A stretch of 64,000 nucleotides of DNA from Tubulanus polymorphus (taxonomy: Eukaryota; Nemertea; Palaeonemertea; Tubulaniformes; Tubulanidae). The notes beneath the pieces are model-generated. The model had not been told where the DNA came from. It worked only from the letters and a program-made list of their open reading frames with translations, and did not search any database. Shown one piece after another: positions 1 through 64,000 of the stretch; positions within the stretch are counted from its first letter, which is position 1; each line of letters starts with the position of its first letter. The stretch is taken from NCBI RefSeq assembly GCF_964204645.1, contig NC_134027.1, positions 603,501 through 667,500 of the forward strand, given 5' to 3'. The translations under genes were made by a program, and so were the position numbers.

Positions 1-23
1 CATGGCTGTTTCAGTTCAGTACG

Positions 24-221
24 TCAGTCAGTGGAGATTGGTTTTTCCATCTCAAGTTCGTTGTTGTTGTCGATTGACGACAGTTCCTTCGAGCAGGGTA
101 GATTTTGACGGCGCTGTAACGGAGACATCTTGAATTGTATATCGATATTTTCGAAGCCACACGTAGTACAGGTGCCCGCAGAAAGGTTACCTGATAGTTT
201 TGGTCGAGTTTCTTTCTTCAT
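24..221 (-). CDS. Possible short exon/ORF with CxxC motif, unknown family
   Basis: A 65-codon minus-strand reading frame starts with MKKETRPKLSGN and contains a GTCTTCG (CxxC) motif followed by FENI. A second minus-strand frame at 41473-41637 begins MKNEISLKLPGN and has GTCLACG followed by ENI, so the N-terminal ~25 residues are similar at two loci about 41 kb apart. The similarity stops after ENI, which would suit a first coding exon. I do not recognise the family; the CxxC could be half of a zinc site. It may instead be a repeat-borne fragment, because the flanks of both copies (about 340-415 and 42575-42640) are also related. Confidence 0.3.
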   Translation of the reverse strand: MKKETRPKLSGNLSAGTCTTCGFENIDIQFKMSPLQRRQNLPCSKELSSIDNNNELEMEKPISTD

Positions 222-963
222 TGGTGTAAAAATCGACTTTTAAGCGGTCCATGGAACGTAAATCGAGACACTCTGGAGGCGGCCATGTTACATTGTTCAC
301 GTGATGAAATACTGAAATCTGATTGGATCCGTACATTCCGTGGAAGATGGCGGACGGGTTAAACCTGTCCTATTCTGACTGCGAATGCAGGTGGCGCAGA
401 ATTGGACAGGCGACCAGTCTACCTGTCCCATAGAGACCGGTAACCAGTCTAGCCACCTCACGATCAGTCTACATTGAAAAACCATTACTGAAATATGGTT
501 GACGGAAATATTCATTTTATATCAGATTCTGAAATATTTTCCCATATTGATTACAAAATTTCTTATTATCTTAATAAGATAAATCTGCAAAAGCTCAACA
601 ATTTGAATTAGTGAAAACCGATGTGCGAAGTCGTCAATTCAGTAGCCTGATAGAGCCCGGTAACCAGTCTAACTGTCAATGTTCATTGCGCGGGAATGAA
701 CGGGCAACCAGTCTACGATGACAAATCATTTATGAAAAATTATGAACGGAGATATTCATTTTACTTTGAATTTTGAATTATCTTATAAAACTGACAGCCA
801 TATTAACCAAAGTATTATTAGTAAATCTGATAAAATCTAATACCGGTTTTAGAATAGGTGAAAACTGATTTATGTGATGCCGTCGGTTCAGAAGACTGAT
901 CCGTAGAATCGTTCGCCACTTTCTTCCGGTCCACTTACTTCCGCGTTTGTGATTTACATACAA
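222..963. other. Intergenic segment with repeated AACCAGTCTA motif
   Basis: No convincing gene. The motif GGYRACCAGTCTA occurs at about 410-421, 440-454, 660-671 and 701-713, usually preceded by a GAGACCGG or GGACAGG-like word. An AAGATGGCGG word (YY1-site-like) lies at 344-353. The same words recur near 38.4, 38.8, 40.0 and 42.6 kb. They look like pieces of a short inverted-repeat element. Confidence 0.4.
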
Positions 964-984
964 GTAGTTTGAATGTTAAATGTA

Positions 985-1079
985 TGAAGCCGCGTGTTGA
1001 TTGGTTGAGGTCAGTGCGGTTTACTGAACGATGACCAGCTGTCAGCTGATCGAATCATTCGTTTCACAGACATTACGAC
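985..1079 (+). promoter_or_regulatory. Candidate promoter and 5' noncoding exon of the plus-strand gene
   Basis: A GATTGGTTGAG (inverted CCAAT-like) word at about 998 and a CAGCTGTCAGCTG double E-box-like word near 1035 precede a strong splice donor, GACGTAAGT, at 1079/1080. The next strong plus-strand acceptor followed by an open frame is at 4803/4804. A 5' UTR exon ending at 1079 and spliced to the ATG exon is therefore plausible. No TATA box is evident and the transcription start cannot be fixed from sequence. Confidence 0.25.
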
Positions 1080-1689
1080 GTAAGTATATTTTACATCTTT
1101 GATCAAAAATTGTTGTGAAAAAACTCAAAACTAAGGCCTCTATAAATGATCGATTGACTTTAAATGATTACTTTAGCACAGCTCTTGTAGACAATGATTA
1201 GGTGTCATAGTAGTTTAGCTCGAAAGTGCACATATAAGGTTAATTTTCATCCGTTATTTAGAGACCGAGGTATTGAGCGTCCATTTCAGCCCTTAAACCA
1301 TCATCAACCTACCTCAAACTGACTGTTTTTAATCCAGCAATAGTTACCTAACTATTGACTCATCATGGATTCGATTCAAAAACAATTTTTGATGATCATA
1401 GTGATTCGAAACATTTGAATTTTTGAAAAACGCGAATGCTAAACGACGGATCCGGACTTCGATTGCGGCCCAATGGCAGAGTTGATTTTTTTATTTGGAA
1501 TTTTGAAGATATAAATCACTGAAATCAATTGGTTTTCTCAACCAAAATTGAAATTAAGAAGAATTTAGGATGGAGATGTTTGATTTTCATTTTGTCTAAA
1601 ATGCCGATTTAAAAATTAATTTAATTGAATCAAATTAATGAATTCATCATTTCATGATATTATAGATAATCAAAATGTGAATATGAAAT
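1080..1689. other. AT-rich stretch, nothing recognised
   Basis: Probable first-intron sequence between the donor at 1080 and the minisatellite. I see no coding, RNA or transposon signature. Confidence 0.4.
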
Positions 1690-1694
1690 AACCT

Positions 1695-3505
1695 TTTCAA
1701 TCGCTGTTTTTGGGTAAGATCGCAGTTTTTAGGTTAGATCGCTGTTTTGTGTTAGATCACTGTTTTTGTGTTAGATCGCTGTTTTTGTGTTAGATCGCTG
1801 TTTTAGGTTAGATCGCAGTTTTTAGGTTACATTGCAGTTTTTGGGTTAGACCGCAGTTTTTTTGTTAGATCGCAGTTTTTAAGTTAGATCGCAGTTTTTA
1901 GGTAAGATCGCAGTTTTTAGGTTAGATCGCTGTTTTGTGTTAGATCACTGTTTTTGTGTTAGATCACTGTTTTGTGTTAGATCGCTGTTTTAGGTTAGAT
2001 CGCAGTTTTTAGGTTACATTGCAGTTTTTGGGTTAGATCACAGTTTTTAGGTTAGATCGCTGTTTTGTGGTTAGATCACTGTTTTTGGTTAGATCGCTGT
2101 TTTGAGGTTAGATCACTGTTTTTGTGTTAGATCGCTGTTTTGTGTTAGATCGCTGTTTTAGGTTAGATCGCAGTTTTTAGGTTACATTGCAGTTTTTGGG
2201 TTAGATCGCAGTTTTTAGGTTAGATCACTGTTTTTGGGTTAGATCGCAGTTTTTAAGTTAGATCGCTGTTTTGGGTTAGATCACAGTTTTTGTGTTAGAT
2301 CGCTGTTTTAGGTTAGATCGCAGTTTTTAGGTTACATTGCAGTTTTTGGGTTAGACCGCAGTTTTTTTGTTAGATCGCAGATTTTGAGTTAGATCGCTGT
2401 TTTGGGTTAGATCGCAGTTTTTAGGTTAGATCGCTGTTTTTGGGTTAGATCACTGTTTTAGGTTAGACCGCAGTTTTTTTGTTAGATCGCAGGTTTTAAG
2501 TTAGATCGCTGTTTTGGGTTAGATCACAGTTTTTGTGTTAGATCGCTGTTTTTGGGTTAGATCACTGTTTTTGTGTTAGATAGCTGTTTTTAGGTTAGAT
2601 TGCTGTTTTTGGGTTAGATCGCTGTTTTTGTGTTAGATCGCTGTTTTTGGGTTAGATCGCTGTTTTGGGTTAGATCACAGTTTTTGGGTTAGATCACAGT
2701 TTTTGTGTTAGATCGCTGTTTTTGGGTTAAATTGCTGTTTTTGTGTTAGATCATTGTTTTTTGTGTTAGATCGCAGTTTTTAGGTTAGATCGCAGTTTTT
2801 GTGTTAGATCGCTCTTTTTAGGTTAGAATGCTGTTTTTAGGTTAGATCGCTGTTTTGTGTTAGATCGCTGTTTTTAGGTTAGATCACAGTTTTTGGGTTA
2901 GATCACAGTTTTTGTGTTAGATCGCAGTATTTAGGTTAAATTGCTGTTTTAAGGTTAGATGGCTGTTTTTCTGTTAGATCCCTTTTTTTTCTTAGATCGC
3001 AGTATTTAGGTTAGATAGCTGTGTTTAGGTTAGATCGCTGTTTTTAGCTTAGATCGCAGTTTTTGTATTAGATCACAGTTTTTTATGTCACTGTTTTTGG
3101 GTTAGATTGGTGTTTTTGTGTTAGATCACTATTTTTCTGTTAGATCCCTTTTTTTTCTTAGATCGCAGTATTTAGGTTAGATAGCTGTGTTTAGGTTAGA
3201 TCGCTGTTTTTAGGTTAGATCGCAGTTTTTGTATTAGATCGCAGTTTTTTATGTCGCTGTTTTTGGGTTAGCTCGCCGTTTTTATGTTAGATCGATGTTT
3301 TTGGGTTAGCTCGCTGTTTTTGAGTTAGATCATGTTTTTGTGTTAGATCGCTGTTTTTGAGTTAGATCATGTTTTTGGGTTAGATCGCTGTTCTTGGGTT
3401 AGATCGCTGTTTTTGGGTTAGATCACTGTTTTTGTGTTAGATCGCTGTTTTTGGGTTAGCTCGCTGTTTTTGGGTTAGATCACTGTTTTTGTGTTTTTGT
3501 CAATC
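1695..3505. repeat. Minisatellite, ~19-bp unit (GTTAGATCGCTGTTTTTGG)
   Basis: About 95 degenerate copies of a 17-20 bp unit with GATC and a T-run as its core. Variants alternate CGCTG, CGCAG and CACTG, suggesting higher-order expansion. It lies in the probable first intron of the plus-strand gene. No equivalent is present beside the minus-strand copy. Confidence 0.97.
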
Positions 3506-3539
3506 ATCATGTCAAGATTTGCTATCCCAGTTGCCTTCA

Positions 3540-4735
3540 CGTTTCATATAGAGAAATAGTGGATGTGGTGTCCCTGGACCCCTACATGCATCATATAGAG
3601 GATTAGTGGATGTGGTGTCCCTGGACCCCTACATGCATCATATAGAGAATTAGTGGATGTGGTGTCCCTGGACCCCTACATGCACCATATAGAGAATTAG
3701 TGGATGTGGTGTCCCTGGACCCCTACATGCACCATATAGAGAATTAGTGGATGTGGTGTCCCTGGACCCCTACATGCACCATATAGAGAATTAGTGGATG
3801 TGGTGTCCCTGGACCCCTACATGCACCATATAGAGAATTAGTGGATGTGGTGTCCCTGGACCCCTTCATGCATCATATAGAGAATTAGTGGATGTGGTGT
3901 CCCTGGACCCCTACATGCATCATATAGAGAATTAATGGATGTGGTGTCCCTGGACCCCTACATGCATCATATAGAGAATTAGTGGATGTGGTGTCCCTGG
4001 ACCCCTACATGCACCATATAGAGGATTAGTGGATGTGGTGTCCCTGGACCCCTACATGCATCATATAGAGAATTAGTGGATGTGGTGTCCCTGGACCCCT
4101 ACATGCATCATATAGAGAATTAGTGGATGTGGTGTCCCTGGACCCCTACATGCACCATATAGAGGATTAGTGGATGTGGTGTCCCTGGACCCCTACATGC
4201 ACCATATAGAGAATTAGTGGATGTGGTGTCCCTGGACCCCTACATGCATCATATAGAGAATTAGTGGATGTGGTGTCCCTGGACCCCTACATGCACCATA
4301 TAGAGAATTAGTGGATGTGGTGTCCCTGGACCCCTACATGCATCATATAGAGAATTAGTGGATGTGGTGTCCCTGGACCCCTACATGCACCATATAGAGG
4401 ATTAGTGGATGTGGTGTCCCTGGACCCCTACATGCACCATACAGAGAATTAGTGGATGTGGTGTCCCTGGACCCCTACATGCCCCATATAGAGAATTAGT
4501 GGATGTGGTGTCCCTGGACCCCTACATGCACCATATAGAGAATTAGTGGATGTGGTGTCCCTGGACCCCTACATGCATCATATAGAGAATTAGTGGATGT
4601 GGTGTCCCTGGACCCCTACATGCACCATATAAAGAATTAGTGGATGTGGTGTCCCTGGACCCCTACATGCCCCATATAGAGAATTAGTGGATGTGGTGTT
4701 CCTGGACCCCTACATGCACCATATAGAGAATTAGT
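3540..4735. repeat. Minisatellite, 47-bp unit, ~25 copies
   Basis: Near-identical 47-bp units containing GTGGATGTGGTGTCCCTGG and ACCCCTACATGCA, differing at a few positions (CACC/CATC/CCCC; GAGAATTAG/GAGGATTAG). The reverse complement forms a shorter array at 51305-51778, also directly upstream of exon 1 copies, so the array was duplicated with the gene. Confidence 0.98.
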
Positions 4736-4803
4736 TCACTGAACCAGAATAAGACTGACTGATATATTTTCAAATGATTTAATATTTTTACTTGTTTTTC
4801 TAG

Positions 4804-4869
4804 AAGATGCCAAAAGCTATTAAAAAAACGCGGGGCGCGGGCCCCTCACATTCGAGCCCGTATAATAAA
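4804..4869 (+). CDS. Exon 1 (start exon), 66 bp
   Basis: Preceded by a T-rich tract and TTCTAG acceptor and followed by GTAAGT. It encodes MPKAIKKTRG-AGPSHSSPYNK after one upstream in-frame Lys codon, so the ATG at 4807 is the first Met of the exon. Three intact and several decayed homologues lie on the minus strand between 47.0 and 51.3 kb. Confidence 0.7.
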
Positions 4870-6052
4870 GTAAGTACAAATTTACTGCTTCCATGCTTAT
4901 TTATTCATCCAATACTTAGTATTTTGTACCCCTGGGTCCAGTTTCACAAAAAGGATTAACGCCTAAATCGATTTAAGATAAACTGAATTAATGAAGAAAT
5001 TAAATCGATTTAAGAGTTAAACCTGTTTGTGAAACTGGGCCCTGAATTGCATCTAGAATGAAAAATAAGAAAAAAAAATATTGAAAATAACGTTGGTGAA
5101 ATATTTCTGGATCTTTCTGGATTTCTGCTCAATGCATCGTTTAGTAAAATATCGATATTCTCTAAAAGTAAAGATATAAGAATAAAAATATTGTATTGAA
5201 TCGTGATTAGTTACTGTATGCGCTGCTAGTTGTTGCCCAACCCATAGCCTCATTTCTCTCCATTCTAAATTTGCATTGTTTAACATTGCCTGGTTGCTAT
5301 GGAAACTATTTATTTAAGTTTCTTTGTGGTATCCATGGCAACAGTAACGTTTAGGTAGTGGCACCAATTATGGGTCCCAACGTTCCCATGGCGATACATG
5401 AGAACATTTATCCTATTTTTGACCTTCATGACGTAAGATGGTGGTGAGTCGATGACGTCATTTTCGTCTCACCACTAATGAAAAAAAAAAAATGAAATGA
5501 AAAAAAAGGAAAAAATGGTTAGAATTACGTTTATAAAATTTTTCTGGATCGGCTAAATGTATTGTTCCATTAAATATCGACATTCTCTAAAATCATAGGC
5601 ATCAATATCAAAATGATGATACAGCAGACTCCGCTTAACTCTGTTCTATTTGGACCATTAATTAACCGAATACCGACTTTTTAAATTTTAGGATTTTAAC
5701 TTTAAGGATCAGAAAATGTGTATGCAATATCAACCGGGTACCGAGTAGGGTGGCCGAGTCTACTGTAGTCTGCTGCCCCCTCGAATCCATTACCTTATTA
5801 TCTCTCAATTTGCATTGTTTGACCTCGTCTGGTTGCTATGGAAACTATTTAGTTATATCAGGAACGGTTTTTTCGAGGTAACCAGTGGCAACATTTAACA
5901 GGCGTGTCCGTCCTAGAGATAAACTGTCTGATTTCACAGCCACATCCGTCCTGGAGATAAACTGTTAGATAAACTCTGATTTCGCGTCCGTCCTATTTCT
6001 TGTCATTGTATGAATATGTTTTCTCTTTTATAGGGTACAGCGCAGCAACAGC

Positions 6053-6083
<31 letters not shown>

Positions 6084-9000
6084 GCAACAAAAATTTGATA
6101 TTTCCATGTCTGGGATTGACGTAAGTTATCGTAAACGCCTGTTTGAAGTCATCATTCTTGAGCTTGAAACCGAAATTTATATATATAGAATATTAAACCC
6201 TGCTTCTGCTACTGACAGGTAATGTCCGTCATACATTACTGCATCGTCAAATCTATACCAGGGTGCACCCAGCCTGATCGTTCGCATCATCACATGCAAA
6301 GGGCTGATTATTTTGGAACCCAGTTTTTATCAGCTGGAACATTCTGCACATTCGACCATATTGATTGATAGCCCGTTATAGACGAGTGGAGAAAAACTGG
6401 AAAACCAGTTCAATGTTACCTCATGGTAAACATAAGGGAATTTCAATGAGTTTAACTCACATTTACAGAGTTTTAACGAGGTTAGACTGATTAACCATTA
6501 TTCCATCAATGGTGTGTTCTGTCCATCAAGGCTCCTCAGACGCACCGAGCAGTCAAATGCAGCAGTAGCACGAGGGTCGGGTGTTCTCGTGTGGGCAGAC
6601 GGTCCGAACCCCAAAACCATTTACTTACACTATACAAATCAGATCAGGTTTTTAACATTGTCTTTGATTGTATTTTCAGTTTCTGCCGACAACGCCGACA
6701 ACGCCGCCAAGCGGTACTTCTACGCCGGTAAGTGATAACTATTTTCTAATAAATCACGCTTATTTCAATTTGTAATTTAAAAATAGAGGGCAGTAGCTGT
6801 TTTGCATAAATTATGCTAATTAGGAATAAATTCAAATTCGATTAAGTCTCATCATCGTAGAAGTCATATATTAATGATGCTATCTCTACAGTTGTCATTT
6901 GAATTAAGTGTTATATTTACTACTTAATTTGCTTCATGACCCAAAAGCCTCTACTATATAACTACTGGTTTTGTTCTAATCTTGGAGAATTTGCTGCAAA
7001 ATTAACTTATCATTCGTTAATCAGTTTTTATTGAAAACCTGAATCAGTGATACATGCATTCATGAATATCCATCTAATATTTTGTTTTATTTTATCTTTA
7101 CAGAACATATCACCGATACAGCACGTGGACGTAAGACATTAAACATTGATCTTGAATTTTAAGTTCAAACTAATTTATTTTTTATCTCACTCGGGACTAT
7201 AGTTATTGCGTTCACTTTGCGTCCAGTTGTCTCGGCTAGTTTTTGATTTATCGTGTTGATAATTGGTTTATATACTCAAACTACTCAAACTCAAAATATT
7301 GGCACAATTGGAATTAAGATGGCGGACTTGTATGACCATTTTTTTCCCCGGCAAAATCAGCGCTTTAGGATCAATTCTGTTGTTGTTATATTACATTGAA
7401 ATCAGAGTTTAATATATATCAGTATAGAGCAGGTTTTTGCTCTAGTTATAAATAAAGTTATAAATAATCTCATGACATGTTCTGTATATGTGTAGTGAGT
7501 TTCAATGTCTTTGGTTCCTTTTAAACCAGGGGGAGTTAAATTTGAAAATGTCAGATCGTCGAGCATTTCAGACCACTTCCAAAGTGGGTCCCTGCACCCC
7601 TAGTTATACCGTTAATATTTTAATAATACATTAATATTTTTATTTGATAGAATATATTGATATACCATACATTGATATCGGTCTTGTAATTGGATCAACA
7701 ACCATGAGATCAAAACACAGCAAATATGAACCTGCTGTGAATCAATAGATTTGTGATAAATGTAATGAAATTGTTATTTTTCATATTGACTTTTTGAGTT
7801 AAGGGTCTGTTGTATAAGAGTATTTGGTCTCGCGTGTCAATGTATGATATCAATCTGTTGTATTTCCTCGTTCCAATGTTTAAAAGGTGTTCGTCACCTT
7901 ATATTAATATCCTCCGTGTTTAAAAACCTGTGCGTATTACTTTTACCGTTAGATGGCGCCATAAGTGTGATATTTGATATATGGGATACCCGCAAAACCA
8001 GCTATTCCACCAGATGGCGCAACGAGTAGTAGGTCGTTCGTTGTCAAAATTAGTTCATTTTCAATGAACTTTGAACTGGTTTGAAGAAGAAATACTTTCA
8101 TTCTTCTACTCTGATATCGGTTTAGTTTTCATTAATAATTGATTCATTTAAGAGAACAATTCATTCAGATTTAATTGAAATGTACAAGAAAATCGAACGC
8201 AGACGACCAACTATTTACTAGCGACACCTGGTGGATCCTCGCATGCCATAAGTGGAATCCTCGATTGCCACAGTAAGACTGCGGGTATCCCATTGTTTGG
8301 CGTGTGATAAAGTAAAGTTAGAAAACGAATGTTTAACTTTGTTGTGAAATGAAAGCGTTTTGGAGATTTTTAAACCGATCAAATCAATATTTTGATATTA
8401 CGCTTGAAACCCTTCCCACTCATATTCTGCTTACTAAGTATATATTCTAGTTTCCGTGGAAATCATGGTGAGTGGCGCCATCTATACAGTGGAGTTAGCT
8501 TTATAAATCGAGTATGATTCGACAAGTGGCTCCATCTATTCCCTAATACTGAAGCGAGGTAACCAGCAGCGCCCTCATATACAGGAAATGAACGCCTATC
8601 AAGTTCAACAATGCACGGTGTATTGACCACCGCGACCGGTGATAATTATATCAATGTTGATTAGCTATTGCCATAGACAGGTCCGTAGCGTTTGACTGGA
8701 CCAGAACGGGGTCTCCTAACCAAAACAAATTTTGAAAACGTGCCCAGATAAATTGCCTCTGGGAGATTGATTAACGAGGTTTTGATTGAATGAACAAATT
8801 TTAATATTTGTAAGTTTAACATTTCTGTTTTTAATTTTTCTTTGTAAGGAACTGAATTTTCGAACCCCCCTGAACCGCTTCAAGCTACGTTCCTGATATA
8901 GTGCTAGCTATACCTGAATACTTTTCTCTTATTGAAATTGTCTAAAAAACCAGCACCTTGAACTAATGAACGTCATAATGAAAATGTTTAAAAATTCAAC

Positions 9001-12000
9001 CGTTAATGAATTTGACTAATGTATTTTTTTTATTTTCATTTCTAGCGTCAGTTTGCCTCAGAGGCTACGTCGCCGTCGCTTAATGTAAGTATCAGTGACG
9101 CCCTCAATCTCACATGCCTCACTTCCCTCCTAATGTAACCATTTTTATGAAATTCCTCAAGAAAATATATACTGATAATCTTAGAATACACGTTTTTGTA
9201 CCCAGACCCCTTCATTCTACTGAACTACCGTGTAATCAGTACCTGTTGTGTTCATTTTCTGTTGCATTGATTTATATATTATTTCTATTTATAGTTGTCA
9301 AACAACAGCAGCAGCAGCAGCGCACCCCTCCCGCCGGAGACGCCTCCCGACTTGCAAGCAAGAAGTAAGTTCAGTCTTCAAATACAATTTCAACGCATTC
9401 AATTTTTTGTATGGCGTTAAAACGGTTAAAGTTGTGACTAGTTTTCATAACTCCGTGACGTCAGGTGTGAGACAAAATACAATATCATATTTCCATCGAG
9501 TACCGGACCCTTTCCTATGTTTTTTGCCAATTTGGATTGAATGATCGCCAGCGGTTTTTCTATACGACCCGGCTCTGCTGTATTGCATTTAGCCATCCTT
9601 TTTCTTGGCGTTTTTTATAAGAAGGTGTTTGATTTTGTCTCTAAGGGATTTAGGAATTTAAGAGACACTTGTACTCTCTATGCAGTGAGTTTGTTCTGTT
9701 TTTGTTCCCTCGTGAATTTTATTTTTGTTTGAATCAAATCAAATCAGTGCATCTTTCTTGAATTGCGTGTATGTTATAATATTATGTAAGTTATAACGTT
9801 AAAATATCTGTTATATTTAAACCGAATATTTAATTGTTGTATTTTGAATGCGATAATGCCGCTCCCTGCTAAAGTCCAGCGTCGTCGTGAGGGATGCGGT
9901 CATCTGTTCGGGCCCTGATTACGTTCTGTGTTCATCCTGTTTGGCTACATCGGGCGTTATATGAGTTAATCCTTCCTGGACTTGCGGATTGTGGTCGGAA
10001 GATCTATGGGTTCGGGCCGAGAAGTCCCAGAAACAGAAAGTACAGTTTCTGTCGATGTACCGATTGATGTCTCTATTTCAGAAAGTAACAGCGGTCGCCA
10101 GCTGTACTAGCAAGGTTGGTTTCCCAACTCCATTCTCTGAGGAGGATCGCTGGTTCTCTAGTGCCGGTCAGTCACCAGTCAATCAATGGTTCAGCTGGTT
10201 CACTGTCCGAATGGTATTTCCCAGATATCGCACAGGAACTCGGGTTCGGTCCGGGCTACTCCGAGCAATGGTCCGGTCCAGGCATCACCGGGAACTGTAC
10301 ATCCAGTCCGGTGCGGTCACCTCTGAGCACCGGTCCAGTCCAGGCATCACCAGTTACTGAACATCTTGTCCGGTCCGGGCGGCCTCAAGCTACGGTTGGG
10401 TCCAGGCATCACAGGGTACTGAACATCTGGTCCCGTCCAGGCATCACCGGGTACTGAACATCCAGTCCGGTCCGGTCCAGGCATCACTGGGAACTGTACA
10501 TCCAGTCCGGTCCGGTCCAGGCATCACTGGGAACTGTACATCCAGTCCGGTCCGGTCCAGGCATCACTGGGAACTGTACATCCAGTCTGGTCTGGTCCAG
10601 GCATCACCGGGTACTGAACATCTGGTCCGGTCCGGCAGCTTTGAGCACCAGTCCATTCCAGGCATCACCGGGTACTGAACATCCAGTCCGGTCCGGTCCA
10701 GGCATCACTGGGAACTGTACATCCAGTCCGGTCCGGTCCAGGCATCACTGGGTACTGAACATCTGGTCCAGTCCGGCAGCTTTGAGCACCAGTCCATTCC
10801 AGGCATCACTGGGTACTGAACATCCAGTCCGGTCCAGGCATCACCGGGTACTGAACATCCAGTCCGGTCCGGTCCAGGCATCACCGGGTACTGTACATCC
10901 AGTCCGGTCCGGTCCAGGCATCACTGGGAACTGTACATCCAGTCCGGTCCGGTCCAGGCATCACCGGGTACTGAACATCCAGTCCGGTCCGGTCCAGGCA
11001 TCACTGGGTACTGAACATCCAGTCCGGTCCGGTCCAGGCATCACTGGGAACTGTACATCCAGTCCGGTCCGGTCCAGGCATCACTGGGAACTGTACATCC
11101 AGTCCGGTCCGCTCCAGGCATCACCGGGTACTGAACATCCAGTCCGGTCCGGTCCAGGCATCACTGGGTACTGAACATCCAGTCTGGTCCGGTCCAGGCA
11201 TCACTGGAAACTGTACATCCAGTCCGGTCCGGTCCAGGCATCACTGGGAACTGTACATCCAGTCCGGTCCGGTCCAGGCATCACCGGGTACTGAACATCT
11301 GGTTCGGTCCAGGCATCACCGGGTACTGAACATCCAGTCCGGTCCGGTCCAGGCATCACTGGGAACTGTACATCCAGTCCGGTCCGGTCCAGGCATCACT
11401 GGGAACTGTACATCCAGTCAGGTCCGGTCCAGGCATCACTGGGAACTGTACATCCAGTCCGGTCCGGTCCAGGCATCACCGGGTACTGAACATCTGGTCG
11501 GTCCAGGCATCACCGGGTACTGAACATCCAGTCCGGTCCGGTCCAGGCATCACCGGGTACTGAACATCTGGTCGGTCCAGGTATCACCGGGTACTGAACA
11601 TCCAGTCCGGTCCGGTCCAGGCATCACTGGGTACTGAACATCCAGTCTGGTCCGGTCCAGGCATCACTGGGTACTGAACATCCAGTCTGGTCCGGTCCAG
11701 GCATCACTGGGAACTGTACATCCAGTCCGGTCCGGTCCAGGCATCACTGGGAACTGAACATCCAGTCCGGTCCGGTCCAGGCATCACCGGGTACTGAACA
11801 TCCAGTCCGGTCTGGTCCAGGCATCACTGGGTGCTGAACATCCAGTCTGGTCCGGTCCAGGCATCACTGGGAACTGTACATCCAGTCCGGTCCGGTCCGG
11901 TCCAGGCATCACTGGGAACTGTACATCCAGTCCGGTCCGGCCAAGGCATCACTGGGTGCTGAACATCCAGTCTGGTCCGGTCCAGGCATCACTGGGTACT

Positions 12001-15000
12001 GAACATCCAGTCTGGTCCGGTCCAGGCATCACTGGGAACTGTACATCCAGTCCGGTCCGGTCCAGGCATCATCAGGTACTGAACATCCAGTCTGGTCCGG
12101 GCGGCCTGGCATCAATGTTTCGAATTTGAAACATAGTTATTATGGCTCTAGGTTTGGTAGAGGGCGCTCTTCTACCAGACGCAGGAGTAAGGTCACCTTC
12201 ACTGATATCGAGGATGGATCGAGAGATTATGATTGATTCTGTAGGAACCATCATCATTCATCAGTTCACGTCGAGGGACCGTTTAGGAAGTTCATGTCTT
12301 TCACGTCGAGGGACCGTTTAGGAAGTTCACGTCTTTCACGTCTAGGGACCGTTTAGGAAGTTCATGTCTTTCACGTCGTGGGACCGTTTAGGAAGTTCAC
12401 GTCTTTCACGTCGTGGGACTGTTTAGGAAGTTCATGTCTTTCATGTCGAGGGACCGTTTAGGAAGTTCATGTCTTTCACGTCGAGGGACTGTTTAGGAAG
12501 TTCATGTCTTTCATGTCGAGGGACCGTTTAGGAAGTTCATGTCTTTCACGTTGAGGGACCGTTTAGGAAGTTCATGTCTTTCACGTCGAGGGACCGTTTA
12601 GGAAGTTCACGTCTTTTACGTCGAGGGACCGTTTAGGAAGTTCATCTCTTTCACGTCGAGGGACCGTTTAGGAAGTTCACGTCTTTCACGTCGAGGGACC
12701 GTTTAGGAAGTTCATGTCTTTCACGTCGAGGGACCCTTTAGGAAGTTCATGTCTTTCACATCGAGGGACCGTTTAGGAAGTCGTCACAATAATCGGGATT
12801 TCCGTGATTTCGAAAGTAAGATGTTATTGTCATTGTAAGCTACCGCAGTTACAGGTAAGCCTATTCTTGATTGCCCGGTTAGAAGTTCAGTTATTCGGAA
12901 TTCTGACTCTGAATTTCTGAGGGGTAGCATCTGATTTCAACGAGGATCTAGTTCCTGCAGCAATAAGCTTCGGGTTGCCGCTCACAACGGAAGCTCGTAA
13001 CACGGTTAGCCATGCCTGCAGGGGATATGCTATTTTTTACCCCTCAGCCATAGGACGCAAGGGGTAAAAAATCACTTATGTCCGGACGGGCGGGCTGTTT
13101 GTTTTTGACATATACAGGTCATCCAAGATGGCCGCCACAGCCATTGCAATGTGTGAAATAGCCATTTGAAGCTTGTTATCGCTCTACAGACTTAAGTTTT
13201 TCATTGATTTTCTTGTGACTTGGTTTGTTTGTTTGAGGTGTGAGATGGATGAGCCCTATTATTTTTGACATATATAGGTCATCCAAGATGGCCGCCACGG
13301 TTGTTTTAATGTGTGAAATAGCTATATTTTGGAGCTTGTTTTCCACTGTACAATCTACAGTTTTATACTGATTTTCTTATCACGTGCTATGTGGATTGAA
13401 GGCATAAGGATCGATGAACTCTACTGTGTTTGATGTGTGTAGGCCACCACAGTTATATCAGTGTCTTGAATAGCCGATTTGGAGCTTGTTACTGCTCTAA
13501 GATGTAGATGCTTAGAGGATTATAATTTTATTCATACTTGTACTGTGGTTTATTTATGGTGGTCAGAGGATGAGCCCTATTACAATTTTGCATTCTCTAC
13601 TTGACTCACTGGTCAAGGGTTAATATCTAGTTTGTTAAATGTGGAGAAACTCGTGCTAAGTCCTCGGCAGGTCCCCATGTCGGTGAATCACCACCACCCC
13701 CACCCCCCGGACTTTGATCTCAATATTTTGCGTGAATCGTCAGCAGTTTCAAGAGAATGGGCTCGATTAGGTGTGGAACAATTGGAATCCTCGGTTGCCA
13801 CAGTCGAACCTAGAGTATTAAGAGCTCAATTAGGTTCGTCTTTGCGTCTCTTCTCCGGTTGGAGTGCTTCAGTTTTGACCAAAGGGAGGAATATTCGAGA
13901 GGTGCAGATTCAAGTCAACCATGCGGACTCCGTGAAAGAAGCGTTCTGGTCCAGCTCCAGCTCCGACAGCTGAAGGTTCAGCTCCAGCTCCGGCAGCTCA
14001 AGGTCCACCTCCGGCCGCGGCCGCTCAAGGTTCAGCTCCGGCTCTGGCAGCTGAATGTTCAGCTCCGGCTCCGGCCGCTCAAGGTTCAGCTCCGGCTCCG
14101 GCAGCTCAAGGTCCAGCTCCTGCTCCGGCCGCTCAAGGTTCAGCTCCGGCTCCGGCAGCTCAAGGTTCAGCTCCGGCTCCGGCCGCTCAAGGTCCAGCTC
14201 CGGCTCCGGCAGCTCAAGGTTCAGCTCCAGCTCCGGCCGCTCAAGGTTCAGCCCGAACTCACACAATGCCATCTCAAGCATCTTACTTTCTCAAGCGGCT
14301 ACTGGTGGTTGGAGAACAAGTGCACAGCTCCAACATTCTCGTGCCCCTTCTGGTCAGAATAATTCTAGTACATATCAGGGAATGCTCCTAAAAGGAGCTC
14401 TTCCTCTCGGAGAAACTCAAAATGAATGCTCGGGGCCAGTGAGAGGTTGTCTGCAGCAGGCAGCCACTGGTCCGTCGGTCCCGGGTCGTATCACGGAGGC
14501 TACTGTCTTCAATTCTGAACACCTCTCGACATGCGCCCGAAAGCAGATCAGGAGACACTAATCTCGTCAGCTCTCAAAGATCTGGCCAAAAAGAGAGCAA
14601 TAGAACCAGTACGCGACGAAGCCACATCCGGCTGGTTTTCATGAAAATTTATGCTCCTGAAAACCACAGGGCGTCGATGGACTGTCATTCCTCGAGCGGC
14701 ACCTGGATATCCCGAGGCTTCCGATGACTAAAACAGGGAGGTAATTCAAGGTCTCCGTCGAGGTTAATGGGCGGCTGCATTGGACCTGAAAGATGCATAT
14801 TTTCAGGTTCCTGTTCACCCGAAATCCTGTCAATTTTACAGAATAAAAGTTGAAAGGCTGCCAGTTCCAGTTCAGGTCTCTTCCAATCGGCCTCAGTACA
14901 GCCCACGCCCTGGGTATTTACCAGCTTGGGTCAAGTCCAGAAGGTACATTACAGTCCAGGGCTGGGTTTCATAGATATGGAAGAAAAATAATTCCAGGGA

Positions 15001-18000
15001 ACATTTTGAAATTTGTCAATTATAACCATGGTTTCTCATTGTTAGTATGGTGGTTGTTACCAAGATTGAGGATTTACCCCTAGGGATAACTTTAAATACT
15101 CAGTCTATGAAACCGGGTCCTGGAGTATTTGTCTGTTGGTTTACCTCGACGACTGGTTACTAGTACCAAACTCGACTATAGAATGTCAGGAGGCGGTGAC
15201 CGCTGTCGTAGACTTAGTTCACCAGTTCCGCGTAAACTAAGTAAAATCTCACTTGATGCCGTCCCAACAGTTCACATCTCCGGATCAGCACGGTCTTTCC
15301 GTCCATGGCTCGAGTAGCCAAACTTCAAGAAGCGTAGTTACCACAAACGAGAGGACAGCTAGTTATCGGTGACGCCTGTGGCTAAATGCAATACCGCAGT
15401 GCCAGGGATCGTATCTCTGGCTATCTACACATTCAGAGAATATTAACTAAAACCATAGGAAAGGGTCAAGCACTACTCCGAAAAAAAACAAATTTTATTT
15501 CCAAAAAATTATGATATTATATGGATTGCATGCTGTGTGGAAGAAGTTTTCAAAATTATTTAGGAGCTTATTATAATTTGAATGCATGAATTGAGAGCAA
15601 TTTGAAATGTGTTGATATCCGAAAGTGTCTCCATTGACTTCACTCATTCACCTGATGAAGCTTCTATACATTAGTACCCAAAGCTTGTGTGTCAAATAAA
15701 CTAGTTACACGTCCTATAAAGTACTACTTGTCTCGTTATATATTCTAAACCCCAGTTAACAATTCCAGTAAGTCAGGTTTAGGGAATAGATATTTAAACC
15801 TTGAGATGAAACCGATGTGATACAATTCCAGTAAGTCAGGTTTAGGGAGTAGATATTTAAACCTTGAGATGAAACCGATGTGATACAATTCCAGTAAGTC
15901 AGGTTTAGGGAATAGATATTTAAACCTTGAGATGAAACCGATGTGATACAATTCCAGTAAGTCAGGTTTAGGGAATAGATATTTAAACCTTCAGATGAAA
16001 CCGATGTAATACAATTCCAGTAAGTCAGGTTTAGGGAATAGATATTTAAACCTTCAGATGAAACCGATGTGATACAATTCCAGTAAGTCAGGTTTAGGGA
16101 ATAGATATTTAAACCTTCAGATGAAACCGATGTAATACAATTCCAGTAAGTCAGGTTTAGGGAATAGATATTTAAACCTTGAAATGAAACCGATGTGATA
16201 CAATTCCAGTAAGTCAGGTTTAGGGAATAGATATTTTAACCTTGAGATGATACCGATGTGATACAATTCCAGTAAGTCAGGTTTAGGGAATAGATATTTA
16301 AACCTTGAGATGAAACCGATGTGATACAATTCCAGTAAGTCAGGTTTAGGGAATAGATATTTAAACCTTGAGATGATACCGATGAATTTAGCAATTTTGA
16401 ATGAATTAAACCAATATGAGATTTCGATCCTAAGAATATTGGAAGCTTGTGTTTAACTTTACTAAATAGTAATATTATATAAAGCTAGAAGGACACGAGG
16501 GTATCCATTTTTTTGCCCGATCGCAACGATTAAATTCGCCGGTGAATTTATACGCCCGATACGAGCGGGTACCGATCTATCTATAAATCGGCCGTCACGG
16601 TGATTTCGTCGCCCGCCGACATTAAACATGTTCGATATTTACGCCGGTGTTCGGGTCACTTGTTAATTCGCTCGTCTTGTCGGCAAGTTTAAAAAGATTT
16701 AGAAAAAACTACAAATTCTCATTCCTGAATAAACTGGATTCACCTGGGTTCAGTTTCATGAGACACAGTTCAAACTGCTCTTGAATTTGAGTTTGTAATT
16801 AATGTATGTGATTATAATGAATTGTATTTTTGTTTTACAGCTTTGGCATTTCGGTTAAGTCGTGCGTTCCGGCGGGAGGAGTTCGTCAGAATATTTCTTC
16901 CAGAGTGTAAGTAGTTTAACTATTTTCATACAATATCATTTAGTGTGACGTGTGTTACTGATTCAGGCACGGATCCAGGAATGTTTCCAAGACAGGGTTC
17001 ATAAAAATCCTGACTAAAATCTCTAATAATAGCCGGGGCCTATACGGCATATTTTTTGGCCAAACATAAGGCCTTTTTTTAATAGCGTGGTTTGGTTGCT
17101 CCCAAAATTTGAAGAAACATAAAATAAAAAAGAATTAGAAAAAAAATTTTTTATTCCTGTCTGTGAAACAAATTCAGTGAAAAACCGAGCAAAAAAGATT
17201 TTTCACCTCGGCCGAATGAGAATCCTGGATTGAACGATGAAACAATTGAAAAACGCGAGGTTCTTTTTTGATCGCAGTGTGCAGAATTCAAACTTTCCAA
17301 ACTTTTAGACACATGTATATTGCCCTATTGACAGTTCCCTCTTCCTTCTAAAAGTGATTTTATCTCACTGAGGGAATTTTAAAAAAATTTTCTCTGAAAT
17401 GATATGGTAGCGTTTTTTTTTTGCTTTAAAAATTTTTTGGTAGCCGATCAGCGGGGTCACGACCCCTGAAACCCTCCCTGGATCCGCGCCTATGATATCT
17501 CCTCAAAATCTAATAAAAACTTTCAATGAATTAATGCTGTAATGACGATATGTAGCCATCTGTCTATTTGAATGCATTTGCAAAAAGCCAAAAAGAAATA
17601 GTAGCAGAATTTTGGCTAAAAGTTTAGAATACCCAAATTCAACATTGCTTGCAGCAGACGGAATTTCCGCCATTTTGGTTAACAGGGGATTCCCCCCTCC
17701 GGTACTTCCCATGATCAATAGTGTCTATGACGCGTTGCGTACGGAATGCCATGGAATTCCCTCACATGATTTATGATAATAATGTTTACTTGCATTCTGA
17801 TTGGTTAAAATCGCATGTAGTTTGAACGTAGGCAATGTTTACATTTGTAACGTCACCGGCGAGTCGCTGACATTAACGTAGTCATTGAGTTAACATTATC
17901 TTGCACTGAATGGTGATATCAATCGCATTCATTTTATAAATATTTTGAATATGAATTTGTTTTTATATATCAACTGCGAGTAACAGTGTTACGCTATTGA

Positions 18001-20412
18001 GTCTTAAGAGACAGCCTTTATGGACCTTATTGGTTGTTATAACTCACAAGCTGACTGAGTTAGCATTCTGGATCCGTCAGATTAGTTACTTCTAGAAAAT
18101 ATGTTAGTCACATTTTCTGACTATATTCTGGAAAACAGTGGAAGCTTGTATCCACCCTAGATTAGAACCAATCAGAATAGAACCAATCAGAATACACTAT
18201 TTTTTACAGAAAATGTATTTATGACAATTGCGTAAGGTTTTAGTAAAATAGTGTTTTTTCTCGAGTAGTTGCCGAAGAAGCATAAAAATTTGATTCAATT
18301 TCATTCAGATTTAAACAAACAAATCGAATTTCATTTCATTCAGCGCAAACTTCAAATCTAATTAAGATTTTGTTCAGTATGAATAAGTTGCAAATCATTG
18401 AGAGGAAAAAATAATTAATTGTGTTACTTAAAAAAATCACAATTGTACTGTGTTTATCAAAACAGGAGACCACAGGACCTTTGGTCCTCTAGTATTCTTT
18501 TCCTAGTTATTCCAAAAACACTAAAACAGTCCAATCAGCGATCGCTGCCAGACCAACACGATTACATTGAAATCAAACTTAAGTAACATCAGGCGCCCCC
18601 TGTTGGAATAATATTCATAGCCGTAGCATCGAAACCATTCGACTTGTTGTTTAATGTATTTCTCTCTATTTTTATTTTACAGTGGTGAACATTTTAGAAG
18701 AATGTCCGTTTGGGGACTTGGTGGGGGAATTCAAAAGAAACTTGGTTCCCGATAGGATACCACCACCGGTTAATCCTATGTCGCCCGCTGCTGCCCCTCC
18801 CCCACGTCCATTAAATTCGCCTCAGCAGCGGCCTGTCAGACAGCCGCCCCCGGCCGCCACTCGTTCGTCAGACAGAGTCCGGGGACGGCTGTTTGAAGGA
18901 GATCTGACGGAGGTAAGAATCTTTATTTGTTTTCATATTTTATTCAGGATATCAGTTGAAGTTCAGCAAATAAATTACCAGACCTGTAAACAGAAGAGTA
19001 GTCATAAATTTCCATTTGCGGGTAAAACCCCATAGTCGAAAACCTTCGGTTATTGATCTATATCTGCTTAAGACCAATGGTTGTACACACGAGTGCGAAA
19101 ACTTATCGCTCAAACTTTGATTGTATCCATGGTAACGCGTACAGTATACTATGCGTGACTTACCGTTTCCTATCACTGGAATACAATACTGTTTTTGACC
19201 ATGAGCGCCATCTGCGGCGGTCATAACGGACTGACTGGTGATTGGCTGAAATGCTCGTCTACCGTGGTGACGATTATTCGGTGTTACACGTGCAGCAGAC
19301 ACGTCTCTGAATATCTAACATTTGATTGTTGTAACTCATCGGGAAAAATGTGTTTATGAGTCGATTGAGAAAATTGGCTGCGTACGTCAAGAAGGCGGCT
19401 GATATTTGTATCGTGTGACCCCTCGTCCCGGTAATATGCCGACCCATGTACACCTGAGACCAGTTGCATAGTCAGAGCTTAGAATTAAGACCGTTCTAAG
19501 ACCAACTTAGTTCTATAGCCGATCTAATAACTTAAGACCAGTCTTTAGATTTAAGACCACTTTTGGACTTAAGTCTTGACCATGGAATCGGCCCCAGATG
19601 CTTATTCCGCTGTATTGGATGCTGACGTGCTCGTGTCTTCCAGCAATGTTGTTATTCACCAAAAATATCATGTTTTGTTCGAATAACACGATTCATCTGA
19701 GTCTGGGTTTAACGGATGACACGTTCAAACAGAACTACGAAATCAATATCAGAAGTCCTTTTATATTGAAACGGTCCCAGAAGTCCCTGTTATAATGGGT
19801 ACTTTTTCAAAAAAAGTAACGAGAACTCCGATGGCTTTCCGTATTCACCGAACTATTTCTATGAGCGTCACTCGTAGATTTACCGAAACGCCACCTTGTG
19901 GCACGATATCCTAACTACGTATAGGTGTTTTATTTGCTGAATCGCTGGTTTCTCATTCTGATTTTTTATGTAGTGTTTAATTTTATACTAAACAAATTTT
20001 TCACTTTTTCTCTTTACAGACACGACCACCGCCTAAAAAAACTAGAACAAAAAGGAAAAGAAAAGTTGCGGTCGTCGTGGCTCCGCAGGGAGGAGGAGCA
20101 AGAGTGGTCCCGGCGGATGGTGCGGCTGACGAAGGTAATCGGGAGGAAGGGGAGGGGATAAATAGGAAGCGGCCGAGGAGGGATGGTGGTGGGGCTGGGG
20201 ATGGTGCGGGTCCTGCTCCTCCTGCTCCTCCATCCGTATCTCGGGCGGTCACTCGTTCACTCGCCAAAAAGCTGGCGAGTGAACGAGTGGCCCGAGAGGT
20301 AGAGGTGGTGGCCCGACATACGGATGGAATGTGGGAGGAGCGGCTTCGTTCGGGGACAATTCCGGATTTGTTAACCGATCTAAAAAATATTCTTTCAGTG
20401 AAGGGATATTAG
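4804..20412 (+). CDS. Nine-exon unknown nuclear-type protein (~340 aa), complete gene
   Basis: Exons: 4804-4869 (ATG at 4807), 6034-6120, 6680-6727, 7104-7130, 9046-9084, 9295-9364, 16841-16906, 18683-18912, 20020-20412 (TAG at 20410). Every junction has AG/GT sites and the phases chain exactly: exons 1-5 are multiples of 3 in phase 0, exon 6 ends in phase 1, exon 7 is phase 1-1, exon 8 restores phase 0. Predicted residues: 1-21 MPKAIKKTRGAG...; 22-50 with 16 Gln; 51-111 Pro/Ser/Thr-rich; 112-165 probably helical with a conserved ECPFGDLVGEFKRN segment; 166-210 Pro-rich; 216-225 KKTRTKRKRK and 260-264 KRPRR, nuclear-localisation-like. The C-terminus includes RSGTIPDLLTDLKNIL. I recognise no catalytic domain and no named family. 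Homologous exons on the minus strand at 47.5-62 kb support reality. Transcription is not proven. Confidence 0.7.
4926..5042. mobile_element. MITE-like foldback element, ~117 bp
   Basis: Starts with GGGTCCAGTTTCACAAA and ends with its near-perfect inverted copy TTTGTGAAACTGGGCCC; the interior carries two AAATCGATTT palindromes. No coding capacity. In the minus-strand copies only the outer GGGTCCAGTTTC remains, at the junction between tandem exon 1 cassettes. Confidence 0.75.
5080..5890. repeat. Diverged direct duplication inside intron 1
   Basis: Two related ~250-350 bp segments (about 5080-5330 and 5520-5885) share TTTCTGGATC, ATATCGA/ACATTCTCTAAAA and TGGTTGCTATGGAAACTATTT. No coding function; ordinary intronic sequence otherwise. 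Confidence 0.6.
6034..6120 (+). CDS. Exon 2, poly-Q exon, 87 bp
   Basis: TTTTATAG acceptor, GTAAGT donor. It encodes GTA, 16 consecutive Gln (mostly CAA, so partly a triplet repeat), then KFDISMSGID. The minus-strand counterpart at 55574-55642 keeps the last seven residues and both flanking introns but differs in the N-terminal part and has a shorter Gln run. Confidence 0.7.
6680..6727 (+). CDS. Exon 3, Thr/Pro micro-exon, 48 bp
   Basis: Encodes FLPTTPTTPPSGTSTP in phase 0, bounded by TTTTCAG and GTAAGT. The counterpart at 54975-55013 is 39 bp and reads FLPSTPPSGSSTP. Confidence 0.7.
7104..7130 (+). CDS. Exon 4, 27-bp micro-exon
   Basis: Nine codons, NISPIQHVD, between TTTACAG and GTAAGA. 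One minus-strand copy (61986-62012) is identical but has lost the G of its GT donor. Another (54580-54618) has been changed to a 39-bp exon. Confidence 0.6.
7131..9045. other. Intron 4
   Basis: AT-rich intron. It holds the foldback element at 7978-8294 and otherwise nothing I can identify. It is nearly identical to 60071-61985 on the opposite strand. Confidence 0.6.
7978..8294. mobile_element. Foldback (MITE-like) element, ~317 bp
   Basis: Perfect terminal ATGGGATACCCGCA / TGCGGGTATCCCAT inverted repeats with further imperfect pairing inward (CCAGATGGCGCAACGAGTAG versus the GCGACACCTGG side). Duplicated at about 60828-61142. No transposase frame, so non-autonomous if a transposon. Confidence 0.75.
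9046..9084 (+). CDS. Exon 5, 39-bp micro-exon
   Basis: Encodes RQFASEATSPSLN in phase 0 between TTTCTAG and GTAAGT. The opposite-strand copy at 60032-60070 is also 39 bp but encodes GHIGRLAHSPSLN, although the ~50 bases of intron on each side are identical. Confidence 0.65.
9295..9364 (+). CDS. Exon 6, Ser/Pro-rich, 70 bp
   Basis: Encodes LSNNSSSSSAPLPPETPPDL plus QAR and leaves phase 1. Acceptor TTATAG, donor GTAAGT. The phase is completed exactly by exon 7 7.5 kb downstream. The minus-strand copy at 59752-59821 differs by one base in the AGC run. Confidence 0.65.
9840..10245 (+). pseudogene. DIRS gag-like remnant
   Basis: Reading frames here contain DYVLCSSCLATSGVI, a stop, then VNPSWTCGLWSEDLWVRAEK. 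This matches the CxxC...CxxW spacing common in DIRS gag proteins. The open stretch continues to about 10245 and is the same in the opposite-strand copy (58870-59260). It is broken by a stop and frameshift. Confidence 0.45.
10250..12095. repeat. Minisatellite, 40-bp unit, ~45 copies
   Basis: The unit is built from GGTCCGGTCCAGGCATCAC and an adjoining GGGAACTGTACATCCAGTCC. It has two interleaved variants (GGGAACTGTACATCCAG and GGGTACTGAACATCCAG) plus rare longer units with GGCAGCTTTGAGCACC. It lies inside the DIRS element. The inverted copy has only about 20 units (58068-58860), so the array changed length after duplication. Long open frames here are artefacts of a repeat lacking stops. Confidence 0.95.
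12262..12782. repeat. Minisatellite, 35-bp unit, ~15 copies
   Basis: The unit contains TCACGTCGAGGGACCGTTTA followed by GGAAGTTCATGTCTT. The inverted copy (57672-57910) holds about 7 units. Confidence 0.95.
13031..13070. other. Perfect 13-bp hairpin
   Basis: ATTTTTTACCCCT is followed after 14 bases by its exact inverted copy AGGGGTAAAAAAT. It is preserved in the opposite-strand copy (about 57385-57425). Possibly an internal structural feature or transposon remnant. Confidence 0.7.
13095..13560. repeat. Three diverged ~165-bp direct repeats
   Basis: Units begin near 13100, 13260 and 13430 and share TTTTGACATATA, CATCCAAGATGGCCGCCAC, GTGTGAAATAGCC, AGCTTGTT and GATTTTCTT. Conserved in the inverted copy (56890-57360). 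Confidence 0.75.
13960..14262 (+). repeat. 27-bp coding-compatible repeat, GSAPAPAAQ
   Basis: About eleven 27-bp units. In one frame they encode a 9-residue Ala/Pro-rich repeat (GSAPAPAAQ) that leads into ARTHTMPSQAS. Because the unit is a multiple of three, several frames are open on both strands. It probably belonged to the DIRS gag-region protein. The copy at 56285-56510 has fewer units. Confidence 0.7.
14531..15330 (+). pseudogene. DIRS reverse transcriptase, broken
   Basis: Recognisable RT blocks in order: DLAKKRAIEPVRDE with SGWFS (about 14573-14640), LDLKDAYFQVPVHP (14777-14820), LPIGLSTA (about 14884-14908), VYLDDWLLVP (15139-15168) and KSHLMPSQQF (about 15240-15270). The YLDD box at 15142-15153 is intact. 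LDLKDAY and YLDD lie in different frames and several stops intervene, so no functional enzyme is encoded. The opposite-strand copy breaks off at about 55705, just after the DAYF block. Confidence 0.8.
15640..15725 (+). mobile_element. Possible retroelement 3' end (Penelope/LINE-like)
   Basis: CACCTGATGAAGCTT...AAAGCTTGTGTGTCAAATAAAC resembles the CTGATGAAG...AAA-CTT...AATAAA arrangement near the ends of some invertebrate retroelements, including Penelope-like elements with hammerhead motifs. Here the GAAA box of a hammerhead is CAAA, so a functional ribozyme is unlikely. Confidence 0.3.
15761..16384. repeat. 63-bp minisatellite, ~10 copies
   Basis: The unit starts AATTCCAGTAAGTCAGGTTT. As 63 is a multiple of three, the minus strand reads a 21-residue repeat (YHIGFISRFKYLFPKPDLLE plus L) for three to four units at a time. 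Copies with CTTCAGATG introduce stops, arguing against coding. No equivalent is seen in the inverted locus. Confidence 0.95.
16495..16690. other. Conserved GC-rich intronic block
   Basis: An island with several GCCCG/CGGGC words (TATACGCCCGATACGAGCGG, TATAAATCGGCCGTCACGG) in an AT-rich intron. It is almost unchanged at 48172-48352 in the minus-strand locus despite heavy rearrangement there. It contains TCTATAAATC (TATA-like). Function unknown; an internal promoter, enhancer or structured element are possibilities. Confidence 0.45.
16841..16906 (+). CDS. Exon 7, helical 66-bp exon, phase 1-1
   Basis: With the carried base it reads TLAFRLSRAFRREEF then VRIFLPE. TTTTACAG acceptor, GTAAGT donor. 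Minus-strand homologues of 66 bp occur at 48808-48873, 53541-53606 and 53407-53472, plus damaged ones at 47944-48008, 48378-48421 and 50077-50142. This is the most copied coding exon besides exon 1. Confidence 0.7.
16965..17495. mobile_element. Non-autonomous repeat with GGATCCAGG ends
   Basis: Bounded by GGCACGGATCCAGGAA and TCCCTGGATCCGCGCC, approximately inverted ends; no coding capacity. A shortened relative is at 49797-50030, in the equivalent intron of the minus-strand locus, and a fragment is near 48690-48765. Confidence 0.6.
17496..18682. other. Rest of intron 7
   Basis: AT-rich, no gene recognised. About 18090-18530 matches 49130-49560 in reverse orientation at high identity. Confidence 0.6.
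18683..18912 (+). CDS. Exon 8, helical plus proline-rich segment, 230 bp
   Basis: Completes exon 7's codon to give LVNILEECPFGDLVGEFKRN, then LVPDRIPPPVNP and a Pro/Ala/Arg-rich tail ending GRLFEGDLTE. Acceptor TTTTACAG, donor GTAAGA; ends in phase 0. Minus-strand copies at 47502-47662, 48450-48525 and 48902-48977 keep the ILxECPFxxLVxEFKRNLVPDRI core, so this is the most constrained part of the family. Confidence 0.7.
18913..20019. other. Intron 8
   Basis: Contains a TAAGACC-rich repeat patch at about 19470-19590 (five or more TTAAGACC words, SINE- or MITE-like). Otherwise nothing recognised. Confidence 0.5.
20020..20412 (+). CDS. Exon 9 (terminal), basic C-terminal region, 393 bp
   Basis: Phase 0 after TTTACAG; 130 codons and TAG. 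It starts TRPPPKKTRTKRKRKVAVVV, is Gly/Ala/Pro-rich in the middle, and ends RSGTIPDLLTDLKNILSVK-GY. It contains a perfect DNA inverted repeat (20250-20265/20274-20289) encoding TRSLAKKLASERV. The minus strand holds three partial versions (53967-54194, 53646-53771, 52555-52850). Confidence 0.7.
   Translation, partial: TRPPPKKTRTKRKRKVAVVVAPQGGGARVVPADGAADEGNREEGEGINRKRPRRDGGGAGDGAGPAPPAPPSVSRAVTRSLAKKLASERVAREVEVVARHTDGMWEERLRSGTIPDLLTDLKNILSVKGY
20250..20289. other. Perfect 16-bp hairpin inside exon 9
   Basis: CACTCGTTCACTCGCC, 8-base loop, then GGCGAGTGAACGAGTG. Weaker pairing continues outward (CCGTATCTCGGGC versus GCCCGA...ATACGG with an inserted block). The hairpin is partly lost in the minus-strand copy near 52655-52680. 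Confidence 0.85.
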
Positions 20413-20462
20413 GTGCCTTGAACGCATGAGTCGTTCATGCGCGCCTAATATGCCTTCACTGA
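20391..20462. terminator. Long hairpin spanning the stop codon
   Basis: TTCTTTCAGTGAAGGG-ATATTAGG and its inverted copy CCTAATATGCCTTCACTGAA pair with very few mismatches over ~27 bp around a ~20-base loop that itself contains CATGAGTCGTTCATG. It spans the end of exon 9 and the start of the 3' UTR. A role in 3' end formation is speculative; the label is only the nearest category. Confidence 0.5.
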
Positions 20463-20567
20463 AAGAAAATCAACTATAACATGTACCACATATTTTTTGA
20501 TTTAATTTTAGTCCAATTCCACAATTATTTCGGCTTACAATAGTGTCTTCAATTCTTTAAAGCCCAA

Positions 20568-20741
20568 AGCACCTTTTTGACTCAACATCCAGTATGAAGG
20601 TGGTCGGGAATTGGGCCTGTTTTCTTCGATTTTTGTATCCCGCCCAGCATACTGGTTGTTGACTCGAAAAGGTGCTCGCTCTGGGAGCTTATCAAAGGCA
20701 GGTGATGGGAAAGGTGCCATCACACACTCTCCTTTGATAAG
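20568..20741. repeat. Two consecutive foldbacks
   Basis: Arms 20568-20596 and 20648-20676 (29 bp, 3 mismatches, AGCACC...CAGTATG). Then CTTATCAAAGG 20688-20698 with CCTTTGATAAG 20731-20741, enclosing a smaller TGATGG/CCATCA pair. No coding potential. Confidence 0.75.
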
Positions 20742-21055
20742 TTTCCTAGAGTGTCACGGGCTTTAACGGATTGAATTCACTATAATACCAATTTTCCAAA
20801 ATCAATTTAATTTCTTTCAGGCCATTCTTTTTCCATGTTTTTCTGGTACATGTTATGGTTGATTTCCATTTTCGAAAATCCGGAATTGAAGCCGTTCGAA
20901 GTCGGGGGGATGGTGGTGGGGTTGGGTTAGTTTAGGGTTCCTCTCTGATTACCTTCTTTAGCTCATCATCCGTGCAGGTGGCGCTTGCTCTTCTAGCCGG
21001 TGTTCCCTGGGGTAAACATTTTAAATTAAAAAGATAAAAAATTTAAAAAAAATTA
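20742..21055. other. Intergenic, nothing recognised
   Basis: No gene or element seen. It becomes A/T-rich toward the following array. Confidence 0.4.
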
Positions 21056-21059
21056 TAAA

Positions 21060-21655
21060 ATCTTTAAAAATCTCATCTCATTTCATCCAATTTATTTATT
21101 TGCGGGTGCGATTCCTATCGCACCCATTCATGTCATTCATCCAAAAAAAATTAAAAAATTAAAAACAAAATAGAAAATTATAAAATCTTAAAAAATCTCA
21201 TCTCATTTCATCCAATTTATTTGCGGGTGCGATTCCTATCGCACCCATTCATGTCATTCATCCAAAAAAAATTAAAAAATTAAAAACAAAATAGAAAATT
21301 ATAAAATCTTAAAAAATCTCATCTCATTTCATCCAATTTATTTGCGGGTGCGATTCCTATCGCACCCATTCATGTCATTCATCCAAAAAAAATTAAAAAC
21401 TAAAAAGGAAAAAAAAATATAAAAATTTTAAAAATGTCATCTCATTTCATCCAATTTATTTGCGGGTGCGATTCCTATCGCACCCATTCATGTCATTCAT
21501 CCAAAAAAAATTTAAAAATTAAAAACAAAATAGAAAATTATAAAATCTTAAAAAATCTCATCTCATTTCATCCAATTTATTTGCGGGTGCGATTCCTATC
21601 GCACCCATTCATGTCATTCATCCAAAAAAAATTTAAAAACTAGAAATTAAAGTTC
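21060..21655. repeat. ~121-bp tandem repeat with internal hairpin, 5 copies
   Basis: Each unit has CTCATCTCATTTCATCCAAT, then GGGTGCGATTCCTATCGCACCC, then an A-rich run. The latter is a perfect 9-bp stem with a TCCT loop and is invariant in all five copies, while the A-rich part varies. Confidence 0.95.
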
Positions 21656-21852
21656 TAAGTTTGTTGTTAGATTCTATTCAAAGAACGTTGTAAAGTTCTT
21701 AATTTGTCGTAAAAAACGTTTGAAAAAAAGAACTTCTTAAAGTTCTCAATCTGCCGTAAAATGCAATTGAAAAGATTATAACTCACATGAAAATTAAAAC
21801 GATAAAATAATTGATAAATAATCATTAATAAAAATTGAACTTTGGTCTCGCA

Positions 21853-22506
21853 ATGTTTCCCCGTTATGCATTTTTTACTCGTCGTCAAACATCGGCAGCT
21901 CATCGTCGATACTCGCAGCTCGATACACAACAGCAGTTCGTCGTCGATACACACCAGCAGTTCGATACACGCCAGCAGCTCGATACACACCAGCAGCTCG
22001 TCGTCGATACACACCAGCAGTTCGTCGTCGATACACACCAGCAGTTCGTCGTCGATACAGACCAGCAGTTCGTCGTCGATACACACCAGCAGTTCGTTGT
22101 CGATACAAACCAGCAGTTCGATACTCACCAACAGCTCGATACACGCCAGCAGTTCGTCGTCGATACACACCAGCAGTTCGTCGTCGATACACACCAGCAG
22201 TTCGTCGTCGATACACACCAGCAGTTAGTCATCGATACACACCAGCAGTTCGTCGTCGATACACACCAGCAGCTCGATACACACCAGCAGTTCGTCGACA
22301 CTCACCAGCAGCTCGTCGTCGATACACACCAGCAGTTCGTTGTCGATACACACCAGCAGTTCGATACTCACCAGCAGCTCGATACACACCAGCAGCTCGT
22401 CGATACTCACCAGCAGCTCGATACTCACCAGCAGCTCGTCGTCGATACACACCAGCAGCTCGATACACACCAGCAGCTTGATACCAAAACAGCTTTTAGC
22501 TGGTGA
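21853..22506 (+). CDS. Possible coding minisatellite, (V)VDTHQQ(F/L) repeats
   Basis: From ATG 21853 (MFPRYAFFTRRQTSAAHRR...) a 217-codon frame runs through 24-bp and 18-bp units encoding DTHQQFVV and DTHQQL and ends DTKTAFSW-stop. All unit lengths are multiples of three, so no frameshift has accumulated in ~27 units. The repeat lacks stops in several frames on both strands, so openness alone is weak evidence. I recognise no family; Gln/Asp/His-rich, no signal peptide or membrane segment. Confidence 0.35.
   Translation: MFPRYAFFTRRQTSAAHRRYSQLDTQQQFVVDTHQQFDTRQQLDTHQQLVVDTHQQFVVDTHQQFVVDTDQQFVVDTHQQFVVDTNQQFDTHQQLDTRQQFVVDTHQQFVVDTHQQFVVDTHQQLVIDTHQQFVVDTHQQLDTHQQFVDTHQQLVVDTHQQFVVDTHQQFDTHQQLDTHQQLVDTHQQLDTHQQLVVDTHQQLDTHQQLDTKTAFSW
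21890..22490. repeat. 24/18-bp minisatellite (GATACACACCAGCAG core)
   Basis: Tandem GATACACACCAGCAGTTCGT-type units with or without an extra CGTCGTC step; about 27 copies. Confidence 0.95.
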
Positions 22507-23454
22507 AAACCTACCCCCCCATCGGGGTTAAACATGATCAAGCTATTATTCTAGGAATATAACTGTTGCAAGGGAAGTTAAGATTCATTAACCTAAACTT
22601 GATACAAAGAGATTATTGCTAATTATGAATTTCAAGGGTTTAAAAACTGATTTAAAAATCTTGAAAGACGCTCGGTCTCACTAGAGATTTTCATCTTAAA
22701 GATTTATTGTCCTCTTACTATTGTTTAGGTGATCTATAATTTGGTTAATGCTGCTGTTGGAAAGATGCCAGAAGAAAGTTGATTCATGCACATCTTCACT
22801 TCACGTATTTATTGCACAAGGCGCCGACTTGCACCTGCACTACACCATTCACACTTCATCACTTCTGCATCTTTATCAATTAATTCTGGCATCTATTTGA
22901 AAATTACTTTAAACATCAGATCTCAAACTGAAACATTGAGGTATTGAATTTCAAACTGAAATATCGAGCTATCGAATCTCGATCTCAAATGTTTACTGGA
23001 AGCCATATTTGATGTTGTATTATTCATCATAGATTGTTTAGTGTTTTCTGGCATATGCGGGCCATTTAAGATGGTCAGATAAATTCCCCGGTGGAAAATA
23101 TATCTCGTGGAAGAGTCATGGAAATGAAAAATATCTTATGTAGATGTGAAGTTAGGAACCTTGCAACAGTTATTCCACCTGAGGATAATTTGATATAAGA
23201 TGAATCAGTTATTGGATCATTTAACTGAAGCCAAATATAGTGAAAATTCTTAGTACAAATTTGTCTCAAACTACAATTGAAAGGACTTATCACAGTTCTA
23301 ATTCGACTCTAGGTGCGTTCAGAAGAACTTCTTAACAGTGAAAAAACTTGACTAAAAATCAGGAATCGACCCTGTTCATTGATAAGATTTGATCTTTATT
23401 TGAAGATTAAGAATCAAACTCGCTAATTCACAATTTTTGGTAGTAAATACTGTT
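22507..23454. other. Intergenic, no gene seen
   Basis: AT-rich sequence without convincing open frame. Near 23340 is a GAAAAAACTTGACTAAAA word resembling one arm of the hairpins at 27.4-27.9 kb. Confidence 0.4.
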
Positions 23455-23455
23455 G

Positions 23456-23660
23456 ATCCATCATATTCGCAGCCCCCGTGGGCTTACCAATCCATCATAC
23501 GTGCAGCCCCCTTGGGCTTACCAGTCTATCATACTCGCAGCCCCAGTGGGCTTATCAATCCATCATACGTGCAGCCCCCTTGGGCTTACCAGTCTATCAT
23601 ACTCGCAGCCCCAGTGGGCTTACCAGTCCATCATACGTGCAGCCCCCTTGGGCTGAATTT
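23456..23660. repeat. 34-bp minisatellite, ~6 copies in 68-bp pairs
   Basis: Alternating TCATACTCGCAGCCCC and TCATACGTGCAGCCCC units separated by GGGCTTACCA. Small open frames across it are artefacts. Confidence 0.9.
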
Positions 23661-24365
23661 GAATATTTGATACGCGACGCGCGTGATTGAAGCTTTGTTT
23701 ATGTTCGTGCTTGCCGCGATGAATTGTCATTAATATATCCTCCGTACAGGAGGACCATGAAAAGGTTTGAAGGGATCCCTAGTTAGCGCTTGTCCAGGTT
23801 TGGCTCTGGACCCGCTTGTTCGACTAGGCATCTTGTTGGAAATTTTGTCGACTGAAACTTTCGTAACTTTCGTTTTAGACCTCACTTAGAAACCGCCTTA
23901 TTCTTCTGCCGTAGATGTTGACTGTGTCGTACCCACAGTAGTATCATTTGAGATCTTCAAAGTCTCATTAGCCATCTTAAATTCAAATAGTTTCGGACAT
24001 TTGAGGTCCTCATCAACTCCGGGTCTTCATTCAACTGCAGTTACTGCCATTTGCCAGTGTCTGATGTAGAAGTGTCTGACTTGACATTTTGATTTTCAGA
24101 ATTAAAACCTTTTTCTATTAAAGAAATTAGATATTGGTTAAAAAAAACGAGTGAATAATTGTTTGTAAGAAAAAAGAAAATCTTGTTAGAAAAAAATATA
24201 GATGTAAAAAAATATAGATGTAAGAAAAAAAAGTATATTGTAAATCGACGAGACAACAGAACCAGCATCAGCAACAACAACATCAGAGGAAGCAGTAACC
24301 AGTTATTTATCAGCTCCATAAATTACTGAAACGAAATCCACAACTTGGAAACCAGACACACTCGA
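23661..24365. other. Intergenic, A-rich patch
   Basis: Includes an A-rich stretch with repeated AAAAATATAGATGTA (24130-24240). No gene recognised. Confidence 0.4.
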
Positions 24366-24370
24366 CTCTA

Positions 24371-26035
24371 GAATTGTTTATACAACTGTCAACATGGAGT
24401 TCATCTCACAAGCAAATTAGGTAATTATCTTATGATTTTGTATGAAATGCTAATTTTACATTTTTGCATTTAAGTTTAAATGAGTTTAAAATCACGTTTC
24501 ATTTGTTGTTTATTTTGTCGTTTCAGTTTTCAATTTGCCGAGATTAGTCGTCAGAAAACTGTTACAACGGAAACTAATGTATCAAAGACTTGATTTGGCA
24601 AAGATTGAAGAAATCCTGCGAAAAGATTATTCATGAATTGTTCATACAACTGTCAACATGGAGTTCATCTCACAAGCAAATTAGGTAATTATCTCATGAT
24701 TTTGTATGAAATGCTAATTTTTACATTTTTGCATTTAAGTTTAAATGAGTTTAAAATCACGTTTCATTTGTTTTTTATTTTGTCGTTTCAGTTTTCAATT
24801 TGCCGAGATTGGTCGTCAGAAAACTGTTACAATGGAAACTAAGATAACAAAAACTTGATTCGGAAAAGATTGAAGAAATCTTGCGAAGAGATTGTTCATA
24901 GAACTGTCAACATGGAGTTCATCTCACAAGCAAATTAGGTAACTATCTTATGAAATTGGATGAATTGCCGATTGTACATTTTTGCATATCAAGTAGGTGT
25001 AATTGAATGTTTGTCAACCTAACTCTTATAAAACTGTGTTAACCGTTGAACAGGATTCTAGAACTGTGCAGAAAACCCGTTATCGCTGCTTTGCAGCTAT
25101 ATTTATCTTATGATTTTGTATGAAATGCTAATTTTTGCATTTACGTTTAAATGAGTTTAAAATCATGTTTCATTTGTTGTTTATTTTGTCTTTTCAGTTT
25201 TCAATTTGCCGAGATCAGTCGTCAGAAAACTGTTACAACGGAAACTAAGATATCAAAGACTTGATTTGGCAAAGATTGAAGAAATCCTGCGAAAAGATTA
25301 TTCATGAATTGTTCATACAACTGTCAACATGGAGTTCATCTCACAAGCAAATTAGGTAATTATCTCATGATTTTGTATGAAATGCTAATTTTTACATTTT
25401 TACATTTAAGTTTAAATGAGTTTAAAATCACGTTTCATTTGTTGTTTATTTTGTCTTTTCAGTTTTCAATTTGCCGAGATTAGTCGTCAGAAAACTGTTA
25501 CAACAGAAACTAAGATATCAAAGACTTGATTTGGCAAAGATTGAAGAAATCCTGCGAAAAGATTATTCATGAATTGTTCATACAACTGTCAACATGGAGT
25601 TCATCTCACAAGCAAATTAGGTAATTATCTCATGATTTTGTATGAAATGCTAATTTTTACATTTTTACATTTAAGTTTAAATGAGTTTAAAATCACGTTT
25701 CATTTGTTGTTTATTTTGTCTTTTCAGTTTTCAATTTGCCGAGATCAGTCGTCAGAAAACTGTTACAACGGAAACTAAGATAACAAAGACTTGATTTGGC
25801 AAAGATTGAAGAAATCCTGCGAAAAGATTATTCATGAATTGTTCATACAACTGTCAACATGGAGTTCATCTCACAAGCAAATTAGGTAATTATCTTATGA
25901 TTTTGTATGAAATGCTAAATTTTACTCGTTATTTTTTTACTAATAAGTTGACTTTGAAATCTTTATTTATTTCTTGTTTATTTTGTCTTTTCAGTTTTGA
26001 ATTTGCCAAGATTCACATGTAGCAGATATAATGGA
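24371..26035 (+). ncRNA. Array of tandemly duplicated noncoding exon-like modules
   Basis: Six repeats of a ~265-bp unit. Exon-like blocks at 24527-24684, 24792-24937, 25198-25355, 25463-25620, 25738-25885 and 25995 onward, each preceded by T-rich TTTTCAG and (except the last) followed by GTAATT or GTAACT; a partial first block ends at 24420. Blocks start TTTTCAATTTGCCGAGAT and end CACAAGCAAATTAG. All frames through the blocks contain stops, so they are probably noncoding. A plus-strand lncRNA with repeated exons is the simplest reading. The second-to-third interval is longer (406 bp) because of an insertion at about 24990-25080. Confidence 0.5.
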
Positions 26036-26044
26036 ATTAAGTAT

Positions 26045-26965
26045 TGAGAACCGCAACTTAACAATAAACCGGATCAACTTAATATAGTGCTGAGGACCAA
26101 AAATAAACAATAAACCCGACCAGTGTAATTCAGTGTCGAGAACCGCAGTTAAATGATGAACCCGACCAGTGTAATTCAGTGTTGAGAACCACAATTAAAC
26201 GATGAACCGGACCAGTGTAATTCAGTGTCGAGAACCACAATTAAACGATGAACCTGACCAGTGTAATTCAGTGTCGAGAACTGCAATTAAATGATGAACC
26301 GGACCAGTATAATTCAGTGTCGAGAACCACAATTAAACGATGAACCTGACCAGTGTAATTCAGTGTCGAGAACCACAATTAAACGATAAACCCGACCAGT
26401 GTAATTCAGTGTCGAGAACCGCAATTAAACAATGAACCCGACCAGTGTAATTCAGTGTCGAGAACCGCAATTAAAGGATGAACCGGACCAGTGTAATTCA
26501 GTGTCGAGACCAACAATTAAACGATAAACCCGACCAGTGTAATTCAGTGTCGAGGACCACAATTAAACGATGAACCGGACCAGTGTAATTCAGTGCTGAG
26601 AACCACAATTAAACGATGAACCCGACCAGTGTAATTCAGTGTCGAGGACCACAATTAAACGATGAACCGGACCAGTGTAATTCAGTGCTGAGAACCACAA
26701 TTAAACGATGAACCCGACCAGTGTAATTCAGTGTCCAGAGCCGCAGTTAAACAATGAACCGGACCAGTGTAATTCAGTGTCGAGAACCGCAATTAAACGA
26801 TGAACCGGACCAGTGTAATTCAGTGTCGAGAAACGCGATTAAACGATGAACCGGACCAGTGTAATTCAGTGTCCAGAGCCGCAGTTAAACAATGAACCAG
26901 ACCAGTGTAATTCAGTGTCGAGAACCGCGATTAAACGATGAACCGGACCAGTGTAATTCAGTTTC
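26045..26965. repeat. 46-bp minisatellite, ~20 copies
   Basis: Unit contains CCAGTGTAATTCAGTGTCGA and ACAATTAAACGATGAACC. It begins right after the last exon-like module of the preceding array and could be transcribed with it. Confidence 0.95.
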
Positions 26966-27164
26966 GTAATAACCGCAATAAAACGATTATCTGGAGTTGT
27001 AAAAGTGTTGTGTATTTGCGTAGTGGATCAAGTGGAAGGATTTTAAGTGTATTTGGTGACTTTAATTCGTTCGCATCCAACAGAATCAACAAAGACATTA
27101 CAAAAAACGACAAAAAATGATTGAATGTAAATGCATTGAATTTAGGTTTGTTGATCAAGATAAT

Positions 27165-28130
27165 CACTGATCAAGATTGACAGTTATAATCCATAATTGT
27201 TGAACTTGATCAGAGATTTTCAAGATCGATTTTAAGGTGATTCAGAAGTTTAAATCTGATGTTTTAATCTCTGGGACTCAGATATTAAATCAATAGATTT
27301 TTACTGCTGAATGATCTTCATGTACAGATGAGCTACAATTGTTCCTAGCGTGTTCTGTTAAGACTGATTAAAGGGTGGAAAAACTTGACTCAAATTCAAA
27401 TTGAGTCAAGTTTTTCTAAGATAATCTCTGATCAAGATCGGCAGTTACCGGTATAATCCATAATTGTTGAACTTGATTGGTGATATTCAAGATCTGTTTT
27501 AAGGTGATTCACAAGTTTAAATCTAATGTTTTAATCTCTGGGTTCCAGATATTAAATCAATAGATTTTTACTGCTGAATGACCTTCGTGTTCAGATAAGC
27601 TACAATTGTTCCTAGTGTGTTCTGTTAAGAAAGGGTGGAAAAACTTGACCCAAATTCAAATTGAGTCGAGTTTTTCCAAGATAATCTCTGATCAAGATCG
27701 GCAGTTATAATCCATAATTGTTGAACTTGATTGGAGATTTTCGAGAACTGTTTTTAAGGTGATTCAGAAGTGTGAATCTGATGTTTTAATCTCTGGGTTT
27801 CAGAGATTAAATAAATAGGTTTTTACTTCTGAATCACTTCGGGTTTAGGTAAGTTAAAGTGGTTCCTATTGTAATCTGTTAAACTGATTAAAGGGTGGAA
27901 AACTTGATTCAAATTAATAATCTGAATCAAGTTTTCCAATGATAATCCGCGATCAAGTTCAGCAGTTATAATTCATAACTGTTGAACTCAATTCACAATT
28001 AAATGAACTGTTTTAAGGTGATTCAGAAGTATAAATCTGATGTTCTAATCTCTGGGTTTCAGAGATTAAATCAATAGGCTTTACTTCTGGATCACTGTTG
28101 GGTTTTGATAAGTTGTAAGTTGTTCCTATT
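27165..28130. repeat. ~259-bp tandem repeat with nested hairpins, 4 copies
   Basis: Units share GATAATCTCTGATCAAGATC, TTATAATCCATAATTGTTGA and AAGGTGATTCAGAAGT. Two kinds of hairpin recur: AAAAACTTGACTCAA/TTGAGTCAAGTTTTT at unit junctions (27379-27415, 27639-27675, 27897-27937), and a larger GTGATTCAGAAGT/ACTTCTGAATCAC stem (27759-27771/27825-27837) enclosing TAATCTCTG/CAGAGATTA. No coding frame. Confidence 0.85.
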
Positions 28131-30110
28131 GTTTAAATGAATTGGTAGAAATTCTATTTTTAGGTGACAGGTCAAATAGATTAGAGCAATAATTTATGCA
28201 GAGGTTGAATTAATTTAATGTTTAATATACCAAAGAATGGTTTATTGTGAAGATTTAATTAAAATCTTAAATAAACAGTTGTTCAATTTCATAAATGTTT
28301 TGTTTTCGATGAAGTTTTTTCATTTTCTGGATTTGAGGAATTTGACTTTAAACACATCAGTGGATTCAGCACAGTTCTGTGGACACAGTTTTTGGACCGA
28401 GACACAGCTCAAGACCCAGTTACAAGTTCAACTGGACTCCATCCCAAAAAACCCTGGGCCCTTCAAACCTTTAAGTAAGATGCTCACTTACAGATTCATA
28501 AAATTGACCCTTATTATCTTGTCATCTGCAGCACCATCTCAGAGGCTTAAACCAAGAATTTCTTGTAATGTTCAACAACTGTGAATTACATTAAGTAATT
28601 TTTGAGATCGACTTACACCTGAGTTTTTTCTAAATCACAGTCTACTTATTTCATAGTCATCCACGATTTCATAGCTCTTTAACTATTCAACCCTTTCCCT
28701 GATGGGCCCTGGCCCCAATTGCTGAACCCAGTTCTTCAAGTCTAACTTCTGGGTTTAGTGGTTTATCAGGAAATTAATGGATTAATTAGAAATATATCTA
28801 ACAGTCATAATAAAGTTTAAAATTAATCATTTGACATATCGTAATTGATTTTGTTCGCCACAACGCCTCGCAGCAGGATTATAGCATTTTACTTTCTATG
28901 GGTTTTTTAAAGGTAAGTTTTCAAAGGACAGAATGTCCGAATATACGTCCGGATCCGCCTTTATATGCCTCATTCCGATTCTGCTCATTTGCATATATTT
29001 TCAGCAAGTGGAAATCCCCGAATTCCAAGATGGCGGCGACCATGATATATCAAATAACAACTATTTTGGGCCAAATCAACGCTTTCTCAAGCCCAATATG
29101 AGTTTTCCCGAGTGCAAATGTAACTTAAAGAGAAAATTATCCTGTTGGTTAGTTATATTTTTGATAATCGAATTTATTTGCAAAGTTAAAGTGAAGTTCC
29201 AATGACAGATAGAAACGTTGAAAGACTGGGGTAGATTGAAACATGCCCTAGCCACTGGCCACTATCATATGAACAGTTCTAAACGTTTTGATCCAACTGC
29301 ACCAGTTAAGGTCACCGACTGTGTGGCCCTTATTTAACAATAATGTGTACATATAAGCACAAGGGCCCCCAAACTGCAGTTGCTCTGTTGGTTTTAAATC
29401 TGTATATAGTCTTAGTCATTTTTGATCTTATCATCTGTTCTCCACCTTTTTGAGTGTGAGAGTTTTATAAACTGTTGTGAAGATTGAGGAAGTCGATAGA
29501 AAGAGATGAAAATTGTCAAAGTTGTTATCATGAAAATGACTGAGCTTACTATGTACAGTATATACGACCCAGAGGGACATGGCTTATTATGAGAAACATT
29601 GAGGTTTTCATGAAAGTTCATGAATTTTGCATGAAAGTACAATGTTGGAAAATATATCCCCTATGTCACACTCCCTGATTCTTTTTCATTGCCCTCATTT
29701 CTCTGAAAGGCCCTTCAACTGAATCAGTCTCCAGTCGAAAAGGTTCCTCTTATTAGTTCAATTGTCTATAACTGATGATGTGATGTGAAGAGTCTACAAT
29801 TGAACAAATACCGCATTGAAATCAAATCTTCTCTATTTCAGGCATTACTTCTGGCATAAAACACTATTCAAGCAATGTAGGAGCATTTATAGGCGCAGCA
29901 GGAAGGAGGAGTTCAGGAGCAGCATCATATAGGAGTTGCACAGGAGCAGCATCATAGGAGTAGTGCAGGAGCAGTGAGAGCTTCATAGGAGCAGCAAGAC
30001 CAGCATCATAGATAGGAACAGTAGCTGAAGGAATGAAACAAGATAAGTAGCATTTGAAATATAGAAAATAGAAAAGCTGTAGAATGTTTTCTATTGTAAA
30101 AATATTTTCA
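28131..30110. other. Intergenic or lncRNA intronic, no clear gene
   Basis: Several short open frames but none with supporting features. A TTTTCAG acceptor-like site and AAGATGGCGGCGACC (YY1-like) lie at about 29000-29040. At 29870-30010 is an AGGAGCAGCATCATA-type degenerate repeat related in words to 44640-44760. Confidence 0.4.
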
Positions 30111-30111
30111 A

Positions 30112-30655
30112 ATTCAGTCTGATTTGTGCCAGATTGTAACTGTAGAAGTTTCACTCATTGTTTCAGTCTAATTGAGATGTGGCTGGTGTACATGTATCAC
30201 TGACTGTGTAACACTGCAGTCATTTCTTCAATTATTCCTCCTCAGTTGGAAGAATGTTTGTTCTCTCATCTTCATCAGCGATAAGAATCAATCCCATCCG
30301 TCTAACAACAGCATCGTAACATTTCCACTTATCTAATCCTAGAGGGAATGAGTAGTATGAGGTTTGGGTATGGAGTGGGGCAGGGTAAGGTGAAGTTGAC
30401 AGTTAGGGTAGGATAGGGTAATGTGATGAGGTAAGGTCGGTTTGATGATGCAGGGTTATTTGATGTGGTTGGATTGGATGATGAGTTTGATATGGAACTG
30501 GTCGAGGTGGGTGTATGTGGTAGTGTACGGTGTGTATGTTCGGAGGGTGTATGATAACTGATTGAAAGGTTGCTGTTAGAGGTCAGTGCAGTAGTGATGC
30601 TGGTATAGTTTGTGTAAGGTAGGCGTCGGTGTACCGGGTTAAGTATAGGGTAAGG
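30112..30655. repeat. Left arm of a ~550-bp inverted duplication
   Basis: CAGTCTGATTTGTG...AACATTTCC...GGTATGGAGTGG... matches the reverse complement of 32622-33187 at roughly 80 percent by eye, with stretches such as TAGAAGTTTCACTCATTGTT identical. Confidence 0.8.
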
Positions 30656-32621
30656 CATGGTCAGAGTAATGTTACCGTAGAGGAAAAGTTATGTTGGGAA
30701 GGGTGTTTTTGTTTTCAGCCCACTTGAGACTTAAGTCTCAGCGGGCCGTTGCATTTTCTTTTCATCCGTTGTCCGTTTGTGCATCCGCAGACGGAATACA
30801 GTTATTTTTGGAGGTTTTTAAGTTTTCCAACGCCACTGCACATGTTCTCCAGGGGGTGTTGAGTATAGAATTTTCAGATTGTCAGGAATTTCACCAAGTG
30901 TGCATGGTGTCCCTGGACTCCCCAATTTTGAAATTAGGGTGAATTCTGTAGAATTCTAATGATTGGTTAAATGGGCATCACTCTTTATTGGAATTCTGTG
31001 CTTAAAATATTGAATATGAAAGTAAGAACAGACGTCGTAGCTGTCACTGTGGACAGTGAATCTATTTCTGATTTGTGTGGATGTGATGGCGCAGGTGGTG
31101 GCCATAACTTCGAGGTCACCTCTTAATCATTACATGTCCTTAGATGGATAGGACACAAGGGTAAATGAAAACATTCTTTAGGTTACTGCCAGGTTTTAGG
31201 GTATCGTACCAAGCCTTACCTTCCCGACCTCCTTCCCGCGCTAGCTATTCCAAAATCTCTATATGAGATACATCGATAACGATGCTACTGAAGATTGAAT
31301 TCATCGATTCATTTTGGAATTGAAACTTGTTTCATGGAACAAATGGTGCTGCAAATAAACAATATCATCAAACAATGATTCTGATTGACTATAGTGAACT
31401 GCTGCCCTACTACTGGTTTTAAAAGCACTGATTGAGATAGATTCAAACCCAGTTCGATTACTTATTTCCGAACACTTACTGCCGGTTGGTACTGGTACAT
31501 AGCCAGGAGAGACAGCCATAAGAAAAAGAAAGAAAATGAAGAACATGAAGAGTGGGGGGTTTAGTCCACTGTCTGCCTAGCGGGTAGGCAGTGGTCTATT
31601 ACTACCTCGACTCAAAAAAAAGGTGAGCTTAAAGCCACCAAGCACAAAAGTGGGGTCCGAAGGGTAGTCCTCTGCTGGCTTAGAGGGCAGGCATTGGTCT
31701 ATTCTTACCTCACGTGCTTAAAAATGGCTATTAAGAGAGAGAGAGTGAGAGAGAGGAGGTGCTAAGTTTCCTGTACTTGACTGGGTGTAAAGTGATCAAT
31801 AATGGAAATCATTTACGGTAAACCTTGAGTTTACTAACAATGTATTTTGGGTTCAGAGTCTATTTCCCAACAGTTTGCTGTTCACAAGCTGGTAGTAGGG
31901 TAAAAACTACCGGTATTCAGAGATTTGTGAATCAGAAGTTTTGCCATCATTTGCTTCATGAATCATTCACTTGTTAAAATGAATGATGTGACACACATGT
32001 AAAATACTGTTACTGATTTATCATTTTTGATGGTGTCTTGATATTCGACATCTTGCAGGTATCGTCTCCTAGTATTTCACATAGAATTGAGGAGTAGTTC
32101 GAGTGAGTGGGAGGCATGGAGAGATTGGGCTCAAGATATCTCACTCGTTTGTTTAGGTTTAGTTTGGGATCATCTTATTCAGCTTCAGTGTATAATACAT
32201 CCTCGACTACTTTTCAACTAGTAGTTCATCGTAGGTTTTTGACATCACATCCATAGCTCCTTCCACTACTCGTGAATTTACAATTCATTCCTATCCGATG
32301 ATGCTATTTATGATGGAATGTGTTAAAGTAGATGTCTATGTGTTTTCATCTTTTGGTAAATCGTGAAAAATTCTGGCTAATTTGAATCGAAAGCCATTGA
32401 TTATTATCTTGCGCGGTAATGATGGAAAAATTCAAAATGCGAATAGCTGTGTGGAATAAGAGAATGTCTTGAAAGGATTTGAGACATTGAGATGTGTAAA
32501 GAGAGACTGATTACACCTGTACTGTCCTAGCCCCTCCCCAGGCAGTCACCACCTCGCCCCAACCAATTTTACCAAATCACCCTCACCTCAACAACATCAA
32601 AATCCCTTTCACTTTTCCTCT
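30656..32621. other. Spacer of the inverted duplication
   Basis: Contains a GAGACTTAAGTCTC palindrome (about 30726-30739), a GA-rich microsatellite (31732-31757), and a CTGCC/GGCAG short duplication (31570-31700). No gene recognised. Confidence 0.45.
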
Positions 32622-33187
32622 ACCATTATTTTTACCATGCCGGCTACCTTATCCCTAACCCTGCAAACCACACTCTACTCTACACAAACCATACCAACAT
32701 CACAACTGTACCGTCCTCCAGCACCAACCTTTCTTCATTGTCAGACACCTCTCTAACTATACATCGTACACTACCACGTACACCCACCTCGACCGGTTCT
32801 ATAACAAGCTGATCATCTAATCCAGCCATATCAAACAACCCTGCATCATCCAACCTGACCTTACCTTACCACAATACCCTATCCTCCCCTAACATGTCAA
32901 TCACACCATTCCCTTTTCCATTCCATCCCCAAGCGCCATACTACTCATTCCCTCTATGATTGAATAAGATAGAAATGTTACAATGTTGTAGTTAGACGGA
33001 TGGGATTGATTTTCTTTGCTAATGAAGATGAGAGATCAAACATTCTTCTAACTGAGGAGGAATAAGTGAACAAACTACAGCGGTGTTACACACTCAATGT
33101 TACATGTACATCAGTTATATCTCAATTAGACTGAAACAATGAGTGAAACTTCTACAGTTACAATCTGACACAAATCAGACTGTGTCA
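32622..33187. repeat. Right arm of the inverted duplication
   Basis: Reverse complement of 30112-30655. The C/A-rich part (CCACCTCGACC, ACACTACCACGTACACC) mirrors the G/T-rich part of the left arm. Confidence 0.8.
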
Positions 33188-33310
33188 GAAAACATTTTAA
33201 CATTAGCCCCACGTGCTGAGTGGATGATAGACATCATGAGACTCATCAAATTTTGAGAAATTAGTTTAATTGAAAAATTAATCTAAGCAATGTCTGTTTT
33301 TGCATTTCAG

Positions 33311-33357
33311 AGGTTGATGTTACCTGAACATGCAGTTCTGAGCTGACTCCAGATCAG
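33311..33357 (+). ncRNA. Small exon-like block
   Basis: Bounded by TTGCATTTCAG and GTGAGC; 47 bp with no sustained frame. It lies upstream of, and may belong to, the same plus-strand noncoding transcript as 35.3-37.5 kb. Confidence 0.3.
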
Positions 33358-33439
33358 GTGAGCATGTATGCAGTGAAATTGGATAAAATCATGAGATTTT
33401 CCAAGAGCTCTTATTAGTGGAATTTTGTCTCTAATAGCC

Positions 33440-33614
33440 CTTGATCCAAGTGCTGCCCAGTGAGACACTGTCTGGTGAACTCAACATCCAAGTGCTGCAG
33501 AATCTACCCCCAGTGAGACACTGTCTGGTGAACTCAACATCCAAGTGCTGCAGAATCTACCCCCAGTGAGACACTGTCTGGTGAACTCAACATCCAAGTG
33601 CTGCAGAATCTAGG
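33440..33614. repeat. 53-bp minisatellite, ~3 copies
   Basis: Same unit (AGTGAGACACTGTCTGGTGA...CATCCAAGTGCTGCAGAAT) as the larger array at 34790-35308, split from it by about 1.2 kb. Confidence 0.9.
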
Positions 33615-33954
33615 TTTGAATTCTCTTAGATTTTTTAAACCTAAAATTCTAAGATATTCTGTGAAGACAACAATTTGACCAGTTGTCCTTTTGACTGCAT
33701 GTTTTGAGTGATTTCCAATTAGCTACATGATTCAATGTGTGGTTGTCAAATGGCTCAATATTTCCCAAACCATTTTCTAATTTATAACTGTCAAAATTCA
33801 TTTGTTCAATCATGAGGTCTAGAATTGGTTTTCATTGAATACATGAAATCCAGATATTTTATTTGTTGATTTCAAAATTATTTATTTCGCCGATTCCTTT
33901 CTAATCTCACAATGGCAACTCATTCTGAATCAGCGACGGAAGGTGACAAACTGG

Positions 33955-34432
33955 TCACATTGAAATACGCTGTGCTTGGTGCCTCGGGATCCGAACCGAA
34001 ACCTGACCGCACGTATAAATTCAATTGAATCCATTCGGGTTCTTCCTTTTCTTAGTTAAACTTGTTTCTGTGGTTGCGAGACGGCGGGAAGAAAAATAGC
34101 GGTGGCGGTAAGGGGGGTGGTAGCCCTTTAAGTGAATATGCTCGGTGACAGGGATGGCGAAAGGCCACCCGGGGAGGACGATAGCATGAGGGCATCGGAC
34201 GCTCCTTTACTGAACCGCGGACTCTGGGGCCCGAGAGTATCGTGTGTATGATCACTTACTCGATAGGGTAGTCATGTGCGTCAAGAGATACGGGCATTTC
34301 TATCCTAGCCTCCAGTTGTCTGCGGGGACGCACCTTAAAACAGTTTGAAAAAATCACCTCGAACATGTTTAAGCATAATTCATGGGCGCCAAAAAAAAGA
34401 ATAAACAGAAAGAAAGAAAGAGGTGTCGGTCG
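33955..34432 (+). other. Unidentified GC-rich insert with A-rich tail
   Basis: A block much richer in G+C than its surroundings, between two parts of the 53-bp array. It ends CCAAAAAAAAGAATAAACAG then AAAGAAAGAAAG, like a retroposed RNA's tail. I could not match it to tRNA, 5S, U-snRNA or 7SL motifs. A GGATCCGAACC word on its left is the complement of a variant Pol III B box (GGTTCGGATCC). Confidence 0.35.
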
Positions 34433-34789
34433 TTTTTATAAACCACTAGGGGCGAGTTAAGCTTAGACGAGGAATTTGGCATCTTAGAAATATATTCGAA
34501 ATTCCTAGGTTTTAATAGAGAATTCAGCAGGGAAAATATTTGAGTATTTTATGTGATTCAATTCTAAATTGTAACCTCATCGTGCAATGTATTTTATTGG
34601 AATGAACTTAAACATGCAGGCTGGACTTTCACGTGATGCTTTGAAATATAGATTCAGGAACATTGACAATTCCTGATTTGAAGCACATGTTTTTACCACA
34701 AAGCAGTTAAACTTTACTCTATCTACTGTATGATTACATTCTAACATGTATTTCTTTCCATTATTTTTCTATCATTCATGCCGAGATCA

Positions 34790-35308
34790 TCTACTCCCAG
34801 TGAGAACTGTCTGGTGAACTCAACATCCAAGTGCTGCAGAATCTACCTCCAGTGATACACTGTCTGGTGAACTCAACATCCAAGTGCTGCAGAATCTACC
34901 CCCAGTGAGACACTGTCTGGTGAACTCAAAATCCAAGTGCTGCAGAATCTACCCCCAGTGAGACACTGTCTGGTGAACTCAACATCCAAGTGCTGCAGAA
35001 TCTACCCCCAGTGAGACACTGTCTGGTGAACTCAACATCCAAGTGCTACAGAATCTACCCCCAGTGAGACACTGTCTGGTGAACTCAACATCCAAGTGCT
35101 GCAGAATCTACCCCCAGTGAGACACTGTCTGGTGAACTCAACATCCAAGTGCTGCAGAATCTACCCCCAGTGAGACACTGTCTGGTGAACTCAACATCCA
35201 AGTGCTGCAGAATCTACCCCCAGTGAGACACTGTCTGGTGAACTCAACATCCAAGTGCTGCAGAATCTACCTCCAGTGAGACACTGTCTGGTGAACTCAA
35301 CATCCAAG
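34790..35308. repeat. 53-bp minisatellite, ~10 copies
   Basis: Very homogeneous units, with one AAATCC, one CTACAG and one GATACA variant. It runs directly into the first module of the exon-like array at 35309. Confidence 0.95.
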
Positions 35309-37510
35309 GAGATGATCTGTTAATTAGACTCATGGTTGTGCTGGCTACTGATATGGGAGGTATGTATCCTATCTGGAGCCAATTTCACTTTGATTCCAAC
35401 AACTAATTTCTTATGATTCTCCATTTCATTTTCCATTAGAAGGAACTGTGTTATTATGATTTGTCTGAGTGTCCGTTAATGTTAGTTGAACTGTAACCCA
35501 GAGAAGTGAACCGTGGATGTTATAACTCCACAGATGTCATGTATGTATCAGGACAACTTTCATTATCAATGAATATATGTTTTATTTTTTCATAATCTAT
35601 GAAATAGATGTCATTGAATCTGTTATTTTCATTTCAGTGTCCTAAGTTTAACTGTAAAGGATAGAACCGATAGCTGAATTGAATTCAACTCCTCCGGCAA
35701 TGTTTGAGTCAGCTTCAGATATGAGTGGTATGTGTGTATGGAGACGAATTCAATTTGTGAGAATCTGTGAGATATAAATGTTACAATGTAGAATTTGTTA
35801 TTCTCATTTCAGTGTCCATCAATATTAAGCTGAACTGATGCAGAATGAACTTATAGATAATGAACTGAATTGCTGGAGTCAGCTACTACTGGTCTGTGGT
35901 ATGTGTTTGGAGCCAGAAATTTAACAATGACTGTAATATAATCTCAGAGCTGCCAACTGTTACTGATTTTCAGTATTTGTAACGATTTTGTTACGAGAAA
36001 TACTGATTTAGTTAATTCACATTTTGATGAAATGTTACTGAAAAAAGCTCAATTTGTTGGTGATAACACTTTTCAGGGGTTGGCAGCCCTGTAATCTGAT
36101 AAATAGATGTAATAAACAGATTGTTCTCATTTCAGTGTCCGATCAATGTTAGTTACACTATAAGGAATAGACCCAGTAGCTGAATTGAACTGAACTGATC
36201 CACAGTGAATATTTGAGTCACCTTCAGATATTAGTGGTATGTCTGTATGCAGACAAAATTCTATTTTAACAACTGAGTTTGTGTTTTAAATCTTTGAAAT
36301 AAGTAGGCCTATAATATCATTGAATCTGTTATTTTCATTTCAGTGTTTGTCATTATAAGCTGAACTGGTAAATAATTAACGTACAAACTCCACTGGTTGA
36401 GTCACCTACAGACACATGGTATGTGTATAGAGATTAATTCAATGAATCTGAAATACTTTGTTTCTTAGTTATAAATGATTTACCATTTTGTTTTAATCTG
36501 TTAGGAGATGAACTGAACAAATCAACAGTTCGAATTCTGTATCAATAAGTGGTATGTATGAAAATAGAATTTCAACAACTTATTTCATAATTTCCTGCAA
36601 TAGAATCTGATAAATAATTGCCATTGAATCAGTTGTTTTCATTTCAGTGTCAATCATTGTTCGTTGAACTGTAAAGAATGAATGAACCAACATCTTATTT
36701 GAACTGAACTCTACAGTCCATGGTTGAATCTATAGCTATAGACATACAGTACGTGGTGTGTGTGTATGGAGGCAATTTCAATTTAATTGAAACACTTGTT
36801 TCATTATAATTATTAATGATTATTATGATTATCCATTTTGTTTTAATCTGTTTAGGAGAAACCTGAACCAAGGATGTTATATTGCCACAGATATCATGTA
36901 TGTATCAACGTCTTTCTGTTTTATTCCGTTTCTGTTCTGCAGAAGAATCTGAGATGAATATAATGTTATGGACTGAATGTGTTTTCCATTTTAGTTTCCA
37001 TCAATGTTAGTTGAACTGTAACTGATAGAAGAGAACCATGGACGTTATAACTCCCCACAGATGTCGTGTATGTATCTGTAGAGGAATCTTTGAGAGATAG
37101 ATTTTATAGAATCTGTTATTTTCAGTGTTGATCAATGTTAGTTGAACTGTAATGAGTAAAACCAGTAGTTACTTCACAGTCAATGGTTTAGTCAGTAACA
37201 ATGTATGTGATGTGGTTTGTGTGTATGGAGACAATTTCATTATTTTCATTAATTATTTGTTAGGCAATGACCAATTGTCCATGGGATGACCGATTACTAG
37301 TAGATGACCAGGGTTGACCAATTGCCAGATGGCCAATTGCCAGAAATGATCAGGGAACAGTCAACATGTATGTATCGAGACAATTTTCTGTTGTTATGAG
37401 GAATCTCATAGAATCTGTTATTTTTATTTCAGTGTCCGTCATCATGAGTTGAAACGAATATCTGATTTGAAGTGAACTCTGCAGTCATTCAACAGTTGAG
37501 GAGCCCTTAC
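35309..37510 (+). ncRNA. Array of ~13 short noncoding exon-like modules
   Basis: Exon-like blocks: to 35359, 35440-35540, 35638-35727, 35813-35898, 36136-36236, 36344-36418, 36505-36551, 36648-36755, 36856-36897, 36995-37067, 37126-37202, 37264-37367, 37433 onward. Nearly all are followed by GTATGT and preceded by TTTCAG or TTTAG. Blocks share TGTCCRTCAATGTTAGTTGAACTG-like starts and CACAGATGTCAT- or TCAGATATTAGTG-like ends. Introns are only ~60-240 bp. Stops occur in every frame. This looks like a plus-strand lncRNA made by repeated duplication of an exon-intron unit. Confidence 0.5.
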
Positions 37511-38745
37511 ACATATATAAGTTACGTATTAGTGATATTTACCACTGACAGACAATTAAAACAACTTGTATTATAATGATTTGCTGTTTGTGAATGAACT
37601 TGAGAACAGTCGCTACTCCTTAATGCTATCAGTTACAGCCACCTTTTGATAGAATCTCTGTCTAAACCTCTTGCATGATCATCTCTATCTCAATTATAAT
37701 ATAATAAATACTAATCCTTCATTTTAACTCTCTTCTATTCTAATACATTGTATGAGTCAAAAGATGGTTGTCACTGATAGAATTAGGAACGCTATACAGC
37801 TGGCTAATTGTCATAATCTAAACCCTTTTTGTGTTCACTGCATACTCTGTGACCCTCCACTTCAATACATTTTAATTGATTCAATTGCACAAACTTTTTA
37901 TTTTTTTTCATGTCAGCGTCAATCGTTTTTACCTGCTGCAGGTAGAAATGAATCCACTGCTTGAGTGGCTATAAAAGTCGTTGGTGAAGACAAGTACACT
38001 CAATTGGAGACAATAATTTCTTTGAGATCTGACAGTGGTAGGAATTGTAACATTTTAATAAATAAGGGGTACATCTAGAAAATTGGAAGACACGTTTTAA
38101 TTGATATCCGTTATTTTACGTGTTTCAGCTTCAAGTTTATCTGAGTTCTACCAAATGAGATTATTCACCCATGAAGACTCGACTGATTCATACCCACATA
38201 AGGTAGTTGTACTTTCATTTTTATTAAACATTTCAATAATTAAAATTGGCGATATTAAGAAGAAAAAAGAAATTCATAAATTGCATTATTTAAAGTACTT
38301 CGATTTAAAACCTATTCATAAATAACAATGCGGTACCGCTGCATAACAGATGGCACCACTATACGGTCGTTGGTATTACTAGACTGGTTACCTGTATAAT
38401 AAGTACAATACAATGAATTTTATTCGCACGGTGACGGATGTATTGGCATTGAAGCGCTCACTTATAATTCTATTGTAGTGAATGTAGACCCAGAAAACCA
38501 CGAAGGCTGCATTACGATTGCACCTTACACACAGGGCCACCTTCGGTTATCGGAGTCAGTCGACTTATAGTAGTCCCGGAACTCGGGTGCCGAGTAACTC
38601 ATGTCAAATGTCGGAACTATATTCCGGAACTAGTTCGAAAATCAAGCGCATTCGGTTATTAGTTCCAACCACTAGTCGACTAGCTACCGATTACCGAATT
38701 TGGCCCAGCCTGTCTAACTCTGGATTCGCAACTGGCAACCGAGTT
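37511..38745. other. No clear gene; possible further lncRNA exons
   Basis: A CGTGTTTCAG acceptor with an exon-like block to about 38201 (donor GTAGTT) may continue the transcript. TAGACTGGTTACC at about 38381 is one of the dispersed inverted-repeat words. Confidence 0.35.
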
Positions 38746-38747
38746 AA

Positions 38748-38895
38748 GTGCTTCTCGCTAGCCAGGTTGCCGCTAAGCGGCCACCAGTCTATAATATTAA
38801 CCCAATCACACGTTGTTTGTCACTCGCTGATTCGCTACGCATCTGATTGGCTAGATATATAGACTGGTGGCCGCTTGACCATTGAGGCAAGCGAG
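38748..38895. mobile_element. MITE-like foldback, ~148 bp
   Basis: AAGCGGCCACCAGTCTATA and TATAGACTGGTGGCCGCTT form a perfect 19-bp pair; pairing extends inward (ATATTAACCCAATCA / TGATTGGCTAGATAT) and outward to CTCGCTAGCC / GGCAAGCGAGG. Confidence 0.8.
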
Positions 38896-38966
38896 GATAT
38901 CGAAATGTTCGCTTGCCACAGCAGGAATACCGTCCAATGTAATAAGTGTTTATGTATTAATTGTAG

Positions 38967-39063
38967 GAATGCCTGGTGATGTAGATCAAGTTCACAGAAA
39001 CTGAAAACAGAAAGAAACCTGGCGGAATCTATTGTGTATAAATAAATATATTTATTATCGTGT
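38967..39063 (+). ncRNA. Candidate terminal exon with polyadenylation signal
   Basis: TTAATTGTAG acceptor at about 38957-38966, then sequence with stops, then GTGTATAAATAAATATATTT (AATAAA near 39042) followed by a GT-rich TGTTGTGTTGTTTATT tract, a typical cleavage context. It would end the plus-strand lncRNA. Confidence 0.4.
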
Positions 39064-39717
39064 TGTGTTGTTTATTCTGAGTGCGATCTGTGGTGATTCA
39101 ACCACTTGGTCCTCTCAAGTTTTTTCCCCATCCAAATTTTTGAATCCGTTTGCGCCGTTTTGACTGAAGTGATCTTTAAATTTGTATTAGTTCTAAGACT
39201 TAGACAGGTCTTAAATTCTTTCAGTTGCGGCCACCTCTCGACAAAAATCTATTGTACTAATCCTTAATAACTTCTAATCGCATGCGTCGAAAGGTGGCTG
39301 TCATAGATGGAATTAGAGATATGATCAGTGTCTAAGATGAATACAATTGCGTTTAATTTGAAACTGCTAAACAGTTGCAGTAAGAGTTAAATAACGATCA
39401 TCGCTGTATCTATGCTTGTGATGCTTGTTTCACCCTCAGTAATTACAGAGCTGCCAACTTACTAATTTTCAGTATTAGTTAGTATTTTATAACGAGAAAT
39501 ACTGATCTGATTTGTGAAGGTCTTGCCGTTGATTACTGATTAATTGAACATTCCTTTCATATTTCAATGAAACGTTACTGAAAAAAATTCAATTTGCTAC
39601 TGATAGGACTTTTCAAAGGTTGGCAGCCCTGTAGTTATCTTGGTCTCGCAACTTCACCACCTCAGTACCGGCGACGCTTCACTCGTAATCCTCGCCTTCC
39701 ATTCCGCGCATTTAGCT

Positions 39718-39813
39718 ATCCTCGCTTGCCGGGGTTTAATTGGTTCTGCCCAATCAGATGCGTTGTTTTTCTACCAATAAGGGGCGCCAATTTAAACCCC
39801 GGCAAGCGAGGAT
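39718..39813. mobile_element. MITE-like foldback, 96 bp
   Basis: ATCCTCGCTTGCCGGGGTTT (continuing TAA) is exactly inverted at the right end, TTAAACCCCGGCAAGCGAGG (continuing AT), giving a 22-bp perfect TIR. It shares the CCTCGCTTGCC terminus with the element at 38748-38895. Confidence 0.85.
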
Positions 39814-41465
39814 TAATTTGTCAACGTTGCCACCGTTAGCTCCAGTACTGTGCCATTGTCAGTTAGACTGGGTCTGAAATGGTGGTGGCAAGCTGCAGGT
39901 CTGGACTGCGCGACCAACATTTTCCGTTCCTACATCCGAAATCTACACGTTTTCTTGGCACGTGGTAATAAGAGTTTGGTTGGTTTTTGTTCGAACGCGC
40001 CTCTGGTAGTAGACTGGTTGCTAGTTTACATTAGACTGGTTGCCGGTCTCTTCCTGTAGACCGTTTACCGGTCTCTATCTTTCATTAGAGACCGGTTGTG
40101 CCCATCCTCCATTTTACATTTTCGATGCATGTCAAATAAGGTCAAACATGTTAAGTAGCAAGTTACTTCCTGGTTAAGATGGCGTCTCTTCGAATCTGCT
40201 TGGCTTCGAGCGATATTAAAATTGCCCTTTATAATGGACGGAAAGACATTGATTGCTAAGTATCAGATAAATCCGCTGATAATTTACCTGGTACTCGAAA
40301 TACCGACTAACAAGGATCGAAATCTAATGCGAGATGAGCTCTGCCGCGACCGTCACTGAATACAGAACATTCTGAAGGAACAGAGGACATCCTTCCTATA
40401 ACTACCGTTCGTGGGATGTATTTAGTGAATTGATGTTTTAATACAGTGTTGTAAAATGACTATATTTAGTATCTGAATAAAGTTTACAATTGCTGAATTC
40501 CTTAGTGCTTTGTTAGATCAGATATTTGGATCCACCTCAGCCTACTGATTTCCTGATACAGACAGCAAGTTGGGACAGTCAAATTAAGAGATTTGGTCAA
40601 GACAAGTTACTCAGATCACACTGGAAATTCGCAATATCCTCTCTCCTCATGGACCACACATTGTCAATGTTGACTTTGCTAGAAATCGATTATAAAATTC
40701 ATCACGACCAATTCTTTTTCACTGAATTCAATATTTATTGTTCACTTCTGGTACAAAATCTTGTTCAGCCCCTGACAAGAGAATAAACAATGACACTACG
40801 TATTTCATGACATAGAACAGTAGTTTTTTTTTCCATCGACAAATTGGGACGATCCTGATATCCCTGATTTGAATGATAGTGTCTTTAGAATCATAAAGAC
40901 CATGTCTCGACCAGACAGATAATCCAATCACAATTCAAATTGAAGGCTCGCTAGTGCAGTTATTCACAGAATCCAGCTCTTTAAACCTCATCAGTTTATC
41001 AGAATCGAGGAGTTTCACCGCCTGTTATTTGGAATTTCATTTCATGACAGCTAGTGCTGATTCTTTATTCTCTTTGATTACTGCATGATGTTATCATTCT
41101 GAAATTAAAATACATATCACACTTATAATTAAACCTGGATTGACTTTACAAATTAATGGTTCAGAATCCATTTTTCAAACTTACCTTGATGCATTGCAAT
41201 CTATTCTTTTATTTGAGCTAATTTGATAGTTGAGCTAATTTGATACGCATTACTTCAATTTCTTAAAACATCCTACGAGTTGCGACTCACAAAATCATCA
41301 CTAAAACGTCGCAATAATCTACAATAGATAATCAATATAGTTTTTGTGAAATAGCACTCATATTAAATGTTCACATCTTACGGAGTAAGTAAGTAGGTGA
41401 AGTTACCTCGTTGATGTCATTATTTTCACTGGATCAACTGCTGATGTCCAATGTCGCATAAAGAA
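39814..41465. other. Intergenic, no gene recognised
   Basis: TAGACTGGTTGC words at 40013, 40031 and related CCGGTCTC words to 40100; AAGATGGCGTC at 40176. The remainder has only short unsupported frames. Confidence 0.4.
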
Positions 41466-41472
41466 CAATCAA

Positions 41473-41637
41473 TCAATCGCCTCGAGTGAACAAATAAGTT
41501 GCCTCTGCTGCATGGTTCAGTATGTTAGTAGTGGTAGTAGTATTGTATGTATTGTTACCGATATTTTCGGTACCACACGCTAAACAAGTGCCTGCAGAAG
41601 CGTTACCCGGCAGTTTTAATGAAATTTCGTTCTTCAT
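41473..41637 (-). CDS. Possible short exon/ORF with CxxC motif, paralogue of 24-221
   Basis: Starts MKNEISLKLPGNASAGTC, then LACGTENIG, then Thr/Asn-rich codons ending at a stop. The N-terminal ~25 residues resemble the frame at 24-221. A GTAACA donor directly after ENI(G) would make this a short coding exon. Family unknown. Confidence 0.3.
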   Translation of the reverse strand: MKNEISLKLPGNASAGTCLACGTENIGNNTYNTTTTTNILNHAAEATYLFTRGD

Positions 41638-41859
41638 TGATAAAAACAAGAAAACTAATTTTGATAAACTATTTGACGCCTGCAAAAAAATGTAGAATTT
41701 CTAGGATAAGCTAATGTGGATTTGCAAACTTGAAATCGAAGTTTAAAGAAATTTGGGGAATTATAACATTTGGCGATTGGGTAGATGATACTTCGACTGT
41801 AGGTATAGTGGTTTAATTTTCTTTATTAAAGATTGTCAATAATTGATAACTTGCGACCG

Positions 41860-42215
41860 ACTTCATTCACATTTGCCTCTAAGCTGGTCTGCAACTTCAT
41901 TGCCTCCATAGTTGAAGAAAGAGCTCTTCTGATGTCTGCTTCATCATGACTTCGTGTGGCCTAGAAGGCTGGCCCGGTCCCCGGGCCCGGGTTTGGCTGT
42001 CACTCGATATACTAAAAATTTAGTCTTGAGTCTGGGTTGAAGTAGACATTGTCATTTAAAATAACTTGTTTATGTTATTCTCTATGAATTACCCGTGTGT
42101 CTTGTATGTTGTATTTTCTTACTTTAAAATGTGAAACTTTATTGAATTTGGGAATTTTAATCCCGGAATTTCAATGTAATAACGATCAATAAAAAATTGA
42201 ATTGAATTGTCACCT
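41860..42215 (+). mobile_element. Possible LINE 3' end
   Basis: The segment ends CAATAAAAAATTGAATTGAATTG, a short simple tail of the type seen at 3' ends of some non-LTR elements. It lacks coding sequence. Confidence 0.3.
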
Positions 42216-42995
42216 AATACACTTGCCATCAGAGCACGCGGAGCCGTATGTAACAGCTAGGCTATTATAAATTGCTAATCTCATGAAACCTGCATACCCC
42301 TAATATCGAACATATTTTCTAAAAAATTTGAATATTGAAATTATATGTTTACACATTTGAATATTGACCGCTTGTAGCCGCTGATGAAATTCACACGGGC
42401 CCTACACAGATCGTAGATAGCTTCGTCATTCCACCAACATCCCCATCAGGGTCTGACTTTTATATCAGACTTCCGCATCGTGTATACATCCGCCATTTAC
42501 TTATCATTTCTATTTATGCCTGCCGCTTCTGATATAATCATACATCCTTAACTATTACAATACGTCTTCTAATTCCGCGGAAAATGGCGGACGGGCAAAA
42601 CCTGTCCCATATTGAATGGGACAGGCAACCAGTCTAGTTTTCTAAACGATGTATTTATTACTCGCGTACCACAGTATTTATTACTCGCGTACCACAGTCG
42701 GACAATCGACCTATGTACGATCTCCACCGTCGCGTGCTGCCTATACATAAACAATAAGCGGTTAATCTGTGAACAATAACCTCACTTGCCACAGTAAGAC
42801 ACCGATCGGCAGCCGACGAAGTTAATCCCAGTCCAGTGGCTAAATCGCAAATTTAGCACCAGAGGCTGAAAGTTGTTGGGAATTCGTGGCTGTAAATCAT
42901 AAATAAAATATATATTAAACTAAAAGTATGTGTTTATGTTGATGGTTGAGTTTTTTGTCAAGGTGTGGAATGCGCGTTTGTGCCGATCATACAGC
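42216..42995. other. Intergenic with a short inverted-repeat patch
   Basis: CCTGTCCCATATTGAATGGGACAGG (10-bp stem, about 42601-42625) precedes CAACCAGTCTAG. A 24-bp direct repeat TATTTATTACTCGCGTACCA CAGT occurs twice near 42650-42700. No gene seen. Confidence 0.5.
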
Positions 42996-43029
42996 AACTT
43001 ATGATTGTTTGTACATCAGCCAGAACCCA

Positions 43030-43125
43030 GGTCCACTCATTAGGATCCAGTTCCACAGATCAGGATCCAGCTCCTAGGATCCAGTTCCACAGATCAGGAT
43101 CCAGCTCACAGAATCCAGTTGCATA
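43030..43125. repeat. Short GGATCCAGTTCC/GGATCCAGCTC repeat
   Basis: Four to five imperfect copies of an AGATCAGGATCCAGCTC-type unit. Confidence 0.7.
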
Positions 43126-43389
43126 TAGTTTGACTTAGTTAGGTTAGACTTAGTAATATGTTCATTTCCACAGTGTTAGTCTTGACTTTAATTTTGAGCA
43201 TACAAAAACATCTCGATTCAACGGACGGCTAATTACGATTCAAGAGGGCTTCTAGGTATAATGTGAACAAATGTTTTAAATGAAGTTAAATGATTTAATG
43301 TAGATAGTTTAAAGTCGATGAGCCTCTGATTTTAATCTATACATGTTCACGGATTTGTCCCATTATAACCTATTTCTTATAATCACAGG

Positions 43390-43631
43390 TCAGCGGTCGC
43401 CATTGTGTCCGGATTCAGGTTGAATTTTGATCGACTTTTTTCACAATGGAATCGGTGCGCATTCCTTTACCGGATATCGATCGTATGGTATTGTTATATA
43501 GATAATCGCTTGGATGGACCGCAACTCTTCCGAACCATTTTACCTGACCAGCACCTTCCTTTCGACCACTGGACGCCAGACAGCGAGCACCTCCTGTGAA
43601 AATACTCCCGAAACCCGAACATCTGCGTTTG
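43390..43631 (+). other. Candidate exon (5' exon-like) with short ORF
   Basis: Flanked by TAATCACAG and by a GTAAGT donor at 43632. A 65-codon frame, MSGFRLNFDRLFSQ..., runs 43405-43599 and stops before the donor, so if it is an exon the frame would be terminal or untranslated. No family recognised. Confidence 0.3.
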
Positions 43632-44035
43632 GTAAGTGTTATAACAGTTGAACAGTTTAAGAATGATTTTGACTCTTTAAAAATTAAATGAATTAAGTTA
43701 TGTTTTTTGACGATGAAATAAATTACTCTTACTAAACAATTCATTTCAAATGTGGCTGCCTCTTGACTGGTTAAACTCAATTAGATTGAGTTTAAGCTCG
43801 GGTTAATGTTGATACTGCTCTATTAAACCAGCCCCTGTTCTCAATTTTTTAAGTTTTATTGCCATTGTCAATGAGGACAACAATTTGTACTTAACCGTTT
43901 TTAGCTTAATGTTCTCACAAGCTCGCTAGGCCATGGTGTCAAATTTTAATTTCATTGAAGTTTGTACTGTTTAATACTTGTCATCTAAATCTGAATTTCA
44001 AAATCACAATAATTTTAAAATGTTCAATGTTTTGT
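43632..44035. other. Intergenic, nothing recognised
   Basis: No supported feature. Confidence 0.4.
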
Positions 44036-44039
44036 CGTC

Positions 44040-44112
44040 TTTTGTGTCGTGCGGAATTCGAACGCGAGTTGCTTCCCAGATTCGAACGCGACAACCACGG
44101 CTCGCCCGCTGT
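44040..44112 (-). mobile_element. tRNA-derived SINE fragment
   Basis: On the minus strand CAGCGGGCGAGCCGTGG resembles the head of a tRNA-like SINE, and GCGTTCGAATCTGGG matches a Pol III B box, repeated as GCGTTCGAATTCC. The region between A- and B-box equivalents is shortened. Confidence 0.4.
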
Positions 44113-46015
44113 TAAATCTTAATCTCGTAATTTTTTAGGAGTCCTAAAACCGTTTTTAGTCCGAAAAAAATTGTATTCAAAACTTCTGAAAAAACTATTT
44201 ACTTATTGAGACAATGCGCAAATTCATTTCTGAAATCCCTTTGGAATCGAACCGGGTGATACTGATTTATCTCATCCCTATATCTGCGGCGAAAAAACCG
44301 ATATGAACGAGCAGTTCAGAACGGCGGGGAATCCCCGTAACGTTCTCCGCAGCAAAGCCACGTGACACGACTAACTTGTACGTGCGTGCTCCGTATTAGT
44401 GAAGACACTGTTACTGGGGTCATCATTCTAAAACATATATACAGGTAAAATAGAAGATGCTGGTTCAGAGACCAGTACTCTTTGTCTTAGACTAGTTGAG
44501 GTCACACTCTAGAGGAGCGAGATTTATAAAATAGATACCGCGCCCTTTGAATCGATGTCAGTATTCTTTAGATCTCTCAAACCGGCTTAGTAACATTTGA
44601 ATTTTATTTTTTCTAGCATTTGCTGGTTAGAGTCATCGATCCACACCGGGGACCGCACCTAGGAGCAGCCACATCTAGGAGCAGGAGCATCCACTGGGAC
44701 CGCACCTAGGAGCGGCAAGTAGGAGCAGCCGCACATAGGAGCAGCCACAGGAGGGACTGACCTGAATTGGGAATCACTGAATGGAAAAGATAAGTAGATA
44801 TATTTATCATTAAACTACAATATTTTTGGAGTACAGGTCTTGAGATGTTTTCAAACTTCCCATCATCTCTTCAGGTGTTTCTGCTGTAGTATGTGGTTTT
44901 TTTTCTGTTCAGGTGTCGCCCCCATATTTTTCTGATTGCTAGCAAAAAACAGGGTTCAACTGCTGTATCAGGCATATTACGATGTTAGATTAATTTGTTC
45001 TTGTTGTTCAGGCGTTTCTGCAGTTTTTGAATGTTTTAATGTAAAGTCCATCACCGATATACACACCACATTCAGGTATTCTCTATCGTGATAAATTGTG
45101 AATCAAAAACTTACATATTTAGACTTAATTAGAAATTCATTGGTTCAAAAGGTTTTCATTTATAAAAAAATGTTAAAATTGATTGAAAATAATTACATTG
45201 TTGTAATGGGAGTGATTTTTCGACCCTAATTAACATCGAAAAAAGTTAAACAGAAAATTTAGAAAAAAATGATTAAATAAAGAATTAATAAATAATAAAA
45301 TAGATAAGTAAATCTAGTCCTGCTTTCACAAAAAAGTTTTGTTCAGACTTTTTGGGAAATTGGATATATATATATAACTTATATTTATTTTAATCATCAG
45401 GTATAATATAGCAATTGACTTGAAATGAATATCATACTAGTATTTATAAACATACAAATCTTCATTAACAAACTAGGGCAAAACATCCCAAAAACGTTAG
45501 TTAAAGATATATCATAATTCATTTACTCATTTCAAAATTAGATTTACCATATTTACATATATCATATCATATATCGTTATCTCAATTTTTATGGTTATTC
45601 AACTACCTTAATTCTGGGATTTATTAAATAGCAACAATTGTGCAAAATCTTAGTATTTTCACTGGTGTCACTTTCTTCTTTTTGCCGCTGCCTTTTATTT
45701 AAAGAAAACACGTTGGCCTTCGTCAATTTGATAATAATAATTGTCTTATTTGGAAAGAAATTCTTGGGATTCAGAAAATATAGCGCTTGTATCTGAATTC
45801 TTGGAAATATTCATTGAATCGTCAATCGAAGTGACAAAAATTTGACAAAAAATACTTTTAGTGGATAAATGGAGGTTGTAAGTGGGATTGTTAGACGGAG
45901 AGAGGAGATAGAGGAACCACTCGTCTTTTCTTCTGATGCTGTCCTGTCTTGCATTCTGTGACACAGATTGTGGTTGGATAAACACAGCTGATATCTCATT
46001 ATCATCGTAATTGAA
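44113..46015. other. Intergenic, no gene recognised
   Basis: GGAGCAGCCACA-type degenerate repeats at 44640-44755 after a TTTTTTCTAG acceptor-like site. The rest is very AT-rich. Confidence 0.4.
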
Positions 46016-46264
46016 ATGTATGTTGTACCTCTAAATCTGCATTATTTTTGGCGGCCGAGGTCCACTTGTTCCCTCACTACAACTGCTGTCCGATCCTTTT
46101 CTCTTTCTCGAGGTTTTGGAATTAATATTAAAAGTTCCGTCCATCAGCTCTTAGCCGTTGAGAAGTACTGCGTGAAAATGAGCAAAACTAGTAATCATAG
46201 CTTGACCTGGTTTCTCAATAATGATGTCACTGGGAAAGCCCTTCAGCGTCCATGTTCAATGTAA
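46016..46264 (+). CDS. Weak short ORF, 82 codons
   Basis: MYVVPLNLHYFWRPRSTCSL... to a stop followed within a few bases by AATAAA. No homology recognised and no splice or promoter support; likely chance. Confidence 0.12.
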   Translation: MYVVPLNLHYFWRPRSTCSLTTTAVRSFSLSRGFGINIKSSVHQLLAVEKYCVKMSKTSNHSLTWFLNNDVTGKALQRPCSM

Positions 46265-46344
46265 ATAAAACAAACATTACGTATTGATCAGGCTCCCAAA
46301 ATTCTGCAAAAAATGATCAAATTAAAAACAATTCAGTTTAATCC

Positions 46345-46957
46345 TCCTTCGTGGTACCACTGCTGGAGCACCTGATGTACCGGCCTGGGTGGTACCACTG
46401 CTGGAGCACCTGATGTACCAGCCTGGGTGGTAACACTGCTGGAGCACCTGATGTACCGGCCTGGGTGGTAACACTGCTGGAGCACCTGATGTACCGGTCA
46501 GGGTGGTACCACTGCTGGAGCACCTGATGTACCGGCCTGGGTGGTACCACTGCTGGAGCACCTGATGTACCGGCCTGGGTGGTACCACTGCTGGAGCACC
46601 TGATGTACCGGTCAGGGTGGTACCACTGCTGGAGCACCTGATGTACCGGTCAGGGTGGTACCACTGATGGAGCACCTGATGTACCAGCCTGGGTGGTAAC
46701 ACTGCTGGAGCACCTGATGTACCGGTCAGGGTGGTACCACTGCTGGAGCACCTGATGTACCGGTCAGGGTGGTACCACTGATGGAGCACCTGATGTACCG
46801 GTCAGGGTGGTACTACTGATGGAGCACCTGATGTACCGGTCAGGGTGGTACCACTGATGGAGCACCTGATGTACCGGTCAGGGTGGTACCACTGATGGAG
46901 CACCTGATGTACCGGTCAGGGTGGTACTACTGATGGAGCACCTGATGTACCGCCTTA
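46345..46957. repeat. 38-bp minisatellite, ~16 copies
   Basis: Unit: CTGATGTACCGGTCAGGGTG then GTACCACTGCTGGAGCAC, with GGCCTGGG and ACTGATGG variants. Minus-strand open frames here are repeat artefacts. Confidence 0.95.
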
Positions 46958-47074
46958 GGCATCTAGAAAAAGTAAAAATATTCAAAAATTTCATACAGTT
47001 CAGTACTTTATTACACTTATTCTTTATTATGTAAAACATGATATATGATGACAACTACAGCAGTATACGGGCTG

Positions 47075-47125
47075 GATGTTGAAGGGCCGGGGACCCGCAT
47101 TTTTTTGTTTGCTTTTGGAATAGTT
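47075..47125 (-). pseudogene. Decayed exon 1 homologue
   Basis: The reverse complement has CCAAAAGCAAAC, then CCGGCCCTTCAACATCCAGC and CCGTATAC, matching exon 1 (PKA...GPSTSSPY), but the ATG and GTAAGT donor are lost. Confidence 0.5.
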
Positions 47126-47501
47126 GAAAGGCTTGATGTTAATACTTGATCTGGATGGGTCCGCGCCCCTTCTATAGTGTCAAAAATATATAAATTGTGA
47201 AATTTTCCAATTTGGATGCTGTTCTGGGAAATGAAAGGATAATTTCACTCTGTTTTTATCATTTGGTTTTAACGGATAATTCTTGCTGGAAACTACCGTC
47301 TTGTGTCTGAACACTCGATATATCGATTTCACTGGTGTGTGTGTCAATAGCATGTGTTGCTTGAAATGTGACTTTTGCTCAAACTATTGACAGCATATTA
47401 CAGTTTGATTCCTTATTATCACCAGTAGTCATTGCACGCTTTAATCTAACATTGCTAAGGTAATTTTAGGTAATTGCCCTCCCATTCTATCTGGTGTGCA
47501 G

Positions 47502-47662
47502 CTATCTGATAGGCCGCTGCTGAGGCGTATTAATCCGATTTTTGGGAGGGGCAGCAGCGGGCGACAAAGGATTAACCGGTGGTGGTATCCTGTCAGGAAC
47601 CAAGTTTCTTTTAAATTCCTCCACCAATTCCCCGAACGGACATTCGTCTAAAATGTTGATGA
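47502..47662 (-). pseudogene. Exon 8 homologue with early stop
   Basis: Acceptor TTTTACAG then F-INILDECPFGELVEEFKRN and LVPDRIPPPVNPLSPAAAPP, ending QQRPIR-TAG. The exon 7 copy upstream (47944-48008) lacks one base, so the two do not join in frame as is. Confidence 0.65.
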
Positions 47663-47943
47663 CTGTAAAATAAAAATAAGGAGAAATATATTAAACAACA
47701 AGTCGAATGGTTTTGATGCTACGGTTAAGAATTCTGGTACTCGGCGAGGTTAAACATTCATTTCTTAAACTTTACAATCGATTGTCACATTGATGGCGCC
47801 ATCTATAAACCTTTCTAAAAACAACTATAGGATTTCAATTGCACAATGTTAATACTACGGATCAACAGTTATTATTAGATTTTGATTATCAGTGACATAC
47901 GTCACACTAAATGATATTGTATGAAAATAGTTAAACTACTTAC

Positions 47944-48008
47944 ACTCGGTAGAAATAAGCGTACGAACTCCTTCCGTCGGAACGCACGACTTAACCGAAA
48001 TATCAGTG
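47944..48008 (-). pseudogene. Exon 7 homologue, 65 bp (one base lost)
   Basis: LIFRLSRAFRRKEFVRLFLP is readable, but CTACCGAGT replaces CTACCGGAGT just before the GTAAGT donor, shifting the frame. Confidence 0.65.
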
Positions 48009-48171
48009 CTGTAAAACAAAAAATACAATTCATTATAATCACATACATTAATTACAAACTCAAATTCAAGAGCAGTTTGAACTGTGTCTCATGAAACTGA
48101 ACCCAGATGAATCCAGTTCATTCAGGAATGAGAATTTGTAGTTTTTTCTAAATCTTTTTAAGCTTGCCGAC

Positions 48172-48352
48172 AAGACGAGCGAACACCGGCATAAATATCG
48201 AACATGTTTAATGTCGGCGGGCGACGAAATCACCGTGACGGCCGATTTATAGATAGATCGGTACCCGCTCGTATCGGGCGTATAAATTCACCGGCGAATT
48301 TAATCGTCGCGATCGGGCAAAAAAATGGATACGCTCGCGTCCTTCTAGCTTT
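48172..48352. other. Copy of the conserved GC-rich intronic block
   Basis: Reverse complement of 16495-16690 with a ~15-base deletion and few substitutions. Confidence 0.6.
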
Positions 48353-48377
48353 ATATCATATTACTATTTAATAACGT

Positions 48378-48421
48378 TAACTCCTCCCGCCAGAACGCAC
48401 AACTTAATCTAAATATTAGTG
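48378..48421 (-). pseudogene. Truncated exon 7 homologue
   Basis: Starts correctly after TTTTACAG and reads as far as the GGCGGGAGGAGTT equivalent, then jumps into intronic sequence. Confidence 0.55.
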
Positions 48422-48449
48422 CTGTAAAACAAAAAATACAATTAATAAT

Positions 48450-48525
48450 ATCCTATCGGGAACCAAGTTTCTTTTAAATTCCCCCACCAAATCCTCAAAC
48501 GGGCATTCTTCTAAAATTTGCAGAA
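48450..48525 (-). pseudogene. Truncated exon 8 homologue (A)
   Basis: F-LQILEECPF...DLVGEFKRN then LVPDRI, after which the sequence runs straight into the intron preceding an exon 7 copy. Same junction as 48902-48977, so the truncated unit was itself duplicated. Confidence 0.65.
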
Positions 48526-48807
48526 CTGTAAAATAAAAATAGAGAGAAATACATTAAACAACAAGTCGAATGGTTTCGATGCTACGGCTATGAATATCAT
48601 TCCAACAGGGGGCGCCTGATGTTACTTAAGTTTGATTTCAATGTAATCGTGTTGGTCTGGCAGCGATCGCTGATTGGACCGTATAGGCCCCGGCTATCAT
48701 TAGAGATTTTAGTCAGGATATTTATGAACCCACTCTTGGAAAAATTCCTGGATCAGTAACAAACGTCACACTAAAGGATATTGTATGAAAATAGTTAAAC
48801 TACTTAC

Positions 48808-48873
48808 ACTCCGGTAGAAATAAACGTACGAACTCCTTCCGCCGGAACGCTCGACTTAATCTAAATATCAGTG
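48808..48873 (-). CDS. Intact exon 7 homologue, 66 bp
   Basis: TTTTACAG acceptor and GTAAGT donor. LIFRLSRAFRRKEFVRLFLP-E in phase 1-1. It is followed by the truncated exon 8 at 48450-48525 with matching phase. Confidence 0.6.
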
Positions 48874-48901
48874 CTGTAAAACAAAAAATACAATTAATAA
48901 T

Positions 48902-48977
48902 ATCCTATCGGGAACCAAGTTTCTTTTAAATTCCCCCACCAAATCCTCGAACGGGCATTCTTCTAAAATTTGCAGAA
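48902..48977 (-). pseudogene. Truncated exon 8 homologue (B)
   Basis: Same as the copy at 48450-48525: conserved ECPF...EFKRNLVPDRI core joined at GATAGGATA to TTATTAATTG of the next intron. Confidence 0.65.
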
Positions 48978-50076
48978 CTGTAAAATAAAAATAGAGAGAA
49001 ATACATTAAACAACAAGTCAAATGGTTTTGATGCTATGAATGCTTTTACAAAAGGGGGCGCCTGATGTTATTTATTTCAATGTAATCGTGTTGGGCTGGC
49101 AGTGATCATTGATTGGACTGTTTTAGTGTTTTTGGAATTGCCAGGAAAAGAATACTAGAGGACCAAAGGTCCTGTGGTCTCCTGTTTTGATAAACACACT
49201 ACAATTGTGATTTTTTTAAGTAACACAATTAATTATTTTTTCCTCTCAATGATTTGCAACTTATTCATACTGAACAAAATTTTAATTAGATTTGAAGTTT
49301 GCGCTGAATGAAATGAAATTCGATTTGTTTGTTTAAATCTGAATGAAATTGAATCAAATTTTTATGCTTCTTCGGCAACTACTCGAGAAAAAACACTATT
49401 TTACTAAAACCTTACGCAATTGTCATAAATACATTTTCTGTAAAATAGTGTATTCTGATTGGTTCTATTCTGATTGGTTCTAATCTAGGGTGGATACAAG
49501 CTTCCACTGTTTTCCAGAATATAGTCAGAAAATGTGACTAACATAACTTCTAGAAGTAACTAATCTGACAGGTCCGTACAGCTAACTCAGTCAGGTTGTG
49601 AGCCATAACAACCTATAAAAAGGCTCTGGCCGTCTCTTAAGACCCACTAGGGTTACACTGTTACTTGCAGTTGATAATTCCGCAACTATTTCTTTATGCA
49701 AATGCATTCAAATAGACAGATATAACAGGCTACATATCGTCATTATAGGATTAATTTGTTGAATGTTTTTATTAGATTTTGAGGAGATATCACAGGCCCG
49801 GATCCAGGGAGGGTTTCAGGGGTCGTGACTCCGCTGATCAGCTACCAAAAATTTTAAAAATTCGTTTTCTTGAAGGAATGTAAATGCTTACTCGAGACAA
49901 GCCAAAAAACCGGTACCATATGATCTTATGTTTGGCCAAACAATATGCCGTATAGGCCCCGGCTATCATTAGAGATTTTAGTCAGGATTTTTATGAACCC
50001 ACTCTTGGAAAAATTCCTGGATCAGTTACACACGTCACACTAAATGATATTGTATGAAAATAGTTAAACTACTTAC
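48978..50076. other. Intron 7 homologue
   Basis: Inverted copy of about 16907-18680 with deletions. It includes the GGATCCAGG repeat at 49797-50030. No gene. Confidence 0.6.
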
Positions 50077-50142
50077 ACTCTGGTAGAAATAAACGTACGA
50101 ACTCCTTCCGCCGGAACGCTCGACTTAACCTAAATATTAGTG
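50077..50142 (-). pseudogene. Exon 7 homologue lacking an acceptor
   Basis: Coding part and GTAAGT donor are preserved, but upstream CACGAACACTAATATTT replaces TTTTACAGCACTAATATTT, marking a rearrangement breakpoint at about 50145. Confidence 0.55.
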
Positions 50143-50583
50143 TTCGTGCTTGACAAAACTAGTTTGAATAAGAGCTGTTTGTTTTAATGAGATGAACTGA
50201 ATCAACAGAATTATGTAACTGAACCTAAGTGTGTCCAGTTCCCAAATAAGGATTTGTGTTTTTCTAACCCATTTACGTAAGATATCAACAGACAGGGTTC
50301 ATTCAGAGGTCAATCCTAGATGTCCCTCCCTTGAGAAGAATGACATTTCAGGTCATCAACAGATTAAAATTCATTTGAAATCTGAATCTTTGGCTTTTCT
50401 ATAAACAGATTGCAGATTGCATTGGCTTGAAACCTGCTTTTGGCATCTAGAAAAATAAGTAAAAATCATTTGAAAATACATTTTATAATGAGTCCGTCAA
50501 ACAGTTCAATACTTTCTTTCACTTATTCTTAACAAAGTATGAATAAATTAGCATGAAAACAGTAAATTTGTAATTGCAGCAGC

Positions 50584-50643
50584 TTAGCGGCTTGAAGTCG
50601 AAGGGTCTGCCCCCCCCCGGGTTTTTCTCTGAGCTTTCGGCAT
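50584..50643 (-). pseudogene. Decayed exon 1 homologue with stop
   Basis: MPKAQRKTRGGADPSTSSR then TAA. A similar but shorter relic, MPKAGFKPMQ, lies at about 50405-50446. Confidence 0.6.
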
Positions 50644-50817
50644 CTAGTAAGATAACTATGATATAATGATATTAATAGAAAAATTTAAAGTAAAAGTATT
50701 AAATAAATTGAAGATACATCATATAATCGAGGCAGTCAAACAGTTCAGTACTTTCTTACAACTATTCTTAAGCATGGTATGAATGAATAAGCATGGAAAC
50801 AGTAAATTTGTACTTAC

Positions 50818-50883
50818 TTTATTATAGGGGCTCGATGTTGAGGGCCCCACGCCCCGCGTTTTTTTTATGGCTTTTGGCATTAT
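50818..50883 (-). CDS. Exon 1 homologue, cassette 3
   Basis: 66 bp between TTTTTCTAG and GTAAGT. MPKAIKKTRG-VGPSTSSPYNK. One of three intact copies spaced 174 bp apart. Confidence 0.6.
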
Positions 50884-50991
50884 CTAGAAAAACAAGTAAA
50901 AATATTAAATCATTTGAAACTGGACCCAGGGGTACAAAATACTAAGTATTGGATGAATAAATAAGCATGGAAGCAGTAAATTTGTACTTAC

Positions 50992-51057
50992 TTTATTGTA
51001 CGGGCTTGAGGTTGAGGGCCCCGCGCCCCTGGTTTTGGTTGTGGCTTTTGGCATCTT
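50992..51057 (-). CDS. Exon 1 homologue, cassette 2
   Basis: MPKATTKTRG-AGPSTSSPYNK with intact splice sites. ATTK replaces AIKK relative to its neighbours. Confidence 0.6.
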
Positions 51058-51165
51058 CTAGAAAAACAAGTAAGAATATTAAATCATTTGAAACTGGACC
51101 CAGGGGTACAAAATACTAAGTATTGGATGAATAAATAAGCATGGAAGCAGTAAATTTGTACTTAC

Positions 51166-51231
51166 TTTATTGTACGGGCTTGAGGTTGAGGGCCCCACGC
51201 CCCGCGTTTTTTTTATGGCTTTCGGCATTAT
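51166..51231 (-). CDS. Exon 1 homologue, cassette 1
   Basis: MPKAIKKTRG-VGPSTSSPYNK. It is the copy nearest the upstream 47-bp minisatellite, the position held by exon 1 in the plus-strand gene. Confidence 0.6.
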
Positions 51232-51304
51232 CTAGAAAAACAAGTAAAAATATTAAATCATTTGAAAATATATCAGTCAGTCTTATTCTGGTTCAGTGAA
51301 GTAA

Positions 51305-51778
51305 TTCTCTATATGATGCATGTAGGGGTCCAGGGACACCACATCCACTAATTCTCTGTATGGTGCATGTAGGGGTCCAGGGACACCACATCCACTAATT
51401 CTTTATATGGTGCATGTAGGGGTCCAGGGACACCACATCCACTAATTCTCTATATGGTGCATGTAGGGGTCCAGGGACACCACATCCACTAATTCTCTAT
51501 ATGGTGCATGTAGGGGTGCAGGGACACCACATCCACTAATTCTTTATATGGTGCATGTAGGGTTCCAGGGACACCACATCCACTAATTCTCTATATGGTG
51601 CATGTAGGGGTGCAGGGACACCACATCCACTAATTCTCTATATGGTGCATGTAGGGTTCCAGGGACACCACATCCACTAATTCTTTATATGGTGCATGTA
51701 GGGGTCCAGGGACACCACATCCACTAATTCTCTATATGGTGCATGTAGGGGTCCAGGGATACCACATCCTCTATTCTG
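51305..51778. repeat. 47-bp minisatellite, inverted copy, ~10 units
   Basis: Reverse complement of the array at 3540-4735. Several units carry GGGGTGCAGG or GGGTTCCAGG variants not seen in the larger array. Confidence 0.97.
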
Positions 51779-52175
51779 TTTGGGGCATGGAGATTGCACA
51801 GATTGCCTCTGCTAACAACAGACACCCATTCAACATTTCTCTTTATGGTACTTTCTTCTTCCTCTTTTCTCTCATTTTACAAATTGATATTCAACTATGA
51901 CCTTTTTCATTTTGATATGATGTTTATCTTTACATCATGGTTGCTGGAGATTGTACAAGGAATGATACAAGAAATAATATCCTTAGTTTTAAACTCACAG
52001 CTGTTTGCAATTCTTTCATTTAATCACAGGTTCAATTGAAACGATGCATTCCTATACATATACGCAATCATATCTTTTTTCGAGTCATCATTCTCAGGGA
52101 AATTTGATCTCCACTCAGGTACAGTCAACCCCTGGCTTGCCAGTTATCCTTTAACTTTTTTACAAAATTATCTTT

Positions 52176-52484
52176 TCAAAATGAATTACCATGAAAGCAG
52201 TAAATTTGAACTTGCCTTATCATAAGGGGTTTTTCTTTTACTCTTTGTTTTAGCTTTATGTATCTTTCATTTGCTGGTGGTTTTAACATGCATGTCGAGG
52301 GAGCTCTCAATCCAGGAACAGTCAGCTCACAAGCAGCCCCTGCCCCAAAAGGTTTTGACATATTTTCAAAAGCTCTAGTTGTTCCGTAGAACCGAGAGCG
52401 GAGCTCTGACTTGTTCCCCTCACTGCTGAGGTCTACTTTCTCTGATTCGCTGATTGGCTTCTCTTTGGTATATTGGATGATCAA
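52176..52484 (-). pseudogene. Diverged exon 1-like segment within a 102-codon ORF
   Basis: The part near 52218-52280 reads KAKTKSKRKTPYDK and is followed by GCAAGTTCAAATTTACTGCT, the same intron start as exon 1 (GTAAGTACAAATTTACTGCT) but with a GC donor. Upstream the frame stays open (MSKPFGAGAACELTVPG...). It could be an old relative of exon 1 or a fused reading frame. Confidence 0.35.
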
Positions 52485-52554
52485 AAACTAGAAACTGTCA
52501 TGCGTTTATTCATTTTGGTATGTGTTAAAATTATTTTTCCAGTAAAGGCATATT

Positions 52555-52850
52555 AAGCACATCAAAACAAATCCGGAATTGTCCCCGAACGAAGTGGCTC
52601 CCTCCACTCTCCATCAGTATGCCGGGCCACCACCTCTACCTCTCGGGCCACTCGATCGTTTGGTGAGTGAACGAGTGACCGCCCGAAATACCGATGGAGA
52701 AGCAGGACCCTCCCCAGCCCCACCACAATCCCTCCTCGGCCTCTTCCCCCTATCTAACCCTGCCCCGTCGTCCTGATTACCTTGATTAGCTGCACCATCC
52801 GCAGGGGCAACTCTTGCCTCCCCTCCCTGAGGAACCTTGATCTTTCGTAT
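52555..52850 (-). pseudogene. Exon 9 homologue (third copy), broken
   Basis: RKIKVPQGGEARVAPADGAA then RGKRPRRDCGGAGEGPA and RAVTRSLTKR, ending in a stop after GRGGGPAY. A deletion has removed the left arm of the internal hairpin. The RSGTIPDL end is still present in another frame at about 52565-52595. Confidence 0.6.
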
Positions 52851-52980
52851 ATATTTGAATTCCCCAAGGGCCCATCAGCATAAGAAAAATTGAATGCGGA
52901 ATAGAATTGATTTTTTTACGCAATAGCCCGCAGCTACTAAAAGTCCCAAATGGGCTAAAAACTCTAAATTCTTCATACAA

Positions 52981-53400
52981 TGACTAGGCAAACTGGACCG
53001 AGGGCAAACTTATTAAAATGCTTGCTTTATAACAAATTTGGCCTTTAAAATTCGACCATATATGAATAGATAAAATCACTGTTCATACTTCTATCAATAA
53101 CATTTTTAGTACTTTCTAAAGTTGACGACTTTGCTGTTGTTCATTCTTCCTCTGCATTTTTACTTTCTAAAGTTGATTCATTAATATACCGAATTTTTAT
53201 ACAATCTTCGCCGGCTCATCGGCTGACGACTTTGCTGTGTGATAAAATCACTGTTCATATTTATTTCTATGAATAACAGTGTCCGCCGGGGGGGGGGGGG
53301 GGGCGTCCACTTTCACTCGCATCAACGTTTGTTCTATTTGTCGATATCGATGAATCATCTGATTCTTCTTCGGTGGTTTTAATACTTTAATTTATTATGT
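52981..53400. other. No gene; poly-G tract
   Basis: An uninterrupted run of 15 or more G at about 53289-53303. No other feature identified. Confidence 0.5.
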
Positions 53401-53406
53401 CGATAC

Positions 53407-53472
53407 AATGTGGTATAATTAATTTTAATGCAGCCCGATGATCGAATGCGTCTATTAGTTTAAAACAGACAT
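53407..53472 (-). CDS. Divergent exon 7 paralogue (b), 66 bp
   Basis: Acceptor TTAACAG, donor GTATCG. In phase 1 it reads N-VCFKLIDAFDHRAALKLIIP-H. Length and phase equal exon 7, and the F/Y-K-LI...A-x-R...LKLIIP pattern parallels FRLSRAFRR...VRIFLP. Confidence 0.5.
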
Positions 53473-53540
53473 CTGTTAAACAAAATACAATTCATTATCA
53501 GTTAAAAGGATATTTTATGGAAATAGTTACTACTACTTAC

Positions 53541-53606
53541 AATGGGGAATTATTAATTTCAGCACCGCTCGGCAGTTGACGGCGTCTATTAGTTTATACA
53601 ACACGT
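53541..53606 (-). CDS. Divergent exon 7 paralogue (a), 66 bp
   Basis: Acceptor TTTTACAG, donor GTAAGT. N-VLYKLIDAVNCRAVLKLIIP-H in phase 1-1. Related to the adjacent copy (b); the two differ from each other much more than the surrounding duplicated introns do. Confidence 0.55.
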
Positions 53607-53645
53607 CTGTAAAACAAAATACAATTCATTATAATCACGCGTTAA

Positions 53646-53771
53646 TTACAGAACTAGTTTGAATTCTAAAGCAGTTTGTCTGAGGTGAACTCTTGCCTCC
53701 CTTCCCTGCGGAGCCACGACCACCGGAACTTTTCTTTTCCTTTTGTTTTTCTTTTTAGGCGGTGGCCGTGT
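53646..53771 (-). CDS. Exon 9 homologue (second copy), truncated
   Basis: TTTACAG then TRPPPKKKNKRKRKVPVVV and APQGREARV, after which it crosses into the intron before the exon 7 paralogue and stops (TAA 53646). The NLS-like part is intact. Confidence 0.5.
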   Translation of the reverse strand, partial: TRPPPKKKNKRKRKVPVVVAPQGREARVHLRQTALEFKLVL

Positions 53772-53966
53772 CTGTAAAGAGAAAAAATTAAAAAATTTGT
53801 TGAGTATAAAATTAAACACGAGTATAAAAATTCAGAATGAGAAAACCAGCGATTCAGCAAATAAAACACCTATACGTAGTTAGGATATCGTGTCACAAGG
53901 TGGCGTTTAGGTATAGCTATGAGCAATCACCTTGACTTGGCCAGCTGTGCGTCCTTCGCTAGTTGC

Positions 53967-55642
53967 CTAGTGAGGGAATGATTGACTGCCCACAATAGCA
54001 GGACCCGCACCATCCCCAGCCCCACCACCATCCCTCCTCGGCCGCTTCCTATTTATCCCCTCCCCTTCCTCCCGATTACCTTCGTCAGCCGCACCATCCG
54101 CCGGGACCACTCTTGCTCCTCCTCCCTGCGGAGCCACGACGACCGCAACTTTTCTTTTCCTTTTTGTTCTAGTTTTTTTAGGCGGTGGTCGTGTCTGTAA
54201 AGAGAAAAAGTGAAAAATTTGTTTAGTATAAAATTAAACACTACATAAAAAATCAGAATGAGAAACCAGCGAATCTATTATCAGTTAGATAATTCACTAA
54301 AACTGACTCATTGTACTTAAAAACATCAAACTAGAATTATTATAACTTACTGGTAAAACCCGCCTTTCAAATGGCGTTGGCGCTCGAGTCGGGGCAGGAG
54401 CATTGGTATTCTAGAAAAAATGAAATTATTTCATATAAATGAAAAATATACAAATTCACAGAACACAATTTCATGCTACAGTCAGGCCGTAGAGTGAGAT
54501 ATATTGAATTAGTTACAACTCTAAAATGGGTGATGAATGTTTGAGCTCTAATAGCTGAAGTTCCTGGTTTCGCAGATACATTGGTACTGGTTGACGTTCC
54601 TGGTTTCGGTGATAAATTCTGTAAAGATAAAATATAACAAAATATTAGATGGATATTCATGAATGCATGTATCACTGATTCGGGTTTTCAATAAAAACTG
54701 ATTAACGAATGATAAGTTAATTTTGCAGCAAATTCTCCAACATTAGAACAAAACCAGTAGTTATATAGTAGAGGCTTTTGGGTCATGAAGCAAATTAAGT
54801 AGTAAATATAACACTTAATTTAAATGACAACTGTAGAGATAGCATCATTAATATATGACTTCTACGATGATGAGACTTAATCGAATTTGAATTTATGCAA
54901 AACAGCTACTGCCCTCTATTTTCAAATTACAAATTGAAATAAGCGTGATTTATTAGAAAATAGTTATCACTTACCGGCGTAGAAGAACCGCTCGGCGGCG
55001 TTGACGGCAAAAACTGAAAATACAATCAAAGACAATGTTAAAAACCTGATCTGATTTGTATAGTGTAAGTAAATGGTTGTGGGGTTCGGACCGTCTGCCC
55101 ACACGAGAACACCCGACCCTCGCGCTACTGCTGCATTTGACTGCTCGGTGCGTCTGAGGAGCCTTGATGGACAGAACACACCATTGATGGAATAATGGTT
55201 AATTCAGTCTAACCTCGTTAAAACTCTGTAAATGTGAGTTAAACTCATTGAAATTCCCTTATGTTTACCATGAGGTAACATTGAACTGGTTTTTCAGTTT
55301 TTCTCCACTCGTCTATAACGGGCTATCAATCAATATGGTCGAATGTGCAGAATGTTCCAGCTGATAAAAACTGGGTTCCAAAATAATCGGCCCTTTGCAT
55401 GTGATGATGCAAACGATCAGGCTGGGTGCACCCTGGTATAGATTTGACGATGCAGTAATGTATGACGGACATTACCTGTCAGTAGCAGAAGCAGGGTTTA
55501 ATATTCTATATATATAAATTTCGGTTTCAAGCTCAAGAATGATGACTTCAAACAGGCGTTTACGATAACTTACGTCAATCCCAGACATGGAAATGTTAAA
55601 ACGTTGTTGCATATTCTGTTGTTGTTGTTGTTGTTGAGTTCT
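53967..55642 (-). CDS. Minus-strand gene copy: exons 2'-3'-4'-X-9', ~143 codons
   Basis: Exons 55574-55642, 54975-55013, 54580-54618, 54351-54410 and 53967-54194 are all phase 0 and chain without stops. They encode RT-QQQQQQQ-NMQQRFNISMSGID; FLPSTPPSGSSTP; NLSPKPGTSTSTN; NTNAPAPTRAPTPFERRVLP; then TRPPPKKTRTKRKRK... ending GAGPAIVGSQSFPH-stop. No start exon lies immediately upstream (the DIRS remnant abuts at about 55670), so a start must come from elsewhere or the copy is unexpressed. The 60-bp exon X has no counterpart in the plus-strand gene. Exons 7 and 8 are skipped here. The family function is unknown. Confidence 0.5.
54351..54410 (-). CDS. Exon X, 60 bp, unique to the minus-strand copy
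   Basis: Bounded by TATTCTAG and GTAAGT. NTNAPAPTRAPTPFERRVLP. Ala/Pro/Thr-rich like the other micro-exons, but not found in the plus-strand gene. Confidence 0.5.
54580..54618 (-). CDS. Exon 4' variant, 39 bp
   Basis: After TTTACAG, NLSPKPGTSTSTN to a GTATCT donor. The upstream intron is nearly identical to that before exon 4 (NISPIQHVD), but the exon and downstream sequence differ; KPGTS is repeated just beyond the proposed donor, so the donor choice is uncertain. Confidence 0.4.
54975..55013 (-). CDS. Exon 3' variant, 39 bp
   Basis: FLPSTPPSGSSTP, TTTTCAG and GTAAGT. Three codons shorter than exon 3, with a Ser replacing a Thr. Confidence 0.6.
55574..55642 (-). CDS. Exon 2' variant, 69 bp
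   Basis: Starts RTQQQQQQQ and ends FNISMSGID. Intron sequence on both sides equals that of exon 2, but the first two thirds of the exon are different. Confidence 0.6.
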
Positions 55643-57671
55643 CTATAAAAGAGAAAACATATTCATACAATGACAAGAAATACTTTTATTCTGTAAAATT
55701 GACGGGATTTCGGGTGAACAGGAACCTGAAAATATGCATCTTTCAGGTCCAATGAAGCCGCCCATTAACCTCGGCGGAGACCTTGAATTACCTCCCTGTT
55801 TTAGTCATCGGAAGCCTCGGGATATCCAGGTGCCGCTCGAGGAATGACAGTCCATCGACGCCCTGTGGTTTTCAGGAGCATAAATTTTCATGAAAACCAG
55901 CCGGATGTGGCTTCGTCGCGTACTGGTTCTATTGCTCTCTTTTTGGCCAGATCTTTGAGAGCTGACGAGATTAGTGTCTCCTGATCTGCTTTCGGGCGCA
56001 TGTCGAGAGGTGTTCAGAATTGAAGACAGTAGCCTCCGTGATACGACCCGGGACCGACGGACCAGTGGCTGCCTGCTGCAGACAACCTCTCACTGGCCCC
56101 GAGCATTCATTTTGAGTTTCTCCGAGAGGAAGAGCTCCTTTTAGGAGCATTCCCTGATATGTACTAGAATTATTCTGACCAGAAGGGGCACGAGAATGTT
56201 GGAGCTGTGCACTTGTTCACCAACCTGCATTAGTAGCCGCTTGAGAAAGTACGGATGCTTGAGATGGCATTGTGTGAGTTCGGGCTGAACCTTGAGCGGC
56301 CGGAGCTGGAGCTAAACCTTGAGCTGCCGGAGCCGGAGCTGAACCTTGAACGGCCGGAGCCGGAGCTGAACCTTCAGCTGCCGGAGCTGGAGCTGGACCT
56401 TCAGCTGCCGGAGCCGGAGCTGAACCTTGAGCGGCCGGAGCCGGAGCTGAACATTCAGCTGCCGGAGCCGGAGCTGAACCTTGAGCTGTCGGAGCTGGAG
56501 CTGGACCAGAACGCTTCTTTCACGGAGTCCGCATGGTTGACTTGAATCTGCACCTCTCGAATATTCCTCCGTTTGGTCAAAACTGGAGCACTCCAACCGG
56601 AGAAGAGACGCAAAGACGAACCTAGTTGAGCTCTTAATACTCTAGGTTCGACTGTGGCAATCGAGGATTCCAATTGTTCCACACCTAATCGAGCCCATTC
56701 TCTTGAAACTGCTGACGATTCACGCAAAATATTGAGATCAAAGTCCGGGGGGTGGGGGTGGTGGTGATTCACCGACATGGGGACCTGCCGAGGACTTAGC
56801 ACGAGTTTCTCCACATTTAACAAACTAGATATTAACCCTTGACCAGTGAGTCAAGTAGAGAATGCAAAATTGTAATAGGGCTCATCCTCTGACCACCATA
56901 AATAAACCACAGTACAAGTATGAATAAAATTATAATCCTCTAAGCATCTACATCTTAGAGCAGTAACAAGCTCCAAATCGGCTATTCAAGACACTGATAT
57001 AACTGTGGTGGCCTACACACATCAAACACAGTAGAGTTCATCGATCCTTATGCCTTCAATCCACATAGCACGTGATAAGAAAATCAGTATAAAACTGTAG
57101 ATTGTACAGTGGAAAACAAGCTCCAAAATATAGCTATTTCACACATTAAAACAACCGTGGCGGCCATCTTGGATGACCTATATATGTCAAAAATAATAGG
57201 GCTCATCCATCTCACACCTCAAACAAACAAACCAAGTCACAAGAAAATCAATGAAAAACTTAAGTCTGTAGAGCGATAACAAGCTTCAAATGGCTATTTC
57301 ACACATTGCAATGGCTGTGGCGGCCATCTTGGATGACCTATATATGTCAAAAACAAACAGCCCGCCCGTCGGGACATAGGTGATTTTTTACCCCTTGCGT
57401 CCTATGGCTGAGGGGTAAAAAATAGCATATCCCCTGCAGGCATGGCTAACCGTGTTACGAGCTTCTGTTGTGAGCGGCAACCCGAAGCTTATTGCTGCAG
57501 GAACTAGATCCTCGTTGAAATCAGATGCTACCCCTCAGAAATTCAGAGTCAGAATTCCGAATAACTGAACTTCTAACCGGGCAATCAAGAATAGGCTTAC
57601 CTGTAACTGCGGTAGCTTACAATGACAATAACATCTTACTTTCGAAATCACGGAAATCCCGATTATTGTGA

Positions 57672-57912
57672 CGACTTCCTAAACAGTCCCTCGATGTGAA
57701 AGACATGAACTTCCTAAAGGGTCCCTCGACGTGAAAGACATGAACTTCCTAAACGGTCCCTCGACGTGAAAGACGTGAACTTCCTAAACGGTCCCTAGAT
57801 GTGAAAGACGTGAACTTCCTAAACGGTCCCTCGACGTGAAAGACGTGAACTTCCTTAACGGTCCCTCGACGTGAAAGACATGAACTTCCTAAACGGTCCC
57901 TCGACGTGAACT
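57672..57912. repeat. 35-bp minisatellite, inverted copy, ~7 units
   Basis: Same unit as 12262-12782 with about half the copies. Confidence 0.95.
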
Positions 57913-58067
57913 GATGAATGATGAATCAATCATAATCTCTCGATCCATCCTCGATATCAGTGAAGGTGACCTTACTCCTGCGTCTGATAGAAGAGCGCCC
58001 TCTACCAAACCTAGAGCCATAATAACTATGTTTCAAATTCGAAACATTGATGCCAGGCCGCCCGGAC

Positions 58068-58862
58068 CAGACCGGATGTTCAGTACCTGATGATGCCTGG
58101 ACCGGACCGGACTGGATGTACAGTTCCCAGTGATGCCTGGACCGGACCAGACTGGATGTTCAGTACCCAGTGATGCCTGGACCGGACCGGACTGGATGTA
58201 CAGTTCCCAGTGATGCCTTGGCCGGACCGGACTGGATGTACAGTTCCCAGTGATGCCTGGACCGGACCGGACTGGATGTTCAGCACCCAGTGATGCCTTG
58301 GCCGGACCGGACTGGATGTACAGTTCCCAGTGATGCCTGGACCGGACCGGACTGGATGTACAGTTCCCAGTGATGCCTGGACCGGACCGGACTGGATGTT
58401 CAGTACCCGGTGATGCCTGGACCGGACCAGATGTTCAGTACCCGGTGATGCCTGGACCGGACCGGACTGGATGTTCAGTACCCAGTGATGCCTGGAATGG
58501 ACTGGTGCTCAAAGCTGCTGGACCGGACCAGATGTTCAGTACCCGGTGATGCCTGGACAGGACCAGACTGGATGTACAGTTCCCAGTGATGCCTGGACCG
58601 GACCGGACTGGATGTACAGTTCCCAGTGATGCCTGGACCGGACCAGACTGGATGTTCAGTACCAGGTGATGCCTGGACGGGACCAGATGTTCAGTACCCT
58701 GTGATGCCTGGACCCAACCGTAGCTTGAGGCCGCCCGGACCGGACAAGATGTTCAGTAACCGGTGATGCCTGGACTGGACCGGTGCTCGGAGGTGACCGC
58801 ACCGGACTGGATGTACAGTTCCCGGTGATGCCTGGACCGGACCGGTGCTCGGAGTAGCCCGG
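58068..58862. repeat. 40-bp minisatellite, inverted copy, ~20 units
   Basis: Same unit as 10250-12095 with less than half the copies. Confidence 0.95.
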
Positions 58863-59751
58863 ACCGAACCCGAGTTCCTGTGCGATATCTGGGAAATACC
58901 ATTCGGACAGTGAACCAGCTGAACCATTGATTGACTGGTGACTGACCGGCACTAGAGAACCAGCGATCCTCCTCAGAGAATGGAGTTGGGAAACCAACCT
59001 TGCTAGTACAGCTGGCGACCGCTGTTACTTTCTGAAATAGAGACATCAATCGGTACATCGACAGAAACTGTACTTTCTGTTTCTGGGACTTCTCGGCCCG
59101 AACCCATAGATCTTCCGACCACAATCCGCAAGTCCAGGAAGGATTAACTCATATAACGCCCGATGTAGCCAAACAGGATGAACACAGAACGTAATCAGGG
59201 CCCGAACAGATGACCGCATCCCTCACGATGACGACGCTGGACTTTAGCAGGGAGCGGCATTATCGCATTCAAAATACAACAATTAAATATTCGGTTTAAA
59301 TATAACAGATATTTTAACGTTATAACTTACATAATATTATAACATACACGCAATTCAAGAAAGATGCACTGATTTGATTTGATTCAAACAAAAATAAAAT
59401 TCACGAGGGAACAAAAACAGAACAAACTCACTGCATAGAGAGTACAAGTGTCTCTTAAATTCCTAAATCCCTTAGAGACAAAATCAAACACCTTCTTATA
59501 AAAAACGCCAAGAAAAAGGATGGCTAAATGCAATACAGCAGAGCCGGGTCGTATAGAAAAACCGCTGGCGATCATTCAATCCAAATTGGCAAAAAACATA
59601 GGAAAGGGTCCGGTACTCGATGGAAATATGATATTGTATTTTGTCTCACACCTGACGTCACGGAGTTATGAAAACTAGTCACAACTTTAACCGTTTTAAC
59701 GCCATACAAAAAATTGAATGCGTTGAAATTGTATTTGAAGACTGAACTTAC

Positions 59752-59821
59752 TTCTTGCTTGCAAGTCGGGAGGCGTCTCCGGCGGGAGGGGTGCGCTGCT
59801 GCTGCTGCTGCTGTTTGACAA
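59752..59821 (-). CDS. Exon 6 copy, 70 bp
   Basis: Identical to exon 6 except one A-to-G change in the AGC run. Ends in phase 1 with no compatible exon 7 before the next exons on this strand. Confidence 0.5.
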
Positions 59822-60031
59822 CTATAAATAGAAATAATATATAAATCAATGCAACAGAAAATGAACACAACAGGTACTGATTACACGGTAGTTCAGTAGA
59901 ATGAAGGGGTCTGGGTACAAAAACGTGTATTCTAAGATTATCAGTATATATTTTCTTGAGGAATTTCATAAAAATGGTTACATTAGGAGGGAAGTGAGGC
60001 ATGTGAGATTGAGGGCGTCACTGATACTTAC

Positions 60032-60070
60032 ATTTAGAGATGGAGAATGCGCAAGGCGACCGATATGACC
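60032..60070 (-). CDS. Exon 5' variant, 39 bp
   Basis: GHIGRLAHSPSLN between TTTCTAG and GTAAGT. Only the last four residues match exon 5, while adjoining introns are identical for at least 50 bases on each side. Confidence 0.55.
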
Positions 60071-60827
60071 CTAGAAATGAAAATAAAAAAAATACATTAG
60101 TCAAATTCATTAACGGTTGAATTTTTAAACATTTTCATTATGACGTTCATTAGTTCAAGGTGCTGGTTTTTTAGACAATTTCAATAAGAGAAAAGTATTC
60201 AGGTATAGCTAGCACTATATCAGGAACGTAGCTTGAAGCGGTTCAGGGGGGTTCGAAAATTCAGTTCCTTACAAAGAAAAATTAAAAACAGAAATGTTAA
60301 ACTTACAAATATTAAAATTTGTTCATTCAATCAAAACCTTGTTAATCAATCTCCCAGAGGCAATTTATCTGGGCACGTTTTCAAAATTTGTTTTGGTTAG
60401 GAGACCCCGTTCTGGTCCAGTCAAACGCTACGGACCTGTCTATGGCAATAGCTAATCAACATTGATATAATTATCACCGGTCGCTGTGGTCAATACACCG
60501 TGCATTGTTAAACTTGATAGGCGTTCATTTCCTGTATATGAGGGCGCTGCTGGTTACCTCGCTTCAGTATTAGGGAATAGATGGAGCCACTTGTCGAATC
60601 ATACTCGATTTATAAAGCTAACTCCACTGTATAGATGGCGCCACTCACCATGATTTCCACGGAAACTAGAATATATACTTAGTAAGCAGAATATGAGTGG
60701 GAAGGGTTTCAAGCGTAATATCAAAATATTGATTTGATCGGTTTAAAAATCTCCAAAACGCTTTCATTTCACAACAAAGTTAAACATCCGTTTTCTAACT
60801 TTACTTTATCACACGCCAAACAATGGG

Positions 60828-61142
60828 ATACCCGCAGTTTTACTGTGGCAATCGAGGATTCCACTTATGGCATGCGATGATCCACCAGGTGTCGCTAGTA
60901 AATAGTTGGTCGTCTGCGTTCGATTTTCTTGTACATTTCAATTAAATCTGAATGAATTGTTCTCTTAAATGAATCAATTATTAATGAAAACTAAACCGAT
61001 ATCAGAGTAGAAGAATGAAAGTATTTCTTCTTCAAACCAGTTCAAAGTTCATTGAAAATGAACTAATTTTGACAACGAACGACCTACTACTCGTTGCGCC
61101 ATCTGGTGGAATAGCTGGTTTTGCGGGTATCCCATATATCAA
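60828..61142. mobile_element. Foldback element, inverted copy
   Basis: Copy of 7978-8294 with the same ATGGGATACCCGC ends, carried along in the large inverted duplication. Confidence 0.75.
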
Positions 61143-61985
61143 ATATCACACTTATGGCGCCATCTAACGGTAAAAGTAATACGCACAGGTTTTTAAACAC
61201 GGAGGATATTAATATAAGGTGACGAACACCTTTTAAACATTGGAACTAGGAAATACAACAGATTGATATCATACATTGACACGCGAGACCAAATACTCTT
61301 ATACAACAGACCCTTAACTCAAAAAGTCAATATGAAAAATAACAATTTCATTACATTTATCACAAATCTATTGATTCACAGCAGGTTCATATTTGCTGTG
61401 TTTTGATCTCATGGTTGTTGATCCAATTACAAGACCGATATCAATGTATGGTATATCAATATATTCTATCAAATAAAAATATTAATGTATTATTAAAATA
61501 TTAACGGTATAACTAGGGGTGCAGGGACCCACTTTGGAAGTGGTCTGAAATGCTCGACGATCTGACATTTTCAAATTTAACTCCCCCTGGTTTAAAAGGA
61601 ACCAAAGACATTGAAACTCACTACACATATACAGAACATGTCATGAGATTATTTATAACTTTATTTATAACTAGAGCAAAAACCTGCTCTATACTGATAT
61701 ATATTAAACTCTGATTTCAATGTAATATAACAACAACAGAATTGATCCTAAAGCGCTGATTTTGCCGGGGAAAAAAATGGTCATACAAGTCCGCCATCTT
61801 AATTCCAATTGTGCCAATATTTTGAGTTTGAGTAGTTTGAGTATATAAACCAATTATCAACACGATAAATCAAAAACTAGCCGAGACAACTGGACGCAAA
61901 GTGAACGCAATAACTATAGTCCCGAGTGAGATAAAAAATAAATTAGTTTGAACTTAAAATTCAAGATCAATGTTTAATGTCTTAG

Positions 61986-62012
61986 TCCACGTGCTGTATC
62001 GGTGATATGTTC
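61986..62012 (-). pseudogene. Exon 4 copy with destroyed donor
   Basis: Identical 27 bp and TTTACAG acceptor, but GTGGACGTAAGAC has become GTGGACTAAGAC: deletion of a G removes the GT donor and creates an in-frame TAA. Confidence 0.7.
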
Positions 62013-62222
62013 TGTAAAGATAAAATAAAACAAAATATTAGATGGATATTCATGAATGCATGTATCACTGATTCGGGTTTTCAATAAAAACTGATTAACG
62101 AATGATAAGTTAATTTTGCAGCAAATTCTCCAAGATTAGAACAAAACCAGTAGTTATATAGTAGAGGCTTTTGGGTCATGAAGCAAATTAAGTAGTAAAT
62201 ATAACACTTAATTTAAATGACA

Positions 62223-64000
62223 ACTGTAAGGGTGTATGCGACAAATAAGGAAAATACAGTTAATTTCCCTGTTTTCGGCTTAAATTTGAAGTAGATGAAA
62301 ACCTGTTTTCTTTGAATTGAAGCCACGGGAACCACTTAACCTCATTTTCAAGCCGGCTTAGAATTGGCGATGTTGGGTTATTATGTCATTGATTTGCACA
62401 AAACGGACACCAGTATAATCAAATTCCCATCCTCGATGGCAAGCGTTTCCAAAAACCCAGCAACAGTGAGTTCCGGGAACTCATTTTGACATGGAATGTC
62501 GGAATCCAAGCCTTCGATAATTTCCCATCTCCACCGTGACCCGATAGACTCAATTACTCAAATAATTTGCGGACCTCCCATTTTGACACGACATTAAGAA
62601 TTCAAAACCCGCCAAGGAATCGACCACGAAATTCAATTAATTCAATTTTTAATACATGAATAAAAGTTAACCGGTAGGAAATTATACGGAACAATTATCA
62701 TCTTACCCACGTACGTGTATATATATACCCAGCATTATAGATATTATTGAAGTTTTCAGTTAAACAAGCCATAATAGAATTTAGGTGACATGAACTACTA
62801 CCAAAAAATAAGCTTTTCATCTTATTCCTAAAGGAACTGGTTCAACACAAATCAGTTATCTATTTTGTTACTAGCATGCAAAGCAAAACATTCAAATGTT
62901 CAAAAACATTTAAATTTTTGATATATTCTAAATGTATTGTTTGCTTTTATTTCTATTAACGGAATTGATGAAAAAGTTGTTTAGCTGAATCGCAGTATCG
63001 TCTCGCAACTGGATCTTTTATGACACAGTGTATTATACTTTTTCCACTTTGGGGTTATTTTCTAAGTGATTCACAATACGCGAGCGGATAGTGATGGTGA
63101 TTGAATACTGATTAAAGATAAAATGTCAGCTCTTTAATCTGTATTAGTGTATATGCCCATATAATAGCTAGAAAGGACATATGCAGCAAATAATCACGAA
63201 TCTGAGGATGTTCAATGTATACACTGACTTTTAAGTGTTCTTAATATCCAGCAGTGATGTATAGTGTGTGTATTATTGAAGTCCGTGTCCATGTGCAATA
63301 GGTATTATCGAGTAGACGGAATGGCCTGGTCGCTTTCGGTCTATGTGGCTTTATGTTGTAATGTTACGGAATTATAAATAAAATGCTCTAGTATAGGCCT
63401 ACAAAGAAAGTCTTTATAGCGGTCAAATGCATGGTCTCGAAGAAAGAGTGAACCATGCGAAAGTTATTTACAAAATAATGTGAATTATCAGGCCATGGTA
63501 GTAGGCGGCATTGCAACTGATTCGAAATAGTCGTGTCATCATTAAGAAATATCACATTTAGATTAATAGTTTTAGCCGGTGCTCGTGGTAATTCTGATGC
63601 GAGAATGGTGTGATAAGATTAAACCAAATGATATTTTAATTTTCGTGTAGTGATAACAATTGGTCGTTTGATTCAGTTGTTCATTTTCTTGAAAATAGAA
63701 ACCCTTATAGAACTCAGATGGAAAATCTACTATGTTAATCCACTAGTTTAAGCAAGTTTCGTTTTATCTAAATAATATATTAATATATTTAGTGTAGTTT
63801 CGATCACAATGAGTTAAATTAGATATGATTATCATTGTTATGAGAATGAGGCAAATTAGGTTGGACTTATGATCGGACGTTCCGGTTTCATACAACAAAA
63901 CAAATAGAATGGATATTCTATATCATGAAAATATATCAAATATGTGAAACAGTTCGCATTGACACGATGCAGTGATATTAATGAGCTATTTGTTCTATTG
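62223..64000. other. Unique flank beyond the inverted duplication
   Basis: Similarity to the plus-strand gene ends at about 62222 (in ACAACTGTA). Beyond it I see no gene, repeat array or transposon signature, only AT-rich sequence. Confidence 0.5.

Follow-up and report, generated by a model that had tools for sequence, protein, structure and literature searches.

The locus and its gene family

The window analysed here is the whole stretch of 64,000 nucleotides at C3:603501-667500, taken from a 268-Mb assembly of Tubulanus polymorphus in 77 contigs. It contains a plus-strand gene for which a nine-exon model, conceptual and drawn from sequence alone, extends over 5370-20412(+) and predicts 340 residues, every intron having the form GTAAG...AG, together with related inverted units on the minus strand. 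In what follows, C3+ and C3- refer to the plus-strand and inverted copies of the family on C3, C6 and C8 to copies on two further contigs, R and G to two classes of exon 5, and numbers with the prefix L to individual copies; pS and pN are the synonymous and nonsynonymous divergences. The features of the window are as follows.

5370..5432, plus strand: proposed early coding exon (MGPNVPMAIHENIYPIFDLHD), with a GT donor, an open frame and, by eye, an in-frame acceptor just upstream
6034..6120, plus strand: exon 2, variable, GTA-polyQ-KFDISMSGID; its last 33 bp varied at 17% across 20 copies, introns 0.5-3%
6680..6727, plus strand: exon 3, variable, FLPTTPTTPPSGTSTP; 10% varied across 20 copies, partly through misalignment at the donor lost from the inverted copies, introns 0.5-3%
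7104..7130, plus strand: exon 4, variable, NISPIQHVD; 18% varied across 20 copies, introns 0.5-3%
9046..9084, plus strand: exon 5, R class, RQFASEATSPSLN, from the gene model and copy comparison
9295..9364, plus strand: exon 6, LSNNSSSSSAPLPPETPPDLQAR, from the gene model
16841..16906, plus strand: exon 7, LAFRLSRAFRREEFVRIFLPE, from the gene model
18683..18912, plus strand: exon 8, synonymous divergence near that of its introns (C3+ versus C6: pS 0.034, pN 0.034)
20020..20412, plus strand: exon 9, basic C-terminal part and stop, near the introns in divergence between arrays (C3+ versus C6: pS 0.018, pN 0.002)
54975..55013, minus strand: exon 3 of a second, partial inverted unit (FLPSTPPSGSSTP), from copy comparison
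55574..55642, minus strand: exon 2 of the same partial unit (RTQQQQQQQNMQQRFNISMSGID), its introns alike and the exon unlike
58062..62228, minus strand: inverted block, homologous to 6887-11072 and continued past the window by its upstream part
59752..59821, minus strand: exon 6 in the inverted copy, which matches exon 6 of L002 without a difference in copy comparison
60032..60070, minus strand: exon 5, G class, GHIGRLAHSPSLN, within C3+-type introns, from alignment and diagnostic sites
61985..62011, minus strand: exon 4 in the inverted copy, with a GT donor that has lost its G according to the alignment (7131/61984), as in the 549-kb copy

The conceptual protein has an N-terminus rich in glutamine, proline and serine and a basic C-terminus. 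It gave nothing above the cut-off in Pfam, nothing below E 0.8 in the PDB and no match at E 0.001 among 8,000 scored candidates from a large protein collection, and the window contains no Rfam element at gathering score; by these searches, the gene family would be an orphan. An MPKA exon may lie at 4807-4869, upstream of the exon at 5370-5432. On the minus strand, 50818-51231 carries an exon in three tandem copies with a period of 174 bp, (I/K)MPKA(I/T)(K/T)KTRG(V/A)GPSTSSPYNK, to which an exon at 4804-4869(+) is related; coding in this family may in fact begin with the MPKA exon.

Two further repeat-rich regions were noted within the window. A tandem array with a period of approximately 265 bp occupies 24370-26012, its units combining an acceptor-like CAG with a conserved stretch (TTTTCAATTTGCCGAGAT...), and is followed by a 46-bp minisatellite that continues up to 26987; the array may represent a repeated exon or a degenerate repeat. 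The inverted region at 47505-50135(-) contains several copies each of exons 7 and 8 in the form of partial duplicates, and the minus-strand gene is therefore scrambled relative to the plus-strand gene.

Copies of the family were collected with a probe of 461 bp around exon 5, for which 40 of 50 candidates were scored, so that the copy counts are lower bounds. There are at least seven C3+ copies (409-733 kb), at least two C3- copies (549 and 663 kb, the latter being the one inside the window), at least 18 copies on C6 plus at least six more distant ones there, five of these six opposite in orientation to most C6 copies, and at least three outparalogues (C3:1.24 Mb, C3:1.32 Mb and C8:15.6 Mb). 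A protein probe yielded at least 150 exon-level matches (150 of 301 candidates scored); those scored lie exclusively on C3, C6 and C8, none of them farther than about 1.8 Mb from a contig end.

Among 30 copies nine exon 5 haplotypes can be recognized, which fall into the G class (L026-L030) and the R class (the other 25). Exon 5 is of R type in the six distant copies on C6, and in these copies (L071-L076) there is a second place with a fused exon 5+6 (RLYFGSPGRSPPLNSDNNN...) where intron 5 is absent in all six; the fusion would be an intron presence/absence difference between paralogues, arisen by loss or gain. In one distant copy on C8 the exon 5 slot is occupied by an exon of 27 bases (DKPPCAVRL), preceded by an intron stretch of 75% identity. 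A compound DNA pattern covering both exon classes had no match within the window.

Divergence between the two versions of exon 5

The preliminary description singled out exon 5 as an exon replaced while its introns stayed identical, and its coordinates, lengths (39 bp), phase (0) and translations for 9046-9084(+) and 60032-60070(-) are correct. The C-terminal tail that it saw in both exons is indeed shared, although it comprises five residues (SPSLN) rather than four; four of these five codons differ silently. Splice sites are intact at both versions. The identical flanks, put at about 50 bases by eye, extend much farther, with zero differences at 8777-9045 and 9085-9304 in the pairwise alignment.

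When 6887-11072(+) is aligned with 62228-58062(-), the introns are not equally diverged, and the confinement of divergence to the exon is borne out. The two exons differ at 20 of 39 bases, whereas the remainder of 6887-10267 (approximately 3,340 bp) contains 10 substitutions, one 1-bp indel and one 3-bp indel (Fisher p about 1e-33, the two indels being included for a total of 12 events). Past 10267 the two copies have unequal numbers of minisatellite repeats. In the 30-copy set, C3+ and C3- copies are 51.3% apart in exon 5, against 0.57% in intron 4, 0.07% in intron 5 and 0.20% in intron 6. From the outparalogues, C3- copies differ by 12.8% in exon 5 and by 3.1-8.3% in introns; the corresponding figures for C3+ copies are 42% and 2.9-8.4%. 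In a tree of intron sequences the inverted copies (L026 and L027) are nested within the C3+ clade, beside L001.

An assembly slip had been named as a possible cause. The same exon is present in the second inverted copy (C3:549 kb), and 34 of its 39 bases are common to three outparalogues; as judged within this single assembly, the exon 5 difference does not appear to be an assembly slip.

In both inverted copies the exon 3 donor is gone (nine bases), as is the G from the donor of exon 4, and both may be pseudogenes, in which case selection for new exon 5 residues in these copies is unlikely. The G class is also found in outparalogues that retain an intact exon 4 donor (L086, L087 and L089), two of which (L086 and L089) have an intact exon 3 donor as well. 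The inverted copy of the window is broken at 62228 by inserted DNA, and its first part is located at C3:670.7-671.6 kb. The two ends of the insert (62233-62348 and positions 1-116 of L079) are identical in inverted orientation over 116 bp or more, as in a DNA transposon or foldback element.

Limits and probable source of the exon 5 tract

At sites that separate the outparalogues from all C3+ and C6 copies, the C3- copies carry the outparalogue base at 14 of 14 positions in exon 5. Elsewhere in 8000-10000 they have the local base at every listed diagnostic site, the nearest being 9029 and 9125, so that the tract measures between 33 and 95 bp, with a possible overhang of up to 16 bp upstream and up to 40 bp downstream of the exon. 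A short block belonging to another paralogue is flanked on both sides by sequence of the recipient lineage, which is the pattern of interlocus conversion. The suggestion of exon-directed conversion from another paralogue is therefore supported as to the paralogue; "exon-directed" cannot be claimed, because the tract may overhang the exon on both sides to the extent just given.

A search for the donor of the variant exon found no identical block in the assembly. When GCGCATTCTCCATCTCTAAAT was sought across the whole assembly at up to 3 mismatches, it was met in the two inverted copies and at 4 other sites (3 mismatches), a number equal to that of a backward-pattern control, and the second half of the inverted-copy exon occurs within two mismatches nowhere in the assembly beyond the two inverted copies. 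The class members L028-L030 differ from the inverted copies at 5 of 39 exon 5 bases. Private changes of the C3- copies number five inside the exon and 4 in the rest of 7400-10219, 2 of the latter being found in both copies. Since five exon bases are private and half of the exon is unmatched elsewhere, the donor was a relative of L028-L030 and not their present form, unless the exon changed fast after transfer; the exact donor may be lost or unassembled.

If tracts average at least 100 bp, a tract this closely fitted to the exon has a probability of about 0.05 or less, and this tight fit (0.05 at a 100-bp average) leaves some room for exon-precise exchange. Here the small exons would be cassettes swapped with splice-site precision between copies, the vehicle being for example recombination within introns that the copies share, or a template of RNA or cDNA. 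We regard this as improbable; were it true, a constant C-terminal part would be joined to a reshuffled set of N-terminal exons.

The direction of transfer may also be turned around. An outparalogue-like gene could have had its introns and exon 6 overwritten from the C3 array, with exons 2, 3 and 5 skipped through mismatch or selection, a process for which CEACAM32 provides a published precedent (PMC7042247). The inverted copies are nearer to outparalogue types than to C3+ in exons 2 and 5, and their exon 3 resembles that of the C8 copy L089 by eye, so that a single history would cover all three exons. Numerically, however, the divergence of exon 3 from the outparalogues is not below its divergence from C3+. 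Such overwriting also requires separate tracts, with ends no more than 16 and 40 bp away from exon 5 and further ends at exons 2 and 3. The intron edges of exon 5 retain zero outparalogue sites. On balance we consider this history unlikely, albeit the main alternative.

The same contrast in other exons and arrays

The implication that exon 5 is unique is not upheld, as exons 2, 3 and 4 give a like contrast. The idea that exon 5 alone is special was dropped accordingly: exons 2-4 likewise vary far more than introns. In exon 2, ten sequences each compared with the window copy show 5-7 differences per 30 bp versus 0-2 over the 150 bp with which intron 2 begins, a comparison that draws on ten of 19 sequences (six C3+ ones and three others stand outside it). 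The contrast recurs on another contig. In the C8 array, L122 and L123 have 0 differences over 455 intron bases and 8 over the 42 bases of the exon 5 slot, where a codon indel is found as well; by reading, three of the exon changes are synonymous. L122 is no nearer to other C8 types, differing at 8 of 42 sites from L128 and from L129 too, and no donor class is seen among them.

Introns have thus been homogenised between paralogues and exons 2-5 have not, exon 3 in some comparisons only, as in the CEACAM32 pattern considered below; radically unlike coding segments lie among similar introns, as in the toxin pattern also considered there. Exon 3 is ordinary when C3+ is compared with the outparalogues (pS 0.028). 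Exon 6 shows only a mild elevation (0.06-0.17). The longer C-terminal exons behave otherwise: between arrays, the synonymous divergence of exons 8 and 9 (0.018-0.053) is intron-like. Within C3+ the pS of exons 8 and 9 (0.029 and 0.022) is raised relative to the 0-0.8% of nearby introns. For exon 8, pN and pS are roughly equal. CAA/CAG runs at 6043-6090 and 9304-9321, in exons 2 and 6, vary in length across copies, and the ends of exon 2 (GTA, RTQ and TTE versus KFD, KFN and RFN) are variously combined across the run, as if exchange took place at the repeat.

One may ask whether the introns, rather than the exons, are the unusual part. Functionally conserved introns, with exons evolving at a normal rate, would account for the near identity of introns across arrays and for the synonymous sites of exons 8 and 9 that stand above the introns within C3+. 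Between arrays, however, intron divergence is about that of exon 8-9 synonymous sites, and the introns have long minisatellites inside them; of the explanations weighed here, we hold this one to be the least probable.

Synonymous change and the block structure of differences

Strong diversifying selection had been proposed as the cause of the exon 5 difference, a view contradicted by synonymous divergence in excess of nonsynonymous divergence between C3+ and C3- (pS 0.83, pN 0.39), to which the silent changes in the SPSLN codons belong. In the same comparison pS and pN are 0.345 and 0.146 for exon 2, 0.34 and 0.14 for exon 3, and 0.15 and 0.07 for exon 4; between C3+ and C6, exon 2 has a pS of 0.605 and a pN of 0.041. 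These values are from 16 genes, among which are 4 of the 18 copies on C6, in automatic alignments with few sites per exon. For exon 2 between C6 and the outparalogues pS even reaches 1.14, a value above 1 that is a sign of few sites; the direction pS > pN recurs nonetheless. Two intron figures are to be read with the alignment in mind: the 4.2% of intron 3 for the inverted copies is an effect of the lost donor (L078, placed separately, gives 5/367), and the 5% of intron 2 for C6 may include misalignment at a stretch absent from C6 copies.

The differences come as blocks, because the exon excess is absent within haplotype groups and present when C3+ copies are pooled. In the group g3-g7, defined by exon 5 and therefore counted without it, 1 of 166 exon sites and 14 of 3,499 intron sites varied, with identical figures for the group g1,g2; two C6 haplotype groups, which cover exon 6 alone and are uninformative for exons 2-5, were left aside. 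Among the seven pooled C3+ copies the counts are 12/166 versus 32/3,499 (p 3e-7), among four C6 genes 10/166 versus 59/3,499 (p 0.0009), and between the window copy and the 549-kb inverted copy 14/166 versus 20/3,499. Polymorphisms of C3+ for which both alleles occur in other arrays are found at 9 of 205 exon sites versus 7 of 3,499 intron sites (odds ratio 23). As these nine exon sites are confined to the start of exon 2, the end of exon 2, exon 4 and exon 5, they amount to about four events.

These results bear on two explanations in which exons diverge in place. Diversifying selection on point mutations could draw upon the R class, where the 25 copies show 12 parsimony steps in the 39 bp of exon 5 versus 190 in 2,642 intron bp (p 1.5e-5), 11 of the 12 being amino-acid changing by reading of the sites, and upon pN > pS in exon 5, which is seen within C6 (0.069 and 0) and within C3+ (0.033 and 0) only. 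Between classes pS exceeds pN, the other exons lack an excess inside haplotype groups, the G class is common to outparalogues at all 14 diagnostic sites, and the inverted copies look splice-damaged. For the difference between R and G, point selection is contradicted, and as an account of the whole pattern it is very improbable; for the smaller differences inside the R class it is possible, and positive selection may have acted there on exon 5. The second explanation, marginally less credible again, is exon-targeted hypermutation or error-prone RNA-templated rewriting with introns spared. It would fit a divergence that begins at the exon edges (exons 2 and 5) and takes in synonymous sites; it is opposed by same-haplotype copies that have no excess in other exons, by exons 8 and 9 that are intron-like between arrays, and by classes that are common to several arrays. 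Taken together, the comparisons favour an exchange of old exon haplotypes in blocks, amid homogenised introns, rather than diversifying selection acting point by point.

A probable model of exon exchange

The course of events was probably as follows: short-tract ectopic conversion carried an old haplotype of the exon into a young copy, and ongoing exchange in the family keeps its introns similar. The window would lie in a large array of an orphan family near a contig end, with copies across three contigs exchanging sequence by ectopic gene conversion. Ongoing conversion would keep the introns, and between arrays exons 8-9, near identity, while the small N-terminal exons 2-5 would persist as a few old haplotypes. 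The inverted copy would be a recent descendant of a C3 plus-strand copy (introns 0.07-0.67% apart) that gained its G-class exon 5 as a single 33-95 bp tract, from a donor whose exact form is absent from the assembly.

The comparisons show that the change came as a block, to which class it belongs, where the tract can end, that synonymous sites are in excess, and that other exons and another contig repeat the case; conversion is here the presumed vehicle. An extra force is required in addition, because neutral conversion alone would make exons and introns equally old. The overwriting history, too, requires a reason for the old haplotypes of exons 2-5, and we infer that the old exon haplotypes have been kept either by selection that maintains diversity or by the skipping of mismatched exons during intron conversion.

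Exons that evolve faster than their introns need not indicate positive selection, since much of the excess here is synonymous. A single genome suffices to read the class, the recipient lineage and the tract limits, across several exons and dozens of copies, and a family with many copies is a place for studying how short coding pieces swap. Combined with population and long-read data, it could be used to separate short-tract exchange, escape from homogenisation, and selection.

Comparison with known systems

Among the matches listed by a literature search with a capped output, which gave mostly the title and the opening of the abstract and covered few subscription journals, there was no account of the orphan family or of such a synonymous excess. 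A paper on sea-anemone toxins (PMC10210398) was weighed as a parallel and set aside.

Reportedly, in work from Cereb in 1997 and Bergstrom in 1998, HLA introns are homogenised within loci, and recent DRB1 introns surround old exon 2 motifs. The family described here is similar in having old exon lineages within young introns; the HLA case concerns alleles of immune genes, whereas here the copies are paralogues of an orphan family.

The system termed accelerated segment switch in exons (ASSET) was described from snake three-finger toxins, where segments of exons are switched and introns are more than 85% similar; the mechanism is there called not yet understood and the origin of the segments not known (PMC2711939, PMC2474615). 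Short coding segments are in both cases swapped for very unlike ones among highly similar introns. In contrast to ASSET, the divergent units examined here are whole small exons, the replaced class is present elsewhere in the genome, and the tract is limited to 33-95 bp. The ASSET genes encode secreted toxins; no toxin link emerges for the present family, whose conceptual protein has no Pfam match above the cut-off and no PDB match below E 0.8.

In cattle CEACAM32, conversion affects the noncoding parts and spares the exons of the mature protein, for which the authors invoke natural selection on the ligand-binding domain (PMC7042247). The likeness lies in noncoding parts homogenised by conversion around coding exons that stay distinct. 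Unlike CEACAM32, it is the synonymous sites that are most diverged here, several exons and arrays are involved, and the exon classes are common between arrays.

Finally, for the Sp185/333 (SpTransformer) immune gene clusters of the sea urchin, microsatellites have been proposed to take part in diversification (PMC3091723, PMC8634487). The two systems have in common that a clustered invertebrate family has reportedly been diversified by exchange; Sp185/333 genes consist of two exons, unlike the nine-exon model of the present family.
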